Assembly (NCBI GenBank): GCA_002838205.1
Contig: CP017950.1
Coordinates: 310,001 to 374,000, forward strand
Direction: 5' to 3'
Source: Tenericutes bacterium MZ-XQ
GTDB taxonomy: Bacteria; Bacillota_I; Bacilli_A; Acholeplasmatales; Acholeplasmataceae
Length of the DNA stretch: 64,000 nucleotides
Shown: piece after piece, positions 1-64,000 of the stretch
How the letters are laid out: each line of letters begins with the position of its first letter
Numbering within the stretch: position 1 is the first letter of the stretch
Notes under the pieces: model-generated
Told to the model about the DNA's origin: nothing
Databases searched by the model: none
Seen by the model: the letters and a program-made list of their open reading frames with translations, nothing else
Translations under genes and position numbers: made by a program

Positions 1-19
1 AGAAGATCTACCATTTTAA
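1..19 (+). CDS. ssb: 3' end of single-stranded DNA-binding protein (partial)
   Basis: Only the last five codons and a TAA stop are present, reading E-D-L-P-F. This is the acidic, hydrophobic-tipped tail by which bacterial SSB recruits partner proteins. It ends 11 bases before rpsR, matching the conserved rpsF-ssb-rpsR order of Firmicutes and mollicutes. The identification rests on this short tail plus synteny. Confidence 0.75.
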
Positions 20-30
20 GGAGGAGAACT

Positions 31-267
31 ATGCAAAACAATAGACGTGGCGGTTTTAAAAGACGTCGTAAAGTTTGTTATTTTACACAAAATAAAGTTG
101 AACATATAGATTTTAAAGATGTAGAATTACTTAGACGATTTATTACTGACCGTGGTAAGATTTTACCAAGACGTGTAACTGGCACATCAGCTAAATGGCA
201 ACGTCCATTAGCAGTAGCTATTAAAAGAGCACGTCATATGGCATTACTACCATATGTAAAAGACTAA
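31..267 (+). CDS. rpsR: 30S ribosomal protein S18
   Basis: A 78-residue protein of normal S18 length with a basic N-terminus (residues 1-15) and the conserved core around residues 30-70, including [16 protein letters not shown]18 binds the small-subunit platform together with S6. A strong AAGGAGGAG ribosome-binding site lies 6-8 bases before the ATG, and ssb ends just upstream, so it is the last gene of an rpsF-ssb-rpsR operon. A terminator follows. Confidence 0.97.
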
Positions 268-279
268 TCAATAAACAAA

Positions 280-306
280 AATGCTGCAATCCGCAGCATT
301 TTTTTT
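280..306 (+). terminator. Rho-independent terminator after rpsR
   Basis: An 8-bp perfect stem (AATGCTGC / GCAGCATT) with a 5-base loop is followed by a T run. An A run precedes the stem, so it may also terminate the convergent minus-strand gene whose stop is at 305. Confidence 0.85.
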
Positions 307-715
307 ATGACTTATTTTGTTTTTCGATGAGTTTATTTAAGTCATCTACTTGTTGTTTATATTTTTTGGAGACGATCCATAAGACAATGCCGTAGATGAT
401 TCCTATAGCAATCATGATAATGTAGATTAAACTCGACAATCGAAATAAATAATTCCCGTATACATTTCTAATCACAAGTATACCTGGTATAAGCATGAAA
501 TATCCGAGGATAACATTGATGATGCTGTTTCCTTTTTCAAGTTTAAATAACCATAAGGTTAGACTCACAAAGGCTGATACGACAAAGATACCATATGAGA
601 TTCTTGCAAAAGGTAATGTGACATCAAATCTTCTAACAACAATTAACGAAAGCATAAGGAACAAAACGCTCATGAAGAAGAAGACTTTTAAATAAATATT
701 GAAATATCTTTTCAT
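305..715 (-). CDS. DUF3021-like four-helix membrane protein
   Basis: A 136-residue protein with four predicted membrane helices (about 8-27, 38-57, 65-84 and 92-112) and a short charged coiled-coil tail. Its start overlaps the end of the LytTR gene by four bases (ATGA), so the two are translationally coupled. DUF3021 proteins typically accompany LytTR-only regulators in Firmicutes and are thought to act with them in membrane-linked control. The family call rests on size, topology and this partnership; no catalytic motif is visible. Confidence 0.7.
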   Translation of the reverse strand: MKRYFNIYLKVFFFMSVLFLMLSLIVVRRFDVTLPFARISYGIFVVSAFVSLTLWLFKLEKGNSIINVILGYFMLIPGILVIRNVYGNYLFRLSSLIYIIMIAIGIIYGIVLWIVSKKYKQQVDDLNKLIEKQNKS

Positions 716-1158
716 GATGATTTTCCTCCTAGTTTTTCTTTTAGTGATTTTACATACATTCTTGAAACGATTAAATGAATATCATTAAGTAGAATCGCTT
801 CCATGCGACCGTTGATGTGAGACTTAAAGCTTTTAATCTTTTTGGTATTTACTATAACTGATTTATGGATTCGAATAAAAGGCGTTTGTGATAGTATTTC
901 TTCTAACTGATAAAGTTTTAAGTCAATACTATATGTTTGTTCTTTTGTATAAACAAAAACCTCATGTCCATAAGCATCTATATAAAAAACATCTTTTGAA
1001 GGCACTTTAAATTGCTGATCATCTTTTCTACATATCAAAACCATATCGAAATAGGTTAAAGCATTTTTAATTGCTTTAACCTCTTCGTCTTCATCCTTGC
1101 ATTTGATGATGATTTCAGTTTCATTTATTTCTGGGTGTTTTTCTACATGGATTTTCAT
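712..1158 (-). CDS. LytTR-domain transcriptional regulator
   Basis: A 148-residue protein. Residues about 50-145 form a LytTR DNA-binding domain, with the hallmark run from 'IDAYGHEVFVYT' to 'FIRIHKSVIVNTKKI'. There is no receiver domain; the N-terminal 45 residues are a short alpha/beta segment typical of stand-alone LytTR proteins. It is the first gene of a two-gene operon with the DUF3021-like protein and probably controls that operon or nearby membrane functions (inference). Confidence 0.85.
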   Translation of the reverse strand: MKIHVEKHPEINETEIIIKCKDEDEEVKAIKNALTYFDMVLICRKDDQQFKVPSKDVFYIDAYGHEVFVYTKEQTYSIDLKLYQLEEILSQTPFIRIHKSVIVNTKKIKSFKSHINGRMEAILLNDIHLIVSRMYVKSLKEKLGGKSS

Positions 1159-1167
1159 AAATCATCC

Positions 1168-1701
1168 TTAAGTGTTTAAGAGTATATTTTTTATAGTGAT
1201 GAGTTCATCATATGCTTTTTCAAGCAAGACGAGTCTATAAGTCATGATGGTTTTTATTTCGGTTTTTAAGGTTTCAATTTCTTCATCTGATATTTGATCA
1301 AATGCTCCATAGTAAGGTTCAATCAATGCTTCTATAGAACCTATGGTATCTTGATATGCTTCTCTATATTTTCTAACCTCTAACAAAGAGATTCTTAAAT
1401 ATATTTTTTCTTGTTCTGAGAGAGTTGAATAATCTCCTTCAAACGATTCTTTTAAAGTCTTAATTGATGATACTTCATCTTGAATCAAAGCTTTATAATC
1501 ATCAATTTCTTGTTTTAAAGACTCAAGATCGCCTACTGGTGTTTCAATATCAGTTTCATTTAGTTCATTTGATAAAAGTATAATCTCACCAGTCACTTGA
1601 TTAATATCAGTTTCAACTTCTTTATTGAAATCTTGAGTAAACCAAATGATACTTCCAATACCTAAAATAACAATACCTACATACATTAATTTTAATTTCA
1701 T
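1168..1701 (-). CDS. Unknown protein with N-terminal membrane anchor and coiled coil
   Basis: A 177-residue protein from the ATG at 1701, chosen because AAAGGAGGAT lies just upstream. A longer open frame to 1884 has no ribosome-binding site and unlike composition. Residues 5-23 are a membrane helix; the rest is acidic, Glu/Lys-rich and predicted helical to coiled-coil, probably outside the membrane. It ends 9 bases before the LytTR gene on the same strand, so the three minus-strand genes may be co-transcribed. Family not recognised. Confidence 0.7.
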   Translation of the reverse strand: MKLKLMYVGIVILGIGSIIWFTQDFNKEVETDINQVTGEIILLSNELNETDIETPVGDLESLKQEIDDYKALIQDEVSSIKTLKESFEGDYSTLSEQEKIYLRISLLEVRKYREAYQDTIGSIEALIEPYYGAFDQISDEEIETLKTEIKTIMTYRLVLLEKAYDELITIKNILLNT

Positions 1702-1871
1702 TTTTATATCCTCCTTTGATGTCTTCATGATAACAAATCTATATCTTGGAGTCACAAAAGCATTCATAAGATGTAAAAAATGATACGTAAGATGTATTTT
1801 CCTATATTTTATCACAAAAATTAAGGGAATATGTTTTTTTAATTTTCGTGTGTTAATGGCTTTATTATTGA

Positions 1872-1900
1872 TTGAAAAACACATGCATTATTGGTATAAT
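1872..1900 (+). promoter_or_regulatory. SigA-type promoter for gdpP-rplI-dnaB
   Basis: TTGAAA, a 17-base spacer and TATAAT, with an extended TGG immediately before the -10 box. It ends 21 bases before the gdpP ATG and faces away from the minus-strand operon. Confidence 0.8.
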
Positions 1901-1921
1901 ATGATAAAGTAGGTGATCCAT

Positions 1922-4357
1922 ATGAAACGTTGGATTTTATTAACAGGCGTGGTGATTATTTTAGGATTCAGTATTTATCTTTACTGGCCTTATTTTTCTT
2001 TTGAATCAGCACAACACATATTAAAGTTTATATTCCTATTCATTAGTGTGATTTTAGTCTTTACTGGAATATATATCAGTTTAAATCAGCAAACTAGACA
2101 AAAAATAAGAACACTTCAAAATAGATTGTCGATGTGGACAAAGTTATCATATCATGTAAACCAAGTTGGAGATGAAGTTTTCAATGAACTTCCTATTGGT
2201 ATTCTTGCATGTGATGAGACATTTGAAATTAAATGGGCAAATCCGCATGCAACGCAAATATTTGATCAAAAAATTGCAGGTCGACAATTAAAAGATTTAA
2301 ATGAAAAACTATATACCCAAGCTACAAATAATAAAATTAAATTTATGGTTGAAGTCGGCTCTGACATTTATGATGTTACATACCGACCAGATTTCAATTT
2401 CTTTTATTTATTTAATGTTACTGAAAGAGAACGTATATCTAAAAAATATATCGATCAAATTCCTGCTTTAGGTATAATCTATTTAGATAACTTGGATGAG
2501 GCTTTAGCAGCACTTGATGTTTCTGAGCAATCATCCTTAAAAGGTGAATATTTAGCAGCAATCAATGATTGGGCACATCTATATGATGGATATTTAAAAC
2601 CATATGCTGATGAGCGCATCTTTTTAATGTGTTATCGAAAAGATTTAGAAAAAATGATAGAAAATAAGTTTGAGATATTAGAAAAGATTAGAGATATTTC
2701 TAATCAAAATAAAGTTAGAGTATCTATCTCTATGGGGATTGCATCGTGGAATATTGATTATGAATCACTTGGTGTTTATGCACAAAATGCAGTAGAACTT
2801 GCTGAAAAACGAGGTGGAGACCAAGTAGTTGTCAATATTCAAGATCAAAAAATTATTTATTTTGGAGCAAGAAATGATACATCAGCGAAAAGTTCTAGAG
2901 TTGGTGTTAGAATCAATGCCCAAACGATTAAGGATTTTATTGATAACTCAAGTAAAGTATTTATCATGGGACATAATCAAGCAGACATGGATGCATTTGG
3001 ATCGATGATTGCATGTTATCATATGGCAAAAGCATCTAATAAACCAACCTATCTCATTATTGATCATGATAAGTTAGATCGAACGACACAAAAAGTTGTA
3101 GATATCGTTAAAAATGATGTTAAGGATTTAATGGAGCATATGATTTCATCAGAAGATTCATTAGAATTGTTTGATGATCAATCAGTCTTAATGATATTAG
3201 ATACACAATCACCAAAAATCATTATGAATGATCAAGTATTATCAAAAACAGAACAAATCATCGTTATTGACCATCATAGAGTTGGTGATGAAGGATTTAA
3301 CGCGATGTTTTCAATCATTGAACCATCAGCATCATCAACCATCGAGCTTGTGATGGAACTATTAGGGTTCTATAACATGAATGAAGAAATCCATATATCG
3401 CCTTTAGAAGCAACCATGATGTATGCAGGGTTAATTGTTGATACAAATAATTTTACCTATCGTACAGGATCAAGAACATTTGAAGTTGCAGCACAGCTTA
3501 AAGATTTAGGTGCAGATACTTCAGAGGTTAAAACATGGCTTAGAAAAGATTATTTAAGAACCATGGAAATTAACAAACTCTTAAATGATGTCGAAATTTT
3601 TATGGATCATTTTGCGTTTGTGATAACCAAAGACATATATGATGATAGAATATTACTAGCGCAAGTTGCTGATGCAGCACTTCAAATCAATGATATTGAT
3701 GCAGCATTCGCAATTTCTAGAATGGATGATGACACCGTAGGGGTTAGTGCTAGAAGTTTCCAAAAAGTCAATGTACAAGTTTTATTAGAAAATATCGGTG
3801 GTGGTGGACACTTTAGTGTTGCTGCTGCACAAGTTAAAAATAAGTCTATCAAACAAGTGGTGGACGAGTTGAAGAACATCATAGAATTAGAATACGCACA
3901 AGGAGGAGATCTCGTGAAGGTCATATTATTAGAGGATGTAAAAGGTAAGGGTAAAAAAGATCAAGTGATCGATGTTGCAAACGGATATGGTCAATTTCTG
4001 GTCAATCAAAAGAAAGCATTGCTTGCAACTGATGAAAACCTTGCAGTTTTAGAAAAACAAAAACAAGAAGCATTAGAAGAAAATCAAAGACATATCGCAT
4101 TAATGAAATCACTTAAAGGTGAGATTGATGGAAAGAAAGTTAAGTTAAGTATTCAAATCGGACAAGATGGTAAAATGTTTGGTGCAATTACAACAAAACA
4201 AATTGTTGAAGCATTTGAACAGGAACACCATATCTTAATCGATAAGAAAAAAGTAGAACTTCAATCTGAAATTAACTCTGTAGGGATTTATACTGCATTT
4301 GTTACACTCCATAAGGATATTAAGGCACAATTTGAAGTCCATATCGTAGAAAAGTAG
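1922..4357 (+). CDS. GdpP-type c-di-AMP phosphodiesterase fused to ribosomal protein L9
   Basis: An 811-residue protein from the ATG at 1922. The in-frame GTG at 1913 lies inside the likely ribosome-binding site AGGTGAT. Domains in order: two membrane helices (about 4-20 and 30-52), a PAS-like region (about 75-150), a degenerate GGDEF region (about 165-290), DHH (GHNQADMDAFGS near 350, IDHHR near 449), DHHA1 (GGGGH near 626), then a full ribosomal L9 from about residue 665 to the end. GdpP hydrolyses the second messenger c-di-AMP; L9 binds 23S rRNA at the L1 stalk base. Elsewhere gdpP and rplI are adjacent separate genes, so this looks like loss of the intervening stop. An internal Shine-Dalgarno sequence may also release free L9. 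Confidence 0.93.
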   Translation: MKRWILLTGVVIILGFSIYLYWPYFSFESAQHILKFIFLFISVILVFTGIYISLNQQTRQKIRTLQNRLSMWTKLSYHVNQVGDEVFNELPIGILACDETFEIKWANPHATQIFDQKIAGRQLKDLNEKLYTQATNNKIKFMVEVGSDIYDVTYRPDFNFFYLFNVTERERISKKYIDQIPALGIIYLDNLDEALAALDVSEQSSLKGEYLAAINDWAHLYDGYLKPYADERIFLMCYRKDLEKMIENKFEILEKIRDISNQNKVRVSISMGIASWNIDYESLGVYAQNAVELAEKRGGDQVVVNIQDQKIIYFGARNDTSAKSSRVGVRINAQTIKDFIDNSSKVFIMGHNQADMDAFGSMIACYHMAKASNKPTYLIIDHDKLDRTTQKVVDIVKNDVKDLMEHMISSEDSLELFDDQSVLMILDTQSPKIIMNDQVLSKTEQIIVIDHHRVGDEGFNAMFSIIEPSASSTIELVMELLGFYNMNEEIHISPLEATMMYAGLIVDTNNFTYRTGSRTFEVAAQLKDLGADTSEVKTWLRKDYLRTMEINKLLNDVEIFMDHFAFVITKDIYDDRILLAQVADAALQINDIDAAFAISRMDDDTVGVSARSFQKVNVQVLLENIGGGGHFSVAAAQVKNKSIKQVVDELKNIIELEYAQGGDLVKVILLEDVKGKGKKDQVIDVANGYGQFLVNQKKALLATDENLAVLEKQKQEALEENQRHIALMKSLKGEIDGKKVKLSIQIGQDGKMFGAITTKQIVEAFEQEHHILIDKKKVELQSEINSVGIYTAFVTLHKDIKAQFEVHIVEK
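3914..4357 (+). CDS. rplI: Possible internally initiated free ribosomal protein L9
   Basis: Within the gdpP-L9 frame, AGGAGG at 3901-3906 is followed after seven bases by an in-frame GTG. Translation from there gives 147 residues, the normal length of bacterial L9, starting at the canonical L9 N-terminus (V/M-K-V-I-L-L-E-D-V). This is the layout of an ordinary rplI start preserved inside a fused ORF. It suggests the ribosome gets L9 by internal initiation. Whether both products are made cannot be decided from sequence. Confidence 0.6.
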   Translation: MKVILLEDVKGKGKKDQVIDVANGYGQFLVNQKKALLATDENLAVLEKQKQEALEENQRHIALMKSLKGEIDGKKVKLSIQIGQDGKMFGAITTKQIVEAFEQEHHILIDKKKVELQSEINSVGIYTAFVTLHKDIKAQFEVHIVEK

Positions 4358-4366
4358 GATTTAATT

Positions 4367-5719
4367 ATGGCAAAAAGTTTACCCTATCATAAGGAAGCTG
4401 AGCAATCAGTATTAGGTGCTATTTTCTTAGATCCAAAAATTATTGTATCAGTGATGGATCACTTAGATAATGAGGATTTTTTTGAGCAACCACATATTAT
4501 GATTTATCAAGCAATGAAAGATCTTTATAAAGACAATCATAAAATCGATTTTGCGAGTGTGGCATCTAAACTTGAACAATCTCAAAATCTTGCAAAAGCA
4601 GGTGGTATGAAATATATCATTGATTTAGCTGATTTTGTACCATCGACTGCACATATTGAAACCTATATTGATTTAGTTAAAGATGGATCATTAAAAAGAC
4701 AAGTCATCCATCTTGCTGGAGAAATATTAGAAGAAGGATATAAAGGTGATACAGAAGCAACCGATTATATCACGATGGCAGAAGAGAAAGTTTTTGCGCT
4801 TGCTCAAAAAAGAAAGACATCCGCTTTTGCGATTATGTCTGAAGTTATTAAAGAAGTTAAAGAAAAAACTGAAAGAAATAGAAATAAAAAAGGCGGTATT
4901 ACCGGCCTTCATACTGGATTTGAAAATTTAGACAGATTAACAGCTGGACTTCAACCAGAAGAGCTCATTATTCTAGCAGCAAGACCATCTATGGGTAAAT
5001 CTGCATTTGCGATGAATCTAGCTTTAAATATCGCTAAGCATAATAAAGAGGGTAAAGCTGGTGTTGCAATTTTCTCGCTTGAAATGAGTAACGAACAGTT
5101 AGCTGCAAGAATGCTTTCAACAGAAGCAAACGTTGAAAACAATAAAATAAAAACCGGGAATTTAACTTCTAAAGAGTGGCAACACTTAGAAGGTGGTATT
5201 CAATCTTTATCACTTTTAAATATTTCATTTGATGATTCTGCAGGTGTGAATGTTGCTGAAATTAGAGCAAAATGTAGAAAGTTATCACAAGAAGGTAAAC
5301 TTGATTTCGTCATTATTGACTACTTACAATTAATTAAAGGCGATGATCGTTCTGGAAATAGACAAGAAGAAGTCGCGAAAATCTCAAGAAGTTTAAAGCA
5401 AATGGCTAGAGAATTAAAGATTCCAATTCTAGCATTATCACAATTATCACGTGAAGTTGAAAAACGTGAAGATAAAAGACCTGTACTTGCAGATTTAAGA
5501 GAATCTGGATCTATTGAACAGGATGCCGATATCGTTATGTTCTTATATCGTGGTGACTATTATATCCATGATCCTGAAAAGAAAACAGGTGATGTTGAAT
5601 TAAGCATTGCGAAGAATAGACAAGGTATGGCAGGGATTAGATTAAGCTTTAGATTTGATACTGAGTATTCTAGATTTACTGCTAAAGAAGAAAGAGAAGA
5701 AGAACTTTATAGAGATTAA
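4367..5719 (+). CDS. dnaB: Replicative DNA helicase DnaB
   Basis: A 450-residue protein of normal DnaB length. The N-terminal helical domain spans about 5-105. The RecA-like helicase domain begins near 185 with Walker A ARPSMGKS (near 204-211), Walker B FVIIDYLQL, and the ALSQLSREVEKR segment. It unwinds DNA ahead of the replication fork and recruits primase. It starts 9 bases after the gdpP-L9 stop, so it is in the same operon (the widespread gdpP-rplI-dnaB order). A terminator follows. Confidence 0.97.
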   Translation: MAKSLPYHKEAEQSVLGAIFLDPKIIVSVMDHLDNEDFFEQPHIMIYQAMKDLYKDNHKIDFASVASKLEQSQNLAKAGGMKYIIDLADFVPSTAHIETYIDLVKDGSLKRQVIHLAGEILEEGYKGDTEATDYITMAEEKVFALAQKRKTSAFAIMSEVIKEVKEKTERNRNKKGGITGLHTGFENLDRLTAGLQPEELIILAARPSMGKSAFAMNLALNIAKHNKEGKAGVAIFSLEMSNEQLAARMLSTEANVENNKIKTGNLTSKEWQHLEGGIQSLSLLNISFDDSAGVNVAEIRAKCRKLSQEGKLDFVIIDYLQLIKGDDRSGNRQEEVAKISRSLKQMARELKIPILALSQLSREVEKREDKRPVLADLRESGSIEQDADIVMFLYRGDYYIHDPEKKTGDVELSIAKNRQGMAGIRLSFRFDTEYSRFTAKEEREEELYRD

Positions 5720-5730
5720 GCTCATTCAGT

Positions 5731-5763
5731 AAAAATGGTGTAAAAATTTACATCATTTTTTTA
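5731..5763 (+). terminator. Rho-independent terminator after dnaB
   Basis: A long A/T-rich hairpin (AAAAATGGTGTAAA pairing with TTTACATCATTTTT, one G-T wobble) runs into a T tract, 12 bases after the dnaB stop. Confidence 0.75.
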
Positions 5764-6165
5764 TACTTAGATCATGACGATAAAAATTGCGGAGAGTACT
5801 TCAATTTAATTAGTTTTTAGTTTTTCATATATTTTCAATTTGATATGAAATATAAAATAAGATAAAAATAAAAAACAGATATAATTCCAATTTTCCAAAA
5901 TAATTGTCTAACATTTTAAAGCAAGTTTCATGGCTTTATTAAGGGGAAAATTTGGAAATTTATTAGATTATTTAAGTAATCTCTGTCCAATTTCATGGTG
6001 CATTTTTATATCAAATTATATGAAAATGGGCATAAATAGCTACAAATATATGTTTTTAGATGAAAAATAAGGTTTAGATTTGAGACAAAAAGAGTTGGAA
6101 TTTTGGATTGTTGTCATATTAGGATTTGATTATGCTATAATATAGAAAAGAATGATGAAAAATCA
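5764..6165 (+). other. Gene-free AT-rich stretch at the core/accessory boundary, with one promoter
   Basis: No credible ORF is visible on either strand. A promoter-like TTGTCA (6111-6116), 19-base spacer and TATAAT (6136-6141, extended TGC) points toward the tRNA-Ser remnant about 25 bases downstream. It is plausibly the old promoter of that tRNA. Confidence 0.55.
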
Positions 6166-6226
6166 GGTGGGGAAATACTTGAAATAATGATGGATTAATA
6201 GGGTTCAAATCCCCTTTCCTCCACCA
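6166..6226 (+). pseudogene. tRNA-Ser remnant (intact 3' acceptor/CCA, rest deleted)
   Basis: Positions 6204-6226 have exact tRNA 3' geometry: T-loop TTCAAAT, CCCCT stem strand, TTCCTCC acceptor strand, A discriminator and encoded CCA. TTCCTCC is the serine-tRNA acceptor strand. The 5' part (GGTGGGGAAATAC) only loosely resembles the matching GGAGGAATAC. Total length is 61 nt instead of about 90, with no anticodon arm, and the T-stem is mispaired. It is probably a decayed copy or attachment-site remnant left by an integrated element. Confidence 0.5.
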
Positions 6227-6230
6227 GTTT

Positions 6231-6365
6231 GGAAAAGCTGAAGCGTTTATTTTGTGTGTATCGAAAGAAAACGAGACGGCATATGCTCTTTACAAGTCAA
6301 TAGGATTTACAGATACAGGTAATATCGATGATGATGGTGATCAAATCTGTAGACTCGATATTTAA
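6231..6365 (+). pseudogene. C-terminal remnant of a GNAT N-acetyltransferase
   Basis: The open frame beginning just after the tRNA fragment encodes about 44 residues ending in TAA. They include FILCVSKENETAYALYKSIG and a following GF, the acetyl-CoA-binding end and last strands of GNAT enzymes. There is no start or N-terminal half; the gene is cut off at the tRNA-Ser 3' end, which marks a recombination junction. Confidence 0.7.
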
Positions 6366-6396
6366 AAAAAATAATGTGTTTTATTTGAGGGTAAAA

Positions 6397-6864
6397 ATGA
6401 TGAAAAATACTGAATTCTATTATAAGAATGTATTTGCACCAAAACCGAATAAACCAAATCATATAGGGGTAGCAGTAATTATTCAATATGAGAATAAAAT
6501 CTTACTAGAACATAGAGTAGATAGTGATAGATGGGCTATAATTGGTGGAGGCTTAAATGTAAATGAAGATTTGGTTTCCTGTGCAATACGAGAGGTTTTT
6601 GAAGAAACCGGACTAAAAATCAATAAAAATCAATTGCAGTATTTTAACATATATGACGATCCTTCAAGAATAGCTCATTATCCGGACGGGAACGTTCTGC
6701 GCGTAATCACTGTTGTGTATCATATAAAACTATTTGATTTTCCTATATTAAAAACAAGTTTAGAATCTAAAGAATTGAAATTCTTTTCAAAAGATGAAAT
6801 CATACGCATAAAGATGGCTGAAACACATATTCCAATTATTCAGGAATACTATATCTTAGAGTAA
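6397..6864 (+). CDS. NUDIX hydrolase
   Basis: A 155-residue protein containing a complete Nudix box (GX5EX7REVXEEXGL pattern, GGLNVNEDLVSCAIREVFEE at about residues 50-69). Such enzymes cleave nucleoside diphosphates linked to another group, with Mg2+ held by the Glu residues. The ATG at 6397 is preferred because GAGGGT precedes it and because the upstream extension overlaps the GNAT remnant. The substrate cannot be told. It is a singleton in the accessory region, followed by repeat R1-A. Confidence 0.88.
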   Translation: MMKNTEFYYKNVFAPKPNKPNHIGVAVIIQYENKILLEHRVDSDRWAIIGGGLNVNEDLVSCAIREVFEETGLKINKNQLQYFNIYDDPSRIAHYPDGNVLRVITVVYHIKLFDFPILKTSLESKELKFFSKDEIIRIKMAETHIPIIQEYYILE

Positions 6865-6923
6865 TATCATTTAAAACATTGCTGCAGTAAATATACTAGA
6901 ATTGTTATTTAAACTAGATAATT

Positions 6924-7028
6924 AATATGAACTTTTAACATCATTTATAGTAAAGTTAGTATAGAGGTTGTAGTAAAGTTGGTCTAGAGGTTATCAAAAA
7001 CAGTGATAAAGTCCATAAAGACAAGACA
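6924..7028 (+). repeat. Dispersed repeat R1, copy A (105 bp)
   Basis: Nearly identical to copies B (9320-9424) and C (12554-12658), with a handful of substitutions, and related to D and E. It begins AATATGAACTTTTA and contains two 23-bp tandem units (core AGTAAAGTTAGTATAGAGGTT). After a spacer, a third half-related unit (GATAAAGTCCATAAAGA) runs into the shared end ACAAGACA. Sequence after the end is unique and opens directly into a 5'-truncated reading frame. Confidence 0.9.
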
Positions 7029-7032
7029 CATA

Positions 7033-7305
7033 ATGATGTCAACATCTGATCCTAAAACTTGGGATATTCCAGGAGATAATGAAATGTCCGGATGGGGTGA
7101 AAGTAAGCTTAAAGATGAATATGACAAAGCACGCGCAAAAGGACAAGTCGGAAGATGGCAAGCAATTAAAAGATTTCAAAAATATCATGGGTTTAGACAC
7201 AGTAGACATTCCGGTAATAAAAAGAAGCCCATGAAAAATAAAATTCGTTCAATAATACTGATTATCAGTGAAATGATTAGAAATATACATGACGGTGATC
7301 AATAA
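7033..7305 (+). pseudogene. 5'-truncated unknown protein fragment abutting repeat R1-A
   Basis: From the first ATG after the repeat about 90 residues can be read, but there is no ribosome-binding site, and the frame runs back into the repeat to a TAG. The visible part has a well-formed soluble segment (WDIPGDNEMSGWGESKLKDE, then GRWQAIKRFQKYHGF). It looks like the C-terminal domain of a longer protein. With the following gene it resembles a toxin-tip/immunity pair, but no family was recognised. Confidence 0.5.
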
Positions 7306-7321
7306 CAAAGGAGTTAGATTT

Positions 7322-7714
7322 ATGTCAAAAGTAAAGCATATTATCACAAAAAAAGTATTCAATTCAACAGGAGCTCCTGATTTAGGGGTAGTATTAAGGT
7401 CAATTCGAGGAAGCTATAATGAAAAAGGAAATCCTAGAGAAATGAGTAGATATGGAATCGGTAAGCATAACTATATTTGTTCGCTAATTTATAACCAAAA
7501 GACAGAAAAACTGAAAGAAGATCCACCATATATGTACCAATATTTAGTTAGTCAAGATAGAAAAATCAATATGGATAAATTGCATTCTAGATTGGTTGAG
7601 ATGGTATTAGAATGTAAGAAGTGGATGAATAAACCCAATTTTTTTGGCTATCATGAATTAATCTTATATGAAACTGAAAATGATTTGCTAATAATTGACA
7701 ACGGATCTCATTAA
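7322..7714 (+). CDS. Unknown small protein, possible immunity protein
   Basis: A 130-residue protein from the ATG at 7322, which has AAAGGAGTT upstream; an in-frame ATG at 7289 lacks such a site. It is soluble, without membrane helices, and mixed alpha/beta by eye. It lies directly behind the truncated fragment at 7033-7305, as an immunity gene would lie behind a toxin C-terminal domain. That role is inference from position only; the family is not recognised. A hairpin terminator follows. Confidence 0.6.
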   Translation: MSKVKHIITKKVFNSTGAPDLGVVLRSIRGSYNEKGNPREMSRYGIGKHNYICSLIYNQKTEKLKEDPPYMYQYLVSQDRKINMDKLHSRLVEMVLECKKWMNKPNFFGYHELILYETENDLLIIDNGSH

Positions 7715-7773
7715 ATGAAAAAATGTTATAAGAATTATACGATTTTGATATAGTAATAGAATTTACTGAAATA

Positions 7774-7812
7774 GAGAATTGACTAGTCTATACGAGTCAA
7801 CTCTCATTTTTA
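7774..7812 (+). terminator. Hairpin terminator
   Basis: GAGA-A-TTGACT pairs with AGTCAA-C-TCTC around a 10-base loop, followed by ATTTTTA. It lies 60 bases after the gene ending at 7714. Confidence 0.6.
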
Positions 7813-8116
7813 TATATGAAATATTTATTCCAATAATGTCATTAAAAGAAATGCTGGTTCTAAACTGTGTCAAATCTATTTGCTATCCAATTATGTCATG
7901 CATACGGTCAGCATTTTTTGTCAAAGTAGTTCAATGTTATCTATAATTATTGATTTAGATTGCATTTTTTTAGTTAAGTATGTTTCACATGTAAAAAAAC
8001 CTAAAGTGTGGATTAACATAAAAGAGCGAAAATATGTCTCTCAAAAAATAAATCATACACTAATTCAAACAATCAAAGTGACAATGCTTATAGTAGAATA
8101 ATCATATTATATTTAA
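7813..8116 (+). other. Intergenic stretch without convincing gene
   Basis: A 73-codon open frame (7880-8101) has no ribosome-binding site and an unlikely composition, so no gene is called. A short direct repeat (TCCAATAATGTCAT near 7830 and TCCAATTATGTCAT near 7889) is the only structure seen. It probably holds decayed sequence between two gene fragments. Confidence 0.5.
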
Positions 8117-8413
8117 TTAGCATCTCAGCTTGTCTCAGGTGGACCTGTAAACATAGGTGCTATTATTGGAGCAGGAACTATAGGTGCTTTATTCGGATTC
8201 ATGAGTGGTCCTGATGCTCAACACGGCAAGTTAACTAATCGCCAAAAGATAAAAATTAGACAAAAAGATAAAGGTAATAAAGCTCGACATATTAAAAATT
8301 TAGATAAACAAATGGACAAGTATACAACAAGGTTATATAGATCCGCAATGAAAGATATTAAAGGCAGTATGGTTTGGGATGTAATCTCATCAACTATTGA
8401 CAGTTTAATTTAG
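8117..8413 (+). pseudogene. C-terminal remnant of a large, possibly toxin-like protein
   Basis: The frame is open from just after a TAA at 8114 with no start codon or ribosome-binding site until an internal ATG at 8201. It begins with a Gly/Ala/Ile-rich hydrophobic stretch (IGAIIGAGTIGALFGF) like a glycine-zipper or pre-toxin segment. A basic domain of about 70 residues follows, ending at TAG. The gene after it (8431) encodes a membrane protein of the size of an immunity partner. The toxin reading is inference. Confidence 0.5.
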
Positions 8414-8430
8414 AATAGGAGAATATTATT

Positions 8431-8943
8431 ATGGAGCACGTTTTAAGATATGTTACAATTGGATTAACTATAGTATTAATTGGATTAATTAGATTAGGCT
8501 ATAAGAACAAGAGAATTTCACATGAAAATCTTATTAAACAACCTTTCTTGTACTTTTGGGGTGGAATACTCTCAGCACTTTTATTTGCATTAATTGTTAT
8601 TGTGGGACCTTTGCTTCCAACTCAGAGTAATAGTGAAACAATGCTTGGAGTAGCTATAGTGTTTTCAATATTGATGATTTTTAGTATGATGTTTGTGTGG
8701 TATTATGTCGTTTGGGAAGTGAAATTAGATAGACTAACCTTTGCTTACAGAAACTTTTTTGGGAAAGTAAAAGAATATGATTATGTCAAATGTACGAGCG
8801 TAACTAAATCAGCAAGGGTTGATATTTATCATGGTAAGAAGTGCATTTTAAGAATATCTGCTTTATCACCTAATTGGTATGCACTTTCAAAGAAGCTAGA
8901 ACCAAACATGGAAATATATCAAAAAAATATGAATAAGAAATAA
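8431..8943 (+). CDS. Membrane protein with C-terminal PH-like domain
   Basis: A 170-residue protein with three hydrophobic helices (about 6-23, 40-60 and 75-95) and a soluble C-terminal half with beta-rich, pleckstrin-like character (residues about 98-160). AATAGGAGAAT precedes the ATG. It closely follows the remnant at 8117-8413 and may be its immunity or accessory partner. The function is unknown and the family assignment tentative. A strong terminator follows. Confidence 0.65.
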   Translation: MEHVLRYVTIGLTIVLIGLIRLGYKNKRISHENLIKQPFLYFWGGILSALLFALIVIVGPLLPTQSNSETMLGVAIVFSILMIFSMMFVWYYVVWEVKLDRLTFAYRNFFGKVKEYDYVKCTSVTKSARVDIYHGKKCILRISALSPNWYALSKKLEPNMEIYQKNMNKK

Positions 8944-8949
8944 CGTAGT

Positions 8950-8985
8950 AATGGAGGGTCTGCAAATGCAAACCCTCCATTATTA
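8950..8985 (+). terminator. Rho-independent terminator
   Basis: A 10-bp perfect stem (AATGGAGGGT / ACCCTCCATT) with a 12-base loop, immediately after the gene ending at 8943. Confidence 0.75.
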
Positions 8986-9116
8986 AGTATAGCTCTTAAA
9001 TAATATAATGACAGACAATCAATTATTACTTTATTGCTTAGAAAAATATAAACGTCTACTGAAAAAATAGAATGAAGCACTTAAAACAAGGCATAAATAT
9101 ATATATAAACACTTAT

Positions 9117-9300
9117 AAATATGTTTCTTTGGTTTTTCTGTGCTTGTGTGAGTAAACATAAAAAGTGCCATTTTTATATTTCTAGAGTACACACAAGACC
9201 CTGTTTTCGAGCAATATGGTGCACTCAACGCAGATTGAATGTGAGAACATACTATTAAAAGTGACGGAAAATGGACAAACCTAATTGTAATAATCTGTTA
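9117..9300 (+). repeat. Dispersed repeat R2, copy a
   Basis: Shares long blocks with 25826-26040, including TTTCGAGCAATATGGTGCAC, CTCAACGCAGATTGAATG and AAAAGTGACGGAAAATGGAC, and more weakly with 25680-25795. It holds an 8-bp inverted repeat with one mismatch (GAGTACAC at 9185, GTGCACTC at 9219) around a 26-base loop. It runs directly into repeat R1-B. Non-coding and MITE-like; the remaining 8986-9116 shows no gene. Confidence 0.8.
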
Positions 9301-9319
9301 TATCTTTATGACTTGTCAA

Positions 9320-9424
9320 AATATGAACTTTTAGCATTATTTATAGTAAACTTAGTATAGAGGTTGTAGTAAAGTTAGTCTAGAGGTTATCAAAAACAGT
9401 GATAAAGTCCATAATGACAAGACA
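9320..9424 (+). repeat. Dispersed repeat R1, copy B (105 bp)
   Basis: Same 105-bp length and unit structure as copy A, with only a few substitutions. It is preceded by R2 and by a TTTATGACTT-TCAAA stretch shared with copy D. Its end (GACAAGACA) lies at the left edge of the IS91-type element. CAAG is one of the tetranucleotides next to which IS91-family elements insert. Confidence 0.9.
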
Positions 9425-9435
9425 TAGAATTTTAG

Positions 9436-9467
9436 AGATTTGAAATATTCTTTCAAATCTTTTTTTT
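9436..9467 (+). terminator. Strong hairpin terminator just inside the IS91-type region
   Basis: A 10-bp perfect stem AGATTTGAAA / TTTCAAATCT with a 5-base loop followed by seven or more T. It would stop plus-strand transcription leaving repeat R1-B and could instead be a structural end of the mobile element. Confidence 0.7.
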
Positions 9468-9512
9468 ATTAACTAGGAAATTCTAATTGATCATTTAAAT
9501 AAAAACAAACAG

Positions 9513-9534
9513 AAAAAACTCATCTAAAATGAGT
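9513..9534 (-). terminator. Terminator of the IS91-type operon
   Basis: Read on the minus strand: ACTCAT-TTTAG-ATGAGT followed by TTTTTT, 20 bases past the stop of the small zinc-ribbon gene. Hairpins here may also be part of the rolling-circle origin end. Confidence 0.7.
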
Positions 9535-9554
9535 CTGTAAAACGAGTCAACAAA

Positions 9555-9875
9555 TTAATCAATAAGTTTATGATAAATATCTAAAGGCACAAACTGCAAC
9601 TTACCACAATGACTACAAACATCAACGGGAAAAGCAGCACCTTCAGTCTCCATAAAGTGAGCATAACCAGAAAAATTGACAGTAAGTTCAAATCCACAGT
9701 GCAGACATTTCATATCAACCATGATATCAAAATTAGGCATCGATATAAATGCATTAAATGAAGCGGCAGGGCCAGCAATGAATCCCTGCTTAACAGCTGA
9801 TTTATATTCAGCATACAAATTCTTTTTTTGAACAAAAGACATATGCACAGATTTAGTTTTAAATAGTTTAGGCAT
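9555..9875 (-). CDS. Zinc-ribbon accessory protein of the IS91-type element
   Basis: A 106-residue protein from the ATG at 9875, which overlaps the last codons of the transposase (ATGCCTAA), so it is translationally coupled to it. Two CxxC knuckles (CLHCG near residue 62, CSHCG near 90) suggest a zinc ribbon. The role is unknown; its coupling to tnpA suggests an accessory function in transposition. The longer frame to 9923 lies wholly inside tnpA and is not used. Confidence 0.65.
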   Translation of the reverse strand: MPKLFKTKSVHMSFVQKKNLYAEYKSAVKQGFIAGPAASFNAFISMPNFDIMVDMKCLHCGFELTVNFSGYAHFMETEGAAFPVDVCSHCGKLQFVPLDIYHKLID

Positions 9876-11193
9876 CGCTAAATAACCTCTCTTTTCGGTG
9901 ATTTGGTAGATATGAAGCATCAAGATTTAAAACCATAGTAGAACCACACTGACATTTAAAGATGTCATAGTGATAAGTCTTAAGCAACAAAGTTCGAAAG
10001 TGAAGTTGATGTTTAAGATAAGTCAAAGATTTAGGGTTAACTAACTTTAACTCAGAGGCAATTTTTCGTTTTGTCCGATTTGAATAAAAACCGTAATAAC
10101 GAATCAGATGAAATCCTTTATCAGGGATGTGTTTAATGAGACGTGCAATAAATTTAAAGACATGATCAGTGATGATTTGAGTACCTCGTTTATGATGTTT
10201 ATCTGAAATTTGATCATCTTCATGAGGATCAAAATGCCAAGTGACTTGGTGATTGATATCATCGAAGTCATCAATTCTAGATTCAGAGATGGCTGGATGA
10301 GAAGCATATCTGGCGATGTATTTAGCAATCTTTTTGGCTGTAGACAAGCTAGATTTTCTCTTTAATTGAGGCCCGTAAGTGTAAAAGCCTTTTTTATACT
10401 TATGAATGAGATAACTTCTTAAGCGATTAAACTCATTATAGATAGAATTTGTCGCATGGGTTTTCAAATAGGCTGAGATGTTACTTAAGAGTCTATATTG
10501 CCAAAACATACGCAGTCTCTCAAAAGGAAAGAAAGACATGTTGGATAGATGACCATGAGCATCAATAAAGCGTTCAGCAACTAAAGCATGGATATGAGGA
10601 TTGGTCTTCATATCTCTGCCATAGGTGTGAAGAAAACAAATGATGCCAAGTCTTCTATCTAATTGGTGGTCAGCCTTCGTTTTCTTAACAGCTTTATGAA
10701 GAACTTCATTTACAGTTTGAAATAAGATATCAAATAAGTCTCTATAAAGCCAAAAGAATTTACGCATCTCTTTAGCAACTGAAAAGACAAAATGTCTATG
10801 AGGGCACTTAAGTAATTTGGATTCAATCGCAAGTGTTCGAGCTTCTCGATATCTTTGATTACAAGAAGGACAAAACCTTGAATGACAAGAAAGACCTTGG
10901 ATATGAAAGTTATCACAAGTTGGGCATTCATAGAAGAAGTAGCCATATTTGAAATCACGACAATGTATCATTTTTTCAACATTTTCGATAATTGAGGGAC
11001 GTAGTTTATCTTCAAAATGAAGTTTAAATGAATCCCAATAGGTAGCAAATATAGATTGAATGGAAATGGAGTTATCTCTATATACTTTTAAATTAGATAG
11101 TTTAACAAGCTCATTGTTAAAGACATGTTCACCATGTTTAAGAGCAAGTTCTAATTGATCTTTAAATTTATACTTAATCACTATAGGTTCCAT
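9868..11193 (-). CDS. IS91-family transposase (HUH, Y2 type)
   Basis: A 441-residue protein. An N-terminal Zn-binding module (CPTC near 99, CHSRFCPSC near 112) is followed by the transposase_32/Y2 core with the HUH motif (TNPHIHALV near 208) and a tyrosine segment (KYIARYASHPAIS near 300). It nicks and joins single-stranded DNA for rolling-circle transposition. The ATG at 11193 is preferred to a GTG at 11262, because the upstream part covers two perfect hairpins and a TATAAT. That -10 box lies only about 10 bases before the ATG and no ribosome-binding site is seen, so the mRNA may be leaderless. Confidence 0.88.
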   Translation of the reverse strand: MEPIVIKYKFKDQLELALKHGEHVFNNELVKLSNLKVYRDNSISIQSIFATYWDSFKLHFEDKLRPSIIENVEKMIHCRDFKYGYFFYECPTCDNFHIQGLSCHSRFCPSCNQRYREARTLAIESKLLKCPHRHFVFSVAKEMRKFFWLYRDLFDILFQTVNEVLHKAVKKTKADHQLDRRLGIICFLHTYGRDMKTNPHIHALVAERFIDAHGHLSNMSFFPFERLRMFWQYRLLSNISAYLKTHATNSIYNEFNRLRSYLIHKYKKGFYTYGPQLKRKSSLSTAKKIAKYIARYASHPAISESRIDDFDDINHQVTWHFDPHEDDQISDKHHKRGTQIITDHVFKFIARLIKHIPDKGFHLIRYYGFYSNRTKRKIASELKLVNPKSLTYLKHQLHFRTLLLKTYHYDIFKCQCGSTMVLNLDASYLPNHRKERLFSDA

Positions 11194-11228
11194 AAATCTA
11201 TTATACAATGTGACTTTAAAAAGAAAAA

Positions 11229-11262
11229 GGCGATTTTTATCGCCCCTAGTGAATTTATTCAC
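11229..11262 (+). other. Two adjacent perfect hairpins at the tnpA-proximal end of the IS91-type element
   Basis: GGCGAT-TTTT-ATCGCC (11229-11244) and GTGAAT-TT-ATTCAC (11249-11262), five bases apart, between divergent genes. They are candidates for the element's termination end (terIS) or for transcription insulation. Confidence 0.6.
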
Positions 11263-11275
11263 TTTTGTTCTTTGG

Positions 11276-11281
11276 TATAAT
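11276..11281 (+). promoter_or_regulatory. Extended -10 promoter for the 11310 gene
   Basis: TTTGGTATAAT: the same TGGTATAAT extended -10 seen before gdpP. No good -35 box is visible at 17 bases. It lies 29 bases before the ATG. Confidence 0.6.
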
Positions 11282-11309
11282 GACGATAACGATTTTAATG
11301 GAGGGTTTC

Positions 11310-12467
11310 ATGAAAAAATACATTTATCTAGTATTGGGTTTTGTTCTATTGCTTTTATCTACAATGTTTATTATCTATCAATCAACTAAATATCCTGATA
11401 ACTTTTTATATGATTTGGGAGGTTACTATAAGAATAATCAAATTTTAACAATGTATGAATCAAACAATCAAATATACGCTTTAGTTAGAAATAATGAAAT
11501 AACATTTGATGCACTTGATGATGATAACTGTGTAGATGATATGTTGAATATTGCTATTATTGATGAAGACTTTAATTTGATAGAACTTGTAGAAATAGTA
11601 GAAACAAAAACATTAGAAAATGATGGTAATGGTATCAAAAGTACTGAGTTAGAAGTTTATTCATATCAAGATGGTGACGAAATATATATTAGCATTTCTC
11701 TGTATGAAAAAAACTATATGGTTATATTTGATACACAGACCAATACATATAATTTAACTGAGACAATTATGTTCTTAAATACATTTATTATTGAAAACGA
11801 AGTTATTGTAGGGGTAAGTTCAAAATTTGATATTTCTAATGACATGTATGAAATCACTTACTATGAGATCTCAAAAACATTCAATGTTGCACTTGAAGTC
11901 GTACTTGGGCATATTGACCATGTCTATCAAAAACCACTAGTAAATTCTAATTATGTATTTGTTCAAGGGAACTTAACTTCAAATACTTTTTCATGGAAAA
12001 CAATTAGTAGATACAATATATTAACTCAAACTATGGATGTTATAGAAGATAGTGACTCTTATGGTATTCAGATTCAATACATTAACCTGGACAGTATTAT
12101 ATATAGTATTCATCACGTAGAAAACGAAAACATTATAATTGATTATTTTAATGAAGAGGGGACACTTATAGAGTCATCTATTAATGACGAATTCCACATT
12201 TTAAGTATTGATGATTCAAGATTTATCCATAAACAAAGAGATTCAGATTTGCAACAACAAATCATTAGAGTTTTAGATCAAAATGATAATGAAGAAATAG
12301 TTTTAGAATTTAATCAAAGAATGTACTTATATGATATATACTACTTCAATGATTCTGTATATTTGATTGCAAATATGTTTGAGTCTGATTTAGAGAAATT
12401 TTTATTTGGATCACATCAATCGTATATTTTAAAATACTCTGTAGAAGAATTAAATAACCTTAAATGA
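11310..12467 (+). CDS. Unknown secreted/membrane-anchored protein
   Basis: A 385-residue protein from the ATG at 11310, which has GGAGGG upstream. Residues 4-22 are a hydrophobic signal-anchor; the rest is an acidic, beta-rich extracellular domain with repeated short strand patterns, suggesting a propeller-like fold. There is no lipobox cysteine and no known motif. It lies between the IS91-type element and repeat R1-C. Family not recognised. Confidence 0.7.
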   Translation: MKKYIYLVLGFVLLLLSTMFIIYQSTKYPDNFLYDLGGYYKNNQILTMYESNNQIYALVRNNEITFDALDDDNCVDDMLNIAIIDEDFNLIELVEIVETKTLENDGNGIKSTELEVYSYQDGDEIYISISLYEKNYMVIFDTQTNTYNLTETIMFLNTFIIENEVIVGVSSKFDISNDMYEITYYEISKTFNVALEVVLGHIDHVYQKPLVNSNYVFVQGNLTSNTFSWKTISRYNILTQTMDVIEDSDSYGIQIQYINLDSIIYSIHHVENENIIIDYFNEEGTLIESSINDEFHILSIDDSRFIHKQRDSDLQQQIIRVLDQNDNEEIVLEFNQRMYLYDIYYFNDSVYLIANMFESDLEKFLFGSHQSYILKYSVEELNNLK

Positions 12468-12553
12468 TTCAATTTGATTAACATTCTATATATTCTGTCG
12501 TTTCATTTACTCAATATATTTGGAGTGCCAGAGTAATAGAGATAAGTTTTTTA

Positions 12554-12658
12554 AATATGAACTTATAGCATTATTTATAGTAAAGTTAGTATAGAGGTTG
12601 TAGTAAAGTTAGTCTAGAGGTTATCAAAAACAGTGATAAAGTCCATAATGACAAGACA
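12554..12658 (+). repeat. Dispersed repeat R1, copy C (105 bp)
   Basis: Differs from copy B at only two positions by eye. It ends in GACAAGACA, beyond which the sequence is immediately the interior of a DUF2971-like coding frame, so the repeat replaces that gene's 5' end. Confidence 0.9.
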
Positions 12659-13089
12659 ATCAGAAACCAGATGTCACCAACTTTATTATAAATGAACTAG
12701 ATTATTGGATTTCATTAGTTAAAATCGCAGAAAGTGAAGGATTAAACTATAAAAGATTATATAATCCTGTACTATACACAGATAATACTTTTGGTAGCGA
12801 TGATAATCTTTTTTCAAAATTGCTGATTTCTATAGGTACTGCAAAAAATTCAGAATGGAGTTATGAGAAAGAGTGGAGAATGATACTTGCCCAACACTCA
12901 GATTCGAATGATTATTTTAAGATGATTAAACTAAAACCAAAAGCTGTATATTTAGGAGAAAAAATCTCAATTGAAGATGAGAGAAGGCTAATAGCGGTGT
13001 TAAAAAGTAAGAGAGTTCCTGTGTATAAAATGTTTTCAAACCCGCAAGGGAACTTAAGACTAGAATACATTGAACTAGATGTCAAGTAG
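12652..13089 (+). pseudogene. 5'-truncated DUF2971-family protein
   Basis: A frame of about 145 codons is open from a TGA inside the repeat end to TAG at 13089, with no usable start. Residues around NSEWSYEKEWRMIL match the conserved C-terminal part of DUF2971 proteins, which usually have about 250-300 residues and often sit in defence or abortive-infection regions. The N-terminal half is missing exactly at repeat R1-C. A short product from a TTG at 12820 is possible but unlikely to work. Confidence 0.65.
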
Positions 13090-13099
13090 GGAGTAGAAC

Positions 13100-14262
13100 A
13101 TGGTTGATTTAGAAAAACTGTCTTTATTGGTTCAAGATGAAGAAAATAAATTAAGATTTACATTGATTAAAAAAGGACTAAATTATCATATATATATCGA
13201 AAAGCTTCATTCGCTTAATCAATGGATTAACATTTTTGTTAAAGAATTTTCAAAATATAACTCAAAATCTATATTAAAAGGTGATATAGATGAAGATAGT
13301 GTTTTAGTTATGAACTACTTATCTTCATGTAACGGAATTGTTGATACTTACATTGGATTAAACAAAATTCTAAATGATATGCAAGATAACAAATATGAAT
13401 TGAATACTAATGCATTTATAAAAAGTAGAAAAACGAATACTGAACACGATAAATTTTTCGGATATCAAAAACTTAATGATTTTCAATATTTCAAACATAT
13501 TAGAGCAGTCTTTGGTCAACACCCATCAAATTTAGAATATAAAGAGAATGGCGAAAGCAAGAGAGCGTTTAGTTCATGGCCATTCCATGACAGCATATTG
13601 CAAAAAAGTGGATGTGATTTATACACTAATGTCTATTTTGACCTAAGTAGACAAGGCTGGGGCATAAGATTTCATTTGTTTTAGATGAAGTTGCATCATT
13701 CATTAATCAGGTACTTGAAAGCATTGGAGAAATGATTATCAACATAAGCGGCATAGTTGATGGTTATATTGTAGATAATTGTCCTGGAGAAATTGCTGGC
13801 TTTGAAAAGTTATCTATTCCAGCGAAAATAAAGGAATTACAATCGGAAATATGCAAAAGATATTCATTTGATGATTATCACTATTTACTTGATGCGACAA
13901 TCACTTTAGAGCGAATACTTTTACATAATCCTATTGCAGGCTACGAAACATACAATAATAAGTTTGTTGAGGACATTGATATTTCTCTAAATGAAATTCA
14001 TTCTATTGTTTCAACATGCGGTAATGAAGAATTGTTCTACTTTGACAAATTCTATAGCAATATTATGGACTCAATAGGGCATCATTATTATAGAGAAAAA
14101 TGTGCGATGTACATAATTGGTGATATCAGATATACGGATATATTCCAGATGGTGAGCGAAGATATTTCAAAGATTCTAAATGTTAACACATCACAAAATT
14201 ATGGGGATTTTTATTATAGATTATATTTGCTAAGTCAAATAAAGACTAAAGTTTACATGTGA
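13100..14262 (+). pseudogene. Frameshifted HEPN-like protein
   Basis: An ATG with GGGAGTAGAAC upstream opens a 194-codon frame that stops at 13684. The next frame takes over without loss of sense (...QGWGI then SFVLDEVASFINQVL...) and continues to 14262, so a single-base loss near 13668 broke a protein of roughly 385 residues. The segment FKHIRAVFGQHPSN contains an R-x5-H pair like the HEPN RNase motif. Its neighbours (DUF2971, HExxH protein) suggest a decayed defence cluster. Family assignment is tentative. Confidence 0.5.
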
Positions 14263-14629
14263 ATATAATCTAAAAATCGAGTCTGATGAAATCATATTTA
14301 ATGAAGTATGGATCGAAAAATCACCATGGATTGAAGTTATCGTGACTGCTTTCCATGAAACTAGACACGCTTACCAAGGGTATTGTATTAGAAACAGAAC
14401 GATGGAGTCAAAAGATACTCTAGACAAATGGGAATATGAAACTCTGAATTATATTCGTTCTATTAGAAAGAATAATGAAGTTGATGATCATGATTATTTA
14501 AATCAATCGATAGAAATAGATGCGATTGGATTTACACATCACAAGATTAATGAGTTCTTTGGAGTCAAGACTATTATTCCAAATTCTATCAAAGATATGG
14601 CGTTGAATTATCAAAAAAACAATTTATAG
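14252..14629 (+). pseudogene. Remnant of a HExxH metallopeptidase-like protein
   Basis: A frame of about 125 codons without a start at its 5' end. It contains TAFHETRHAYQ (HExxH zinc site) and, about 55 residues later, SIEIDAIGF, which could supply the third (Glu) ligand as in gluzincins of the ImmA/IrrE type. The frame joins the preceding pseudogene by another shift near 14250, so it may be the C-terminal end of the same broken gene or a neighbour fused by deletion. A GTG at 14342 could start only a stub. Confidence 0.5.
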
Positions 14630-14656
14630 AAATTTAAACTCGATCATCCCGTAGAT

Positions 14657-14687
14657 GACGGTTCTGCTATTGAACTGTCTTTTTTTG
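14657..14687 (+). terminator. Rho-independent terminator
   Basis: GACGGTTC / GAACTGTC stem (one G-T pair), 7-base loop, then seven T, 28 bases past the stop at 14629. Confidence 0.8.
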
Positions 14688-14838
14688 TTATCCTAATAAT
14701 TCATTTCAAATCTGAAATATTAATTTGATAGCTTTGTTAAAACAACTTCTGGTTAACAGCTTTGTCACATTCGAAGTACTATTATTTATTCATAATTCGT
14801 TCACATTATTATTGTATATTGATTATGAGGTATTCAAC

Positions 14839-15765
14839 ATGAAAGTAAAAAAAATACGTAAAAGGTTTTTTCTAATTGTACTTATTTTATCCGTTTCAAT
14901 ATTCTTGCAAGGACTTAATCAAAATATAAAAGTCAATCAGTTAATAAGAGATTTTAAAGAACGAGGTATAGAGGGAGAGACAGTAACCATCTATTTTGAT
15001 AATGGGATGGAAGAAATAAGAATGTATCACCCAGTCGAAAGAATCAATGAATATGAGAAAGCGGATACACGTAGCCTTTTTTATACAACCAAAGATGAAC
15101 CATTTATTGGGAAAAAAGGGGATATATTTGTGACTCAGGAATCACCTTTTCCAAACATATTCGGTTTTCATCAATTGATGAGTTTTTTTGTTGGAGGACA
15201 CGCTGCACTGAATAATGGTAACAATCAATTCATTGAAGCTGTAGGCTTCCCAAAAGATGATGAAAGTATCTTTGATATAATCAAAGACCCTTCAGATGGT
15301 ACACATGATTATTCAGTTGGTGTAAGACAATCTTCTACTAATTATTGGATGTTGCCATATTTTAGAGGAGAAAACGACTTTTCATATCCTTATTATGGTT
15401 CTTATTACAGAGAAAAATTCGTAGTATTGAGAGTAAAAAATATAGATGAAGAAAAACTGGATCAAACTATGTCATATGCCAATGAACATTTAGAAAATCG
15501 TTCATTATATAATTTCCTTTTCATTATGGACACAAAAAACAAATTCTACTGTACTGATTTTATAAGTCGTTCATACAGATATGGGTTAAGTAAGAATAGT
15601 TCAGATAAAAACTATCCAAAAACCCTAAATGATAATGGTTTTGTAACAACTGTTAATGATCTTATCTTATCAAAGGATACATATATTACTGCTTATGTAG
15701 AAAACACAGATGGAATTAGACACATCTACTATTTAGAAGATGAAGGATTGACATCTAATGAATAG
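14839..15765 (+). CDS. Membrane-anchored permuted-papain (YiiX/LRAT-like) hydrolase
   Basis: A 308-residue protein from the ATG at 14839 (GAGGT seven bases upstream); the longer frame from 14725 lacks such a site. Residues 8-25 are a signal-anchor. The order of motifs is that of circularly permuted NlpC/P60 enzymes: GKKGDIFVTQ, then GGHAAL with the likely catalytic His (near 120), then FYCTDFISRSYRYG with the likely catalytic Cys (near 238). Such enzymes cut amides in peptides or lipids; the substrate here is unknown. Its last codons contain the -35 box of the copper promoter. Confidence 0.7.
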   Translation: MKVKKIRKRFFLIVLILSVSIFLQGLNQNIKVNQLIRDFKERGIEGETVTIYFDNGMEEIRMYHPVERINEYEKADTRSLFYTTKDEPFIGKKGDIFVTQESPFPNIFGFHQLMSFFVGGHAALNNGNNQFIEAVGFPKDDESIFDIIKDPSDGTHDYSVGVRQSSTNYWMLPYFRGENDFSYPYYGSYYREKFVVLRVKNIDEEKLDQTMSYANEHLENRSLYNFLFIMDTKNKFYCTDFISRSYRYGLSKNSSDKNYPKTLNDNGFVTTVNDLILSKDTYITAYVENTDGIRHIYYLEDEGLTSNE

Positions 15766-15776
15766 TTTGATATAGT
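15748..15776 (+). promoter_or_regulatory. Promoter of the copper operon
   Basis: Consensus TTGACA (inside the last codons of the preceding gene), 17-base spacer, TATAGT. The CsoR-type operator follows 9 bases downstream and would overlap the transcription start. Confidence 0.85.
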
Positions 15777-15785
15777 ATAGATGAC

Positions 15786-15804
15786 ACCCCACCACGGGAG
15801 GGGT
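15786..15804 (+). promoter_or_regulatory. CsoR-type copper operator (left copy)
   Basis: The 19-mer ACCCCACCACGGGAGGGGT is a G/C-rich near-palindrome in an otherwise AT-rich region, identical to 22549-22567 in front of csoR. CsoR operators are G-tract pseudo-palindromes of this kind. Its position just after the -10 box fits repression that is relieved by Cu(I). Confidence 0.85.
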
Positions 15805-15823
15805 AAAAAAGGAGGAATTACTT

Positions 15824-16051
15824 ATGGCAACGCTAATTTATAGAATCGGAGATATCCATTGCATCGGATGCATCAATCGCATTACTTCAGCTTTAGAATC
15901 AGCGGGAGCAATCAATGTTGATATTAATTTTTCAACACATATTGCAAAAGTATTGACTGAAGAGGAAAAACCCAATTCAAATATGTATCTTGAGGCAATT
16001 GTTCAAACAGGATATCAAGTCGAATACTTAACGACCATCGAAGAGGAATAA
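15824..16051 (+). CDS. HMA-domain copper chaperone-like protein
   Basis: A 75-residue single heavy-metal-associated domain with the metal loop GDIHCIGC. The CxxC pair is intact but the usual Met-Thr before it is Ile-His. Such proteins (CopZ type) carry Cu(I) to the export ATPase. AAAAGGAGGAATTAC precedes the ATG. It is the first gene of the operator-controlled operon, five bases before copA. The atypical loop may alter affinity or partner choice. Confidence 0.85.
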   Translation: MATLIYRIGDIHCIGCINRITSALESAGAINVDINFSTHIAKVLTEEEKPNSNMYLEAIVQTGYQVEYLTTIEEE

Positions 16052-16055
16052 TAAA

Positions 16056-18530
16056 ATGTCGAGTAATATTAAATATCGAGTGAATGGTATGACTTGTGCT
16101 TCGTGTGTCAACCATGTTGAAAAAGCATTAAGAAAAGTTGAAGGGATAATTGATGTTTCTGTGAATTTAGCAACTGAAACTGCAACAATTCAATTTGATG
16201 ATAACAGTTTTAGTTCAAACCTTGCAATGAATGCTGTTAAGGGGATAGGATATGAACTCATTACTATCGAAAACAATCATAAGACTGTGACTGCCAAAGT
16301 TGATGGAATGAGTTGTGCAACATGCGCAAACAGTATTGATAATACACTGTTGAAGATGGATGGGATTATTGATGCTCATGTTAATCTCGCTACGGAGAAA
16401 GTTACCATTCAATATGACGATCGCGTCATTCGTTTTAGTGATATCAAACACCGCATCCAAAGCATTGGATATAAGATTAGCCTCGAAGTAACAAATGATG
16501 AATCGGTTGATCCTGATACACTCAAGATGATTTCCGCTAAAAAAAGAGTTCAATTGAGTTCAACAATAACTATTTTGATGATGTCACTCATGCTGATTCA
16601 CATGTTTGTTGTTGAAATTCCATTATACACTTGGATCATTGCCATACTGGGTTTCCCAGTCATATTTATCATTGGCCGTCACGTGCACAGAGGAAGTTAT
16701 TACTCTCTTAAATCATTGAAACCGAATATGGATGTCCTTGTGTCACTCGGATCTATTCCACCCTATCTCATCGGTCTCACAGGATTGTTTTTCCCAATCA
16801 CAACATTTATCGAAATGGCAACAACAATTATGACATTTCACTTGATTGGAAAATTCCTGGAAAGTAAGGCTAAAGGAAAAGCATCCCAAGCCATCAAAAA
16901 ATTAATGGAACTAGGAGCGAAAACTGCACGCATTTTAGTCGATGGCAATGAGATCGAAGTTTTAACGAATGAACTCAGTGTTAAAGATATCATGATTATT
17001 AGACCAGGCGAAAAAATACCAACAGACGGAATGATTATTGAAGGTAAAAGTTTAATTGATGAATCGATTGCAACAGGTGAATCGATGCCGGTCAAAAAGC
17101 ATGTGGGTGACAATGTAATCGGAGCAACCATTAATAAAGATGGTTTGCTCAAAGTAGAAGTTACTAAAATCGGTAAAGAAACATTCTTATCTCAAGTTAT
17201 AGAGATGGTTGAATCTTGTCAGGGATCCAAAGTGCCTATACAAGAATTTGCAGACAGAATTACATCCTATTTTGTGCCCGCTATCATGGTTCTAACATTG
17301 CTCACATTCAGTTCTTTTTTAATTTTCACAAATTTCCATTTGGGTATTTTAGAATATATGGAACCTATTTTACCATGGATTAACACAGATCAAACTCCAT
17401 TAACTTTAGCATTTATTACAGCAACAGCAGTATTAGTTATCGCATGTCCATGTGCGCTTGGATTGGGAACACCTACAGCATTAATGGTGGGTAGTGGTGT
17501 TGGTGCAGAAAAAGGCATTCTAATACGAAATGGCGAAGCGGTACAAACACTTAAAGATATCAAAGCGATTGCCTTTGATAAAACTGGCACACTCACATAT
17601 GGTAAACCCGTAGTGACTGACAAGCATGCTGTGAGTATCGATGAACACCAGTTGATGCTTATCGCTGGATCTCTTGAAACAGGATCAGAGCATCCATTAG
17701 CAATGGCAATTATCGAAGATGTAAAAAATAATAATCAAAAGCTTTTAAATCCTACAGATTTTGAAGCCATATCTGGCATGGGTATTAAAGGTATTCTAGA
17801 TAATAAGACGTATTATTTTGGTAACAGAAAACTAATCAAATCGATTGGTCATTCTTATGATGGATTAGAATCAATGATGCAACAACTTGAAAATGAAGCT
17901 AAAACGGTGATGATTCTAGCAGATGATATAGAGATACTTGGTATCATTGCTGTTGCAGATGCATTAAAACCTGATGCAGTACATGTTATTCGGGCAATCG
18001 AAAACCTTGGTATAACGACAGCTATGATTACTGGAGACAATTCAAGAACTGCTCAAGCAATCGCAAAAAAAGCTGGTATAACAAGAATTATCTCTGATGT
18101 TTTACCTGAAGGAAAAGTAAACGAAATTTCGAAACTCCAGAGCGAATTTGGATTAGTCGCAATGGTCGGTGACGGTATTAATGATGCACCAGCGCTTAAG
18201 CAAGCTAATGTAGGTATTGCCATTGGAACAGGTACAGATATTGCAAAAGAAGCAGCTGATGTTACTTTAGTATCTGGTGAGTTGCATACATTACTCACTT
18301 CGATTCAGTTATCGAAAGCTATCTTTAGAAAAATTAAGCAAAACTACTTCTGGGCATGGTTCTATAATGCGATTGCAATCCCATTTGCGATGTTAGGTTT
18401 ATTACATCCTATGATTGGTGCTGCTGCAATGTCAATTAGTTCTCTTAATGTAATCTATAATTCATTGAGATTAAAAAAACAGTCATTCTTAAAGGTTGAT
18501 AAGGAGTTAGTCCATGCACACTCATCATAA
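16056..18530 (+). CDS. copA: Copper-exporting P1B-type ATPase CopA
   Basis: An 824-residue protein with two N-terminal HMA domains (GMTCASC near 9 and GMSCATC near 83), the transmembrane Cu site CPC (IACPCALGLGTPTALMVG near 461), the phosphorylation loop DKTGT near 508, SEHPLA, and MVGDGINDAP. It exports Cu(I) across the membrane using ATP. It lies between the HMA protein and lgt and overlaps lgt by 17 bases. Codons here (CGC, GTC, CTC) look somewhat less AT-biased than in core genes, which fits acquisition by transfer. Confidence 0.97.
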   Translation: MSSNIKYRVNGMTCASCVNHVEKALRKVEGIIDVSVNLATETATIQFDDNSFSSNLAMNAVKGIGYELITIENNHKTVTAKVDGMSCATCANSIDNTLLKMDGIIDAHVNLATEKVTIQYDDRVIRFSDIKHRIQSIGYKISLEVTNDESVDPDTLKMISAKKRVQLSSTITILMMSLMLIHMFVVEIPLYTWIIAILGFPVIFIIGRHVHRGSYYSLKSLKPNMDVLVSLGSIPPYLIGLTGLFFPITTFIEMATTIMTFHLIGKFLESKAKGKASQAIKKLMELGAKTARILVDGNEIEVLTNELSVKDIMIIRPGEKIPTDGMIIEGKSLIDESIATGESMPVKKHVGDNVIGATINKDGLLKVEVTKIGKETFLSQVIEMVESCQGSKVPIQEFADRITSYFVPAIMVLTLLTFSSFLIFTNFHLGILEYMEPILPWINTDQTPLTLAFITATAVLVIACPCALGLGTPTALMVGSGVGAEKGILIRNGEAVQTLKDIKAIAFDKTGTLTYGKPVVTDKHAVSIDEHQLMLIAGSLETGSEHPLAMAIIEDVKNNNQKLLNPTDFEAISGMGIKGILDNKTYYFGNRKLIKSIGHSYDGLESMMQQLENEAKTVMILADDIEILGIIAVADALKPDAVHVIRAIENLGITTAMITGDNSRTAQAIAKKAGITRIISDVLPEGKVNEISKLQSEFGLVAMVGDGINDAPALKQANVGIAIGTGTDIAKEAADVTLVSGELHTLLTSIQLSKAIFRKIKQNYFWAWFYNAIAIPFAMLGLLHPMIGAAAMSISSLNVIYNSLRLKKQSFLKVDKELVHAHSS

Positions 18531-19443
18531 TACAAAACATCAACATCATCAGTATATGATCATGATTCACGTCTTTTTGATGGTCTTGTTTCTTGCGATA
18601 GGAAGCCAGAGTAGCGCCCCCTATTCAAGAGTAGCAATTGATTTTGGTAGCATTCAAATCTATTGGTATGCAATTTTCATTTTGACAGGAGTATTTATAG
18701 CGGCATATTATAGTCAGAATGAACTCAATCGTTTAAATTATCCTAAGGATATTATCTATGACGGTCTCTTAATTGGGTTACCTTTAGCACTTTTAGGAGC
18801 TAGACTTTATTATGTGCTCTTTGATCCGATTCCACATTATAAGACTTTTCTGGACATAATGAATATCTCAAAAGGTGGATTAGCAATTCATGGAGCAATC
18901 ATTACCACTCTAGTTTTTGTCCCTATTTTTTGTAAGATCAAAAAAATTAAATTATTGCCACTTATAGATACGTTGATGATAGGATTTCTCATTGGACAAA
19001 TCGTTGGTAGATTTGGAAATTTCATGAACCATGAAGCCTACGGACCAGCAATTCAATCAGCCTGGGTTATTGACATATTGCCTAAATTCATTGTTGAACA
19101 AATGACTCTAGGTAGTGTTGTTCATCATCCTACCTTTTTATATGAAGGTTTATGGAACCTATCTATGCTTGTCACACTGATCATTTTAAAGAAGAAACGT
19201 TTGCTCAAAGTAGGTGAAAATCTTGGACTTTATTTGATATGGTACGGTTTAGGTAGAGGAATAATCATTGAGCCGATGAGAGTCAATGGTGCATATGGAG
19301 ATGCACTGATGATTATGGATATTCCGGTAAACATAATAATGTCACTCGTTTTTGTTGCTCTAGGTGTAGTGTATTTGTTTTTTAGCAGACTAAAGATGAA
19401 AAATCTTCCCTATCAAGTAGATTTAGTTAATGTAACATCATAA
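18514..19443 (+). CDS. lgt: Prolipoprotein diacylglyceryl transferase paralogue with His-rich N-terminus
   Basis: A 309-residue polytopic protein of Lgt length. It has the Lgt signature GRFGNFMNHEAYG (near 169) plus LGARLYYV, HGAI and YEGLWN segments. Lgt moves a diacylglyceryl group onto the lipobox Cys of prolipoproteins. Residues 1-16 (MHTHHNTKHQHHQYMI) are a His-rich extension that could bind metal. It is coupled to copA (17-base overlap, AAGGAG within copA), so it is copper-induced rather than the housekeeping copy (inference). Transmissible copper loci of other Firmicutes also carry lipoprotein-modifying genes. Confidence 0.9.
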   Translation: MHTHHNTKHQHHQYMIMIHVFLMVLFLAIGSQSSAPYSRVAIDFGSIQIYWYAIFILTGVFIAAYYSQNELNRLNYPKDIIYDGLLIGLPLALLGARLYYVLFDPIPHYKTFLDIMNISKGGLAIHGAIITTLVFVPIFCKIKKIKLLPLIDTLMIGFLIGQIVGRFGNFMNHEAYGPAIQSAWVIDILPKFIVEQMTLGSVVHHPTFLYEGLWNLSMLVTLIILKKKRLLKVGENLGLYLIWYGLGRGIIIEPMRVNGAYGDALMIMDIPVNIIMSLVFVALGVVYLFFSRLKMKNLPYQVDLVNVTS

Positions 19444-19455
19444 CAATCAATAACG

Positions 19456-19493
19456 AAATGCCAGAGATCAAAATTATTCTCTGGCATTTTTAT
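19456..19493 (+). terminator. Terminator of the copA-lgt operon
   Basis: A 12-bp stem AAATGCCAGAGA / TCTCTGGCATTT followed by TTTA, 12 bases past the lgt stop. Confidence 0.85.
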
Positions 19494-19499
19494 ATAGAG

Positions 19500-19526
19500 A
19501 AAAGCGAGTTTAGTCAACTCGCTTTT
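19500..19526 (-). terminator. Terminator of the copB-side operon
   Basis: An 11-bp perfect stem AAAAGCGAGTT / AACTCGCTTTT with a 5-base loop, just past the copB stop. Its terminal T run works on either strand, insulating the convergent operons. Confidence 0.8.
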
Positions 19527-19537
19527 GTGTAATAAAT

Positions 19538-21664
19538 TTAGATTTTTAGCAATCGAGCGTTAATAGCTACAATGACTGTACTTAGTGACATTAATACTGC
19601 TCCAACTGCAGGACTCAATAGAATACCAATAGAACTTAATACACCAGCAGCTAAAGGAATAGCTATAATATTATATCCTGTTGCCCATATGAGGTTTTGA
19701 ATCATTTTCTTATAGGTTGATTTAGAAAGTTTTATGATATTTACGACATCCATTGGATTACTCTTAACAAGGATGACATCTGCAGTTTCAATCGCGACAT
19801 CTGTACCTGCACCAATTGCAATACCAAGGTGTGCTTTAGCTAGTGCTGGTGCATCATTGATGCCATCACCTGTCATGGCTACAAGACGCCCTTCTTTTGT
19901 AAGTGATTCAATCTTATCTGATTTTTGATCAGGTAAAACCTCTGCAAATACATGTTGAATACCAATCTTTTTAGCAACTTCATCAGCAACTTTTTGATTA
20001 TCTCCTGTCAGCATATATGAATCAATGCCCATATCTTTCAGTGTTTCAATAGCCTCTTTTGAGGTTTCTCTAATCATATCGTTTAAAGCAATATAACCCA
20101 TCAATTGTTTATCTTTGAGTACAAAAACGACCGTGTTACCTTGGGAAGCTAATGCTTCATAAGACGTTTGATCAAAGGAGATATCGAGTGTTTTGATATA
20201 TCCAGGACTCACAATTTCAATGGTTGATTGATCAATGACACCGACAAGCCCCTTTCCTGGGATTGCTTTAATATCTTTAGCTTTAAGTAGTTGAACTTTT
20301 TTATCTTTAGCGGCACTTACGATTGCTTTTGCAATGGGATGCTCTGATTCATTTTCGATGGCATATGCTAAAGAGAGAAGTTCGTTTTCACTTAGACTAA
20401 GGCCTTCAATTTTTGAAATACCAAATTCTCCTTTGGTGAGTGTGCCGGTTTTATCGAATACAATGGTATTGATTTTGCGTGCATTTTCAAAGTTAGCTCT
20501 ATTGCGAATGAGTAACCCGTGTTTTGCACCTATGCTTGATGAAACAGCAGTAACAAGTGGTGTTGCTAATCCAAGTGCATGAGGGCATGAAATAATGACA
20601 ACAGTTACAGCTCTTTCCATAGCAAATCCAATATCTTTACCGAGTAACATCCATATAACAAATGTTGATATACCGCCTAATAATGCAACATAGAATAAGT
20701 ATTTCGCAGCAACATCGGCTAGTCTTTGAGTTTTTGAACGTGTTTTTTGAGCGTCTCTGACAAGTTTAATGACTTGTGAGAGGAATGTCTCATCACCAAT
20801 ACGTGTCACCTCATACTTTAGTGAACCTTCAGCGTTAATTGAACCACCTATTAATTCGTCGCCAGGTGATTTATCTACAGGAACTGACTCACCAGTTAAC
20901 ATGGATTCATTGACTGATGACTTTCCCTCGATAACTTTACCATCAATCGGAACTTTTTCTCCAGGTCTGACTAATAAAATCATACCTGCTTTAACTTGAG
21001 TGACTGATATATCATTAATGTGACCTTCTTGGTCAATGACGTGAGCTTCTTCAGGCATCAGTTTTAAGAGTTCTTCTAAAGCTCTTGATGCACCTAATAC
21101 AGACTTCATTTCAATCCAGTGACCGAGTAGCATGATTGAGATGAGTGAAGATAACTCCCAGAAAAAGTCTTGACCGGTTTGGAATATGACGGTATATGCA
21201 CTATAGATATATGCGACGACAATAGCAAGGCCAATGAGAGACATCATAGCTGGTGCTTTTTGCTTCATCTCTTCAAAAGTACCTTTAAAAAATGGTAATC
21301 CGCCATATATAAATAACAAAGTGCTGAGTGTCAAAAGAATGTATAAGTCTCCAGAAAATCTTAGATTCAAATCGAAAAATTCCTGAATCATAGGTGAGAG
21401 AGTTAAAATTGGAACTAATAATACTAGTGAAATCAAAAACCTTCTTTTAAAATCTTTAACCATCATAGTATGGTGATCGTGATGCCCTTCATGACTTTGA
21501 TGCTCTGCACCTTTGTAACTATCACCGTGACTATGGTTGTGAATTTCTTCATGATGGTGTATGTGGTCATCATGCGTTTCGTGATTCATGGCTTTTTTAT
21601 TGTGGTCGATATGCTCATCCTTATCTACTTTGTGATGATGATGATTGTGTTTATGTTTGTCCAT
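19538..21664 (-). CDS. copB: CopB-type copper-transporting P1B ATPase
   Basis: A 708-residue protein with an exceptionally His-rich cytoplasmic N-terminus (residues about 2-68, dozens of His with Asp and Glu). The transmembrane motif is CPH (ISCPHALGLATP near 358) instead of the CPC of CopA. It has DKTGT near 404, SEHPIA and MTGDGINDAP. CPH pumps of the CopB class export Cu(I)/Cu(II) and commonly carry His-rich ends. It is the last gene of the minus-strand csoR-cueP-copB operon and converges on copA-lgt. Confidence 0.95.
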   Translation of the reverse strand: MDKHKHNHHHHKVDKDEHIDHNKKAMNHETHDDHIHHHEEIHNHSHGDSYKGAEHQSHEGHHDHHTMMVKDFKRRFLISLVLLVPILTLSPMIQEFFDLNLRFSGDLYILLTLSTLLFIYGGLPFFKGTFEEMKQKAPAMMSLIGLAIVVAYIYSAYTVIFQTGQDFFWELSSLISIMLLGHWIEMKSVLGASRALEELLKLMPEEAHVIDQEGHINDISVTQVKAGMILLVRPGEKVPIDGKVIEGKSSVNESMLTGESVPVDKSPGDELIGGSINAEGSLKYEVTRIGDETFLSQVIKLVRDAQKTRSKTQRLADVAAKYLFYVALLGGISTFVIWMLLGKDIGFAMERAVTVVIISCPHALGLATPLVTAVSSSIGAKHGLLIRNRANFENARKINTIVFDKTGTLTKGEFGISKIEGLSLSENELLSLAYAIENESEHPIAKAIVSAAKDKKVQLLKAKDIKAIPGKGLVGVIDQSTIEIVSPGYIKTLDISFDQTSYEALASQGNTVVFVLKDKQLMGYIALNDMIRETSKEAIETLKDMGIDSYMLTGDNQKVADEVAKKIGIQHVFAEVLPDQKSDKIESLTKEGRLVAMTGDGINDAPALAKAHLGIAIGAGTDVAIETADVILVKSNPMDVVNIIKLSKSTYKKMIQNLIWATGYNIIAIPLAAGVLSSIGILLSPAVGAVLMSLSTVIVAINARLLKI

Positions 21665-21676
21665 AATTTGCCTCCT

Positions 21677-22237
21677 TTAGGCTAGTTTAAGTGTTGTAAG
21701 ACATGTATTTGATGTAGTAAAAGTTGAAACTTCGTCAGTTGCCGAAAAATTCTCATATGAAACATTAATCTGATATCGTTTATTTATTGGTAACCAAATA
21801 CCGGCAAATCCATTCGAACTGCTTATAATAGTTTTTTCTATGATGACAGTATTTGTTTGAGAATCAACAATCTTAACTTCAAAAGATTTATTTTTTAACT
21901 CTCCACGACAGGTGACTAAATTATGATTAGCACAAGGATGAGTCTGATTGACATAGGGTGCAAATGAGAGATAAAACTGACCTTTAGGTAGTTCTAACTC
22001 CATCTGATGTGTCGCATCACCTAAAAGCAATTTTGTTCCAGTAATCGCTGCACTAAAATTTGTAGGTTCATTTAAATCATTCTCTAAATAGGTCACTATA
22101 TCTTTTACTGTCATACCATCTAGATCATATTTTGCCAAGAAATCATTTCGATTTGGTGAATTTGCTGCTACAAAAGCAATAAGTCCAATAAATGCTATAA
22201 ATATGGAAAAACTGATTAGTAATTTCTTTTTCATCAT
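21677..22237 (-). CDS. cueP: CueP-family extracytoplasmic copper-binding protein
   Basis: A 186-residue protein with an N-terminal membrane/signal helix (about 4-22). The CueP-type core has FAPYVNQTHPCANHNLVTC followed by RGEL, and a C-terminal TCLTTLKL cysteine. CueP binds copper outside the cytoplasmic membrane. The ATG at 22237 has GAGGTG six bases upstream; a GTG at 22246 overlapping the csoR stop is the alternative. It is transcribed with csoR and copB. Confidence 0.88.
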   Translation of the reverse strand: MMKKKLLISFSIFIAFIGLIAFVAANSPNRNDFLAKYDLDGMTVKDIVTYLENDLNEPTNFSAAITGTKLLLGDATHQMELELPKGQFYLSFAPYVNQTHPCANHNLVTCRGELKNKSFEVKIVDSQTNTVIIEKTIISSSNGFAGIWLPINKRYQINVSYENFSATDEVSTFTTSNTCLTTLKLA

Positions 22238-22242
22238 AGACC

Positions 22243-22533
22243 TCACCTCAAGTATTTCACTAAAATTTCAGTGATTTCATCAATTTTTTCTTTACCTTTT
22301 TGTTCGAAAATAGCTTCTGTAACGCATGTACTAATATGATCGTTTAATATTAATGCATTAGCATTTTGAAGCATAGCAATAACTGATAGTATCTGTTTTG
22401 AGATATCTACACAGTATCTTCCTTCTTCATACATTTTGAGTATGCCTTCCATTTGACCTCGTCCAGTTTTTAGTAACTGCTTGATTTTTTCCTCATTCAT
22501 GTGTTTTGTGTTATGTTGATGCGATTGACTCAT
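22243..22533 (-). CDS. csoR: Copper-sensing repressor CsoR
   Basis: A 96-residue all-helical protein of the CsoR/FrmR family with the full Cu(I) ligand set Cys41 (YCVDI), His66 and Cys70 (DHISTC). It binds G-rich operators and lets go when Cu(I) binds. A His-rich N-terminal tail (HQHNTKH) is extra. It is the first gene of the minus-strand operon, has AAGGAGG before its ATG, and is preceded by one of two identical operators, so it is autoregulated and also controls the copA operon. Confidence 0.96.
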   Translation of the reverse strand: MSQSHQHNTKHMNEEKIKQLLKTGRGQMEGILKMYEEGRYCVDISKQILSVIAMLQNANALILNDHISTCVTEAIFEQKGKEKIDEITEILVKYLR

Positions 22534-22548
22534 AGTTTTCCTCCTTAA

Positions 22549-22567
22549 ACCCCACCACGGGAGGGGT
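22549..22567 (-). promoter_or_regulatory. CsoR-type copper operator (right copy)
   Basis: Identical 19-mer to 15786-15804 in the same plus-strand orientation. It lies between the csoR -10 box and the csoR ribosome-binding site, overlapping the expected transcription start. Confidence 0.85.
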
Positions 22568-22577
22568 ATACAAGTAC

Positions 22578-22605
22578 ATTATATCATGGTAATATAAAAA
22601 TGCAA
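22578..22605 (-). promoter_or_regulatory. csoR-cueP-copB promoter
   Basis: On the minus strand: TTGCAT, 16-base spacer, TATAAT. The -10 box is 10 bases upstream of the operator. Confidence 0.75.
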
Positions 22606-22642
22606 TAATATTTTTACATTCATTTTATATTCATAATTGTTT

Positions 22643-22650
22643 GGTATTAT
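22643..22650 (+). promoter_or_regulatory. Extended -10 promoter of the SHOCT/Met-rich operon
   Basis: TGGTATTAT, 18 bases before the ATG at 22669, divergent from csoR. No clear -35 box is seen, and the operator is about 80 bases away, so direct CsoR control is uncertain. Confidence 0.5.
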
Positions 22651-22668
22651 ATAGTCGAGGTGAATAAG

Positions 22669-22998
22669 ATGAATAAAAAACAAGGTATCTTTTTAGGAAT
22701 TTTTATTGCATTAATGGTTATAGTTGCTATCGCATTCTGGTATTTTTCACCACAGTGGGCAGACAATAGTGATTATCCATATTATGGTCATATTGTGGGA
22801 GGTTGGGGTATGCCATTTGGTATGTTAGCTATGGGTATATTTTGGATTGGTGTGATTTACTTCGCATTAAATGGTTTTAGTTATCGCAGTGAATGCAGAC
22901 ACGATCAAGCAATTGAGGTATTAAAATCACGACTTGCAAAAGGTGAGATTACAATTGATGAATATGAAAAACTAATAGAAAAATTGAGGGATAAATAA
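22669..22998 (+). CDS. Two-helix membrane protein with C-terminal SHOCT domain
   Basis: A 109-residue protein from the ATG at 22669 (GAGGTG upstream). Membrane helices span about 7-26 and 43-66. The C-terminal stretch LKSRLAKGEITIDEYEKLIE is a SHOCT domain, a short oligomerisation module. It is the first gene of a plus-strand operon in the copper island, one base before the Met-rich secreted protein. Function unknown; small SHOCT membrane proteins often accompany copper genes in Firmicutes. Confidence 0.8.
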   Translation: MNKKQGIFLGIFIALMVIVAIAFWYFSPQWADNSDYPYYGHIVGGWGMPFGMLAMGIFWIGVIYFALNGFSYRSECRHDQAIEVLKSRLAKGEITIDEYEKLIEKLRDK

Positions 22999-22999
22999 T

Positions 23000-23611
23000 A
23001 TGAGAAAAGGTTTGATTGCTTTCGGACTAACCATCACAGTTGCATTTTTAGGCATGTTATCAATGGGGGCTGTAAATGCATATTCACGCGATAATGGTAA
23101 TGATATTCTTGAGTTAAATTTAAGCCAACATGGCATGATGGGATCAAATTACAGTCTTTATAGTTTTGAAAGAATATATCTTCATCTATCTACTGATAAT
23201 CAAGAAAAATTAGATTCTGGTTTTGCTAATGAGTTAATAACCACAGATATTCAACAAAAAACTGTTGTAGAGGTTGTTGAAATCATTGAGCAGATTAAAT
23301 CGGATATCATAGATGATGTTCAGATTGAGTATTCTACCCAACGATTTGGCATGATGGGCGGTAACATGATGGGGTATGGTGGAAATGATCCATATGCAAA
23401 TTGTGGTTACCAGAATAATGCTAGTACTTATGAATGGTTGTATATTCATTCGAGTGATGCCCAAAGAGATAGTTTGGACTTATCATTTGCGGAAGCTATT
23501 ATGAATTTGGATTTGTCAAATCTATCAGTTCAAGAACTAGTTGAAAGCATAAATGAAATTAAGACAAATTTAGTTAATCAACTATCAAATCTGGTTCAGC
23601 CGAATGAATAA
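23000..23611 (+). CDS. Secreted Met-rich protein with internal duplication
   Basis: A 203-residue protein with a signal peptide (1-27, ending VNA). The mature part holds two related helical repeats of about 55 residues: near 55-105 (FERIYLHLSTDNQEKLDSGF...) and near 143-197 (YEWLYIHSSDAQRDSLDLSF...). Each ends in a helix of the pattern VVE-I--I-SDI. Between them is a Met/Gly-rich linker (FGMMGGNMMGYGG) and a first HGMMG cluster near 44. Methionine clusters of this kind bind Cu(I) outside the cytoplasm in other proteins. Family not recognised; a copper-binding role is inferred. Confidence 0.75.
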   Translation: MRKGLIAFGLTITVAFLGMLSMGAVNAYSRDNGNDILELNLSQHGMMGSNYSLYSFERIYLHLSTDNQEKLDSGFANELITTDIQQKTVVEVVEIIEQIKSDIIDDVQIEYSTQRFGMMGGNMMGYGGNDPYANCGYQNNASTYEWLYIHSSDAQRDSLDLSFAEAIMNLDLSNLSVQELVESINEIKTNLVNQLSNLVQPNE

Positions 23612-23619
23612 AGAAGTTG

Positions 23620-23651
23620 TGGGTGGGTAAACATACTCACCCATATTTTTG
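23620..23651 (+). terminator. Hairpin terminator
   Basis: TGGGTG / CACCCA stem with a 12-base loop followed by ATATTTTTG, just after the Met-rich gene. Confidence 0.65.
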
Positions 23652-23691
23652 TTGTTGTTGTTGTATAATATTCACATAGGAAGTGATTTGA

Positions 23692-24372
23692 ATGAAAACA
23701 TTAATTGTTGAAGATTATCCGAAGATCAATCAGTTATTAGCGATGTATGCGCGTAATGATGGACATGAAGTCAAACAAGTATATAACGGTGAGGAAGCAC
23801 TTGCAGCAGTTCATCATGAAAAGTTTGATATTATTCTCTTAGATTTAATGCTTCCTGGAATACAAGGAGAAGAACTAATCAAACAAATACGCAAAGTGTC
23901 AGATGTTTATATTGTTGTATTATCAGCAAAAATTGATATCAAAGATCGTGTCGATGTCATCACACTTGGAGCTGATGATTACATGATTAAACCTTTTTCA
24001 ATTGAGGAGGTCATGGCAAAACTCAAAAATGTTGAAAAAAGACTTGTTGTTAATCATCCAACAATCTATACATTTAATCATTCACATCTAAAAGTTCTAC
24101 CCTTAAGTAGAGAGGTTTTTGTTCACAATCAATTGATCAATTTAACACAATACGAATATGATATTTTATTGCATCTGCTTTCGCATCCTAACATTGTTTT
24201 TTCTAGAGATATGATTATTGAGCAGTGTTTTTCAAATAGTGATGCTTATGACCGCGTTATTGATGTTTTCATAAAAAACATCAGAAAAAAAATTAATTTT
24301 TCTTCTGAAAAGTCATACATTAAAACGCATTATGGTATTGGATATCAGTTTGTGGGGGTAAAAGATGAATAG
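23692..24372 (+). CDS. OmpR/PhoB-family response regulator
   Basis: A 226-residue protein. The receiver domain has Asp7-Asp8-type acidic pocket residues, phospho-acceptor Asp51 (ILLDLMLPG) and the switch Lys in MIKPFS. A C-terminal winged helix (about 130-224) has LTQYEYDILLHLL and the RVIDVFIKNIRKKI recognition helix. It overlaps the histidine kinase by eight bases. Its place in the copper island suggests a CopR/CusR-like sensor pair. TATAAT at 23664-23669 is its probable -10 box. Confidence 0.92.
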   Translation: MKTLIVEDYPKINQLLAMYARNDGHEVKQVYNGEEALAAVHHEKFDIILLDLMLPGIQGEELIKQIRKVSDVYIVVLSAKIDIKDRVDVITLGADDYMIKPFSIEEVMAKLKNVEKRLVVNHPTIYTFNHSHLKVLPLSREVFVHNQLINLTQYEYDILLHLLSHPNIVFSRDMIIEQCFSNSDAYDRVIDVFIKNIRKKINFSSEKSYIKTHYGIGYQFVGVKDE

Positions 24373-25597
24373 TATAAAGAACCTCCTTATATCACAAATC
24401 TTTAAAATAGTGCTCATCATTTTTCTATCAACCATTTTTTTATTGAATATTGCTTTTTATTTTTTTACAAATAACCAATTCCAAAAAGAAATTGCAAGAC
24501 AATATGATGAACTATACAATATGACTGCTCATCTATCCACTGAAGAAAACTTCGAAACTTTAATCGTATATTTGGAGCATTATACACATAATAATGATGT
24601 AACAATTCATTTCAAAAATGTTACAGAACAAACCGTTTTCACCAATGATTTTGATGATATATTAATAAAGTTTGAAGCTATATATTATGATAATGCTCTG
24701 CTTGGTTATTTAGCAGTCGACTTTGAATCTTCTAAATTAAGTAAAGATATTCTTTACGGCTTTGTTGGGTTAAATTTAGTCTCTATTACATTGTTCGCTT
24801 TTGGGATGTATATTTTATATAAATTTCTTAGAAATGAAAATACTAAGATAAGGTTGGACTTAAAACATATTGAGACAGAAAGTTCGACTTTCGCATATAA
24901 AGAAATGAAACAATTGCACTTTCAACTCATGACTAACCAAGTTCAAAGAGAAAAACAAAGATCTGTTTATGAGTCTCATATCAAGAGTATTGCACACGAT
25001 ATCAAAACCCCTCTTTCAGTAATACGAATCTATGCAGATTCATTAGTCAATGAAAAACTTAATCCAACTAAAGATGTTTTTTTGGATATTCAAGTAGAAA
25101 CTATTAAAATAATGAACTTAATTCCTAAGTTTATTGAGCTCGATTATGTTGAAATACCATATCTTCAAAATATCTCTTTATTTATTAACAAATACGCACA
25201 TAAGTACAAAGAAATATTCGAAAGTAAACAGATTTCTATAACACTCGAATTAGAGACTTTACTTGTAAATATTTCAGATAAAGATTTAGAAAGATTAATT
25301 GAACACCTTTTATTCAATGCTTTTTATTATTCTAATCCACAATCAAATATTACAATCTCAGTTCAAAATAAAACAAGAAGACTGGTAGTTAGTGATGAAG
25401 GGATTGGTATGACAAGTGAAACAATTATAAATATCTTAAAAGGTCCTTATCGTTCAGAAGAGGCAATGAAATTTAACGAAAAAGGTAGTGGATTGGGTCT
25501 TCAATTTGTAAAAGATATTGTTCGAAAATTGGAAGCAAATTTGCAAATTGACAGTGTTGTAGGACATGGAAGCAAAATAAGTATTCAATTTTCTTAA
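24365..25597 (+). CDS. Sensor histidine kinase
   Basis: A 410-residue protein. Membrane helices at about 10-35 and 133-155 flank an extracytoplasmic sensor loop of about 95 residues. The dimerisation/phosphoacceptor helix has SIAHDIKTPLSVIR. The ATPase domain has an N-box near HLLFNAFYYSN, VSDEGIGM and GSGLGLQFVK. It is translationally coupled to the preceding response regulator. The sensed ligand is probably extracytoplasmic copper, inferred from context only; no clear metal motif is seen in the loop. Confidence 0.93.
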   Translation: MNSIKNLLISQIFKIVLIIFLSTIFLLNIAFYFFTNNQFQKEIARQYDELYNMTAHLSTEENFETLIVYLEHYTHNNDVTIHFKNVTEQTVFTNDFDDILIKFEAIYYDNALLGYLAVDFESSKLSKDILYGFVGLNLVSITLFAFGMYILYKFLRNENTKIRLDLKHIETESSTFAYKEMKQLHFQLMTNQVQREKQRSVYESHIKSIAHDIKTPLSVIRIYADSLVNEKLNPTKDVFLDIQVETIKIMNLIPKFIELDYVEIPYLQNISLFINKYAHKYKEIFESKQISITLELETLLVNISDKDLERLIEHLLFNAFYYSNPQSNITISVQNKTRRLVVSDEGIGMTSETIINILKGPYRSEEAMKFNEKGSGLGLQFVKDIVRKLEANLQIDSVVGHGSKISIQFS

Positions 25598-25679
25598 TAA
25601 AAAGCAGAAATTCATCGGTGCAAATGAATGTGCGGTATCGAACTTGTTTTCACAATCTATAATGAAATGTATTGCTTAT

Positions 25680-25795
25680 ATGTTCCACACTGGAAAAAGT
25701 CTGGAATGGGGAAACATAAAATGGCCAAAAATATGTTTCCGACGTACACGAAACGACAAATTTTCGAGCAATTAGATATACTCCACGCAGAGTAA
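25680..25795 (+). repeat. Dispersed repeat R2, copy b (diverged)
   Basis: Carries AAACATAAAATGG, GTACAC, ATTTTCGAGCAAT and ACGCAGA in the same order as R2 copies a and c, with many differences. It lies 30 bases before copy c, forming a tandem pair between the kinase gene and repeat R1-D. The flanks 25598-25679 and 25796-25825 hold no gene. Confidence 0.6.
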
Positions 25796-25825
25796 AACTA
25801 GTCATATAACATTGAATTATGACCA

Positions 25826-26040
25826 AAATATGTTTCTTTGGTATTATCGTTGCTTGTTAGTGTAAACATAAAATGGTCATTTTGATGTTATTTGAGTACA
25901 CACAACACCCCATTTTCGAGCAATATGGTGCACTCAACGCAGATTGAATGAGACAACATATTATTAAAAGTGACGGAAAATGGACAAACCTTATTGGACA
26001 AACAATTATATTGTTTTTATAGTATAATTGTAATAAACAG
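25826..26040 (+). repeat. Dispersed repeat R2, copy c
   Basis: Matches R2 copy a (9117-9300) over most of its length, including the inverted repeat GAGTACAC (25894) / GTGCACTC (25928). An extra A/T-rich stretch with TATAGTATAAT near its end could be a promoter. It continues through a shared TTTATGACTT-TCAAA stretch into R1-D, as copy a does into R1-B. Confidence 0.8.
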
Positions 26041-26062
26041 TTCTTGTTTTATGACTTATCAA

Positions 26063-26167
26063 AATATGAACTTTTAGCACAAAAACAGATAAAGTCCATA
26101 AAGAGGTTGCAGTAAAGTTCATAAAGAGGTTATACAAAATACAGATAAAGTCCAAAAAGACAAGACA
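26063..26167 (+). repeat. Dispersed repeat R1, copy D (105 bp, diverged)
   Basis: The same length and ends as copies A-C (AATATGAACTTTTAGCA ... ACAAGACA), but its three internal units are more alike: GATAAAGTCCATAAAGAGGTT, AGTAAAGTTCATAAAGAGGTT and GATAAAGTCCAAAAAGA. This shows that the repeat is a tandem array of one about 23-bp unit. It lies upstream of the toxin-antitoxin pair. Confidence 0.85.
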
Positions 26168-26248
26168 GTTAAAAAAAGATATTGTATTTGTCAATAGTCT
26201 TTTCTATTTAATCATCACTAATTCAAAAGAAAATAATTAAACACCCCG

Positions 26249-26293
26249 ATGAGGTATTAAACAGTTGACAACTACTTCAATGAGGTATAAAAT
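26249..26293 (+). promoter_or_regulatory. Promoter and candidate operator of the HTH-MNT/HEPN operon
   Basis: TTGACA (26265-26270), 17-base spacer, TAAAAT (26288-26293). Two direct repeats ATGAGGTATTAAA (26249) and ATGAGGTATAAAA (26280), 31 bases or three helical turns apart, flank the -35 and overlap the -10. This spacing suits binding by a dimeric HTH protein, probably the antitoxin itself. Confidence 0.65.
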
Positions 26294-26312
26294 ATAAGTA
26301 GAGGTGATTTAT

Positions 26313-26807
26313 ATGAATCAATCACTAAAGGCAGTGAGAGAGAATCTTGGACTTACACAATTAGAAGTATCTAAATTGATTGATATTCCAATAAATACAA
26401 TTAGAAACTGGGAACAAGAAATTAGAACGCCAAGTGAATGGGCACTCAACTTATTAATAGATAGAATATTAAGAGAATCAATTGAACAGCACACTGTTGT
26501 TGATGAAGAAACTGGTATTTTGTCTTTTTTAACTATTAAAAAAAATGTTGCTAAAATTGCAGCGAAGTATGATATTGAGCGTATTTATTTATTTGGATCA
26601 TATGCCAAAGGACAAGCCACAGAAAATAGTGATATTGATCTATATATGGAATCTAATTTATTCGGATTGGAGTATTATGAATTTGTTGAAGAACTAAGAG
26701 AAAAACTGAAGAAGAAAGTTGAAGTGCTAAGTAATAAAACAATTATAGAACACTCAAAAATAGATCAAGAGATTAAAAAGACGGGGATACTGATTTATGA
26801 AAGATGA
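26313..26807 (+). CDS. XRE-type HTH fused to MNT nucleotidyltransferase antitoxin (MntA-like)
   Basis: A 164-residue protein from the ATG at 26313 (AGAGGTGA upstream). Residues about 4-45 are a helix-turn-helix (LTQLEVSKLIDIPINTIRNW). Residues 74-164 are a minimal nucleotidyltransferase with GSYAKG (95-100) and the catalytic DID pair (Asp107, Asp109). MntA antitoxins neutralise HEPN toxins by AMPylating a tyrosine. It overlaps the HEPN gene by 11 bases. The HTH fusion suggests it also represses its own promoter. Confidence 0.9.
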   Translation: MNQSLKAVRENLGLTQLEVSKLIDIPINTIRNWEQEIRTPSEWALNLLIDRILRESIEQHTVVDEETGILSFLTIKKNVAKIAAKYDIERIYLFGSYAKGQATENSDIDLYMESNLFGLEYYEFVEELREKLKKKVEVLSNKTIIEHSKIDQEIKKTGILIYER

Positions 26808-27117
26808 GATATATATTGAGCGTATCAATAAGTATGCAAAGAAAATAGGCAAATATATGGAAGAGGTCGATACATTTACAGACTTTGAGAACAACGACGA
26901 AAAAGTCGATGCAGTTATATTAAACCTAGAACAAATTGGTGAAACAGCTAAGAAACTTTCAGATAAGACAAAACAAAATTTTAATTCTATTCATTGGCCA
27001 AGCATTATTGGCTTAAGAAATATGATATCACATGAATACGAAGGTATTAGACTAAATATCATTTATGACATTGCTACAGTAAATATACCAGAGTTGTTAT
27101 CTAAACTAGATAAATAA
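26797..27117 (+). CDS. HEPN-domain RNase toxin (HepT-like)
   Basis: A 106-residue four-helix HEPN/DUF86 protein with the complete R-x4-H-x-Y motif (Arg74-NMIS-His79-Glu-Tyr81). In HepT toxins Arg and His cut RNA, and the Tyr is the residue AMPylated by MntA. It is translated from an ATG inside the end of the antitoxin gene. Repeat R1-E starts one base after its stop, so the pair is enclosed by R1 copies D and E. Confidence 0.92.
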   Translation: MKDEIYIERINKYAKKIGKYMEEVDTFTDFENNDEKVDAVILNLEQIGETAKKLSDKTKQNFNSIHWPSIIGLRNMISHEYEGIRLNIIYDIATVNIPELLSKLDK

Positions 27118-27118
27118 G

Positions 27119-27187
27119 ATGAACTTTTAGCATCATAAGTGATAAATTCCGTTAAGAGGTAGTAGTAAAGTCCATAAAGACAAAACA
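27119..27187 (+). repeat. Dispersed repeat R1, copy E (69 bp, two units)
   Basis: Starts ATGAACTTTTAGCATCAT like the others but has only two units (GATAAATTCCGTTAAGAGGT and AGTAAAGTCCATAAAGA) before the end ACAAAACA, in which CAAG has become CAAA. It touches the HEPN stop codon. A short gene-free stretch with a terminator follows. Confidence 0.8.
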
Positions 27188-27293
27188 CATGTTTAAAATG
27201 TATATTTACTATATTGACATTTTTTAATTATCATGTAATATCAATTCTTCAATATGTCGGAATTTGATGTTAGTAAATAATAGTTTTATAAGT

Positions 27294-27317
27294 AAAGACC
27301 ATTCGGTCTTTATTTTT
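27294..27317 (+). terminator. Rho-independent terminator
   Basis: AAAGACC-ATTC-GGTCTTT followed by ATTTTTG. It probably ends the toxin-antitoxin transcript about 175 bases past the HEPN stop, after repeat R1-E. Confidence 0.75.
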
Positions 27318-27419
27318 GTCGGTATCATAGAGATAAGAAGAAATAGCAATATATGTTATAAAACGATTCATGTATTTAAAAAAAGTTAAATAAATAAGTA
27401 CATAAAGGAGTCATTTAAA

Positions 27420-28109
27420 ATGAGTAAAACTGAAGTAATCATATTGGGAACACTACACGGACTCCACAAAGATCATAAAAAATATAGTTATGAAGATATC
27501 TTTGATTTAGTTACCTTTTATAATCCAGATGTTTTAGGTGTAGAAATAAGAAAAGAAGATATGAACCAACCACTTGAATACTTAAGTGAGTTTTATCCAT
27601 ATGAAATGATTGAACTTAAATCTCGATTCAACCATTCTATGGAGGTTTATGGCTTTGATTTTTTAGGTCATGACCTGATAGATAAGTTAATTCCTAATAA
27701 TTATTTCGAGAATCATAAGAAAACGCTATTGGAAAAACAGTTTGAGCATGATAATGATGTTGTTCAAGCAAAAACACTTTTCGATATCATCAATCAAACT
27801 AGACTAGATCTCATTATGGATTATAATGCTCAATCAATCAATAATGGCATGTATGACTTGATAAGTAATATTTACTATAAGCAAATGAAGTTCTTGTTTG
27901 AAAATACAGTTTATAGAGAACTATCAGATTTCTATGCTTCAAGAGATCATCGTATTGCACAAAACATTATCGAGATTATCCAAGCAAACCCAAACAAAAG
28001 AATGGTTTTTGTTATGGGTATAGATCACAGAGCATATACTATAGATGCCATCAAGACATTTTTCAAAGAATCTATATACCTATTGCCTGTTATCAATTTA
28101 AAAGATTAG
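27420..28109 (+). CDS. TraB/TIKI (ChaN/Ere)-superfamily protein
   Basis: A 229-residue soluble protein. The N-terminal strand ends in GTLHG, a following Glu sits in LGVEIRKED, and the C-terminal strand-helix is FVMGIDHRAYTIDAI. This GxxH ... E ... H arrangement is typical of the TraB/TIKI/ChaN/erythromycin-esterase superfamily, which includes metal-dependent peptidases and hydrolases. AAAGGAGTC precedes the ATG. No substrate can be named. It is a singleton between repeat R1-E and the IS110 element. Confidence 0.55.
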   Translation: MSKTEVIILGTLHGLHKDHKKYSYEDIFDLVTFYNPDVLGVEIRKEDMNQPLEYLSEFYPYEMIELKSRFNHSMEVYGFDFLGHDLIDKLIPNNYFENHKKTLLEKQFEHDNDVVQAKTLFDIINQTRLDLIMDYNAQSINNGMYDLISNIYYKQMKFLFENTVYRELSDFYASRDHRIAQNIIEIIQANPNKRMVFVMGIDHRAYTIDAIKTFFKESIYLLPVINLKD

Positions 28110-28569
28110 ACTAAGTCTTATCATTTATTTCGATAGCAATCTAAAAATGGTCATCATAACCAGATTAATCAAGATCTGATCAAAAGTTATAAATACGCTT
28201 ATCCATCTAAATTTTTTCCTTAGTTGACTTCATAGAATTAGCAGACACATAACAATGAACAAGTTTCTTAAGTTAACCAATTTGTCGCTATAAATGAACA
28301 TAAATAGCTATATAAAAATATTAAAATCTATTTGGCCTATGCAGATATCATTGATATTATAGTATAATTATTATAATTAGTTTGATTTTGAGTTTACATG
28401 TGCTTTTACGATAACGACAATGAAAACGATAAAAAATCAATCATATAACACTTTGAGGAGACTTACTATAATAAGTCAAGCAATAAATGATAAAAAATAG
28501 TAAAAGACCTCACATGGAAGCCTATATAAGTTTTATGAACAAATAAGAGGTAGCTACACCCTCATTTGA
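28110..28569 (+). other. Gene-free region left of the IS110 transposase
   Basis: No credible ORF is visible. A promoter-like TATAGTATAAT lies near 28358-28368, and a small palindrome CTTACTATAATAAG near 28462. Part of this stretch must be the transposase-distal end of the IS110 element, whose boundary cannot be fixed without an empty site. The words CATAAATAGCTA recur at 6033 and 28298. Confidence 0.5.
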
Positions 28570-29736
28570 TTATTTGAAATGTGAATGATCAAATGTCAGT
28601 TGGTTGACACCTAAATAGTATATCGTGCGTATTAGTTTTCTAACAGAGTGAACCATGGCGACTTTATGATGTTTACCTTCAGCACGTTTCTTAAGGTAAT
28701 AATCATAGAGTTTAGGATTCAATCTTAAGCCCGCAAAAGTGATTTGCCAAAAAGTCATTCTAAGTAATCCGGATCCACGTTTGACGATATGTCCTCTGGT
28801 TTCTATTGTTCCTGATTGATTGACAGATGTATCCAGTCCAGCAAATGAAACAATTTGAGCTGGATTTGTAAAGTTTTTAAAATCACCAAGTTCGGCGATG
28901 ATAATTGCTGCAGAGATGATGTTGAGACCTGGAATGGTTGTCAGTGTTTGATTGATATTTTCCATGAGATGGATGATTTCATGTTCAACAGATTCAATGA
29001 TTTCAGTTAACGTCTCATAGTGTTTTATGGAGTGTTTAAGAAGTAACAGATCAGACTGAGTTTCATATCCAACTGATGATTTAGCTAAAGATTTAAGTTT
29101 TTGAACTCTAACATAAGATAATCTGCCTTTAGAGTGACTTCTAATGGATTCATAGTCATTGTTAGAAAGTTTCGAAATTCTTGCTCTGGATTTGAACTTT
29201 TTAAGGATGAACATCGCACTACTAGAGAGTCTTTCGTTAAAAAAAGGTTTAAACTCAGGAAAGATACGATCAAGGATGTTTGTCAGTTCAATGAGTGTTT
29301 TAGAACGATTGACCATTTGAACATGACGATACCTTACCAGTTGTTTTAATTCGTTGATGTGGTAAAATTTAGTATGTAAGGTCTTGTAGTCAACAGAACC
29401 TAGCATACTTGAAATCGTTTTGGCGTCAACTTTATCTGTCTTTGTCTTACGTAACGATAATGCCTTGGAAAACATGTGCGTTAAGTAAGGGTTAAATTCC
29501 AGATAAGTATAACCAGATGCCGTGATAAACTGTTTAAGGTTTGATCCATAGTGTCCTGTTGACTCAAGACCTATTCTTATTTCTTTTGACTGATCTAAAG
29601 ATTTTAAGACCTCAAGAAATAAATCGAAACCTAAACGATTGTTATCAAAGCTGAATGCTTTGATTTGAATACCTGCTTCAGTAGCTATGAAGCAGTCGTG
29701 TTTGTACTTAGAGATATCAATTCCGATTAAGTACAT
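28570..29736 (-). CDS. IS110-family transposase
   Basis: A 388-residue protein. The N-terminal RuvC-like DEDD domain has IGIDISK (Asp7), GLESTGHYG and KTDKVDAKTI carrying the acidic residues. The C-terminal Transposase_20 domain has TIPGLNIISAAIIIAELGD, SFAGLDTSVNQSG and the catalytic-Ser-bearing RGSGLLR. These enzymes recombine DNA under guidance of an element-encoded bridge RNA. TTGGAGGTG precedes the ATG. The ORF appears intact, so the element may be active. Confidence 0.93.
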   Translation of the reverse strand: MYLIGIDISKYKHDCFIATEAGIQIKAFSFDNNRLGFDLFLEVLKSLDQSKEIRIGLESTGHYGSNLKQFITASGYTYLEFNPYLTHMFSKALSLRKTKTDKVDAKTISSMLGSVDYKTLHTKFYHINELKQLVRYRHVQMVNRSKTLIELTNILDRIFPEFKPFFNERLSSSAMFILKKFKSRARISKLSNNDYESIRSHSKGRLSYVRVQKLKSLAKSSVGYETQSDLLLLKHSIKHYETLTEIIESVEHEIIHLMENINQTLTTIPGLNIISAAIIIAELGDFKNFTNPAQIVSFAGLDTSVNQSGTIETRGHIVKRGSGLLRMTFWQITFAGLRLNPKLYDYYLKKRAEGKHHKVAMVHSVRKLIRTIYYLGVNQLTFDHSHFK

Positions 29737-29759
29737 AAAAACACCTCCAATATAAGTTT

Positions 29760-29925
29760 TAGCACTGGGTAAGTCACAGATTTCTTATTTATGTAGTCTT
29801 GTGATGAAGCGTCAAGCGCTAACTTACTGATTGACATTAAAAATAAGAACTGTGGTAAGAGTCTCCTCCAATAGTCAAAGCTATATATAAATGACACAAA
29901 TCCACAGTGCTTAATTTAATTATAA
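29760..29925 (-). ncRNA. Candidate IS110 bridge RNA
   Basis: Non-coding sequence upstream of the transposase, where IS110-group elements encode their bridge RNA. A long stem pairs CACAG..TTCTTATTT (29775-29790) with AAATAAGAA.CTGTG (29841-29854). It encloses a small hairpin AGCG-TCAAG-CGCT (29808-29820) and single-stranded stretches that could be guide loops. A TATAAT on the minus strand near 29920 could drive it. The assignment uses family knowledge plus this foldability; guide pairing was not tested. Confidence 0.5.
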
Positions 29926-29987
29926 CAATAGAAAGAAAGGAAGTTATACTCTAACTATTATTACAGTTTTGAGTATACAAGAATATT

Positions 29988-30539
29988 ATGAAATTTGTTT
30001 GCATACTTGGAGATAGTGCTGTTGGCAAAATGACTGTTGGACAAAAACTTGAAGCATTAACAGGTTTTTCTCTTTTTCACAATCATATGACCATTGAGCT
30101 CGTTCTTGATGTTTTTAAATCATTTCATATTCCTGCGATTGAAGCACTAAGATTTACGATTTTCGAAGAGTTTATCAAAACAGATTTGCCGGGACTTATT
30201 CTAACTTTACAGTTACCTTTTGACATTCAAGAAGAAGTTCTTTATCTAGAAAATTTAATTGATTATTTTGAGTCTAGAGATGTTGAATCATATATTGTTG
30301 AGCTCGATGCAACATTAGAAGAAAGACTGCGTAGAAATAAAACAGAAAATAGACTCAAGCATAAGGCATCAAAAAGAGATCTAGAAATATCAGAAAGACG
30401 ATTGTTAAATGCGTCAAATAAGTATCGATTTATTTCAAAACCTGGTGAAGTAAAGCATCCGAGATTTTTACAAATCGATAATACGAACAAAAGTGCTGAA
30501 GAAGTTGCACGGATGATATGTGACTATTTTAAATTTTAA
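29988..30539 (+). CDS. P-loop kinase-like (AAA/shikimate-kinase-like) protein
   Basis: A 183-residue protein. Walker A is GDSAVGKM near residues 8-15, followed by LTGFSLFHNHMTIEL, the hallmark of a small Firmicute family annotated as shikimate-kinase-like or AAA ATPase. A LID-like segment ERLRRNKTENRLKHK near 110 suggests phosphoryl transfer to a small molecule. The substrate is unknown. No strong ribosome-binding site is seen before the ATG, and the IS110 end lies about 60 bases upstream, so its original promoter may have been displaced. Confidence 0.75.
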   Translation: MKFVCILGDSAVGKMTVGQKLEALTGFSLFHNHMTIELVLDVFKSFHIPAIEALRFTIFEEFIKTDLPGLILTLQLPFDIQEEVLYLENLIDYFESRDVESYIVELDATLEERLRRNKTENRLKHKASKRDLEISERRLLNASNKYRFISKPGEVKHPRFLQIDNTNKSAEEVARMICDYFKF

Positions 30540-30699
30540 TGTTGGAAATGATAGATTGAACATTTTTTTGATGATATAAGTATTGTCATAAATAAATGTT
30601 CTATAAACTTAGGATATATGTATAGATAAAATTTATAGAATAAGTTGATTGATGATGAGATGAAGAGATATGATGAAACAGTTACATGGAGACTAATAA

Positions 30700-31152
30700 A
30701 TGATCACAATAGTAAAAGCTACACCAAATGATTTTGAGATATTAGCTGATCTAGAAATTAGATCCGAATCATATTGGGGTTACAGCTCAAAGTTCATGGA
30801 GAAATTCAAAGAAATATATTTAATAACAGAAGCATTTATCATAAATAATCCAACGTATATTCTCAAAGAAGATGATCATATCATCGGTTTTTATGGGTTG
30901 CTGCAAAAAGATGATGAAAATTCTTTAGAGTATTTTTTTATAGACTCTAGGTATATCGGTAAAGGATATGGTAGAATATTATGGAAGCACATCATTCAAA
31001 CATGTAAAAAACTAAAAATTAAAGAGTTTACAATCATAACAAGTCCAGATGCAAGAGGATTTTATTCTAAAATGGGAGCAATAATTCATACGCATGTAGA
31101 TTCATTAATATCAACGGGCAATCAAACACCAAAACTTATTTATAAGTTATGA
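30700..31152 (+). CDS. GNAT-family N-acetyltransferase
   Basis: A 150-residue single GNAT domain. The acetyl-CoA-binding motif A is YIGKGYGRILWKHI (near 85-98), and the C-terminal SPDARGFYSKMGA segment is typical. It transfers acetyl from CoA to an amine; the substrate is not evident. A short GGAGAC precedes the ATG. It stands alone with about 150 gene-free bases upstream. Confidence 0.87.
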   Translation: MITIVKATPNDFEILADLEIRSESYWGYSSKFMEKFKEIYLITEAFIINNPTYILKEDDHIIGFYGLLQKDDENSLEYFFIDSRYIGKGYGRILWKHIIQTCKKLKIKEFTIITSPDARGFYSKMGAIIHTHVDSLISTGNQTPKLIYKL

Positions 31153-31207
31153 ATAAAGAATAAAATATAGATTAATATTTTTGACTAACAACACAAGGAG
31201 AAATATT

Positions 31208-31720
31208 ATGCGATTATTTCATGTTAGCGAAGATCCTAATATAGAGGTCTTTAATCCAATCATACCTTACCGAAAAGATATGGATCAATCAGTTGGTGTT
31301 GTTTGGGCATTATCAGAAAGAACTTTGCCTAATTTTTTAACACCAAGAGATTGCCCAAGAGTAACATACCATGTTAGTCCTGATACGACAGATGAAGATA
31401 TAAAACGTTATCTTTCATCTCCTTCAGCATCACATTGTGTTGCCATTGAACATCGTTGGTTAAATGTATTATTAAACACCGAATTAACCATTTACGAATT
31501 TGATCCTAAACATTTTGAATTACAGGATGAAATTGCTGGATATTATGTAAGTAAAGAAATAGAAGTGCCAATTGGAAAGTATAAAGTTAAACATATTATC
31601 GATGAACTTATTGAAAGAAATATTGAACTTCGTATACTTCCAGAACTCTTTACTTTAAGAGACCAAATCATAAACACATCATTTAATTGGTCGATGTGTA
31701 GAATGAAAAACGCAAAATAA
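31208..31720 (+). CDS. DUF6886-like protein
   Basis: A 170-residue protein from the ATG at 31208, chosen for AAGGAGAAATA just upstream. It opens with MRLFHVSEDPNIEVFNP and continues with a conserved-looking soluble domain (VWALSERTLPNFLTPRDCPR). This matches a widespread uncharacterised Firmicute family (DUF6886) resembling ADP-ribosyl/RES-type folds in its first strands. Function unknown. No cotranscribed partner. Confidence 0.65.
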   Translation: MRLFHVSEDPNIEVFNPIIPYRKDMDQSVGVVWALSERTLPNFLTPRDCPRVTYHVSPDTTDEDIKRYLSSPSASHCVAIEHRWLNVLLNTELTIYEFDPKHFELQDEIAGYYVSKEIEVPIGKYKVKHIIDELIERNIELRILPELFTLRDQIINTSFNWSMCRMKNAK

Positions 31721-31757
31721 TGCTTGTATAATTGAACTTATAAAAAAAGAGGTAAAA

Positions 31758-32804
31758 ATGAAAAAGACACTAATCATCACATTTTCGATCATTTTGGTTT
31801 TTGTAGTCATATCTGCGATTGCTACAAAAATCATTTATGATCAATCATTTCCAAGATTTGAGAGGCATGACACTTCAATCAATGCATATGTAAGATATGA
31901 AGACTTAGAGGGTTCATATCCAAGAGAAGTCGTAGAGTTTAAATCTCAAGAAAATACTCTGAAAGGATATATCTATCTTCAAGATAACTCACATGGACTT
32001 ATCGTCATCGCGCATGGTTTAGGTGGAGGTGCAGATAGTTACTTATCATATATGAAGTGGTTTTATGACCAAGGATGGTCAATTTTTATGTATGATGCTA
32101 CTGGCAGTTTTGATAGTGAAGGTGAAGGTACAAAAGGTTTTCCACAATCGATTATAGATATTGATCATGCACTTAAATACATCAAAACAAATGAATCACT
32201 TAACACACTTGATATTGTCTTGTTTGGACATAGTTGGGGTGGATATGCAGTAGTCAATGCACTTCATTTACACGACAACATCAAAGCAGTTGTAAGCATT
32301 GCTGCACCAAGTAAAGCTGATGACTTTGTGACATCACAAATCAAAAACATGGTAGGATTTCTTGCATATACGCAAAAACCATTTGTTCAAATCTATCAAA
32401 ATATATTATTTAAAGAGTATGCAAATCTTGATGGTATCAAAGCAATCAACGGTTATGCTGGGCCTGTGATGATCATTCAAGGAAAAAACGATGAAATGGT
32501 TACTTATGATAAATCATCGATTTATGCTCAAAAAGATGAGATTACATCTGATCATGTAATTTATAAACTCATAGAGGATGAAAAAAGAAGCGGACATGAT
32601 AACTTATTTCGATCTGATGACGCTATTAACTATATAGAGCAAATCAATGTAACCTATAGAGCTTTATTTGATCAATATGATGGAGAAATTCCATATGAAA
32701 TCAAACAAGATTTCTATAATGGTGTCGATCGTTTTCAAGTTCAAGAGTTAAATGAATCTTTGATGATGGATATCAATCAATTCTATTTAGATAGTATTAA
32801 ATAA
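31758..32804 (+). CDS. Membrane-anchored alpha/beta-hydrolase
   Basis: A 348-residue protein with an N-terminal signal-anchor (5-25), then an alpha/beta-hydrolase: oxyanion segment HGLGGGADSY near 90, nucleophile elbow GHSWGG with Ser near 158, acid in NDEMVTYD near 244, and His in RSGHDNLF near 275. It probably hydrolyses an ester or peptide on the outer face of the membrane. AAGAGGTAAAA precedes the ATG. An IS3-type element sits immediately behind its stop. Confidence 0.85.
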   Translation: MKKTLIITFSIILVFVVISAIATKIIYDQSFPRFERHDTSINAYVRYEDLEGSYPREVVEFKSQENTLKGYIYLQDNSHGLIVIAHGLGGGADSYLSYMKWFYDQGWSIFMYDATGSFDSEGEGTKGFPQSIIDIDHALKYIKTNESLNTLDIVLFGHSWGGYAVVNALHLHDNIKAVVSIAAPSKADDFVTSQIKNMVGFLAYTQKPFVQIYQNILFKEYANLDGIKAINGYAGPVMIIQGKNDEMVTYDKSSIYAQKDEITSDHVIYKLIEDEKRSGHDNLFRSDDAINYIEQINVTYRALFDQYDGEIPYEIKQDFYNGVDRFQVQELNESLMMDINQFYLDSIK

Positions 32805-32852
32805 TAAAAAAAAGTCTACCGGAGGAAACTATTTGATTAAAACGGACAACTT

Positions 32853-32893
32853 AAAAAAAGGCTAGGACATAGTATAGTGTTCTAGCTTTTTTT
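32853..32893 (+). terminator. Hairpin terminator inside the left end of the IS3-type element
   Basis: AAAAAGGCTAG-GACA pairs with TGT-TCTAGCTTTTT, followed by a T run. It would block outside transcription from entering the transposase genes, a known self-protection feature of insertion sequences. Confidence 0.65.
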
Positions 32894-32922
32894 GTTAGAA
32901 TGAATATAAAGGAGTCGTTAGA

Positions 32923-33270
32923 ATGAATGAAAGAAAAACAAGAAAGCATCCATCGTATACAATTGATGAGAAAAACAAGATTGTAGAACTGTATTTAAGC
33001 AAAGAGAAAACACAGCGTCAAATACTTAGAAGTTTTGATATTGTTCATAGTCAATTAGATTTATGGGTAAAACAGTATCGAAAGCATGGCACTTGTGTAG
33101 ATCGTAGAGGAAAAGGTACGAAAAAAGATATACCAAACAAAGGTAGACCTAAGAAGCTTAACTTGGACATCATGAGTAAAGAAGAACTGTTAAAATATAT
33201 CAAAAGTGGTGAAGACATAAAAAAAGCGGTAGCCTACCTAAGAACGCGCGAGAAAAATACCAAGTCATAG
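32923..33270 (+). CDS. IS3-family transposase OrfA (HTH)
   Basis: A 115-residue protein with an N-terminal HTH domain (KNKIVELYLSKEKTQRQILR) that binds the element ends. AAAGGAGTCG precedes the ATG. Seven A residues at 33219-33225 followed by G (reading ATA AAA AAA GCG) form a -1 slippery site. Slipping there continues into the orfB frame and yields the OrfAB transposase. Confidence 0.9.
   Translation: MNERKTRKHPSYTIDEKNKIVELYLSKEKTQRQILRSFDIVHSQLDLWVKQYRKHGTCVDRRGKGTKKDIPNKGRPKKLNLDIMSKEELLKYIKSGEDIKKAVAYLRTREKNTKS
33219..33226 (+). promoter_or_regulatory. Programmed -1 frameshift site of the IS3-type element
   Basis: The A-AAA-AAA-G heptamer lies in the orfA frame. After slipping one base back, the frame reads without a stop (KKSGSLPKNAREKYQVIDQL...) into orfB, joining the two proteins. 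This is the usual IS3 strategy for making the fused transposase. Confidence 0.8.
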
Positions 33271-33308
33271 ACCAATTAAAGGATCGTTATTCTATCATCT
33301 ATCTCTGC

Positions 33309-34118
33309 ATGAGGATGTCATGTTCAAGAAGCGGTTACTATGAATGGATTCGCTTAGGTAGGCCAAAATATAAAGCGTTCAATGAATTGCTTAACCATCA
33401 GATTGTTAGTCTCTACCATAAAGATAAAAGATGGGGCATAGAAACAATTCAAATGAAATTAAAGAAAATACACGGCGTCTTTACCACGAAGAGCACCGTG
33501 TATCGATACATGAAACTGAATGGTATTCAGTCTATTATCAGACGAAAGAGAAAAAGATATAGCAAGGTCAACCATCATCGCATTCCTAATCTCCTTCAAA
33601 GAGATTTTACCACAAAAATGTCAAATCAAAAGTGGAGTATAGATGTTTCTTATTTGCCCACAACACAAGGAACCATCTATTTGTGTGCGATAAAAGATCT
33701 CTATGATAAATATATTGTCAGTTACAAAGTTTCCGAAAGAAATGATTTGAAACTAGTCATGGATACTTTAAAACAAGCAACAAGAACCGTACCCAGAAAT
33801 TATCGCAAAGGATTAATACTGCATTCTGATCAAGGTACCGCATTTGTTGGACAAACTTACCATAGGTGGTTGAAAAGACATTGGATAAAACATAGTGTAT
33901 CAGCAAAAGGCAGCTGCGTAGATAATTGTCCAATAGAATCTTTCTTCAGTCAATTTAAAAGTGAATGTATGCATCTTCATCATCAAATCACAATAAAACA
34001 AATGAAAACACTTGTCGATTCTTACATCACATATTACAATGAAGATAGACAAAGTAAAATAATAAAAGAGTTGACACCTCTACAATTGAGAATGTCAACT
34101 CTTCCTAGCCTTTTTTAA
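33309..34118 (+). CDS. IS3-family transposase OrfB (DDE integrase core)
   Basis: 269 residues from the first ATG, but the frame is open from the slippery site at 33219. N-terminal HTH_21-like segment (RSGYYEW...), then the rve domain with the DDE triad: SIDVSYLP, LHSDQGTAF, and the Glu in CPIESFFSQFKSE. The gene appears intact. It is probably made mainly as the OrfAB fusion. It ends 41 bases before the right inverted repeat end. Confidence 0.92.
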   Translation: MRMSCSRSGYYEWIRLGRPKYKAFNELLNHQIVSLYHKDKRWGIETIQMKLKKIHGVFTTKSTVYRYMKLNGIQSIIRRKRKRYSKVNHHRIPNLLQRDFTTKMSNQKWSIDVSYLPTTQGTIYLCAIKDLYDKYIVSYKVSERNDLKLVMDTLKQATRTVPRNYRKGLILHSDQGTAFVGQTYHRWLKRHWIKHSVSAKGSCVDNCPIESFFSQFKSECMHLHHQITIKQMKTLVDSYITYYNEDRQSKIIKELTPLQLRMSTLPSLF

Positions 34119-34172
34119 TTACTGTCCATATTTAGCAAACAGTTTCGAGTAGACTTTTTATTTTTGAAATTA

Positions 34173-34607
34173 TTATCTAATTGTTGCAGAAAGCATCCAA
34201 ACGTGTTTTTCAAAACTTGACATTGTACCGATAACTAAGTCAGCAGTAACTTCATCGCCTAAACTTTGAGCAATTTCTAGAACTTCTTTTAATTCAGCAT
34301 GGATTAATTTGATGTCATCTAAAACATGTTTAACCATATCCATAGCATCTTCTTTACCACTAGCTTCTTTTAATGAAGTAGCTTCTAAATATGCCTTCAT
34401 GTTTGATAGTGGCTTGCCACCAATCATTAATAATCTTTCAGCAAATGCATCATATAACTCGTTCATTTCGTCATATAAGCCTTCGAATTTTTCATGTAAT
34501 TGATAAAATTGTGGTCCTTCTACATACCAATGATAGTGATGTAGTTTCGTAAAAAATACACTTAAGTTTGCAACTTGTTTGTTTAAAACCTTATAAAGTT
34601 TTTCCAT
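34173..34607 (-). CDS. dps: Dps/ferritin-like DNA-protecting protein
   Basis: A 144-residue four-helix protein with the Dps ferroxidase residues in LHHYHWYVEGPQFYQLHEKFEGLYDE, here split: HHYHWYVEGPQF and HEKFEGLYDEMNE. Dps assembles dodecamers that oxidise and store iron and protect against peroxide. AAAGGTGTAAAC lies before the ATG. It is convergent with the IS3-type element, which inserted about 14 bases beyond its stop. A PerR-like control is possible but no clear box was confirmed. Confidence 0.93.
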   Translation of the reverse strand: MEKLYKVLNKQVANLSVFFTKLHHYHWYVEGPQFYQLHEKFEGLYDEMNELYDAFAERLLMIGGKPLSNMKAYLEATSLKEASGKEDAMDMVKHVLDDIKLIHAELKEVLEIAQSLGDEVTADLVIGTMSSFEKHVWMLSATIR

Positions 34608-34643
34608 AATAAGTTTACACCTTTCCTTTCTTTATCTATATAA

Positions 34644-34672
34644 ATTATAACACTATTTATAATAAATAACAA
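34644..34672 (-). promoter_or_regulatory. dps promoter
   Basis: On the minus strand: TTGTTA, 17-base spacer, TATAAT, about 37 bases before the dps ATG. Confidence 0.7.
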
Positions 34673-34741
34673 ACCATGTGCTCTATCTTTTCTAGTAGAA
34701 AAAAAACTAAATTTATGGTAATATAATTAGCAGGTGATAAT

Positions 34742-35809
34742 ATGTTTGATAGACTAAAATTGATAGAAAAACAATATAAAGAGATACAAGATAAATTAGC
34801 GAGCGGCACTTTAGAAGTTAAAGAAATGACAGGACTTCTAAAAGAGTCTGCCAGTATTCAAGAAACTGTAGAAACTTTTCAAACCTATCAAGAAAAAGAA
34901 AATGAATTAAATGATTTAAAAGAAATGCTCGAGTTAGAAGAAGATGATGATCTTATTCAAATGGCAGAAAAAGAAATCGAAAAACTTGAAGCATTTTTAG
35001 AAAAAACCGAAGAGCGATTGAAAATTTTACTACTTCCAAAAGATCCTAATGATGATAAAAACGTTATTTTTGAAATCAAAGGGGCTGCTGGTGGTGATGA
35101 AGGTAATATCTTTGCAGGTGATTTATTTAGAATGTATACAAAATATGCTGAATCAAAAAACTGGAAGATTGAAATCTTAAATGCTATGGAAGGTGCAATG
35201 GGTGGTTATACATCCATTGAATTTATGATATCTGGTAAACTTGTGTATTCATTTATGAAATATGAATCAGGCACACACCGTGTGCAAAGAGTACCAGAAA
35301 CAGAATCTCAAGGTCGAATCCATACCTCAACAGCAACCGTTCTTGTTATGCCAGAAGCCGAAGAAGTTGAAGTTGATATTAGTTGGAATGATATCCGTTT
35401 TGATACATTTAACTCAAGTGGTCCAGGTGGACAATCTGTGAATACTACAAAATCAGCCGTAAGACTTACACACATTCCAACAGGGATTGCTGTAAGTTGT
35501 CAAGAAGGTAAATCTCAACACGAAAACAAGGATAAAGCATTTAGATTACTTAAAACAAGAATCTATGATCAATTCTTAGCTGAACAAGCAGCAAAAGAAG
35601 ATGCAGAAAGACAAGCGTTAGTTGGTAGAGGCGATAGAAGCGAGAAGATTAGAACCTATAATTACCCTCAAAATAGAGTTTCTGACCATCGTATTGGCTT
35701 AACGCTACAAAGACTAGATGCAATTATGGAAGGGCGCTTAGATTTGATTTTAGAGCCATTATTAAATGAATTTCAAAAACGTCAATTAACTGGAGAATTA
35801 ACTAAGTGA
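34742..35809 (+). CDS. prfA: Peptide chain release factor 1
   Basis: A 355-residue protein of RF1 length. It has the catalytic GGQ loop (SSGPGGQSVN near 228) and the upstream GTHRVQRVPETESQGRIHTS decoding-domain segment. RF1 reads UAA and UAG. It ends in TGA, one sign that UGA is a stop here, read by an RF2 elsewhere. AGGTGATAAT precedes the ATG, with TATAAT at 34722-34727. It overlaps prmC by four bases. Confidence 0.97.
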   Translation: MFDRLKLIEKQYKEIQDKLASGTLEVKEMTGLLKESASIQETVETFQTYQEKENELNDLKEMLELEEDDDLIQMAEKEIEKLEAFLEKTEERLKILLLPKDPNDDKNVIFEIKGAAGGDEGNIFAGDLFRMYTKYAESKNWKIEILNAMEGAMGGYTSIEFMISGKLVYSFMKYESGTHRVQRVPETESQGRIHTSTATVLVMPEAEEVEVDISWNDIRFDTFNSSGPGGQSVNTTKSAVRLTHIPTGIAVSCQEGKSQHENKDKAFRLLKTRIYDQFLAEQAAKEDAERQALVGRGDRSEKIRTYNYPQNRVSDHRIGLTLQRLDAIMEGRLDLILEPLLNEFQKRQLTGELTK

Positions 35810-36654
35810 CATATGAAAAACTCTTAAGGTTTTCTGAAAAGGAAGCGTTAAAATATGATAAAGAAGTAGAAGCTGTCAAGCTTCTTTTAATGGAACTTTC
35901 TGGACTTGATCCACATGAGTTCTTTTTAAACTTGAAAACAGATGTTGACCAAAAGTTTTATGACTTTTTTATAGATAAGTTGTATAAATATTTAAAAGAA
36001 GATATACCAGTTCAACACTTGATTGGTTATTCTTATTTTTATGGATATAAATTTAATGTATCACATGATGTTTTAATTCCTAGAAGTGAAACTGAACAGC
36101 TTGTAGAAGAAGTCTTATACTTATATGATGACTACTTTGAAGGTAAAGATGTTAAAGTGCTAGACTTAGGTACGGGTAGTGGTTGTATTGGTGTAACTTT
36201 ATCATTAGAAGAAAAGCATATGGATGTCACCATTAGTGACATTAGTTTAAAGGCTTTAGAAGTTGCTAAAAGCAACATCAAAAAATTAGGATCAGACGAT
36301 AAATATCTCCATAGTGATTTATTTGATAACATCACAGGAGTATTTGATATCATCGTGTCAAATCCACCTTATATTCCTAATGAAGAAGCGTTAGAAAATA
36401 TTGTAAAAAAAGAACCAAATGTCGCACTTTTTGGTGGTGTTTTAGGTACTGATTTTTATGAAAAAATATTAGAAAACATTAAGCCTTTTTTAAAGAAAAA
36501 AGCTTTGATCGCATTTGAACATGGGTATCTACAAAAAGAAGATATCAAAACATTTGTAGAAACATATTTACCAGAAGCAATCATCTTGCAAAAAAAGGAT
36601 TTGCAACAAAAAGATAGATTTACTTTTATTGGTTTAGGAGGTGTTTTATCATGA
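35806..36654 (+). CDS. prmC: Release factor glutamine methyltransferase PrmC
   Basis: A 282-residue protein starting at a GTG that overlaps the prfA stop (GTGA). The N-terminal helical domain is followed by an AdoMet-binding domain with LDLGTGSGCIGV near 122 and the NPPY catalytic motif (SNPPYIPNEE near 186). It methylates the Gln of the GGQ loop in release factors, in keeping with its coupling to prfA. It overlaps the next gene by four bases. Confidence 0.96.
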   Translation: MTYEKLLRFSEKEALKYDKEVEAVKLLLMELSGLDPHEFFLNLKTDVDQKFYDFFIDKLYKYLKEDIPVQHLIGYSYFYGYKFNVSHDVLIPRSETEQLVEEVLYLYDDYFEGKDVKVLDLGTGSGCIGVTLSLEEKHMDVTISDISLKALEVAKSNIKKLGSDDKYLHSDLFDNITGVFDIIVSNPPYIPNEEALENIVKKEPNVALFGGVLGTDFYEKILENIKPFLKKKALIAFEHGYLQKEDIKTFVETYLPEAIILQKKDLQQKDRFTFIGLGGVLS

Positions 36655-37220
36655 TGTATGAAGGTGATTTAATCATATTACCTACAGATACTGTTTATGG
36701 TCTAGCTGCGAAGTTATACGATGAAAAAGCATTAGACAAAATCTATAAAATTAAAGGTAAAAAACAATCAAAACAGATTCCTGTTTTAATCTCTTCGGTC
36801 GACCAACTCAAAGATATTTGCATCATGAGTAAGTTCTCGTTGGAACTCATGAAAAAATACTGGCCTGGAGCACTGACTATGGTTTTAAAAACTACACCAG
36901 AATACTTTGAAAAAACAAAGGAAGAAACATTAGCTGTACGTATGCCTAAACATCCAGTTGCTTTAAAACTTTTAGATACTTATGGTCCTTTAAAGGTTAC
37001 GAGTTTAACTGATGAAGAAGGTAAGCCTATTGAAAGCATTAGACTTATTGAAAAAAACTTCAAAGCTAAAGTTAAAGATATTTATCCTCAAGGGCATATC
37101 CCAAAAAGCGATATTTCATCAACAGTTATTGATTTGACATCTAGATCGATTAAATTGATCAGAAAGGGTGAAATCACCCTAGAAGATATAGAGGCTTTTA
37201 AAGACAGTCTTAAGCGATGA
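36651..37220 (+). CDS. tsaC: Threonylcarbamoyl-AMP synthase (TsaC/Sua5 family)
   Basis: A 189-residue YrdC domain (LPTDTVYGLAAK near 10, KIKGKKQSKQIPVLIS near 36, LAVRMPKHP near 97) without the extra Sua5 C-terminal domain, hence TsaC-like. It makes threonylcarbamoyl-AMP for the t6A37 modification of ANN-decoding tRNAs. The start overlaps prmC, giving a prfA-prmC-tsaC operon, a common arrangement. A terminator follows. Confidence 0.93.
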   Translation: MMYEGDLIILPTDTVYGLAAKLYDEKALDKIYKIKGKKQSKQIPVLISSVDQLKDICIMSKFSLELMKKYWPGALTMVLKTTPEYFEKTKEETLAVRMPKHPVALKLLDTYGPLKVTSLTDEEGKPIESIRLIEKNFKAKVKDIYPQGHIPKSDISSTVIDLTSRSIKLIRKGEITLEDIEAFKDSLKR

Positions 37221-37254
37221 TAACATTTTCATTGTTAAAAACGACAACATTATC

Positions 37255-37284
37255 AAAAAGTTCCATGTTTATGGGACTTTTTTT
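37255..37284 (+). terminator. Terminator of prfA-prmC-tsaC
   Basis: AAAAAGTTCCAT-GTTT-ATGGGACTTTTTTT, a 12-bp stem with one wobble and a T run. Confidence 0.8.
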
Positions 37285-37340
37285 ATATAAAAATATAAAA
37301 AATGATATATAATATAAAAGGTTATGAAATGAGGAAAAAT

Positions 37341-39158
37341 ATGAAAATAAGAAATATAGCAATTATCGCACACGTTGATCATGGTAAAACAACACTGGTT
37401 AATCAACTTTTAAAAGAAAGTGAAAAATATGACATGCATCAAGTGTTAAACGACCGTGTTTTAGATAGTAACGATATTGAAAGAGAACGTGGGATTACGA
37501 TTCTTGCAAAAAATACAGCGATTATTTATAAGGATTATCGCATTAATATCTTAGATACACCAGGACATGCAGATTTTGGTGGAGAAGTTGAACGCATCAT
37601 GCATATGGTTGATGGTGTGCTTTTACTTGTAGATGCTTATGAAGGTGTTATGCCACAAACAAGATTTGTTTTAAAAAAGGCTTTAGAAGCTAAATTATTA
37701 CCGATTGTTGTTGTCAATAAAATTGACCGTCAATTTGCTGACATCAGTCGTACAGTCAATGAAGTTTATGACTTATTTATCGATTTAGGTGCGGATGAAC
37801 ATCAATTAGAGTTCCCAGTTTTATATGCGTCAGGTTTGCAGGGGTTAGCAAGTTATGAACCAATCTTACAGGCACATATTCGTATGGAACCTATTTTAGA
37901 TACCATCATCAAAGAGATACCAGAACCTAACCAAGATACAACAACACCATTTTTATTTCAACCAGCATTAATTGATTATAATGACTATGTTGGTCGTATG
38001 GGTATTGGTAAGATATACCAAGGACAAGTATCGGTAAATGATACAATCAATTGTTTAAGATTAGATGATACAATCATTGAGTTTAGAGTTCAAAAAATCT
38101 TCCAATCTATGGGATTAGAAAAAGTTGAAGTTGATACAGCATATGCTGGAGATATTGTCTCTATTGCAGGACTTCCAGATGTTCATGTAGGAGAAACCTT
38201 TACAGAGCTTGGACATCATCAACCACTACCACATTTGCATATCGATGAACCAACCGTGCAAATGACTTTCTTAACAAATAACTCGCCTTTTGCAGGTCAA
38301 GAAGGTAAACATGTAACAGCTTCAAAAATAGAAGATCGTCTATTTAAAGAAACACAAAAAGATGTCAGTTTAAAAGCAAATCGTATTGGTAATACCGAAC
38401 AATGGATTGTCTCTGGTAGAGGAGAACTTCATTTAGGTATTTTGATTGAAAATATGAGAAGAGAAGGTTTTGAATTTCAAGTTTCAAGACCAAGAGTTAT
38501 TGTTAAAGAAATTGATGGTATTAATCATGAACCATACGAAGAAGTTCAAATCGATTGTCCTCAAGAATCGATGGGTACAGTCATTGAAATGATGGGAGAT
38601 CGTAAAGGTGAGTTGGTATCCATGAATCAGCTTGGAGATTATGCACGTATCCAGTACATCATGCCATCAAGAGGACTCATCGGATTTATGACACAATTTT
38701 TAACCGCAACCAAAGGTTACGGTATTTTATCACACATCTTCTTAGACTACCGTCCGATGGTTTATGAAACAGTAGGTAACAGAAGAAGTGGATCATTAGT
38801 TTCTCTAAATCAAGGTATGACAACTGCTTATGCGATTGGTAGACTTGAAGATAGAGGTATTATGTTTGTTGAACCACGAGAAAAAGTATACGAAGGTATG
38901 ATTATTGGAGAAGCCAATAAAGATAGTGATATGGTTGTAAATGTGACGCAAGAAAAGCAGTTATCAAACATGAGATCTGCTGGTAAAGATTCAACAGTCG
39001 TCTTAAAAAAACCTAAACAAATGAACCTTGAGGCATGTCTTGCATACATCAACGATGATGAGCTTATAGAGATCACACCAAAGACGATTCGCTTAAGAAA
39101 ACAGATTTTGAAAGCAAACGAAAGAAAAAAAGCGTCTTACGGTACTACTAAAGCTTAA
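37341..39158 (+). CDS. typA: Ribosome-associated GTPase TypA/BipA
   Basis: 605 residues from the ATG at 37341, the usual family length. An upstream ATG at 37302 precedes the likely transcription start (TATAAT at 37308-37313), and GAGG lies six bases before 37341. GTPase motifs: AHVDHGKTT, DTPGHADFGGEVERI, NKID; then domain II, two EF-G-like domains and the BipA-specific C-terminus. It binds ribosomes under stress and aids 50S assembly in cold. Monocistronic. Confidence 0.96.
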   Translation: MKIRNIAIIAHVDHGKTTLVNQLLKESEKYDMHQVLNDRVLDSNDIERERGITILAKNTAIIYKDYRINILDTPGHADFGGEVERIMHMVDGVLLLVDAYEGVMPQTRFVLKKALEAKLLPIVVVNKIDRQFADISRTVNEVYDLFIDLGADEHQLEFPVLYASGLQGLASYEPILQAHIRMEPILDTIIKEIPEPNQDTTTPFLFQPALIDYNDYVGRMGIGKIYQGQVSVNDTINCLRLDDTIIEFRVQKIFQSMGLEKVEVDTAYAGDIVSIAGLPDVHVGETFTELGHHQPLPHLHIDEPTVQMTFLTNNSPFAGQEGKHVTASKIEDRLFKETQKDVSLKANRIGNTEQWIVSGRGELHLGILIENMRREGFEFQVSRPRVIVKEIDGINHEPYEEVQIDCPQESMGTVIEMMGDRKGELVSMNQLGDYARIQYIMPSRGLIGFMTQFLTATKGYGILSHIFLDYRPMVYETVGNRRSGSLVSLNQGMTTAYAIGRLEDRGIMFVEPREKVYEGMIIGEANKDSDMVVNVTQEKQLSNMRSAGKDSTVVLKKPKQMNLEACLAYINDDELIEITPKTIRLRKQILKANERKKASYGTTKA

Positions 39159-39243
39159 CAACTTATGTGATTTCATCGTTTTTAAAAGGATATAACATAT
39201 ATTATGTTATAATATATATTGAGTCAAAACTAAGGAGGTTTCT

Positions 39244-39690
39244 ATGAAAATAGCCATTGGCAGTGATCATGGAGGATATGAATTAAAAGAATTTTTAAAG
39301 TCATATTTCAAAGAAAATAACGTAGCATTTGATGATTATGGAACTGATTCTGATCAGTCCGTAGATTATCCTGATTTTGGAAAAAAAGTTGCACATGCAG
39401 TCTTATCAAACGCTTATGATTTTGGGATTGTCATTTGTGGAACAGGTATTGGTATATCGATTGCAGCGAATAAAGTTAAAGGCATTAGAGCAGCGCTCGT
39501 CTATAACGAAGAAACTGCAAGACTTGCTAAAGAACACAATAACGCAAACATTATTGCGCTTGGTGGAAGAACAACATCAAATGATGAAGCAGTTAACATT
39601 GTAAATGCTTATATGAAAGCAGTCTTCGAAGAAAGACATCAAAAAAGATTAGATAAAATTAGCGAAATCGAGGGTGCTTCACATGAGTAA
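39244..39690 (+). CDS. rpiB: Ribose-5-phosphate isomerase B
   Basis: A 148-residue RpiB/LacAB-type protein: [14 protein letters not shown] at the start, [10 protein letters not shown] near 43, and the [20 protein letters not shown] active-site loop near 66. It interconverts ribulose-5-P and ribose-5-P. AAGGAGG precedes the ATG, with an extended -10 TGTTATAAT at 39208-39213. It is the first gene of a long run (rpiB-upp-atp) and overlaps upp by eight bases. Confidence 0.95.
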
Positions 39691-40309
39691 ATTAGTTGTA
39701 TTAAATCATCCTTTAATTGACCATAAGATGGCAAGAATTAGAGACAAGAACACTGGTACAAAAGAGTTTAGAGAATCAGTTTCAGAAGTTGGTGGACTCA
39801 TCACTTATGAAATTACAAGAGATTTTCAAACCGTAGAAAAGAAGATTGAAACACCGATTTGTGAAATGACTGCAAAAGAGTTAGAAAAACAAATCGTGAT
39901 TGTTCCAATTTTAAGAGCTGGTTTAGGTATGGTTGAAGGCATTCATAATATCATCCCTACAGCTAAAATTGGTCATATCGGTCTTTATAGAGATGAAGAA
40001 AGTTTAGAACCTCAAGTGTATTATGCGAAATTTCCTGAAGTCATCAAAGATAGTGTTGTATTAGTTGTAGACCCTATGCTTGCAACTGGTGGTTCAGCAT
40101 CTAAAGCCATTGAAATTATAAAAAAGACAGGCGCAACCGATATCAGATATGTTGGTCTTGTTGGATGTCCTGAAGGTGTTAAACGCATTCAAGAGGATCA
40201 TCCAGATGTTCCAATTTATTTAGCAGCAATGGACTCTCATTTAAATGAAGTCGGTTATATTGTTCCTGGTCTTGGAGATTGTGGGGATCGTTTGTTTGGA
40301 ACGAAATAA
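39683..40309 (+). CDS. upp: Uracil phosphoribosyltransferase
   Basis: 208 residues from the ATG at 39683, which lies inside the rpiB stop region. The PRPP-binding loop is [11 protein letters not shown] near 129, with [10 protein letters not shown] near 77 and the C-terminal uracil-binding [12 protein letters not shown]. It salvages uracil to UMP. Location directly before the ATP synthase genes is common in Firmicutes. Confidence 0.96.
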
Positions 40310-40331
40310 ATTTGAAAAAAGAAGAAGAATC

Positions 40332-40544
40332 ATGATGACTTATACAATCGTCATGCAACTCATCTTCTCTGTGATTGGATTATCTGTATTAGGGATATAT
40401 ATCGGAAGAAAACTAGATCCTGAAGGCGATTTAGCTACTTATTTAGCAGCTTTAGGATTGTTTTTAGGAGTTTTTGTCGGATTTATGACTTTATTACAAT
40501 TTATAAAAAGTGAGGAAAGATATGAAAGACGTAAGCGTCATTAA
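40332..40544 (+). CDS. AtpZ/AtpI-like small membrane protein
   Basis: 70 residues from the ATG at 40332, with two hydrophobic helices (about 4-22 and 35-58) and an IGRKLDPEGD turn, the pattern of AtpZ. AtpZ assists ion handling or assembly next to F1Fo operons. The frame extends upstream inside upp but without a ribosome-binding site; the start used has only a purine-rich GAAGAAGAA. It overlaps the next gene by about 23 bases. Confidence 0.75.
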   Translation: MMTYTIVMQLIFSVIGLSVLGIYIGRKLDPEGDLATYLAALGLFLGVFVGFMTLLQFIKSEERYERRKRH

Positions 40545-40950
40545 TTTAATCGCACTTGGATATTCACTATGTCTGGCTTTGGTATCATTCATCTTTTTTA
40601 GAGAATATGCTGTATGGGCCGTCTTAGGTAGTGCAACAGCACTATTTAACCATTCATTAACGATTAGACTAACCAAGCAAAAATTTAATCCTGTGAAACT
40701 CGCTTACCATTTGGTGCTAAGATTTGTAATGTATGTCATCATGATTGCATTTGCATATTTTGATCAAAGAGCAAACGGCACAGATGAACTTACAAGAGTA
40801 TTTATCTTTTTACTTTTAGGTTTCTCATCGATTAGAATCGGTATATTGATTTATGCAACGCCACCGTTTAAAGCACACAGGTTAAAAGATGATACTGATA
40901 ATATTGTGCCTTATGATGATGAAGAGGAGGATGATGAAGATGATCGATAA
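40522..40950 (+). CDS. AtpI-like ATP synthase accessory protein
   Basis: 142 residues from the ATG at 40522 (TGAGGAAAG upstream). Four hydrophobic helices (about 8-25, 30-48, 66-84 and 95-112) are followed by a very acidic tail (DDEEEDDEDD). Size and position match AtpI, which helps c-ring assembly. The acidic C-terminus is unusual, and its codons also carry the AGGAGG used by atpB, so the tail partly reflects that overlap. Confidence 0.7.
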   Translation: MKDVSVINLIALGYSLCLALVSFIFFREYAVWAVLGSATALFNHSLTIRLTKQKFNPVKLAYHLVLRFVMYVIMIAFAYFDQRANGTDELTRVFIFLLLGFSSIRIGILIYATPPFKAHRLKDDTDNIVPYDDEEEDDEDDR

Positions 40951-41620
40951 TATCATAGATTATATTTTAAATTTACCTGTATATTTTGTAACATCTTTAG
41001 GTATCATTTTGTTCTTAATCATTTTGAGTATATGGGTTGGAAATTATGTTTCTAAGTTAGATGTTAGAGATAAACCAAATAAATTTGTAACAGTGATTAT
41101 ACAATTTATTGATTTCTTTAACTCATATGTTAAAAGTTATATTGGTAAACATTGGAAGTTTGTAACACCAATTGCTTTAACACTAGCATTATATGTAGCG
41201 ATATCTAATATGAGCGGTATTTTTGGATTAGAAGCACCAACAAAATTTACTGCAATTACATTTAGTTTATCGATCATTTCATTTTTTGTAGTTCAGATTA
41301 CAGGGTTTATATCACAAAGTTGGAAGCATTTCTTAGGGATTTTCCAACCGATTTGGGTTTTATTTCCATTAAACATCGTTAGTGAATTTACACCAATCTT
41401 GTCAATGGCACTGCGTTTATTCGGTAATATTGTCAGTGGATCAGTGATTTTATTACTCGTCTATAAACTCACAGGATGGGCTTCAGTGTTGATTGCACCA
41501 GCATTCCATGTGATCTTTGATATTGGATTTGGACTGGTTCAGACACTTGTGTTAGTTTTATTAACGATTATCTTCGCATCAACTAAAATTAATGAAGATG
41601 ATCTAAATTTTGAAAATTAA
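40940..41620 (+). CDS. atpB: ATP synthase Fo subunit a
   Basis: 226 residues from the ATG at 40940, preceded by AGGAGG at 40925-40930; the start overlaps the preceding gene's end. Five or so membrane helices are present. The conserved SMALRLFGNIVSG segment carries the essential Arg, and the last helix contains FDIGFGLVQTLV. It forms the ion half-channels next to the c ring. Confidence 0.95.
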   Translation: MIDNIIDYILNLPVYFVTSLGIILFLIILSIWVGNYVSKLDVRDKPNKFVTVIIQFIDFFNSYVKSYIGKHWKFVTPIALTLALYVAISNMSGIFGLEAPTKFTAITFSLSIISFFVVQITGFISQSWKHFLGIFQPIWVLFPLNIVSEFTPILSMALRLFGNIVSGSVILLLVYKLTGWASVLIAPAFHVIFDIGFGLVQTLVLVLLTIIFASTKINEDDLNFEN

Positions 41621-41660
41621 AAATAATATATAAAATATAAAAAATAAAGGAGATTATATT

Positions 41661-41942
41661 ATGTTCGAAATATTTAATGTGTTAATTCCAAATATCATGG
41701 AAGTTGTAGCGAATGAGTTCTTCAGAAGCGGTATGGCTTATATTGGTGCTGGTATTGCGGTAACAACTGGTTTTGGTACTGGTATCGGTCAAGGGATTGC
41801 TGCTGCAAAAGCTGTTGAAGCTGTTGGGCGTCAACCAGAAGCTGCAGGTAAAATTACATCAACCATGCTTATTGGACAAGCGGTTGCTGAAACAACAGGT
41901 TTATACGGATTAATCATTGCGTTCATATTAACAGGAAAATAA
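41661..41942 (+). CDS. atpE: ATP synthase Fo subunit c with Na+-type ligand set
   Basis: A 93-residue two-helix hairpin with about 22 extra N-terminal residues. The loop GRQPEA joins the helices. The ion-binding residues are Gln44 ([13 protein letters not shown]), Glu77 and Thr78 ([12 protein letters not shown]). The Gln/Glu/Ser-or-Thr set is the Na+ signature known from Ilyobacter and Acetobacterium c rings. AAAGGAGATT precedes the ATG. The (Na+,Mg2+)-ATPase described in Acholeplasma laidlawii membranes fits this. Confidence 0.95.
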
Positions 41943-41962
41943 TAAAAAAGGATTGATGATTT

Positions 41963-42496
41963 GTGAATGAAGTATTTGATCAAATAACTGAAATCGTCGA
42001 AAGTGGATTGTATTCTATTCAAAATACTCCTGAAATCGTCGTCTTAAATATACTTGCCTTACTCGTTTTATTGTTTTTCGTGAGAACGTTCCTTTGGAAA
42101 AAGGTAAGTTTATATTTAGAAAAGAGACAAGAAGCTTTATCTGAAGCAATGGATCAAGCTGACGAAGAAAGAAGAGTTGCAAAATCTTTACAAGAAAAAG
42201 CAATTAAAGAATATGAAGGCATGAAAGAAGAAACAAGACAGTTAAAAGAAAAACTGACTCAAGAAGCTTATAAAGAGCAAGAAAAACTGATTACAAGCGC
42301 TAAAGAAGAGGCGAAAAGACGTCTTGAACAAGCTGAAAAAGATATTGAGTATGAAATTGCTCAAGCAAATGAAGACATCAAACAATCGATTAAATCGGTT
42401 GCATTTTCTGCTGCATCTAAGATTGTAAAAAGAGAAATCGACGAATCCGTTCATCAAGATATCATCGATGAGATTTTAAAAGAAAGCGACGTATAA
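41963..42496 (+). CDS. atpF: ATP synthase Fo subunit b
   Basis: A 177-residue protein starting at GTG (AAAGGATTGATGA upstream). One membrane helix (about 27-45) is followed by a long charged coiled coil that forms the peripheral stalk, ending in KIVKREIDESVHQDIIDEIL, which binds delta. Four bases before atpH. Confidence 0.93.
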   Translation: MNEVFDQITEIVESGLYSIQNTPEIVVLNILALLVLLFFVRTFLWKKVSLYLEKRQEALSEAMDQADEERRVAKSLQEKAIKEYEGMKEETRQLKEKLTQEAYKEQEKLITSAKEEAKRRLEQAEKDIEYEIAQANEDIKQSIKSVAFSAASKIVKREIDESVHQDIIDEILKESDV

Positions 42497-42499
42497 TTT

Positions 42500-43006
42500 A
42501 TGAGACAGTTTGCTAAAGCACTGCATCATATTGCGCTAGAAAAAAACAAATTAGATGTCTTAAGTTATCAGTTTGATGAACTTAGAGATCTCATTAAGGA
42601 ACATCCAACATGGTTAAAAATGGTGGATTCCCCGATGTTATCTAACGAAGAAAAAGAAGCTAAAATTGATGAACTCGGATTTGATCCAACATTTTTGGCT
42701 TTTATTAAAGTTTTATCAAGTAAACATTACATGCAATATATTGATGAAATATATGATGAATGGATACACTTAGTAAGAACAACTCAAAAGATTGCACATC
42801 TTCATGTTTATTTGGCAAAACCTTTGACAAAAACACAAGAAGAAAAACTCATGCAAACATTAAAACCAAGATTTAAAAATCAGACAATTTCTCTACATAA
42901 AACAATTGATCCTTCTTTAATTGGTGGTATAAAAATTACCCATCAAGGACAAGCGCTAGACCGATCAGTTGCTCGTGAACTAGAAGAATTGTTTACAACG
43001 ATTTAA
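42500..43006 (+). CDS. atpH: ATP synthase F1 subunit delta
   Basis: A 168-residue delta/OSCP protein: N-terminal helical bundle (YAKAL-like [11 protein letters not shown]) and the conserved C-terminal [11 protein letters not shown] ... [12 protein letters not shown]. It links the b stalk to alpha. The gene is short of typical length by about ten residues but complete. Confidence 0.93.
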
Positions 43007-43019
43007 GGTGGTGACAACA

Positions 43020-44525
43020 TTGTCAAAAATAAAAATCAAAGAAATGACTGAGGTCATTAAAAAGCAAATCGAATCATTTGAACAAGACGTCAAACTTGAG
43101 AATATTGGTAAAGTATTATCAGTAGGTGATGGGATTGCGATTGTTTATGGTCTTCAACAAGCGATGATGGGTGAACTTTTAGAATTCCCTCATGGTGTTA
43201 AGGGATTGGTGTTTAACTTAGAAGAACATAACGTTGGTGTTATTCTTTTAGGTGAATCAAACCTTATTAAAGAAGGCGACATGGTTAAAACAACTAAACG
43301 TATTTTTGAAGTACCAGTTGGTGAAGCATTATTAGGTAGAGTTGTTAATCCATTAGGTGAGCCACTTGATGCACTTGGTTCAATTAAACCAGAAAAGAAA
43401 ATGCCTGTTGAAAAAAAGGCAAGAGGTGTTATTGATAGAGGGTCTATTAATGCATCTATGGAAACCGGTATTAAAGTAATCGATGCCCTTGTTCCGATTG
43501 GACGTGGACAAAGAGAGTTAATTATTGGCGATAGACAAACTGGTAAAACAACAATTGCAGTTGATGCAATTCTGAACCAAAAAGGTAAAGATGTTCTATG
43601 TATCTATGTTGCGATTGGTCAAAAAGATTCAAGTGTAACTGCACTTGTTGAATTGTTTAAAAAACATCAGGCAATGGATTACACCATTGTTGTAAATGCT
43701 GGTGCATCTAAAGAAGGTACACTCCAATATCTTGCACCATTCTCTGGGGTAACGATGGCAGAATACTTCATGGAAAAAGGCAAAGATGTATTAATCGTTT
43801 ACGATGATTTATCTAAACATGCGGTTGCTTATCGTGAGTTATCATTACTCCTTAGACGTCCACCAGGAAGAGAGGCTTACCCTGGAGATGTATTCTATCT
43901 TCATTCAAGATTATTAGAACGTTCTGCGAAGTTAAATAAAGAACTTGGTGGAGGATCTATTACAGCATTACCAATTATTGAAACAAAAGCTGGAGATATC
44001 TCAGCATACATTTCAACAAACGTTATTTCAATTACAGACGGTCAAATCTTCTTAGAAGCAGAATTATTCTATTCAGGTATTCGCCCTGCGATTAACGCTG
44101 GGTTATCAGTATCACGTGTTGGTGGGGCTGCACAATGGAATGCCATGAAGAAAGTTGCTGGTACACTAAGAATTAACTTAGCAAACTACCGTGAATTAGA
44201 ATCATTTGCACAATTTGGTTCTGATTTAGACCAATCTGCTAAGCGTCGTCTTGAAAGAGGTAGAAAAACAGTTGAAATGCTTAAACAAGATGTTCATGAA
44301 CTTGTCGATATGCCTACACAAATTGTGATTATATATGCACTTTCTAAAGGGATGATCGATGACTTAAATCTTGATCAAGTTAAAGCACTTGAAAAAGAAA
44401 TCATGCAAGGTTTACGCATGAATGATTTAGGGCAAAAGATTAAAAAGCATCTTGATGAAACAAAGAAATTACCAGAAGATAAGGATCTAGAACAATTTAT
44501 CAACGGATTAAAGAGGTTGATATAA
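43020..44525 (+). CDS. atpA: ATP synthase F1 subunit alpha
   Basis: 501 residues if started at the TTG at 43020, which has AAGGTGGTG about eight bases upstream; GTG codons at 43008 and 43011 fall inside that site. P-loop GDRQTGKTT near 167, the alpha-signature [16 protein letters not shown] near 281, and [13 protein letters not shown]. Non-catalytic nucleotide-binding subunit of F1. Confidence 0.96.
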
Positions 44526-44526
44526 G

Positions 44527-47151
<2,625 letters not shown>

Positions 47152-47167
47152 AAAAAGAGGTGTTTAT

Positions 47168-47374
47168 ATGTTAGAACAACTCATTTATTTCTCATCATTA
47201 TTTATTTTCTTTGCGATTAATCTAAGAATTTTAAGAGCACTTCATATCGAAAATAAGTTTGAGAAATTCAAGATATGGGAAATAAAAGCTGCTTACTTTT
47301 TAGTCAGTTTAGGATTAGCCCATTTACTTGCAGAAATCATGGTTAAATTTTCTAACTTTTTAGATTTCTTATAA
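47168..47374 (+). CDS. DUF1146-like small membrane protein
   Basis: A 68-residue protein with two membrane helices (about 4-22 and 40-60) and a conserved-looking LEIENKFEKFKIW-type loop (here RALHIENKFEKFKIWEIK). DUF1146/YwzB proteins follow the ATP synthase operon in many Bacilli. AAAGAGGTG precedes the ATG. Function unknown; probably cotranscribed with atp genes. Confidence 0.75.
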   Translation: MLEQLIYFSSLFIFFAINLRILRALHIENKFEKFKIWEIKAAYFLVSLGLAHLLAEIMVKFSNFLDFL

Positions 47375-47399
47375 GACGTAGAGATACGTCTTTTTTTTA
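47373..47399 (+). terminator. Terminator of the ATP synthase operon
   Basis: AAGACGTA-GAGA-TACGTCTT followed by seven or more T. The stem begins at the stop codon of the DUF1146-like gene. The IS30 element begins about six bases further on. Confidence 0.9.
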
Positions 47400-47404
47400 G
47401 CAAT

Positions 47405-48493
47405 GATAATTTGTCAATTCAAGTGCAACGCATCATAGTGCTCATTGATTACTTCTAATGGAGTTTTAAAGTTGATACATTTTCTTGGTCTATTATTCAA
47501 ACGATTTAATACTTCATTAACTTCATGATGATCAGTTTGTGACAAATCCATTCCTTTTGGATAATATTCTCTTAATAAACCATTTGTATTTTCATTAGTT
47601 CCTTTTTGCCATGCACAATAAGGATCAGCGAAATACATCTGACAATTTAACTTCTCTTCAATCTCTTGATATCTAGAAAATTCTTTTCCACGGTCACATG
47701 TTATTGTTTTTACAAGTTCCGATGGAAACTGTGATAATAATTCAATCATCGCAGCCGTGACATTCTCACTTGTCCTATCGGGCAACAGTTTAACAAGATA
47801 CAGTCTTGATTTACGTTCAACTAATGTGACAAAACAGTATTTACTTTTGCGCTGATGATTAAATCTTCCTGATTCAACTGTATCAGCTTCCCAGTGACCT
47901 ATGGATTGTCTTTTATAAACTTCTTTAGGCCGTTTTTTTATCGGTTTACCAATATTGAATCGTCCTCTTGTTTCTGCAGGTCGTTTAAACTTGCCTTTAC
48001 GTCTTAATTTTGTCATATTTCCTTTGATAAGATATTTCTTATGGATCCATCTATAAATAGTTGAAAAACAGGGGATTTTTTCAGGTTGTCCTTTATCTCT
48101 CATAGCTATTTGTTCTGGAGACCATTGTTGATTCAATTTGCTTTCAATATACTCTTTGATGATTGGTGATATTTTTACCTTTCTATGGCTATTGATTCGA
48201 CGTTTGTTGTATTTTTTTTGTGCGACATGAGGTAAGTATTTGTAACGATATCCACATGAATTTCTCTTTAACTCTCTAGATATCGTACTAGGACTCCTCT
48301 TTACTGCTTTACTAATCTGTCTAATACTCACGCCTGATAACCATAACTGATATATACATGTTCTTTCTTCTATGGTAAGATGTATGTAGTTCATAGTTTC
48401 TCCTTTTGTGTTTGTTTGGTCACTTACATTATAAAGGAATCTATGAACTTTTTTGATTTTTATTTAGTGTTGCACTTGTAATTATAAATTATC
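47405..48493 (-). mobile_element. IS30-family insertion element
   Basis: About 1.09 kb bounded by imperfect 25-bp inverted repeats: GATAATTTGTCAATTC plus AAGTGCAAC at 47405-47429, and the complement GATAATTTATAATTAC plus AAGTGCAAC at 48469-48493. One transposase fills it. It sits between the terminators of the atp operon and of obg, so it disrupts no gene. Confidence 0.88.
47414..48394 (-). CDS. IS30-family transposase
   Basis: A 326-residue protein. N-terminal HTH_38 (YIHLTIEERTCIYQLWLSG, SIRQISKAVKRSPSTISREL), then the DDE domain with HWEADTVES, the second Asp in ITCDRGKEF and the Glu in WQKGTNENTNGLLR. Last residues LEVINEHYD are typical. AAAGGAGAAAC precedes the ATG. The gene appears intact. 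Its stop lies nine bases inside the left end. Confidence 0.94.
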   Translation of the reverse strand: MNYIHLTIEERTCIYQLWLSGVSIRQISKAVKRSPSTISRELKRNSCGYRYKYLPHVAQKKYNKRRINSHRKVKISPIIKEYIESKLNQQWSPEQIAMRDKGQPEKIPCFSTIYRWIHKKYLIKGNMTKLRRKGKFKRPAETRGRFNIGKPIKKRPKEVYKRQSIGHWEADTVESGRFNHQRKSKYCFVTLVERKSRLYLVKLLPDRTSENVTAAMIELLSQFPSELVKTITCDRGKEFSRYQEIEEKLNCQMYFADPYCAWQKGTNENTNGLLREYYPKGMDLSQTDHHEVNEVLNRLNNRPRKCINFKTPLEVINEHYDALHLN

Positions 48494-48495
48494 CG

Positions 48496-48522
48496 AAAAA
48501 AAAGACAATCTCTCGATTGTCT
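48496..48522 (-). terminator. Terminator of the rplU-prp-rpmA-obg operon
   Basis: On the minus strand: AGACAATC-GAGA-GATTGTCT plus eight T. The stem overlaps the obg stop codon. Confidence 0.88.
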
Positions 48523-49777
48523 ATTCTATAAATTCAAACTCATAATCAAAGATTCTAACTGTATCTCCGTTTTGTGCACCCTTTTCACGTAGTGCTTCAT
48601 CAACACCTAGACTTCTAAGTTGTCTTGCAAAACGTTTAACTGCTTCATCTTTTGTAAAATCAGTTCTTTCAAACAATAGTTTTAATTTTGTACCTGTAAG
48701 TTCAAAGACATTATCTTCAGTGATGTTAAGTTCGAATGCTGGTCCTTCAGATTCATATTTATATAGCTTAACTGTTTCATCTTCATGTTTTTCAATCTTA
48801 GGTGCTTTTTTAAGCATATCATATGTTTTATACATTAAATCTTTAACATTTTCTTGTTTAATTGCAGAAATCAATAGTACTTCTTCAGCGATTTTAGATT
48901 TCAAATCTTTGATCTTATCTTCTGTATCAGGCATATCAATTTTATTGATCACAACGATTTGTGGTCTCTTTGTCAAGGATTCATCATATTGTCTGAGTTC
49001 TTCTTTTATTTTTAAATAATCATCATAAGGATCATCTCTAGTGATATCAATCACATGTAAAAAGACACGACATCTTTCAATATGCTTTAAGAATCTAATC
49101 CCTAAACCATGGCCTTGATGCGCATTTTCAATCAGACCAGGAAGATCTGCTAAAACAAATGAATCTTCACCTACATAAACCATCCCTAAATTGGGTTGAA
49201 GGGTTGTAAATGGATATGATGCGATTTTAGGTTTCGCGTTAGACACAACTGATATAATCGTTGATTTCCCAACGCTTGGATAACCTATTAATCCGACATC
49301 AGCTAAGACTTTAAGTTCAATATGAAGTTTTCTAACCTCACCTGGATCCCCATTTTCAGCATAACTTGGTGCTGAGTTTCTCGCAGTAGCAAATGCCATA
49401 TTTCCGCGTCCACCTTTACCACCTTTAGCAACGACCAACTCTTGTCCATGTTCTGTGATTTCACCTAAAAAGAACTCTTTATTTTCACTATATACAACAG
49501 TGCCTAGAGGCACTTTAATATAACGATGCTCTGCATTTGCTCCATGCATGCCTTTAGACATCCCATTGACACCGTTTTGTGCTCTAATATGTCTTTGATA
49601 GCGAAGATCAATTAAGTTTTGTTTACCTTCATCACCAATAAAAACAACGGACCCACCGTTTCCACCATTGCCGCCCCATGGACCGCCATATTCAACATAT
49701 TTTTCGCGTCGGTATGAAGCCATACCATTACCGCCTTTACCGCCGAAAACCTCAACGGTTACTTCATCTATAAACAT
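48521..49777 (-). CDS. obgE: Obg-family ribosome-assembly GTPase
   Basis: A 418-residue protein. Glycine-rich Obg fold (1-158; GGKGGNGMASYRREK, GGNGGNGGSV), GTPase domain (GYPSVGKST near 167, DLPGLIENAHQGHGLG near 211, NKID near 280) and the C-terminal OCT domain (about 340-418) found in Gram-positive Obg. Needed for late 50S assembly and stress signalling. Last gene of the L21-Prp-L27-Obg operon. Confidence 0.96.
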   Translation of the reverse strand: MFIDEVTVEVFGGKGGNGMASYRREKYVEYGGPWGGNGGNGGSVVFIGDEGKQNLIDLRYQRHIRAQNGVNGMSKGMHGANAEHRYIKVPLGTVVYSENKEFFLGEITEHGQELVVAKGGKGGRGNMAFATARNSAPSYAENGDPGEVRKLHIELKVLADVGLIGYPSVGKSTIISVVSNAKPKIASYPFTTLQPNLGMVYVGEDSFVLADLPGLIENAHQGHGLGIRFLKHIERCRVFLHVIDITRDDPYDDYLKIKEELRQYDESLTKRPQIVVINKIDMPDTEDKIKDLKSKIAEEVLLISAIKQENVKDLMYKTYDMLKKAPKIEKHEDETVKLYKYESEGPAFELNITEDNVFELTGTKLKLLFERTDFTKDEAVKRFARQLRSLGVDEALREKGAQNGDTVRIFDYEFEFIE

Positions 49778-49819
49778 TTTTTCACCAACTTCTTTTTCGA
49801 AAAAAAAGGATAACTAAGG

Positions 49820-50098
49820 TTATCCTTCGTAAACTGAAACTTGTTTTCTGTCTCTACCTAAACGTTCGTATTTAACGGTGCCACTTACTTTAGCGAATAA
49901 AGTATCATCGCCACCACGGCCCACATTTGTACCTGGGTGGATTTTAGTTCCTCTTTGACGATAAATGATTGATCCTGCAGATGCATATTGTCCGTCAGAT
50001 AACTTTAATCCTAGACGCTTAGATGCTGAGTCACGACCATTACGAGTTGAACCTACACCTTTTTTAGATGCGAATAACTGTATATTTAACTTTAACAT
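49820..50098 (-). CDS. rpmA: 50S ribosomal protein L27 with cleavable N-terminal extension
   Basis: A 92-residue protein. Residues 1-9 (MLKLNIQLF) precede the mature N-terminus [15 protein letters not shown]. Firmicute L27 carries this extension, which the Prp protease removes after Phe9; the protease gene is next door. L27 reaches the peptidyl-transferase centre. AAAGGAGGG upstream. The rest is canonical. Confidence 0.97.
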
Positions 50099-50099
50099 G

Positions 50100-50414
50100 T
50101 TATCCCTCCTTTTGATTTTTAATATATTTCGGATATTGTTTTTCTAATTCATTTAAGGTATATTCTAAATTTTTTAAAAGTCCAAATACAATGTCCTGTT
50201 TTTCTTTTAGACTGATTTTAAAATATCCTTCACTCACTTCTAAATCAATCGCTTGATTTAGTTTCAGATGCTCAATTGCGTTTGCGGTAAGAATGGTTGC
50301 AGTTGATACTGCTGCACACACGATATCTTCACCTTTCGCTTTATAATTGGCATGTCCTTCAACAATTAATGTTTTTAATTGTTCGTTTTCGTAAATCTGT
50401 TGTACTTTAATCAT
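50100..50414 (-). CDS. prp: Prp cysteine protease (L27 processing)
   Basis: A 104-residue YsxB/Prp-family protein with the catalytic pair His21 ([15 protein letters not shown]) and Cys33. It cuts the LNIQLF/A site in L27. It sits between rplU and rpmA as in other Firmicutes. No ribosome-binding site is obvious; it starts two bases after the rplU stop, so translation is probably coupled. Confidence 0.9.
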
Positions 50415-50416
50415 GA

Positions 50417-50725
50417 TTAAGCTACAATTTTTTCTACGACTAACTTAGTATATGCTTGTCTGTGTCCTTGTTTTTTGCGATATTTTTTTCTTACTTTGTA
50501 TTTAAACACGATAATTTTTTTACCACGACCATGTTTTAACACTTTAGCAACGACTTTCGCATTTTCAACGACTGGAGTTCCAATGACTGGATTTTCTCCG
50601 CCAACCATTAATACTTCAGTAAATTCAAAGTTTTCGCCTTCTTCAACATCAAGTTTTTCTACATAGATTTCTTGACCTTCAGTAACTCTTACTTGTTTAC
50701 CGCCTGTTTTAATAACTGCATACAT
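50417..50725 (-). CDS. rplU: 50S ribosomal protein L21
   Basis: A 102-residue protein: [14 protein letters not shown] at the start and the C-terminal [18 protein letters not shown], which binds 23S rRNA. AAGGAGGTG nine bases before the ATG. First gene of the operon, with a structured leader upstream. Confidence 0.96.
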
Positions 50726-50815
50726 ACGTTGTTACACCTCCTTATTTTTTGTGAAGACTCACTATCAAGGTAGCATGTTTTATGCGTTTAAAACCTCTCC
50801 TATGTGGTACAACAT
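50726..50815 (-). promoter_or_regulatory. L21-type ribosomal protein leader
   Basis: Between the promoter and rplU the minus-strand RNA contains GAGAGGTTTTAAACGCATAA, then ACATGCTACCTTGATAGTGA. It resembles the L21 leader that precedes rplU operons in Bacilli and probably mediates autoregulation. The call is by position and look; structure was not computed. Confidence 0.5.
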
Positions 50816-50819
50816 AGAT

Positions 50820-50848
50820 ATTTTATCGTAGATAGGGGCAAAAGTCAA
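50820..50848 (-). promoter_or_regulatory. rplU operon promoter
   Basis: On the minus strand: TTGACT, 17-base spacer, TAAAAT, about 95 bases before the rplU ATG. Confidence 0.75.
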
Positions 50849-50870
50849 CAAAAAAGTTGAGATAATTGCT

Positions 50871-51665
50871 TTATTTTCTACGTTTTTCAAACTGTGTACC
50901 TACGAATAAATCTGGATATAGTTCAAATAAATGTTTTTGTTCTGTTTTCTTAATTTTATATAAGTACATATCATGGTGAATATGCTCTGTAATTATGTTG
51001 ATCATAAGTTCGTTTTTCGTGGTTGTTGCGCTCCATTTATGGGTTAGTGGATGTCTATTTGCAATCATAACTTTCTTCATGTCAACAACCATCATTAAAC
51101 GTGTAGGTTCCATAGCATCATACTCATGAGAAAATATAGAAACATTCATTCTTTTTGATGTTTGTGCTCTAAATGAGAAGATAAAGATATCAACACCTTT
51201 TTGCTCTAAAAAAGTGAACGCATCATCAAAAAGAGAGATATCTAAATCTGTATTGATATAAATATCTTCTTTTGCTTCATAGATCATGGTTCTTGCCTGT
51301 CCAATAATATCATCATAGCCATGATAATTTAAATAAGGTTCTTGGTGATAATTTTGTGATAAATGCGTTAAATCATTTACAAGCATGTCCGTTTGTTTGA
51401 TATATTGCGTTTTAAGTTGGTTCAAAAGATCCGTAGGTTTCTCAGAATAGTATAGATCTTTGACACCATTTTCTAAGAGCAAAATCCCTTTTTTAACCAT
51501 ATTTTCAACTGCATCAACAGTTTGAAGTTTGGTTAAATGACAACCAGTCGTAATTTGGTACATTGTTTGTCCTGGATTTTGAAGTAGATAAACATATATG
51601 GTTGCTTCTATTTCTGAAAAATATAAAGATTTTAGTTTGTCAACAATTGTTTTAATAAGTATCAC
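50871..51665 (-). CDS. TrmB-family transcriptional regulator
   Basis: A 264-residue protein starting at GTG. Residues 5-75 form a winged helix of the TrmB type (LKSLYFSEIEATIYVYLLQ). A C-terminal effector domain of the PLD-like TrmB class (YLNYHGYDDIIGQARTMIYE...) follows. TrmB proteins usually sense sugars; no sugar genes are adjacent here. It begins seven bases after the DUF697-like gene and may be cotranscribed with it. Confidence 0.8.
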   Translation of the reverse strand: MILIKTIVDKLKSLYFSEIEATIYVYLLQNPGQTMYQITTGCHLTKLQTVDAVENMVKKGILLLENGVKDLYYSEKPTDLLNQLKTQYIKQTDMLVNDLTHLSQNYHQEPYLNYHGYDDIIGQARTMIYEAKEDIYINTDLDISLFDDAFTFLEQKGVDIFIFSFRAQTSKRMNVSIFSHEYDAMEPTRLMMVVDMKKVMIANRHPLTHKWSATTTKNELMINIITEHIHHDMYLYKIKKTEQKHLFELYPDLFVGTQFEKRRK

Positions 51666-51671
51666 TCACTT

Positions 51672-52622
51672 TTAGACATTTTCGATATCTAGATCTTCAG
51701 GTTTTTGTTGCTTTTTAAATAATCCTAAAAACTTTTTAGGTAATATTAACATCGCATCACCAACAACTGATGGTAACATCTTAGCTGCTTCTAATAATGC
51801 ATCTCTTCTAATTTTTTCTTTAGTGATTTCTTTAGCATCACTAAATAAATACTTACGGGTAACAATACCGATTCTAAGCGTTAATAAAGCATTTGATATC
51901 CCTTGAGTCACACTACCCATAATCGGCTTAATTAAAGGTATTTCACCTAACGTATTCATCGTTGATTGAGGAACGACATCGCTGATATCAATATTTTCTA
52001 AACCTTCTGCAATCAGTGCTGTTGTAAAAACGTTAACGGTTAATTTTGATAGATTCTTATACGATGGTCTAAATCCACACATCTCGACTAATTCTTTGAT
52101 CATTCTTAAATTAACGACAATCACTGTGAAAAAATCTAGTCGTCCGTTTTGAGATATTGCAGTAGAGATCATCACTGTTTTTGCGTGTTTTTTAATGCGT
52201 TTATTAATTTCTTTTTTTACATATTTATTAAACGCATGATTTAAACTTGCCTGTAGCTCATCTTTACTTGAAAGTGTATTTAATAACTGTGCTTTTTCTT
52301 CTTCAGGAAGATATGGTTCATCCAAAAGTCTTTTTACAACTCTTTTATACAATCTAAAATTTTTTCTTGAGACTTCATCATCATCTAGAGTCGTTTGAAC
52401 AGAAAATGTAGGTGAAAACAATATAATATGCATCGGTCTAAAGATTAATGCATATAAAAGGATTACCACAAGTCCATAAAATCCGTATGCCAAATATGGA
52501 GAAATATTGGTTAACCTCTCACCAACATCAAGCACACTCGATAATAACATGAGTAAAAACAATATGATAAAGCCTATTGCTGTTAAATACCAAAATATTT
52601 TAGTGGAGTCTTTTTTCTTCAC
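51672..52622 (-). CDS. DUF697/YcjF-like membrane protein
   Basis: A 316-residue protein starting at GTG (AAAGGAT upstream). Two N-terminal membrane helices (about 10-28 and 44-65), then a soluble helical region and a DUF697-like domain (about 150-270; KHAKTVMISTAISQNGRLDF, LTVNVFTTALIAEG, LTLRIGIVTRKYL). DUF697 often accompanies GTPases; the function is unknown. Probably cotranscribed with the TrmB-like gene. Confidence 0.7.
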   Translation of the reverse strand: MKKKDSTKIFWYLTAIGFIILFLLMLLSSVLDVGERLTNISPYLAYGFYGLVVILLYALIFRPMHIILFSPTFSVQTTLDDDEVSRKNFRLYKRVVKRLLDEPYLPEEEKAQLLNTLSSKDELQASLNHAFNKYVKKEINKRIKKHAKTVMISTAISQNGRLDFFTVIVVNLRMIKELVEMCGFRPSYKNLSKLTVNVFTTALIAEGLENIDISDVVPQSTMNTLGEIPLIKPIMGSVTQGISNALLTLRIGIVTRKYLFSDAKEITKEKIRRDALLEAAKMLPSVVGDAMLILPKKFLGLFKKQQKPEDLDIENV

Positions 52623-52659
52623 ATGATCACATCCTTTAAAAAAATTATATCATGAAAAC

Positions 52660-53343
52660 TTACATTTTTGTTTTAAGATGTGATTTAATACTATAAAATT
52701 CATGATGCCCAATAATGATATGATCAATTAAATCAATACCCATGAGTTCTGATGTTTTTTTCAAGTGTTCGGTTGCTCTTATATCTGCATGAGAAGGTTC
52801 ACTATCACCTGAAGGGTGATTATGAACAAAAATCATCGCAGCTGCAGAGCATTTAATCGCTTGTTTATAGATTTCTCTGGGATGAATGGTCATTTGATTG
52901 ATGGTACCTATATAAATGGTTTCTTGTTTAATCACTTCACTTTTAATATTGAGGTATAGCGCAATAAAATTTTCTTGATCCAAATGGCCGATATCGTGGA
53001 CGAGTAAATGATAAACATCATCTGGTGAAGTGATTTTTACACGTTTTGTGCGTTTATATGAAGCTAACCGGTATCCTAGTTCTATAGCTGCAAGTAATGT
53101 CGTCGCTTTTGCTGCTTTGATCCCTTTAATACTCAATAATTCTTCATAGCTTAAAGTCTTTAAATCCTCAATAGAATCTAAAGTATATAAAACTTGTTTT
53201 GATAGTTCAACCACTGAAGCTTCTTTATATCCAGTTCTAAATAAAATGGCGAGTAACTCTTCATTTGATAATGCTTTTGCCCCATATTTCATTAAACGTT
53301 CTCTTGGACGTTCTGATGTAGGCATTTCTTTAATTAAATACAT
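52660..53343 (-). CDS. radC: RadC-family JAB1/MPN protein
   Basis: 227 residues from the ATG at 53343, placed nine bases after AAAGGAG; the ATG at 53352 is too close to it. N-terminal HhH region (ALSNEELLAILFRTG, IKGIKAAKA) and JAMM metal site HNHPSGDSEPSHAD near 170. Long named a DNA-repair protein; the true role is uncertain. 44 bases after folC. Confidence 0.93.
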   Translation of the reverse strand: MYLIKEMPTSERPRERLMKYGAKALSNEELLAILFRTGYKEASVVELSKQVLYTLDSIEDLKTLSYEELLSIKGIKAAKATTLLAAIELGYRLASYKRTKRVKITSPDDVYHLLVHDIGHLDQENFIALYLNIKSEVIKQETIYIGTINQMTIHPREIYKQAIKCSAAAMIFVHNHPSGDSEPSHADIRATEHLKKTSELMGIDLIDHIIIGHHEFYSIKSHLKTKM

Positions 53344-53386
53344 AAAAAACATCTCCTTTATTCATGTTAAGGGAGATGTCTATCTT

Positions 53387-54625
53387 TTACTTGTTTGAAA
53401 ATCTTGATTTCACATATCCTACAAAATGTAGAGATCCAGTAATCATCATTATTTCATTTGTTTTTAGTTCTGATTTTAACAGTTTATATGCCTGATCAAA
53501 TCCTTTGATATATGGAATATCTTTGGTTTGATACTCATCTAAATCAACAAATCTAAAATCATCAAATGAAGTGAGGGTAATGCTATCAGCAAACTCTCCG
53601 ATCACTTCCAACATTTTTTTAATATCTTTATCACCAAGTGCACTGAAGAGCACATGGATTTTATAATCTTTAAATGTTTCTTTAAGTGTATCTTTTAATG
53701 CCACCAGAGCATGTTCGTTGTGTGCGCCATCAATATAAACTTGTTCTTCGAGTTTCTCTAGTCTTCCTGCCCATATTGCCCTTTTTAAAGCTTTTCTAAG
53801 GATTTTCTTATCAGTATCAGGATACAAGTATAAAAGTCCTTCTAAAGCAAGTATGGCATTTAAGACTTGATGTTTACCAAGTAGTGATAACTCAATATCT
53901 AAATCTTGATATATGAATCGTAAAGGTCTTAGACTGATAAGTTTATAGTCATCAGATGTTATGAATTTTGATGTGACATTTAAGTCTTTAATGTAGGTTT
54001 TAAAATATGGGTGAAGTTTTTCATCAACTGTTGTGATTAAGTGATTACCAGGCTTTAAAATACCGAGCTTATTAGACGCAATAGATTCTAATGTATTACC
54101 TAATTGTTTCATATGATCAAATCCAATATTTGTTATTAAGGATAAGTCATAATTTAAGACATTTGTTGCATCTAATAATCCACCTAATCCTACTTCCATG
54201 ATAATAACATCAACTTTTTGTTTTTTATAATAATTTAGCGCAATTAATGTGATGAGCTCGAAGAACGCTAGATTTTCACCAAAAGATTTTGTAAACTCTT
54301 GATTGAAATCATAAATATAATTGATCTCTTCTAATAAATCTTCATCACTAATATTTTGATCATTTAATCTAACCCGTTCGTTAAAGACAATCAAATAAGG
54401 TGATGTATAAGTACCTACAGATAATCCCATCTCTAAAAACATATGGGTTAAATAAGCACAAACCGATCCTTTACCATTAGTACCAGCAACATGAATGAGT
54501 TTAACACCGTCAAAAGAAATGTCTAAAGCATCTAGTGCGCTAGACATTCTTTTTAAATCTGTTTTTGGTTTAAATTTAACTTGTGTTTGTATCCAGTGGA
54601 TAGCATCATGAATATTATTAAACAT
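53387..54625 (-). CDS. folC: Folylpolyglutamate synthase / dihydrofolate synthase-type Mur ligase
   Basis: A 412-residue protein: P-loop HVAGTNGKGSVCAYL near 45, GLGGLLDATN near 148, and a C-terminal domain with VYIDGAHNEHAL near 292. It adds Glu to folates. The ATG lies within the end of valS (8-base overlap), matching the valS-folC order of Bacillus. Confidence 0.94.
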   Translation of the reverse strand: MFNNIHDAIHWIQTQVKFKPKTDLKRMSSALDALDISFDGVKLIHVAGTNGKGSVCAYLTHMFLEMGLSVGTYTSPYLIVFNERVRLNDQNISDEDLLEEINYIYDFNQEFTKSFGENLAFFELITLIALNYYKKQKVDVIIMEVGLGGLLDATNVLNYDLSLITNIGFDHMKQLGNTLESIASNKLGILKPGNHLITTVDEKLHPYFKTYIKDLNVTSKFITSDDYKLISLRPLRFIYQDLDIELSLLGKHQVLNAILALEGLLYLYPDTDKKILRKALKRAIWAGRLEKLEEQVYIDGAHNEHALVALKDTLKETFKDYKIHVLFSALGDKDIKKMLEVIGEFADSITLTSFDDFRFVDLDEYQTKDIPYIKGFDQAYKLLKSELKTNEIMMITGSLHFVGYVKSRFSNK

Positions 54626-57194
54626 ATTTCTTTAATTTTTCAACGACGATTTCATATTGTTTTTGATAATCTTCATACTTTTCTTTTTCTAGTTTTAGTT
54701 TTTGTTCCGGTGCTTTATCAACGAAGTTTTTATTGTTTAATAAACCTTCACTGCGTTTGATTTCACCTTCAAGTTGTGCTTTTTGTTTAAGTAATGTTTG
54801 TTTCTCCATTTCTGGATCGATAATATCAGCTTTCAAAACATAAACTAAAATCTTAGATCCTACAAGTAGTATCGTTTCTTCTTTGGTTTGTAGCTTTTGA
54901 CTAAATGTTAATGTGTTTGTGTTTAAGAACTTTTTGAAATATGCTTCAAAACCTTTGAAAACTTCTAAATCACGATCATTTTCAATCACAAGTTCAATAT
55001 CCAAAGGTTTTGATGGTTTTACATCATGTTCAGCTCTTAAATTTCTTAGCTTAACAATCGCATCTTGAACATCTTTAAAATATTCAATCGCTTGATGATT
55101 GATTTCTTCTGCTTCTGGCCATGCAGATAACATAATGGTTTCTTCATCAGTTATTTCTAAGAATAGCTTCTCAGTAACAAATGGAATAAATGGATGCATC
55201 ATCTTAAGAATCGCCTTTAAGACTTTGATTAAGACATATTGTGTGGTTTTTCTTTGTTTTTCATCATTTAATGATACTTTGGCAAACTCAACATACCAGT
55301 TTGCGAAATCTTCCCATATGAAATGATATAGTGTTCTAGAGACTTCACCAAACTCAAACTTATCATAATTATAATCAGCTTCTTTAATCGCTTCAGATAA
55401 TCTAGATAAGATCCACTCATCTGCCAAATTATAATCACTTTCTTTTTTAACGTTTATGTCATCGATATTCATCGTGATAAAACGGGTAATATTCCACAGT
55501 TTGTTGATAAAATTCCATGAAGACTCAACTTTTTCTTCTTCATATCTTAAATCTGCACCAGGTGCAGAATTCGTTGTTAAGAAGTATCTTAAAGCATCAA
55601 CACCATATGTTTCAATGACGTCCATTGGATCAACGCCATTACCAAGTGATTTCGACATCTTACGGCCTTCACTATCCCTGATTAATCCATGAATTAAAAC
55701 CTTTTCAAATGGATCTTGACCTGTAAATTCTAAGCCTTGGAATATCATACGTGCAACCCAAAAGAAAATAATATCATATCCTGTGACCATCACTTGAGTT
55801 GGGTAATAGCGTTTAAAATCTTCGGTGATTTCTGGCCATCCAAGTGTTGAAAATGGCCATAATGCACTACTAAACCAAGTATCTAATACATCTTCATCTT
55901 GAACCCATCCTTCACCTGGAGATTCAACTTGAACTTTGACTTCTTTATCTTTATACCATGCTGGAATACGGTGACCCCACCATAATTGTCTTGAAATACA
56001 CCAATCTTGGGTATCTGTCATCCAGTTTACAAATATTTTCTTAAATCGATTTGGAACAAATTCAGCTTTAGAATCATCGAGTGCTTGTTTAGATAGTTCA
56101 TCCATCTTAACAAACCACTGTAAAGATAGACGTGGTTCAACAACAACACCAGTTCTTTCGCTAAAGCCAATGTTATTTGTGTAATCTTCTATTTTTTCAA
56201 CAAGGTTTAACTCATTCAAATCGGAGATCAATGCTTTTCTACACTCAAAACGATCCATGCCTTTATATCTAAATGCCATCTCATTCATCGTACCATCTTC
56301 GTTCATACATAGTGGCATCTTCAGATGATGTCTCGTACCTACTTCAAAGTCATTTGCATCATGTGCAGGCGTAACCTTAACAACACCCGTACCAAACTTT
56401 ATATCAACATAATCATCTGTAATGATTGGAATCATGACATGTGTTCCTGGAATAAAAACATTTTTACCTACATACGATTGATATCTTTGATCATCAGGAT
56501 GAACCATTAAGGCTTGATCGGCAAACATGGTTTCTGGACGTGTGGTTGCGATTACCATATATCCGTCTTCTTCAACAAGTGGATATCTAAAATAATATAG
56601 TTTTCCTTGTTGTTCCTCATGTTCTACTTCGATGTTAGAAAGTGCAGTTTTAGCCTCAACATCCCAGTTAATGATGCGGTGACCTCTATAAATTAACCCT
56701 TTTTCATATAGCGTTAAAAAGACTTTATTCACAGCTTCATTAAGTTTATCATCTAACGTAAATCTTTCTTTATCATAGTCAAGAGAATTACCTAGTGCAG
56801 CCCACTGAGTTCTAATAAAGTCAGAATATTCTTCTTTCCATGCCCAAGCATGTTCTAAGAAAGACTCTCTTCCGATATCATATCTTGATATACCTTGTTC
56901 TTTAAGTCTTGCGTCTATTTTCGCTTGCGTAGCGATGCCTGCATGATCCATCCCTGGTAAATATAAGGCATCATATCCTTTCATACGCATGCGTCTAATG
57001 ATAATATCTTGTAAGGTATTATCCCATGCATGCCCTAAATGCAGTTTACCAGTGACATTTGGTGGTGGTATCACTATCGTAAATGGTTTGGCTTTTTTAT
57101 TGACACCTGACTTAAAATAACCTTTATCTAGCCAGGTTTGATATCTGCCTGATTCAACTTCTTTAAAATCATACTTCGGTTTTAAATTTGTCAT
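54618..57194 (-). CDS. valS: Valyl-tRNA synthetase
   Basis: An 858-residue class I synthetase: HIGH-type PPPNVTGKLHLGHAWD near 42, CP1 editing domain, KMSKS-type GRKMSKSLGNGVDP near 523, anticodon-binding helical domain and C-terminal coiled coil (about 790-858) typical of ValRS. The start overlaps the acetyltransferase gene by 26 bases, so both share the T-box-controlled transcript. Confidence 0.97.
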   Translation of the reverse strand: MTNLKPKYDFKEVESGRYQTWLDKGYFKSGVNKKAKPFTIVIPPPNVTGKLHLGHAWDNTLQDIIIRRMRMKGYDALYLPGMDHAGIATQAKIDARLKEQGISRYDIGRESFLEHAWAWKEEYSDFIRTQWAALGNSLDYDKERFTLDDKLNEAVNKVFLTLYEKGLIYRGHRIINWDVEAKTALSNIEVEHEEQQGKLYYFRYPLVEEDGYMVIATTRPETMFADQALMVHPDDQRYQSYVGKNVFIPGTHVMIPIITDDYVDIKFGTGVVKVTPAHDANDFEVGTRHHLKMPLCMNEDGTMNEMAFRYKGMDRFECRKALISDLNELNLVEKIEDYTNNIGFSERTGVVVEPRLSLQWFVKMDELSKQALDDSKAEFVPNRFKKIFVNWMTDTQDWCISRQLWWGHRIPAWYKDKEVKVQVESPGEGWVQDEDVLDTWFSSALWPFSTLGWPEITEDFKRYYPTQVMVTGYDIIFFWVARMIFQGLEFTGQDPFEKVLIHGLIRDSEGRKMSKSLGNGVDPMDVIETYGVDALRYFLTTNSAPGADLRYEEEKVESSWNFINKLWNITRFITMNIDDINVKKESDYNLADEWILSRLSEAIKEADYNYDKFEFGEVSRTLYHFIWEDFANWYVEFAKVSLNDEKQRKTTQYVLIKVLKAILKMMHPFIPFVTEKLFLEITDEETIMLSAWPEAEEINHQAIEYFKDVQDAIVKLRNLRAEHDVKPSKPLDIELVIENDRDLEVFKGFEAYFKKFLNTNTLTFSQKLQTKEETILLVGSKILVYVLKADIIDPEMEKQTLLKQKAQLEGEIKRSEGLLNNKNFVDKAPEQKLKLEKEKYEDYQKQYEIVVEKLKKYV

Positions 57195-57729
57195 CTTCTA
57201 ACAACTCCTCATAATGTTTTTTTGTGATGTGATACATATGGATAGTTATATCAGCGCCTTTACTATCTTTTCTGATCTCATCATGTGTATATATAAATCC
57301 TGATTTTTCAATCACTCTTTTGGATTGTGTATTTTGGGTAGAGTGGCCTACTGTAATCTCTTTGAGTTCAAGGCCAACAAAACCATAAGCTAAAACTTTC
57401 TTTACTGCTTCTACCATCAGGCCTTTACCCCAATAAGTATCATCAATCACATAGCCTATTTCTCTAATATCTTCAAGTGCATTTTCAAGATTCCTTACAT
57501 GAAGACCGATGGTTCCAATTAATGAATCATCATCTTTTAAAGTGATGCCCCAGACTTCTTGTTCAGCAATCATCATATTTAAGATTTTTCTTGATTGGTC
57601 GATATCTTTATGTGGCGGCCAACCAGCCATAGGACCAATGTTTGGCTTTTTTGCATAATTGTAAAAAGCTTTTAAATCTGTTAATCTTAAATCTCTTAAA
57701 ACTAATCGTTTTGTCACTAATGTTTTCAT
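57169..57729 (-). CDS. RimJ/RimL-like GNAT acetyltransferase
   Basis: A 186-residue GNAT protein starting KTLVTKRLVLRDLRLTDLKAF, the usual opening of RimJ-like enzymes, with YWGKGLMVEAVKKVLAYGF near 113. It may acetylate a protein or amino-acid amine. AGGTGAAAG precedes the ATG. It is the first coding gene behind the valine-type T-box, ahead of valS, an uncommon place for such an enzyme. Confidence 0.87.
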   Translation of the reverse strand: MKTLVTKRLVLRDLRLTDLKAFYNYAKKPNIGPMAGWPPHKDIDQSRKILNMMIAEQEVWGITLKDDDSLIGTIGLHVRNLENALEDIREIGYVIDDTYWGKGLMVEAVKKVLAYGFVGLELKEITVGHSTQNTQSKRVIEKSGFIYTHDEIRKDSKGADITIHMYHITKKHYEELLEDDKFKTEV

Positions 57730-57740
57730 CTTTCACCTAT

Positions 57741-57975
57741 AAAAAAACGCCCTTAGAATAAATCTAAGGACGAATATAATCGCGGTACCACCTTAGTTCT
57801 AGAAACATGTTCTAGCCCTCAAATCTTTTAACGCAAGATCTACGCTTTTAACTACTATAAGTTCATCAAAAGAGCTCCTAGGCTACCTTCATTCATCATC
57901 GCTCAGATTTTCCACCAACCAATCTGTCTCTATAAGTCTTTGATTAATTACTCTTCCTATTCATCGCTTATGTCA
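57741..57975 (-). promoter_or_regulatory. T-box riboswitch (likely tRNA-Val) with terminator
   Basis: The minus-strand leader has the T-box sequence AAGGTGGTACCGCG (57781-57794) and a terminator CGTCCTTAGA / TCTAAGGGCG plus seven T (57741-57772). Upstream are AGAGACAGATTGGTTGGTGG-type stem-I elements. A GTA codon at 57884-57886 in GAAGGTAGCC is a good specifier for valine. Uncharged tRNA-Val would favour read-through into the acetyltransferase-valS genes. Confidence 0.85.
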
Positions 57976-57977
57976 AT

Positions 57978-58006
57978 ATATTAGCACATAAGTTAACAGT
58001 TTACAA
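57978..58006 (-). promoter_or_regulatory. Promoter of the T-box transcript
   Basis: On the minus strand: TTGTAA, 17-base spacer, TAATAT. The -35 box ends two bases from the galE stop. Confidence 0.6.
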
Positions 58007-58007
58007 G

Positions 58008-59006
58008 TCATTCATCCTTATAATTTTTCTCAAAACGCCAAGAATCCTTGCACATATCAAAAATAGTTTTTTCTGCTTTCCAACCAAGTTTATCATAAGC
58101 CTTGGAAGCGTCTGCCCAATACGCAGGCAAATCGCCAGGTCTTCTGTCTACAATTTTGTATGGCACTTTAACATCATTTGCCTTTTCGAATGCAGAAACA
58201 ATTTCTAAAACAGAAACGCCTTGTCCAGTACCTAAATTATAGATTTCTACGTCATCTTCTAATTTTTCAATCGCTAAGACATGACCTTTAGCAAGATCAA
58301 CGACATGGATATAATCTCTAACGCCCGTACCATCTGGGGTGTCATAATCATTGCCAAAGACACTTAAGATCTCTAACTGACCTTTAGCAACTTTAGAGAC
58401 AAATGGCATCAAATTATTTGGAATACCATTTGGGGACTCCCCAATAAGTCCAGACTCATGTGCACCTACTGGATTAAAATATCTTAAAAGCGATACTTTA
58501 AAGTTAACATTAACCTTCGCTGCATCTTTTAAGATACGTTCACTCATCGCTTTGGTTTCACCATAAGGATTTGTTGTTGGAAGTAAGTTCATTGTCTCTA
58601 CGAATGGTACTTTTTGGTCACCATAAACCGTAGCACTCGATGAAAAGACAAACTTGTTGACTTTATATTTGATTGCCAGTTCACTTAAATAAATGGTTGA
58701 TAAGACATTATTATGATAATACATCAACGGTTTAGAAACGGATTCCCCAACGGCTTTTAGTCCTGCAAAATGGATCACACCATCAAATGGATGTGCCTTA
58801 AATACAGGTTCTAAAGCTTCTTTATCGGTGCAATCAATTTCATAAAATGTTGGTTTTACACCGGTTATGGTTTTAATTTGATCTAACACACTTTTTTTAG
58901 AGTTAACCAGATTATCAACGATCACAACTTCATGACCAGCATGAATCAGTTCAACCACTGTATGTGACCCAATATAACCTGTACCTCCAGTAACTAATAT
59001 TATCAT
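58008..59006 (-). CDS. galE: UDP-glucose 4-epimerase
   Basis: A 332-residue extended SDR: NAD-binding TGGTGYIGSHT near 6, Ser-Tyr-Lys triad with SSSATVYG and YGETKAM near 147, RYFNPVGAHESG near 175. It interconverts UDP-glucose and UDP-galactose, probably for membrane glycolipids. AGGGGAG precedes the ATG. 15 bases after degV. Confidence 0.95.
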   Translation of the reverse strand: MIILVTGGTGYIGSHTVVELIHAGHEVVIVDNLVNSKKSVLDQIKTITGVKPTFYEIDCTDKEALEPVFKAHPFDGVIHFAGLKAVGESVSKPLMYYHNNVLSTIYLSELAIKYKVNKFVFSSSATVYGDQKVPFVETMNLLPTTNPYGETKAMSERILKDAAKVNVNFKVSLLRYFNPVGAHESGLIGESPNGIPNNLMPFVSKVAKGQLEILSVFGNDYDTPDGTGVRDYIHVVDLAKGHVLAIEKLEDDVEIYNLGTGQGVSVLEIVSAFEKANDVKVPYKIVDRRPGDLPAYWADASKAYDKLGWKAEKTIFDMCKDSWRFEKNYKDE

Positions 59007-59021
59007 TTATTTTCTCCCCTT

Positions 59022-59879
59022 TTATGATTTAACAATATACAAAATACCAATCGTTCCAGCTCCACAATGCGCACTAATTACGCATCCTGCATAAGACTCA
59101 ATTAAATTTTTAACTTTTACTTTTTCATTGACTTTTTCTTTCATATAAATCGCTTGTTTATCTGCAAAAGAATGCGTAATCATGACATAATCTAAATCAA
59201 GATTATCACGATCATATTCATCAAAAAAATCTTTAAGCATAATATCTAATGCTCTACTCATCTTACCCGCTGGTTTTTTATAGACATCAAGTTTTCCATC
59301 TCTAACTTGAATAATCGGCTTAATGCCTAAAATACCACCAATAAGTTTAGCAGTCCCTGATGCTCTACCCCCTTTATGGAGATAATCAAGCGTTTTAATC
59401 GCAAACTGACTTCTAACCAAAGGCACTAGTTTATCAATCTCGTCTTTGATTTGTTTTGCTGAATAGCCATCAGCTCTTAAATCTTTTGCTTTTAAAACGA
59501 GAAGGGCAATCCCTGAACTTAAGTTTTTAGAATCCACTAAATAAATATGTTCATGACCTAACTCTTCTTGTGCAATTTTTGCAGATTGAAATGTTCCAGA
59601 TATCTTAGATCCAATACCAATATAGACAATATCATAATTGTTATCGATATAAGTGCTAAATAATTCAATGAAATCGCCCGGAGATACTGCTTGTGTTTTA
59701 GGTAATGTACCTAAATTATCGACTTTGTCATATAATGCTCTTGTGTCAATATCAATACCATCTTTATAAGCATCATCGCCAAATAAGACATAAAGTGGTA
59801 CAGATTTAATATGATACTTTTCAAGCATTTCAACTGATAAATCAGCTGTTGAATCAGTAACAATTAAAACATCACGCAT
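59022..59879 (-). CDS. DegV-family fatty-acid-binding protein
   Basis: A 285-residue DegV protein: VTDSTADLS near 6, GIGSKISGTFQSA near 88, KTLDYLHKGGRASG near 158 and C-terminal SAHCGAGTIGI. DegV/FakB proteins present fatty acids to the FakA kinase, so it may feed exogenous fatty acids into lipids. The start overlaps engB by eight bases. Confidence 0.93.
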   Translation of the reverse strand: MRDVLIVTDSTADLSVEMLEKYHIKSVPLYVLFGDDAYKDGIDIDTRALYDKVDNLGTLPKTQAVSPGDFIELFSTYIDNNYDIVYIGIGSKISGTFQSAKIAQEELGHEHIYLVDSKNLSSGIALLVLKAKDLRADGYSAKQIKDEIDKLVPLVRSQFAIKTLDYLHKGGRASGTAKLIGGILGIKPIIQVRDGKLDVYKKPAGKMSRALDIMLKDFFDEYDRDNLDLDYVMITHSFADKQAIYMKEKVNEKVKVKNLIESYAGCVISAHCGAGTIGILYIVKS

Positions 59880-60462
59880 CTAATTCCCCTCCATAGATTT
59901 TTTCTTTAAATAAAGCTTCAACCAAATTCATATTGGCTTTGGTTACATTAGAAACAGAAATAAATAATTTAGGATGACCTAAGGTCTCTTTAATTATCTT
60001 TTCTTGTTTATATTGTTTTGTTTTAGGAATTTTATCCTTTTTGGTAGCAACCACAACGATGTCCTTACCTAACTCTTTTAAAAACTGATAGGTATCTAGA
60101 TCATCTTTGGTTGGACCGACTTTAAAATCAATGAGCAAGCAAACAAGTTTTAAATCTAGATTATCTAAAAGATAATTTTCAATCATGATGATGAAATCAT
60201 CTTTCATTGATTTCGATCTTTTCGCATATCCATATCCTGGGGCATCTACAAAATAAAAGGCTTGATCAATTAAATAGAAATTTAAAAGCAAAGTCTTTCC
60301 AGGTGTTTTTGAAACTCTAGCTAAATTTTTTCTATTGGTTAAACTATTGATAAATGAGCTTTTACCAACATTACTACGCCCTAAGAGTAGTATTTGCGGT
60401 AATGGATCAATATTACCGACGACATCGGTTAAACTTTTGATATAAGTTGCTTCTTTAAACAT
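59872..60462 (-). CDS. engB: Ribosome-assembly GTPase EngB (YsxC)
   Basis: 196 residues from the ATG at 60462, with AAAGGA about ten bases upstream; a GTG at 60471 is too close to it. GTPase motifs: GRSNVGKSSFIN, DAPGYGYAKRS, TKKDK. It aids 50S assembly. Ends with TGA inside degV. Follows lon, as in Bacillus. Confidence 0.95.
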   Translation of the reverse strand: MFKEATYIKSLTDVVGNIDPLPQILLLGRSNVGKSSFINSLTNRKNLARVSKTPGKTLLLNFYLIDQAFYFVDAPGYGYAKRSKSMKDDFIIMIENYLLDNLDLKLVCLLIDFKVGPTKDDLDTYQFLKELGKDIVVVATKKDKIPKTKQYKQEKIIKETLGHPKLFISVSNVTKANMNLVEALFKEKIYGGELDA

Positions 60463-60483
60463 TCGAGACACATCCTTTTCATG

Positions 60484-60510
60484 AAAAAAAGTAGTCCGAA
60501 GACTACTTTC
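60484..60510 (-). terminator. Terminator after lon
   Basis: On the minus strand: AAAGTAGTC-TTCG-GACTACTTT plus T run, a stable TTCG tetraloop hairpin nine bases past the lon stop. Confidence 0.88.
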
Positions 60511-60518
60511 ATTATATC

Positions 60519-62828
60519 TTATTTAAGCGCGATTTTAAAGACTTCATGCACATTTTCAACTGGAATGATTTTTAGTGCGTTTCTTACTTCTTCTGGGATG
60601 TCATCCACATCTTTTTCGTTTTCTTTTGGAATTAAAATTGTTTTCAAACCACTTCTATGAGCAGCAATTGATTTTTCCTTTAATCCGCCGATAGGAAGGA
60701 CATATCCTCGAAGTGTGATTTCACCAGTCATTCCGACTTCTTTTTTCACATATTTTTGAGTACATGCTGATACAATTGCAGTTGCAATCGTAATACCAGC
60801 TGAAGGTCCATCTTTTGGTACTGCTCCTTCTGGAACGTGGACGTGAAAGTCATTTTCTTCAAATAATTTTGGCTCAAGTCCCAAACTATCTGCATTCGCT
60901 TTAACAAAAGAGAGTGCAGTTTGTGCAGATTCTTTCATGACATCGCCCAATTTACCTGTTAAGACCAAATGACCTTTACCTTTATAGTAAGTCACTTCAA
61001 CAGGAAGCGTGTCACCACCAAATGCAGTATATGCAAGACCTGTTGCTACACCGATTTGTTCTTTTTCATCTGCTAAGTTATGTGTAAACTTTTGCTTACC
61101 GATATAATTTACTAAATTATCTTCAGTAATATTAATCGTTTCTGCTTTTTTAAGAAGAATCTCCTTAATACCTTTTCTAATTAATGCACCAATATAACGG
61201 TTTAATTCACGAACACCAGCTTCTCTTGTATAGTGTCTAATGATATAATAAATCGCTTCATCAGTGATTGAGAAGTCCTTATCCTTAATGCCATGAGCTT
61301 TTAATTGTTTTTTAATCAAATGACGTCTAGCAATTTGGAATTTTTCTTGTTCAGTATAACTAGATAGTTCTACAATTTCCATACGATCACGCAGTGGCGC
61401 AGGAACATTTTCCAAATAGTTAGCTGTTGTGATGAATAAAACTTGTGATAAATCATATGGTTCTTCTAAATAGTGATCACTAAACTTAGCATTTTGCTCA
61501 GGATCTAACACTTCTAACATCGCAGATGCTGGATCACCTTTAAAATCACTACTCATCTTATCGATTTCATCTAATAAGAAGACTGGATTAACAGTTTTAG
61601 CATCTTTCATGCCTTTAATGATACGACCTGGCATTGCACCGATATAGGTTCTTCTGTGACCTCTAATTTCTGATTCATCACGTACACCACCTAAAGATTG
61701 CTTAACGAACTTACGGTTTAGCGCTTCTGCAATCGAAATTGCTAAAGATGTTTTACCAACACCTGGAGGCCCTGCCAAACACAAAATCGTTTGTGGATTA
61801 CGTTTTGTCATAATTTTAACGGCTAAATATTCGATAATACGCTCTTTAACTTTTTCTAAAGCGTAATGATTTTCATCAAGTTTATCTTGTACTTTCTTTA
61901 AATCATAGTTATCTTTACTTGCTTTTTTCCATGGGAGGTCTACAATTAAATCTAAATATGTTTTAATAATCGATGATTCAGCCATTGCAGAAGGTGTAGA
62001 TTGATATCTCGCAAGTTCAGCTAAAGCTTTTTCTTCAATTGCTTTAGGCATCTTAGCTTGTAAGATTTTAGTTCTTAACTCATCAATTTCTTCTTCTTTT
62101 TTCGCTTTATCGCCTAATTCATTTTGAATGGCTCTCATCTTTTCTCTTAAATAATACTCTTTTTGATTTTCATCAATTGATTTCTTGATTTCATCATTAA
62201 TCTTTTGTTCAAGATTAACAATCATCTTTTGCTTATTAATATCTTCTAAAACCATTCTTAAACGTTTGTTTAAATCATTTTCTTCTAAGTATTTATATTT
62301 CTCTTGCTCAGATGATTTTAAATTAAACGCAACCATGTCACATACTTTTTCAGATGTCAATCCTTGTTGAATTTTTTCCATGACTTGATTGTTTGGTTGT
62401 AGAATAGTTTGTTGATGAGATGCAATTTCAGATACAACCATTTTCACAAGGGTTACTTCTTCATCAGTATTTGATAATACCGTTTCTTGCTCATCATATT
62501 CGATGACATAATAAGGGTCAGTTAAAAAATAATCCTTAACTTTAATACGGTTTAGGATGGATAACTTCACTTTATAAGCATCATTTGGTAATTTAATTTT
62601 CATTTGAATCTTAGCTAAAACACCATAAGTTTCAATATCTTCTGTCGTTGGCTCTTCGATTAATGGGTTTTTTTGAATGAGGATAATCACGTATGATCCA
62701 AAGTTCTTTTCTGCTTCTTCAACAGCCTTTAATGAGATCTTACGTCCTACTTCGATTCTAAAATCATTATTCGGAATTGGCATGGTGCCACGAACAACGA
62801 TTGCCGGAAGACTTTTTGATAATTCCAT
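60519..62828 (-). CDS. lon: ATP-dependent protease Lon
   Basis: 769 residues from the ATG at 62828 (AAGGAAG eight bases upstream; GTG at 62837 abuts it). LonN substrate domain (1-200), coiled coil, AAA+ domain with GPPGVGKTSLA near 350 and LLDEIDKM, and the protease domain with catalytic Ser in KDGPSAGITI near 676 and Lys about 43 residues later. Degrades misfolded proteins. A CIRCE-like element overlaps its promoter. Confidence 0.97.
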   Translation of the reverse strand: MELSKSLPAIVVRGTMPIPNNDFRIEVGRKISLKAVEEAEKNFGSYVIILIQKNPLIEEPTTEDIETYGVLAKIQMKIKLPNDAYKVKLSILNRIKVKDYFLTDPYYVIEYDEQETVLSNTDEEVTLVKMVVSEIASHQQTILQPNNQVMEKIQQGLTSEKVCDMVAFNLKSSEQEKYKYLEENDLNKRLRMVLEDINKQKMIVNLEQKINDEIKKSIDENQKEYYLREKMRAIQNELGDKAKKEEEIDELRTKILQAKMPKAIEEKALAELARYQSTPSAMAESSIIKTYLDLIVDLPWKKASKDNYDLKKVQDKLDENHYALEKVKERIIEYLAVKIMTKRNPQTILCLAGPPGVGKTSLAISIAEALNRKFVKQSLGGVRDESEIRGHRRTYIGAMPGRIIKGMKDAKTVNPVFLLDEIDKMSSDFKGDPASAMLEVLDPEQNAKFSDHYLEEPYDLSQVLFITTANYLENVPAPLRDRMEIVELSSYTEQEKFQIARRHLIKKQLKAHGIKDKDFSITDEAIYYIIRHYTREAGVRELNRYIGALIRKGIKEILLKKAETINITEDNLVNYIGKQKFTHNLADEKEQIGVATGLAYTAFGGDTLPVEVTYYKGKGHLVLTGKLGDVMKESAQTALSFVKANADSLGLEPKLFEENDFHVHVPEGAVPKDGPSAGITIATAIVSACTQKYVKKEVGMTGEITLRGYVLPIGGLKEKSIAAHRSGLKTILIPKENEKDVDDIPEEVRNALKIIPVENVHEVFKIALK

Positions 62829-62860
62829 AGACTTCACTTCCTTTATTTTGTTTCAGTATT

Positions 62861-62888
62861 ATTATAGCATAATTGTTTAGATTTGCAA
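62861..62888 (-). promoter_or_regulatory. lon promoter
   Basis: On the minus strand: TTGCAA, 16-base spacer, extended TGC-TATAAT. The -35 lies inside the CIRCE-like element. Confidence 0.7.
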
Positions 62889-62908
62889 TCAATATGATTG
62901 AGTGCCAA
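62882..62908 (-). promoter_or_regulatory. CIRCE-like heat-shock operator (HrcA site) before lon
   Basis: Plus strand TTTGCAATC, nine bases, GAGTGCCAA. The CIRCE consensus is TTAGCACTC-N9-GAGTGCTAA; the left arm matches 7 of 9 and the right arm 8 of 9 with exact spacing. It covers the lon -35. HrcA/CIRCE control of lon is known in mycoplasmas. Confidence 0.65.
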
Positions 62909-62914
62909 TTTTAT

Positions 62915-62950
62915 TTTTTTAAAAGAGGGGAAAATGTATTTCCCCTTTGC
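62915..62950 (-). terminator. Terminator after tig
   Basis: On the minus strand: AAAGGGGAAA-TACAT-TTTCCCCTCT followed by TTTT, just past the tig stop. Confidence 0.88.
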
Positions 62951-62954
62951 TTCA

Positions 62955-64000
62955 TTAAACTCTTTTTGCGCTATCTACAACAAATTGATAAGCTTTTTGA
63001 ATCAGTACATCTTTTTCTAAAATAGATGCTGGGATATATTTTTTAATCTCTGCAACTTCCATTTTATATTGCTTAGCAAGTTCATCATATTTTTCAGTTA
63101 ATTCTTCTTCAGTAGCAGTAATACCTTCAACCTTAGCGATTTCTTCAATAACTAATGTAGTACGTACTCTTTTTTCTGATTCGACTTTAACTTGTTCATC
63201 AAATTGTTCAGGTGTGATACCATTCATTTGTAAGAACATTTCGTATTCTAAACCATATTGTTTCGCTTGATTCGCTACGTTATCTTTATATTGTTTGATT
63301 TCATCATCAATCATTACTTGAGGAATGTCTAACTCTGCAGCATCAACAACTTTATTAATGACTTCATTGGTAATTGTGTTTTGAACTTCTGTTTTCTTCT
63401 TGTCTTCTAATTCTTGTTTAGTAACAGCTTTTAGTTCTTCAACAGTATTCACGTTTTCTTTTTCAAGTGATTTAACGAACTCATCGTTTAGTTCTGGTAA
63501 ATTTTTAGTTTTGATTTCATGTAATTTAACCTTGAAAACAACATCTTGACCAGCTAAGTTTTCTGCTTGATATTGTTCAGGGAATGTTACATTTAAATCT
63601 TTTTCTTCGCCAGTATTCATACCGATCATTTGTTCTTCAAATCCTGGAATGAATTGACCAGATCCGATTTCTAATTGATAGTTTTCTGCTTTTCCACCTT
63701 CAAAAGCTTCTCCTTTTAAGAAACCTTCAAAATCAAAGATTGCAGTATCACCATGTTCTAGTGATCCTTCTTCTTTTAAGACTAACTCAGATTTTTGACC
63801 AAGTAAGGCTTTGATTTCAGCGTTAACTTCTGATTCAGTAACATCAGTTTTCATATCTTTTACTTCAACATCTTTATATTGACCAAGTTTAACTTCTGGT
63901 CTTACTGGTGCATCAAATGAAACTTCAAATGATTCACCTCTTTTGATACTTGCAAAATCAACGTTTACATCTGGTTGACCTACGATTTCAAAATCAGGAT
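62955..64000 (-). CDS. tig: Trigger factor (partial, N-terminus outside the window)
   Basis: About 348 C-terminal codons are present; the frame is open to the window edge, so the internal ATG at 63854 is not the start. The N-terminal ribosome-binding domain is partly cut. The PPIase (FKBP-like) domain has EHGDTAIFDFEGFLKG, FEGGKAENYQLEIGSGQFIP-type residues (FIPGFEEQMIGM), then the helical chaperone arms. Folds nascent chains at the ribosome exit. The tig-lon order is common in Firmicutes. Confidence 0.95.
   Translation of the reverse strand, partial: PDFEIVGQPDVNVDFASIKRGESFEVSFDAPVRPEVKLGQYKDVEVKDMKTDVTESEVNAEIKALLGQKSELVLKEEGSLEHGDTAIFDFEGFLKGEAFEGGKAENYQLEIGSGQFIPGFEEQMIGMNTGEEKDLNVTFPEQYQAENLAGQDVVFKVKLHEIKTKNLPELNDEFVKSLEKENVNTVEELKAVTKQELEDKKKTEVQNTITNEVINKVVDAAELDIPQVMIDDEIKQYKDNVANQAKQYGLEYEMFLQMNGITPEQFDEQVKVESEKRVRTTLVIEEIAKVEGITATEEELTEKYDELAKQYKMEVAEIKKYIPASILEKDVLIQKAYQFVVDSAKRV

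Follow-up and report, generated by a model that had tools for sequence, protein, structure and literature searches.

A type VII toxin-antitoxin pair as a probable R1-ended cassette in the arrays of Acholeplasmataceae

The chromosome of Tenericutes bacterium MZ-XQ (one contig of 2.16 Mb) carries a toxin-antitoxin (TA) operon between two copies of a repeated sequence, R1, and the first-pass annotation likened this arrangement to the TA cassettes that stabilise integron arrays. The question is whether the pair is indeed a cassette, where such a cassette begins and ends, and what kind of system would move it. These points were addressed in a window of 64,000 nucleotides, the whole stretch analysed (positions 310001-374000 of contig CP017950.1), and in its relatives, including MO-XQ (G023) of the same genus and Acholeplasma equifetale (G001) of the same family. 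Feature coordinates are collected in Table 1.

The proposed HTH-MNT/HEPN operon between R1-D and R1-E checks out in its open reading frames, domains and coordinates. The two ORFs overlap, and the antitoxin comes first. A domain search of the 167-aa antitoxin ORF places HTH_3 at residues 8-44 and Polbeta/NTP_transf_2 at 81-167, which bears out the annotated fusion of an XRE-type HTH to an MNT domain within a single ORF; the ATG at 26313, behind AGGTGA, is the likelier start and gives 164 aa. The 106-aa ORF matches the HepT-like family PF01934 at 6e-21, and a PF01934 HEPN protein here adjoins a PF01909 MNT protein. Both motifs of catalytic HepT/MntA pairs, as given in the available extracts of PMC7641770 and PMC11586414, are complete: GSX10DXD at residues 95-109 of MntA, and RX4HXY at residues 74-81 of HepT, which places the target tyrosine at Tyr81, the residue already named in the annotation. 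The same adjacency with complete motifs is described there for the type VII pairs of Shewanella oneidensis (SO_3166/SO_3165) and Legionella pneumophila (PMC7641770, PMC11586414), from which the window pair differs in that its antitoxin has an N-terminal XRE HTH and comes first, and in that the pair ends in R1. The available account of Xress-MNTss of Streptococcus suis (PMC8406773) likewise combines an XRE regulator, which there binds its own promoter, with an MNT protein; those are separate genes, however, with MNT reported as the toxin, whereas the window has a single fused protein alongside HepT.

The MNT part also matches the PDB MNT chains 8xeh and 8xeo (3.5e-5 and 6.7e-5), and phmmer gave no PDB match for HepT. 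Since the MNT part matches the PADLOC candidate defence family PDC-S09, a role in defence is possible. The antitoxin protein was matched in 18 of 88 family genomes, two of the 18 weakly. Judged by sequence, the HTH-MNT fusion is common within the family and the pair is a normal type VII module, a further member of an already known kind. From family knowledge and the conserved motifs, HepT is predicted to act as an RNase toxin and to be neutralised when MntA places AMP on Tyr81; the HTH of MntA would repress the operon at paired operators.

The repeat operator that had been proposed upstream of mntA proved real. Each ATGAGGTAT repeat (26249 and 26280) makes up half of an imperfect palindrome, the palindromes lying around TTGACA (26265) and the -10 region, and this block is kept in most of 16 aligned upstream regions from relatives, whether R1 is present or absent. 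The -10 box at about 26288-26293 follows a spacer of 17 and reads TAAAAT in the window and TATAAT in relatives; we infer a promoter here from the alignment. Because the operator block is kept with or without R1, it is part of the TA module and not of R1.

Table 1. Coordinates of the TA cassette, its parts, the R1 copies and related sites (window positions unless a locus is named).
Feature	Position	Strand	Basis
TA cassette, genes plus 3' R1	26170..27187	+	Comparison with relatives
Upstream operator half CCCCGATGAGGTAT	26244..26257	+	Kept in most of 16 aligned upstream regions
-35 box TTGACA (putative promoter)	26265..26270	+	Alignment of upstream regions
Second operator half CTTCAATGAGGTAT, overlapping the -10 region	26275..26288	+	Alignment of upstream regions
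mntA-type antitoxin, 164 aa, XRE HTH + MNT nucleotidyltransferase fusion	26313..26807	+	ORF, domain search, motif alignment
hepT toxin, 106 aa, HEPN domain	26797..27117	+	ORF, domain search, motif alignment
R1-A, behind the upstream HepT C-terminal remnant that follows a Nudix gene	6925..7030	+	Sequence comparison
R1-B, with leader	9321..9426	+	Sequence comparison
R1-C; the B-C cassette recurs between two R1 copies in OKU6 (L086)	12555..12661	+	Sequence comparison
R1-D, diverged 106-bp copy, preceded by a conserved leader of ~290 bp	26064..26169	+	Sequence comparison
R1-E, shortened and diverged, serving as 3' site of the TA cassette	27116..27187	+	Sequence comparison
S2 sites	L087:4198-4260, L087:1528, L078:7141, L115:1250	-	Sequence comparison
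S3 candidates	L018:6526-6667 (-), L091:257 (-), L073:13093		Sequence comparison

R1 is 83 or 106 bp long. Its left part holds an inverted AAAGTTCAT-like motif, its middle one or two 23-bp units (TAGTAAAGTTAGTCTAGAGGTTG), and its right unit ends sharply in GACAAGACA, beyond which similarity stops. The ATGAAC of the five window copies lies at 6927, 9323, 12557, 26066 and 27119. R1-A, R1-B and R1-C are 94-98% alike; R1-D is 75-79% identical to these three, and R1-E is diverged too. R1-D and R1-E are nevertheless copies of one repeat, with 82% identity over 65 nt, and an R1-D query recovers the four other window copies in the 2.16-Mb genome at E values of 3e-18 to 1e-11, so their resemblance is not due to chance. 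As annotated, the ATGAAC of R1-E begins one base past the hepT stop (TAA, 27115-27117), and this copy ends in GACAAAACA at 27187. R1-D is at once the 3' site of an upstream metal-resistance cassette and the left border of the TA cassette. The metal-resistance block itself (14725-25597) encodes P-type ATPases, lgt and a two-component system.

With R1-C as query, R1 was detected at E<=1e-5 in 11 of the 88 family genomes, a count that rises to 22 at E<=0.01. Across the class, 14 of 395 genomes have it, these belonging to families f1, f10, f14 and f22; copies are often ~97% identical across families. The largest array is that of MO-XQ, where nine copies in 48 kb (641-689 kb) share one orientation (9/9 on the plus strand), and a further copy lies on a 93-kb plasmid. 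Scanning the GTDB species collection by pattern returned 23 stretches, all from Mycoplasmatota, Acholeplasmataceae, Izimaplasma, or bins labelled Bacilli, Bacillales or Bacillota. One viral contig has two R1 copies, and none was found in phage records. By nhmmer, orientation is uniform within each array, including the window (5/5 on the plus strand).

Comparison with relatives defines the unit to which the pair belongs. HepT at least about 75% identical to that of the window was found in nine genomes, and in seven of these R1 or part of it directly follows HepT: the window, G183, DAH.13, YM.12, SFB_3D_100_73, G440 (with just the left portion of R1) and M50B101, where R1 lies just 3' of a hepT pseudogene. 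The distance from the hepT stop to R1 or its left half is 0-2 nt in DAH.13, YM.12, SFB_3D_100_73, G183 and G440. In OKU6, R1 comes 770 bp past HepT, beyond a methyltransferase-like gene, and G022 has a close HepT with no R1 behind it. Among HepT loci below 67% identity, R1 follows HepT in 0 of 10, and one (L213) has R1 just upstream. The annotation had suggested a search of further genomes for the R1-flanked pair at different loci, and R1-linked copies of it do occur there; a general lack of R1 flanks in the relatives, which would have spoken against it, is not what the seven of nine genomes show. The DNA to the right of R1 differs among the close HepT loci, with one context common to DAH.13, YM.12 and SFB_3D. 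The pair is preceded by tRNA-Leu in YM.12 and SFB_3D, by a different R1 cassette in both the window and G183, and by unrelated DNA elsewhere among the relatives; homology to the TA cassette begins near 26235, and its 5' edge is not conserved. The recurring 3' R1 and variable 5' side indicate that the stable unit consists of the genes and the R1 on their right. Of the pair described as bracketed by R1, the 3' copy therefore stands as part of the unit, while R1-D, by sequence comparison, belongs to the neighbouring metal-resistance cassette and not to the TA unit; R1 on both sides is a by-product of the pair standing in an array. An ordinary chromosomal TA pair that merely happens to stand between two repeats would fit the observation that most relatives of the fusion protein lack an R1 context, some lying beside tRNA or housekeeping genes, but in seven of nine close relatives the hepT stop is followed at the same position by a whole or partial R1, and such a coincidence is very improbable.

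A C-terminal HepT remnant stands behind a Nudix gene twice in the MZ-XQ genome, at 6856-6919 of the window and at L018:17882-17945, and once in UBA3566. The remnants are attached to R1 at R1-A and in UBA3566, and the L018 remnant stops a few bases short of where R1 would begin. When R1 copies are grouped by left flank, the three largest groups are the leader (15 copies), HepT/MntA (6, remnants included) and RelBE-GNAT (4), RelBE and GNAT being named by eye from translations.

The neighbourhoods of R1 show a pattern of rearrangement. Across 51 distinct copies, the left flank is common to 126 pairs and the right flank to 23, and only one pair has both flanks in common. An 11.4-kb metal-resistance segment common to the window and the MO-XQ array (94.3%) ends at R1-D (26167). 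A segment of ~7 kb is 99.3-99.7% identical among the MO-XQ chromosome, the MO-XQ plasmid and zrk7, and stops at R1 in the comparisons that involve the chromosome. The window cassette B-C is found again in OKU6, enclosed by two R1 copies and with different neighbours on both sides; the window copy carries an inserted IS91-like element. When shared segments were counted at >=250 bp and >=88% identity, 29 of 144 interior ends fell <=6 bp from the R1 right end and 2 at the left end, against a right-end expectation of 0.40 on average and 4 at most in 2000 random placements. By our own reading of the list, 15 of the 29 right-end breaks are due to the conserved leader; with the leader set aside, shared-left and shared-right breaks are about equal, and the right-end asymmetry among breakpoints was thus traced to the leader.

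Two abrupt switches in nearly identical DNA speak to the mechanism. L115 and L213 share 2112 bp at 99.95% and then part at the right end of R1' (...TAGTAATGACAACAC), a site that resembles R1; L087 shares 627 bp at 100% with L103 and L095 before parting at the right end of another site, S2 (...GGTTACGCAACCC). Moreover, DNA to the right of R1 in one genome occurs without R1 elsewhere (L018, G183 and G005 vs MO-XQ). Exchange between R1 copies alone does not yield such junctions, and from these alignments some end-specific joining at R1-type right ends is likely. The alternative is that R1 is a MITE-like non-autonomous mobile repeat lodged near gene ends, with homologous recombination shuffling the intervening DNA and no dedicated recombinase. 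The size of R1 (about 100 bp) and its frequent ~97% identity agree with this, as do the balance of breaks once the leader is excluded, the close HepT genes of OKU6 and G022 with no R1 at the stop, and the independence of R1 sequence from its left flank: sharing a left flank does not make copies more similar internally than others, and rare variants are weakly linked to the left flank (28 of 500 permutations reach the observed value, R1 columns 5-107). Such a repeat nevertheless accounts poorly for exact right-end switches at R1' and S2 within almost identical DNA, and for the same downstream DNA with and without R1 while left sides differ. In addition, no clean empty site was found for 49 joined flank pairs in 1.4 Mb of loci searched, where the crossing matches consisted of DNA matching itself under different locus identifiers and one weak short match. 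We regard the MITE-like origin as rather unlikely.

On balance, we think it probable, though by no means assured, that the TA pair is an R1-ended cassette and that such units are rejoined at the R1 right end by an end-specific recombinase. R1, with its ~23-bp units and sharp right end, would be the cassette's 3' site, and the TA module would comprise the genes and R1. Genes and right-hand R1 would become joined at that end to new downstream DNA, and this joining would build same-orientation arrays and move cassettes among chromosomes, a plasmid and families. An end-specific enzyme of this kind would presumably act on R1 in trans. Several observations count against a single precise enzyme: internal similarity of R1 copies does not follow the left flank, rare variants are weakly linked to that flank, and right junctions sometimes fall inside genes. 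The leader's share of the breakpoints also weakens the cassette reading.

Searches for such an enzyme covered several known classes. No match to the integron integrase model TIGR02249 exceeded the cut-off in any of eight R1-bearing genomes, the control genomes also matching only below cut-off; tyrosine recombinases below it are present in all eight. Single-stranded folds of three R1 copies were weak (z 0.54, -2.04 and 0.31) and gave no attC-like hairpin, and R1 had no Rfam match as structured RNA. Apart from the housekeeping Xer type, no candidate recombinase family was present in all tested genomes. A XerCD/pdif site was rejected, as each of six genomes (6/6) has a single dif that R1 does not resemble by eye. 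The pdif modules of Acinetobacter plasmids are gene modules, often TA modules, between recombination sites; R1 differs from these in being unlike the single dif of R1 genomes and in being directly repeated. IS26-type translocatable units have direct repeats alternating with cargo, whereas R1, at about 100 bp, encodes nothing. Large serine recombinases are numerous, often paired and sometimes near R1 (L080, L081, L090), but were set aside since they are absent from G087, which has three R1 copies, and hold no constant position relative to R1.

R1 might instead mark where a transposon or one-ended element terminates (Tn7-like, IS91-like or IS200/IS605-like), with the cassettes as transposase cargo. 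A sharp right end in CA and several ~23-bp units are as expected of transposon ends, and R1 right junctions sometimes fall within genes, which were identified by eye as a cadA homologue, a serine recombinase and an IS transposase. An IS91 origin was suggested by GAAC and CAAG inside R1 and by the IS91-like transposase beside R1-B, but was rejected, as the three copies of that 1815-bp element end before R1. A Y1 transposase of the IS200/IS605-like type was likewise rejected, being present in just three of the eight R1-bearing genomes. A search for TniQ gave no match in the eight genomes, nor in the control genomes. No second end was recognised, and the single orientation per array (nhmmer) also speaks against this origin, which we consider distinctly improbable. 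The IS91-like element (Y2_Tnp, Zn_Tnp_IS91) occupies 9458-11272 (-) of the window, its three genome copies being 99.8% identical (also in L019 and L020). An IS110-family transposase lies at 28570-29736 (-), 1.4 kb downstream of R1-E, and a very similar IS110-family ORF precedes the MO-XQ array (L072:3915-5081).

Several further elements accompany R1-type sites. S2 is a second site family, in which ~22-bp units resembling AGGGGTGCGTAAAAATAG stand in tandem and terminate in ...GGTTACGCAACC|CA; it precedes the same cassette starts as R1 and shows right-end breaks likewise. S3 is a possible third type, in which AGGGTGCTAAATTGTATTA units are followed by a GGGGATTTAAACCC hairpin, and the CadA segments of L018 and MO-XQ part inside S3. 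The leader of ~290 bp (window 25826-26063 and 9117-9320; 15 R1 copies altogether) has hairpin-like repeats and a TATAAT box, with no Rfam match. This promoter-like leader sits inside arrays, before many R1 copies, and a terminator-like hairpin often follows R1; to judge from these sequences, leader, R1 and terminator could form a small RNA gene. TA cassettes also stand directly 3' of tRNA genes (L095:6952-7037, L103:4444-4529, L082:6928-7012), and a tRNA-type terminator sequence (TATAACAAGCATTGGTTTGATAC) recurs to the right of R1 copies, as if R1 had replaced a tRNA 3' end. No tRNA was found in the window, so the tRNA 3' end as primary target is just a lead.

The closest analogy to the R1 arrays is the Vibrio cholerae superintegron, which in the available extracts of its description (PMC11551772) likewise comprises same-orientation cassette arrays with a repeated 3' site and TA cassettes. 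It differs in that R1 is iteron-like, with neither an integrase over the cut-off nor an attC-like fold, and in that R1 cassettes are often multi-gene and kilobases long. The integron comparison drawn in the first-pass annotation accordingly holds for behaviour, in that there is an array whose genes have a common, uniformly oriented 3' site, and reshuffling as seen in the B-C cassette with its different neighbours; it does not hold for the machinery, as neither integrase nor attC-like site was found. Failing IntI and the attC-like fold, the R1 array is not filed as an integron. TA cassettes of the Vibrio superintegron stabilise the array through post-segregational killing, according to the same extracts (PMC11551772). 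By analogy, it is plausible that the window pair stabilises its array, in that it would discourage loss of its stretch.

More tentatively, R1, R1' and S2 may together mark a means of cassette capture, unrelated to integrons, in Mycoplasmatota and nearby Bacilli, with iteron-type sites 3' of genes, exchange at the right end of these sites by an enzyme acting in trans, and TA modules as stabilisers; we hold this broader proposal to be possible but doubtful. IntegronFinder 2.0 reported no integrons in about 400 Tenericutes genomes, as given in the available part of that report (PMC9024848), and listings of open-access literature showed no description of integron-like cassettes in Acholeplasma, Izimaplasma, Acholeplasmatales or Tenericutes, nor of integrase-less integron-like cassettes in Firmicutes. 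There is a real chance that the R1 array is a new system; the novelty is in the R1 surroundings of the TA pair, the pair itself being ordinary. A reshuffled, same-orientation, TA-carrying array in Tenericutes, with about 97% site identity between families and with a plasmid, would mean either that cassette arrays arose twice or that repeats and homologous recombination have strikingly converged on the same form. R1 arrays thereby make the stabilisation of arrays by TA pairs in general testable outside integrons.
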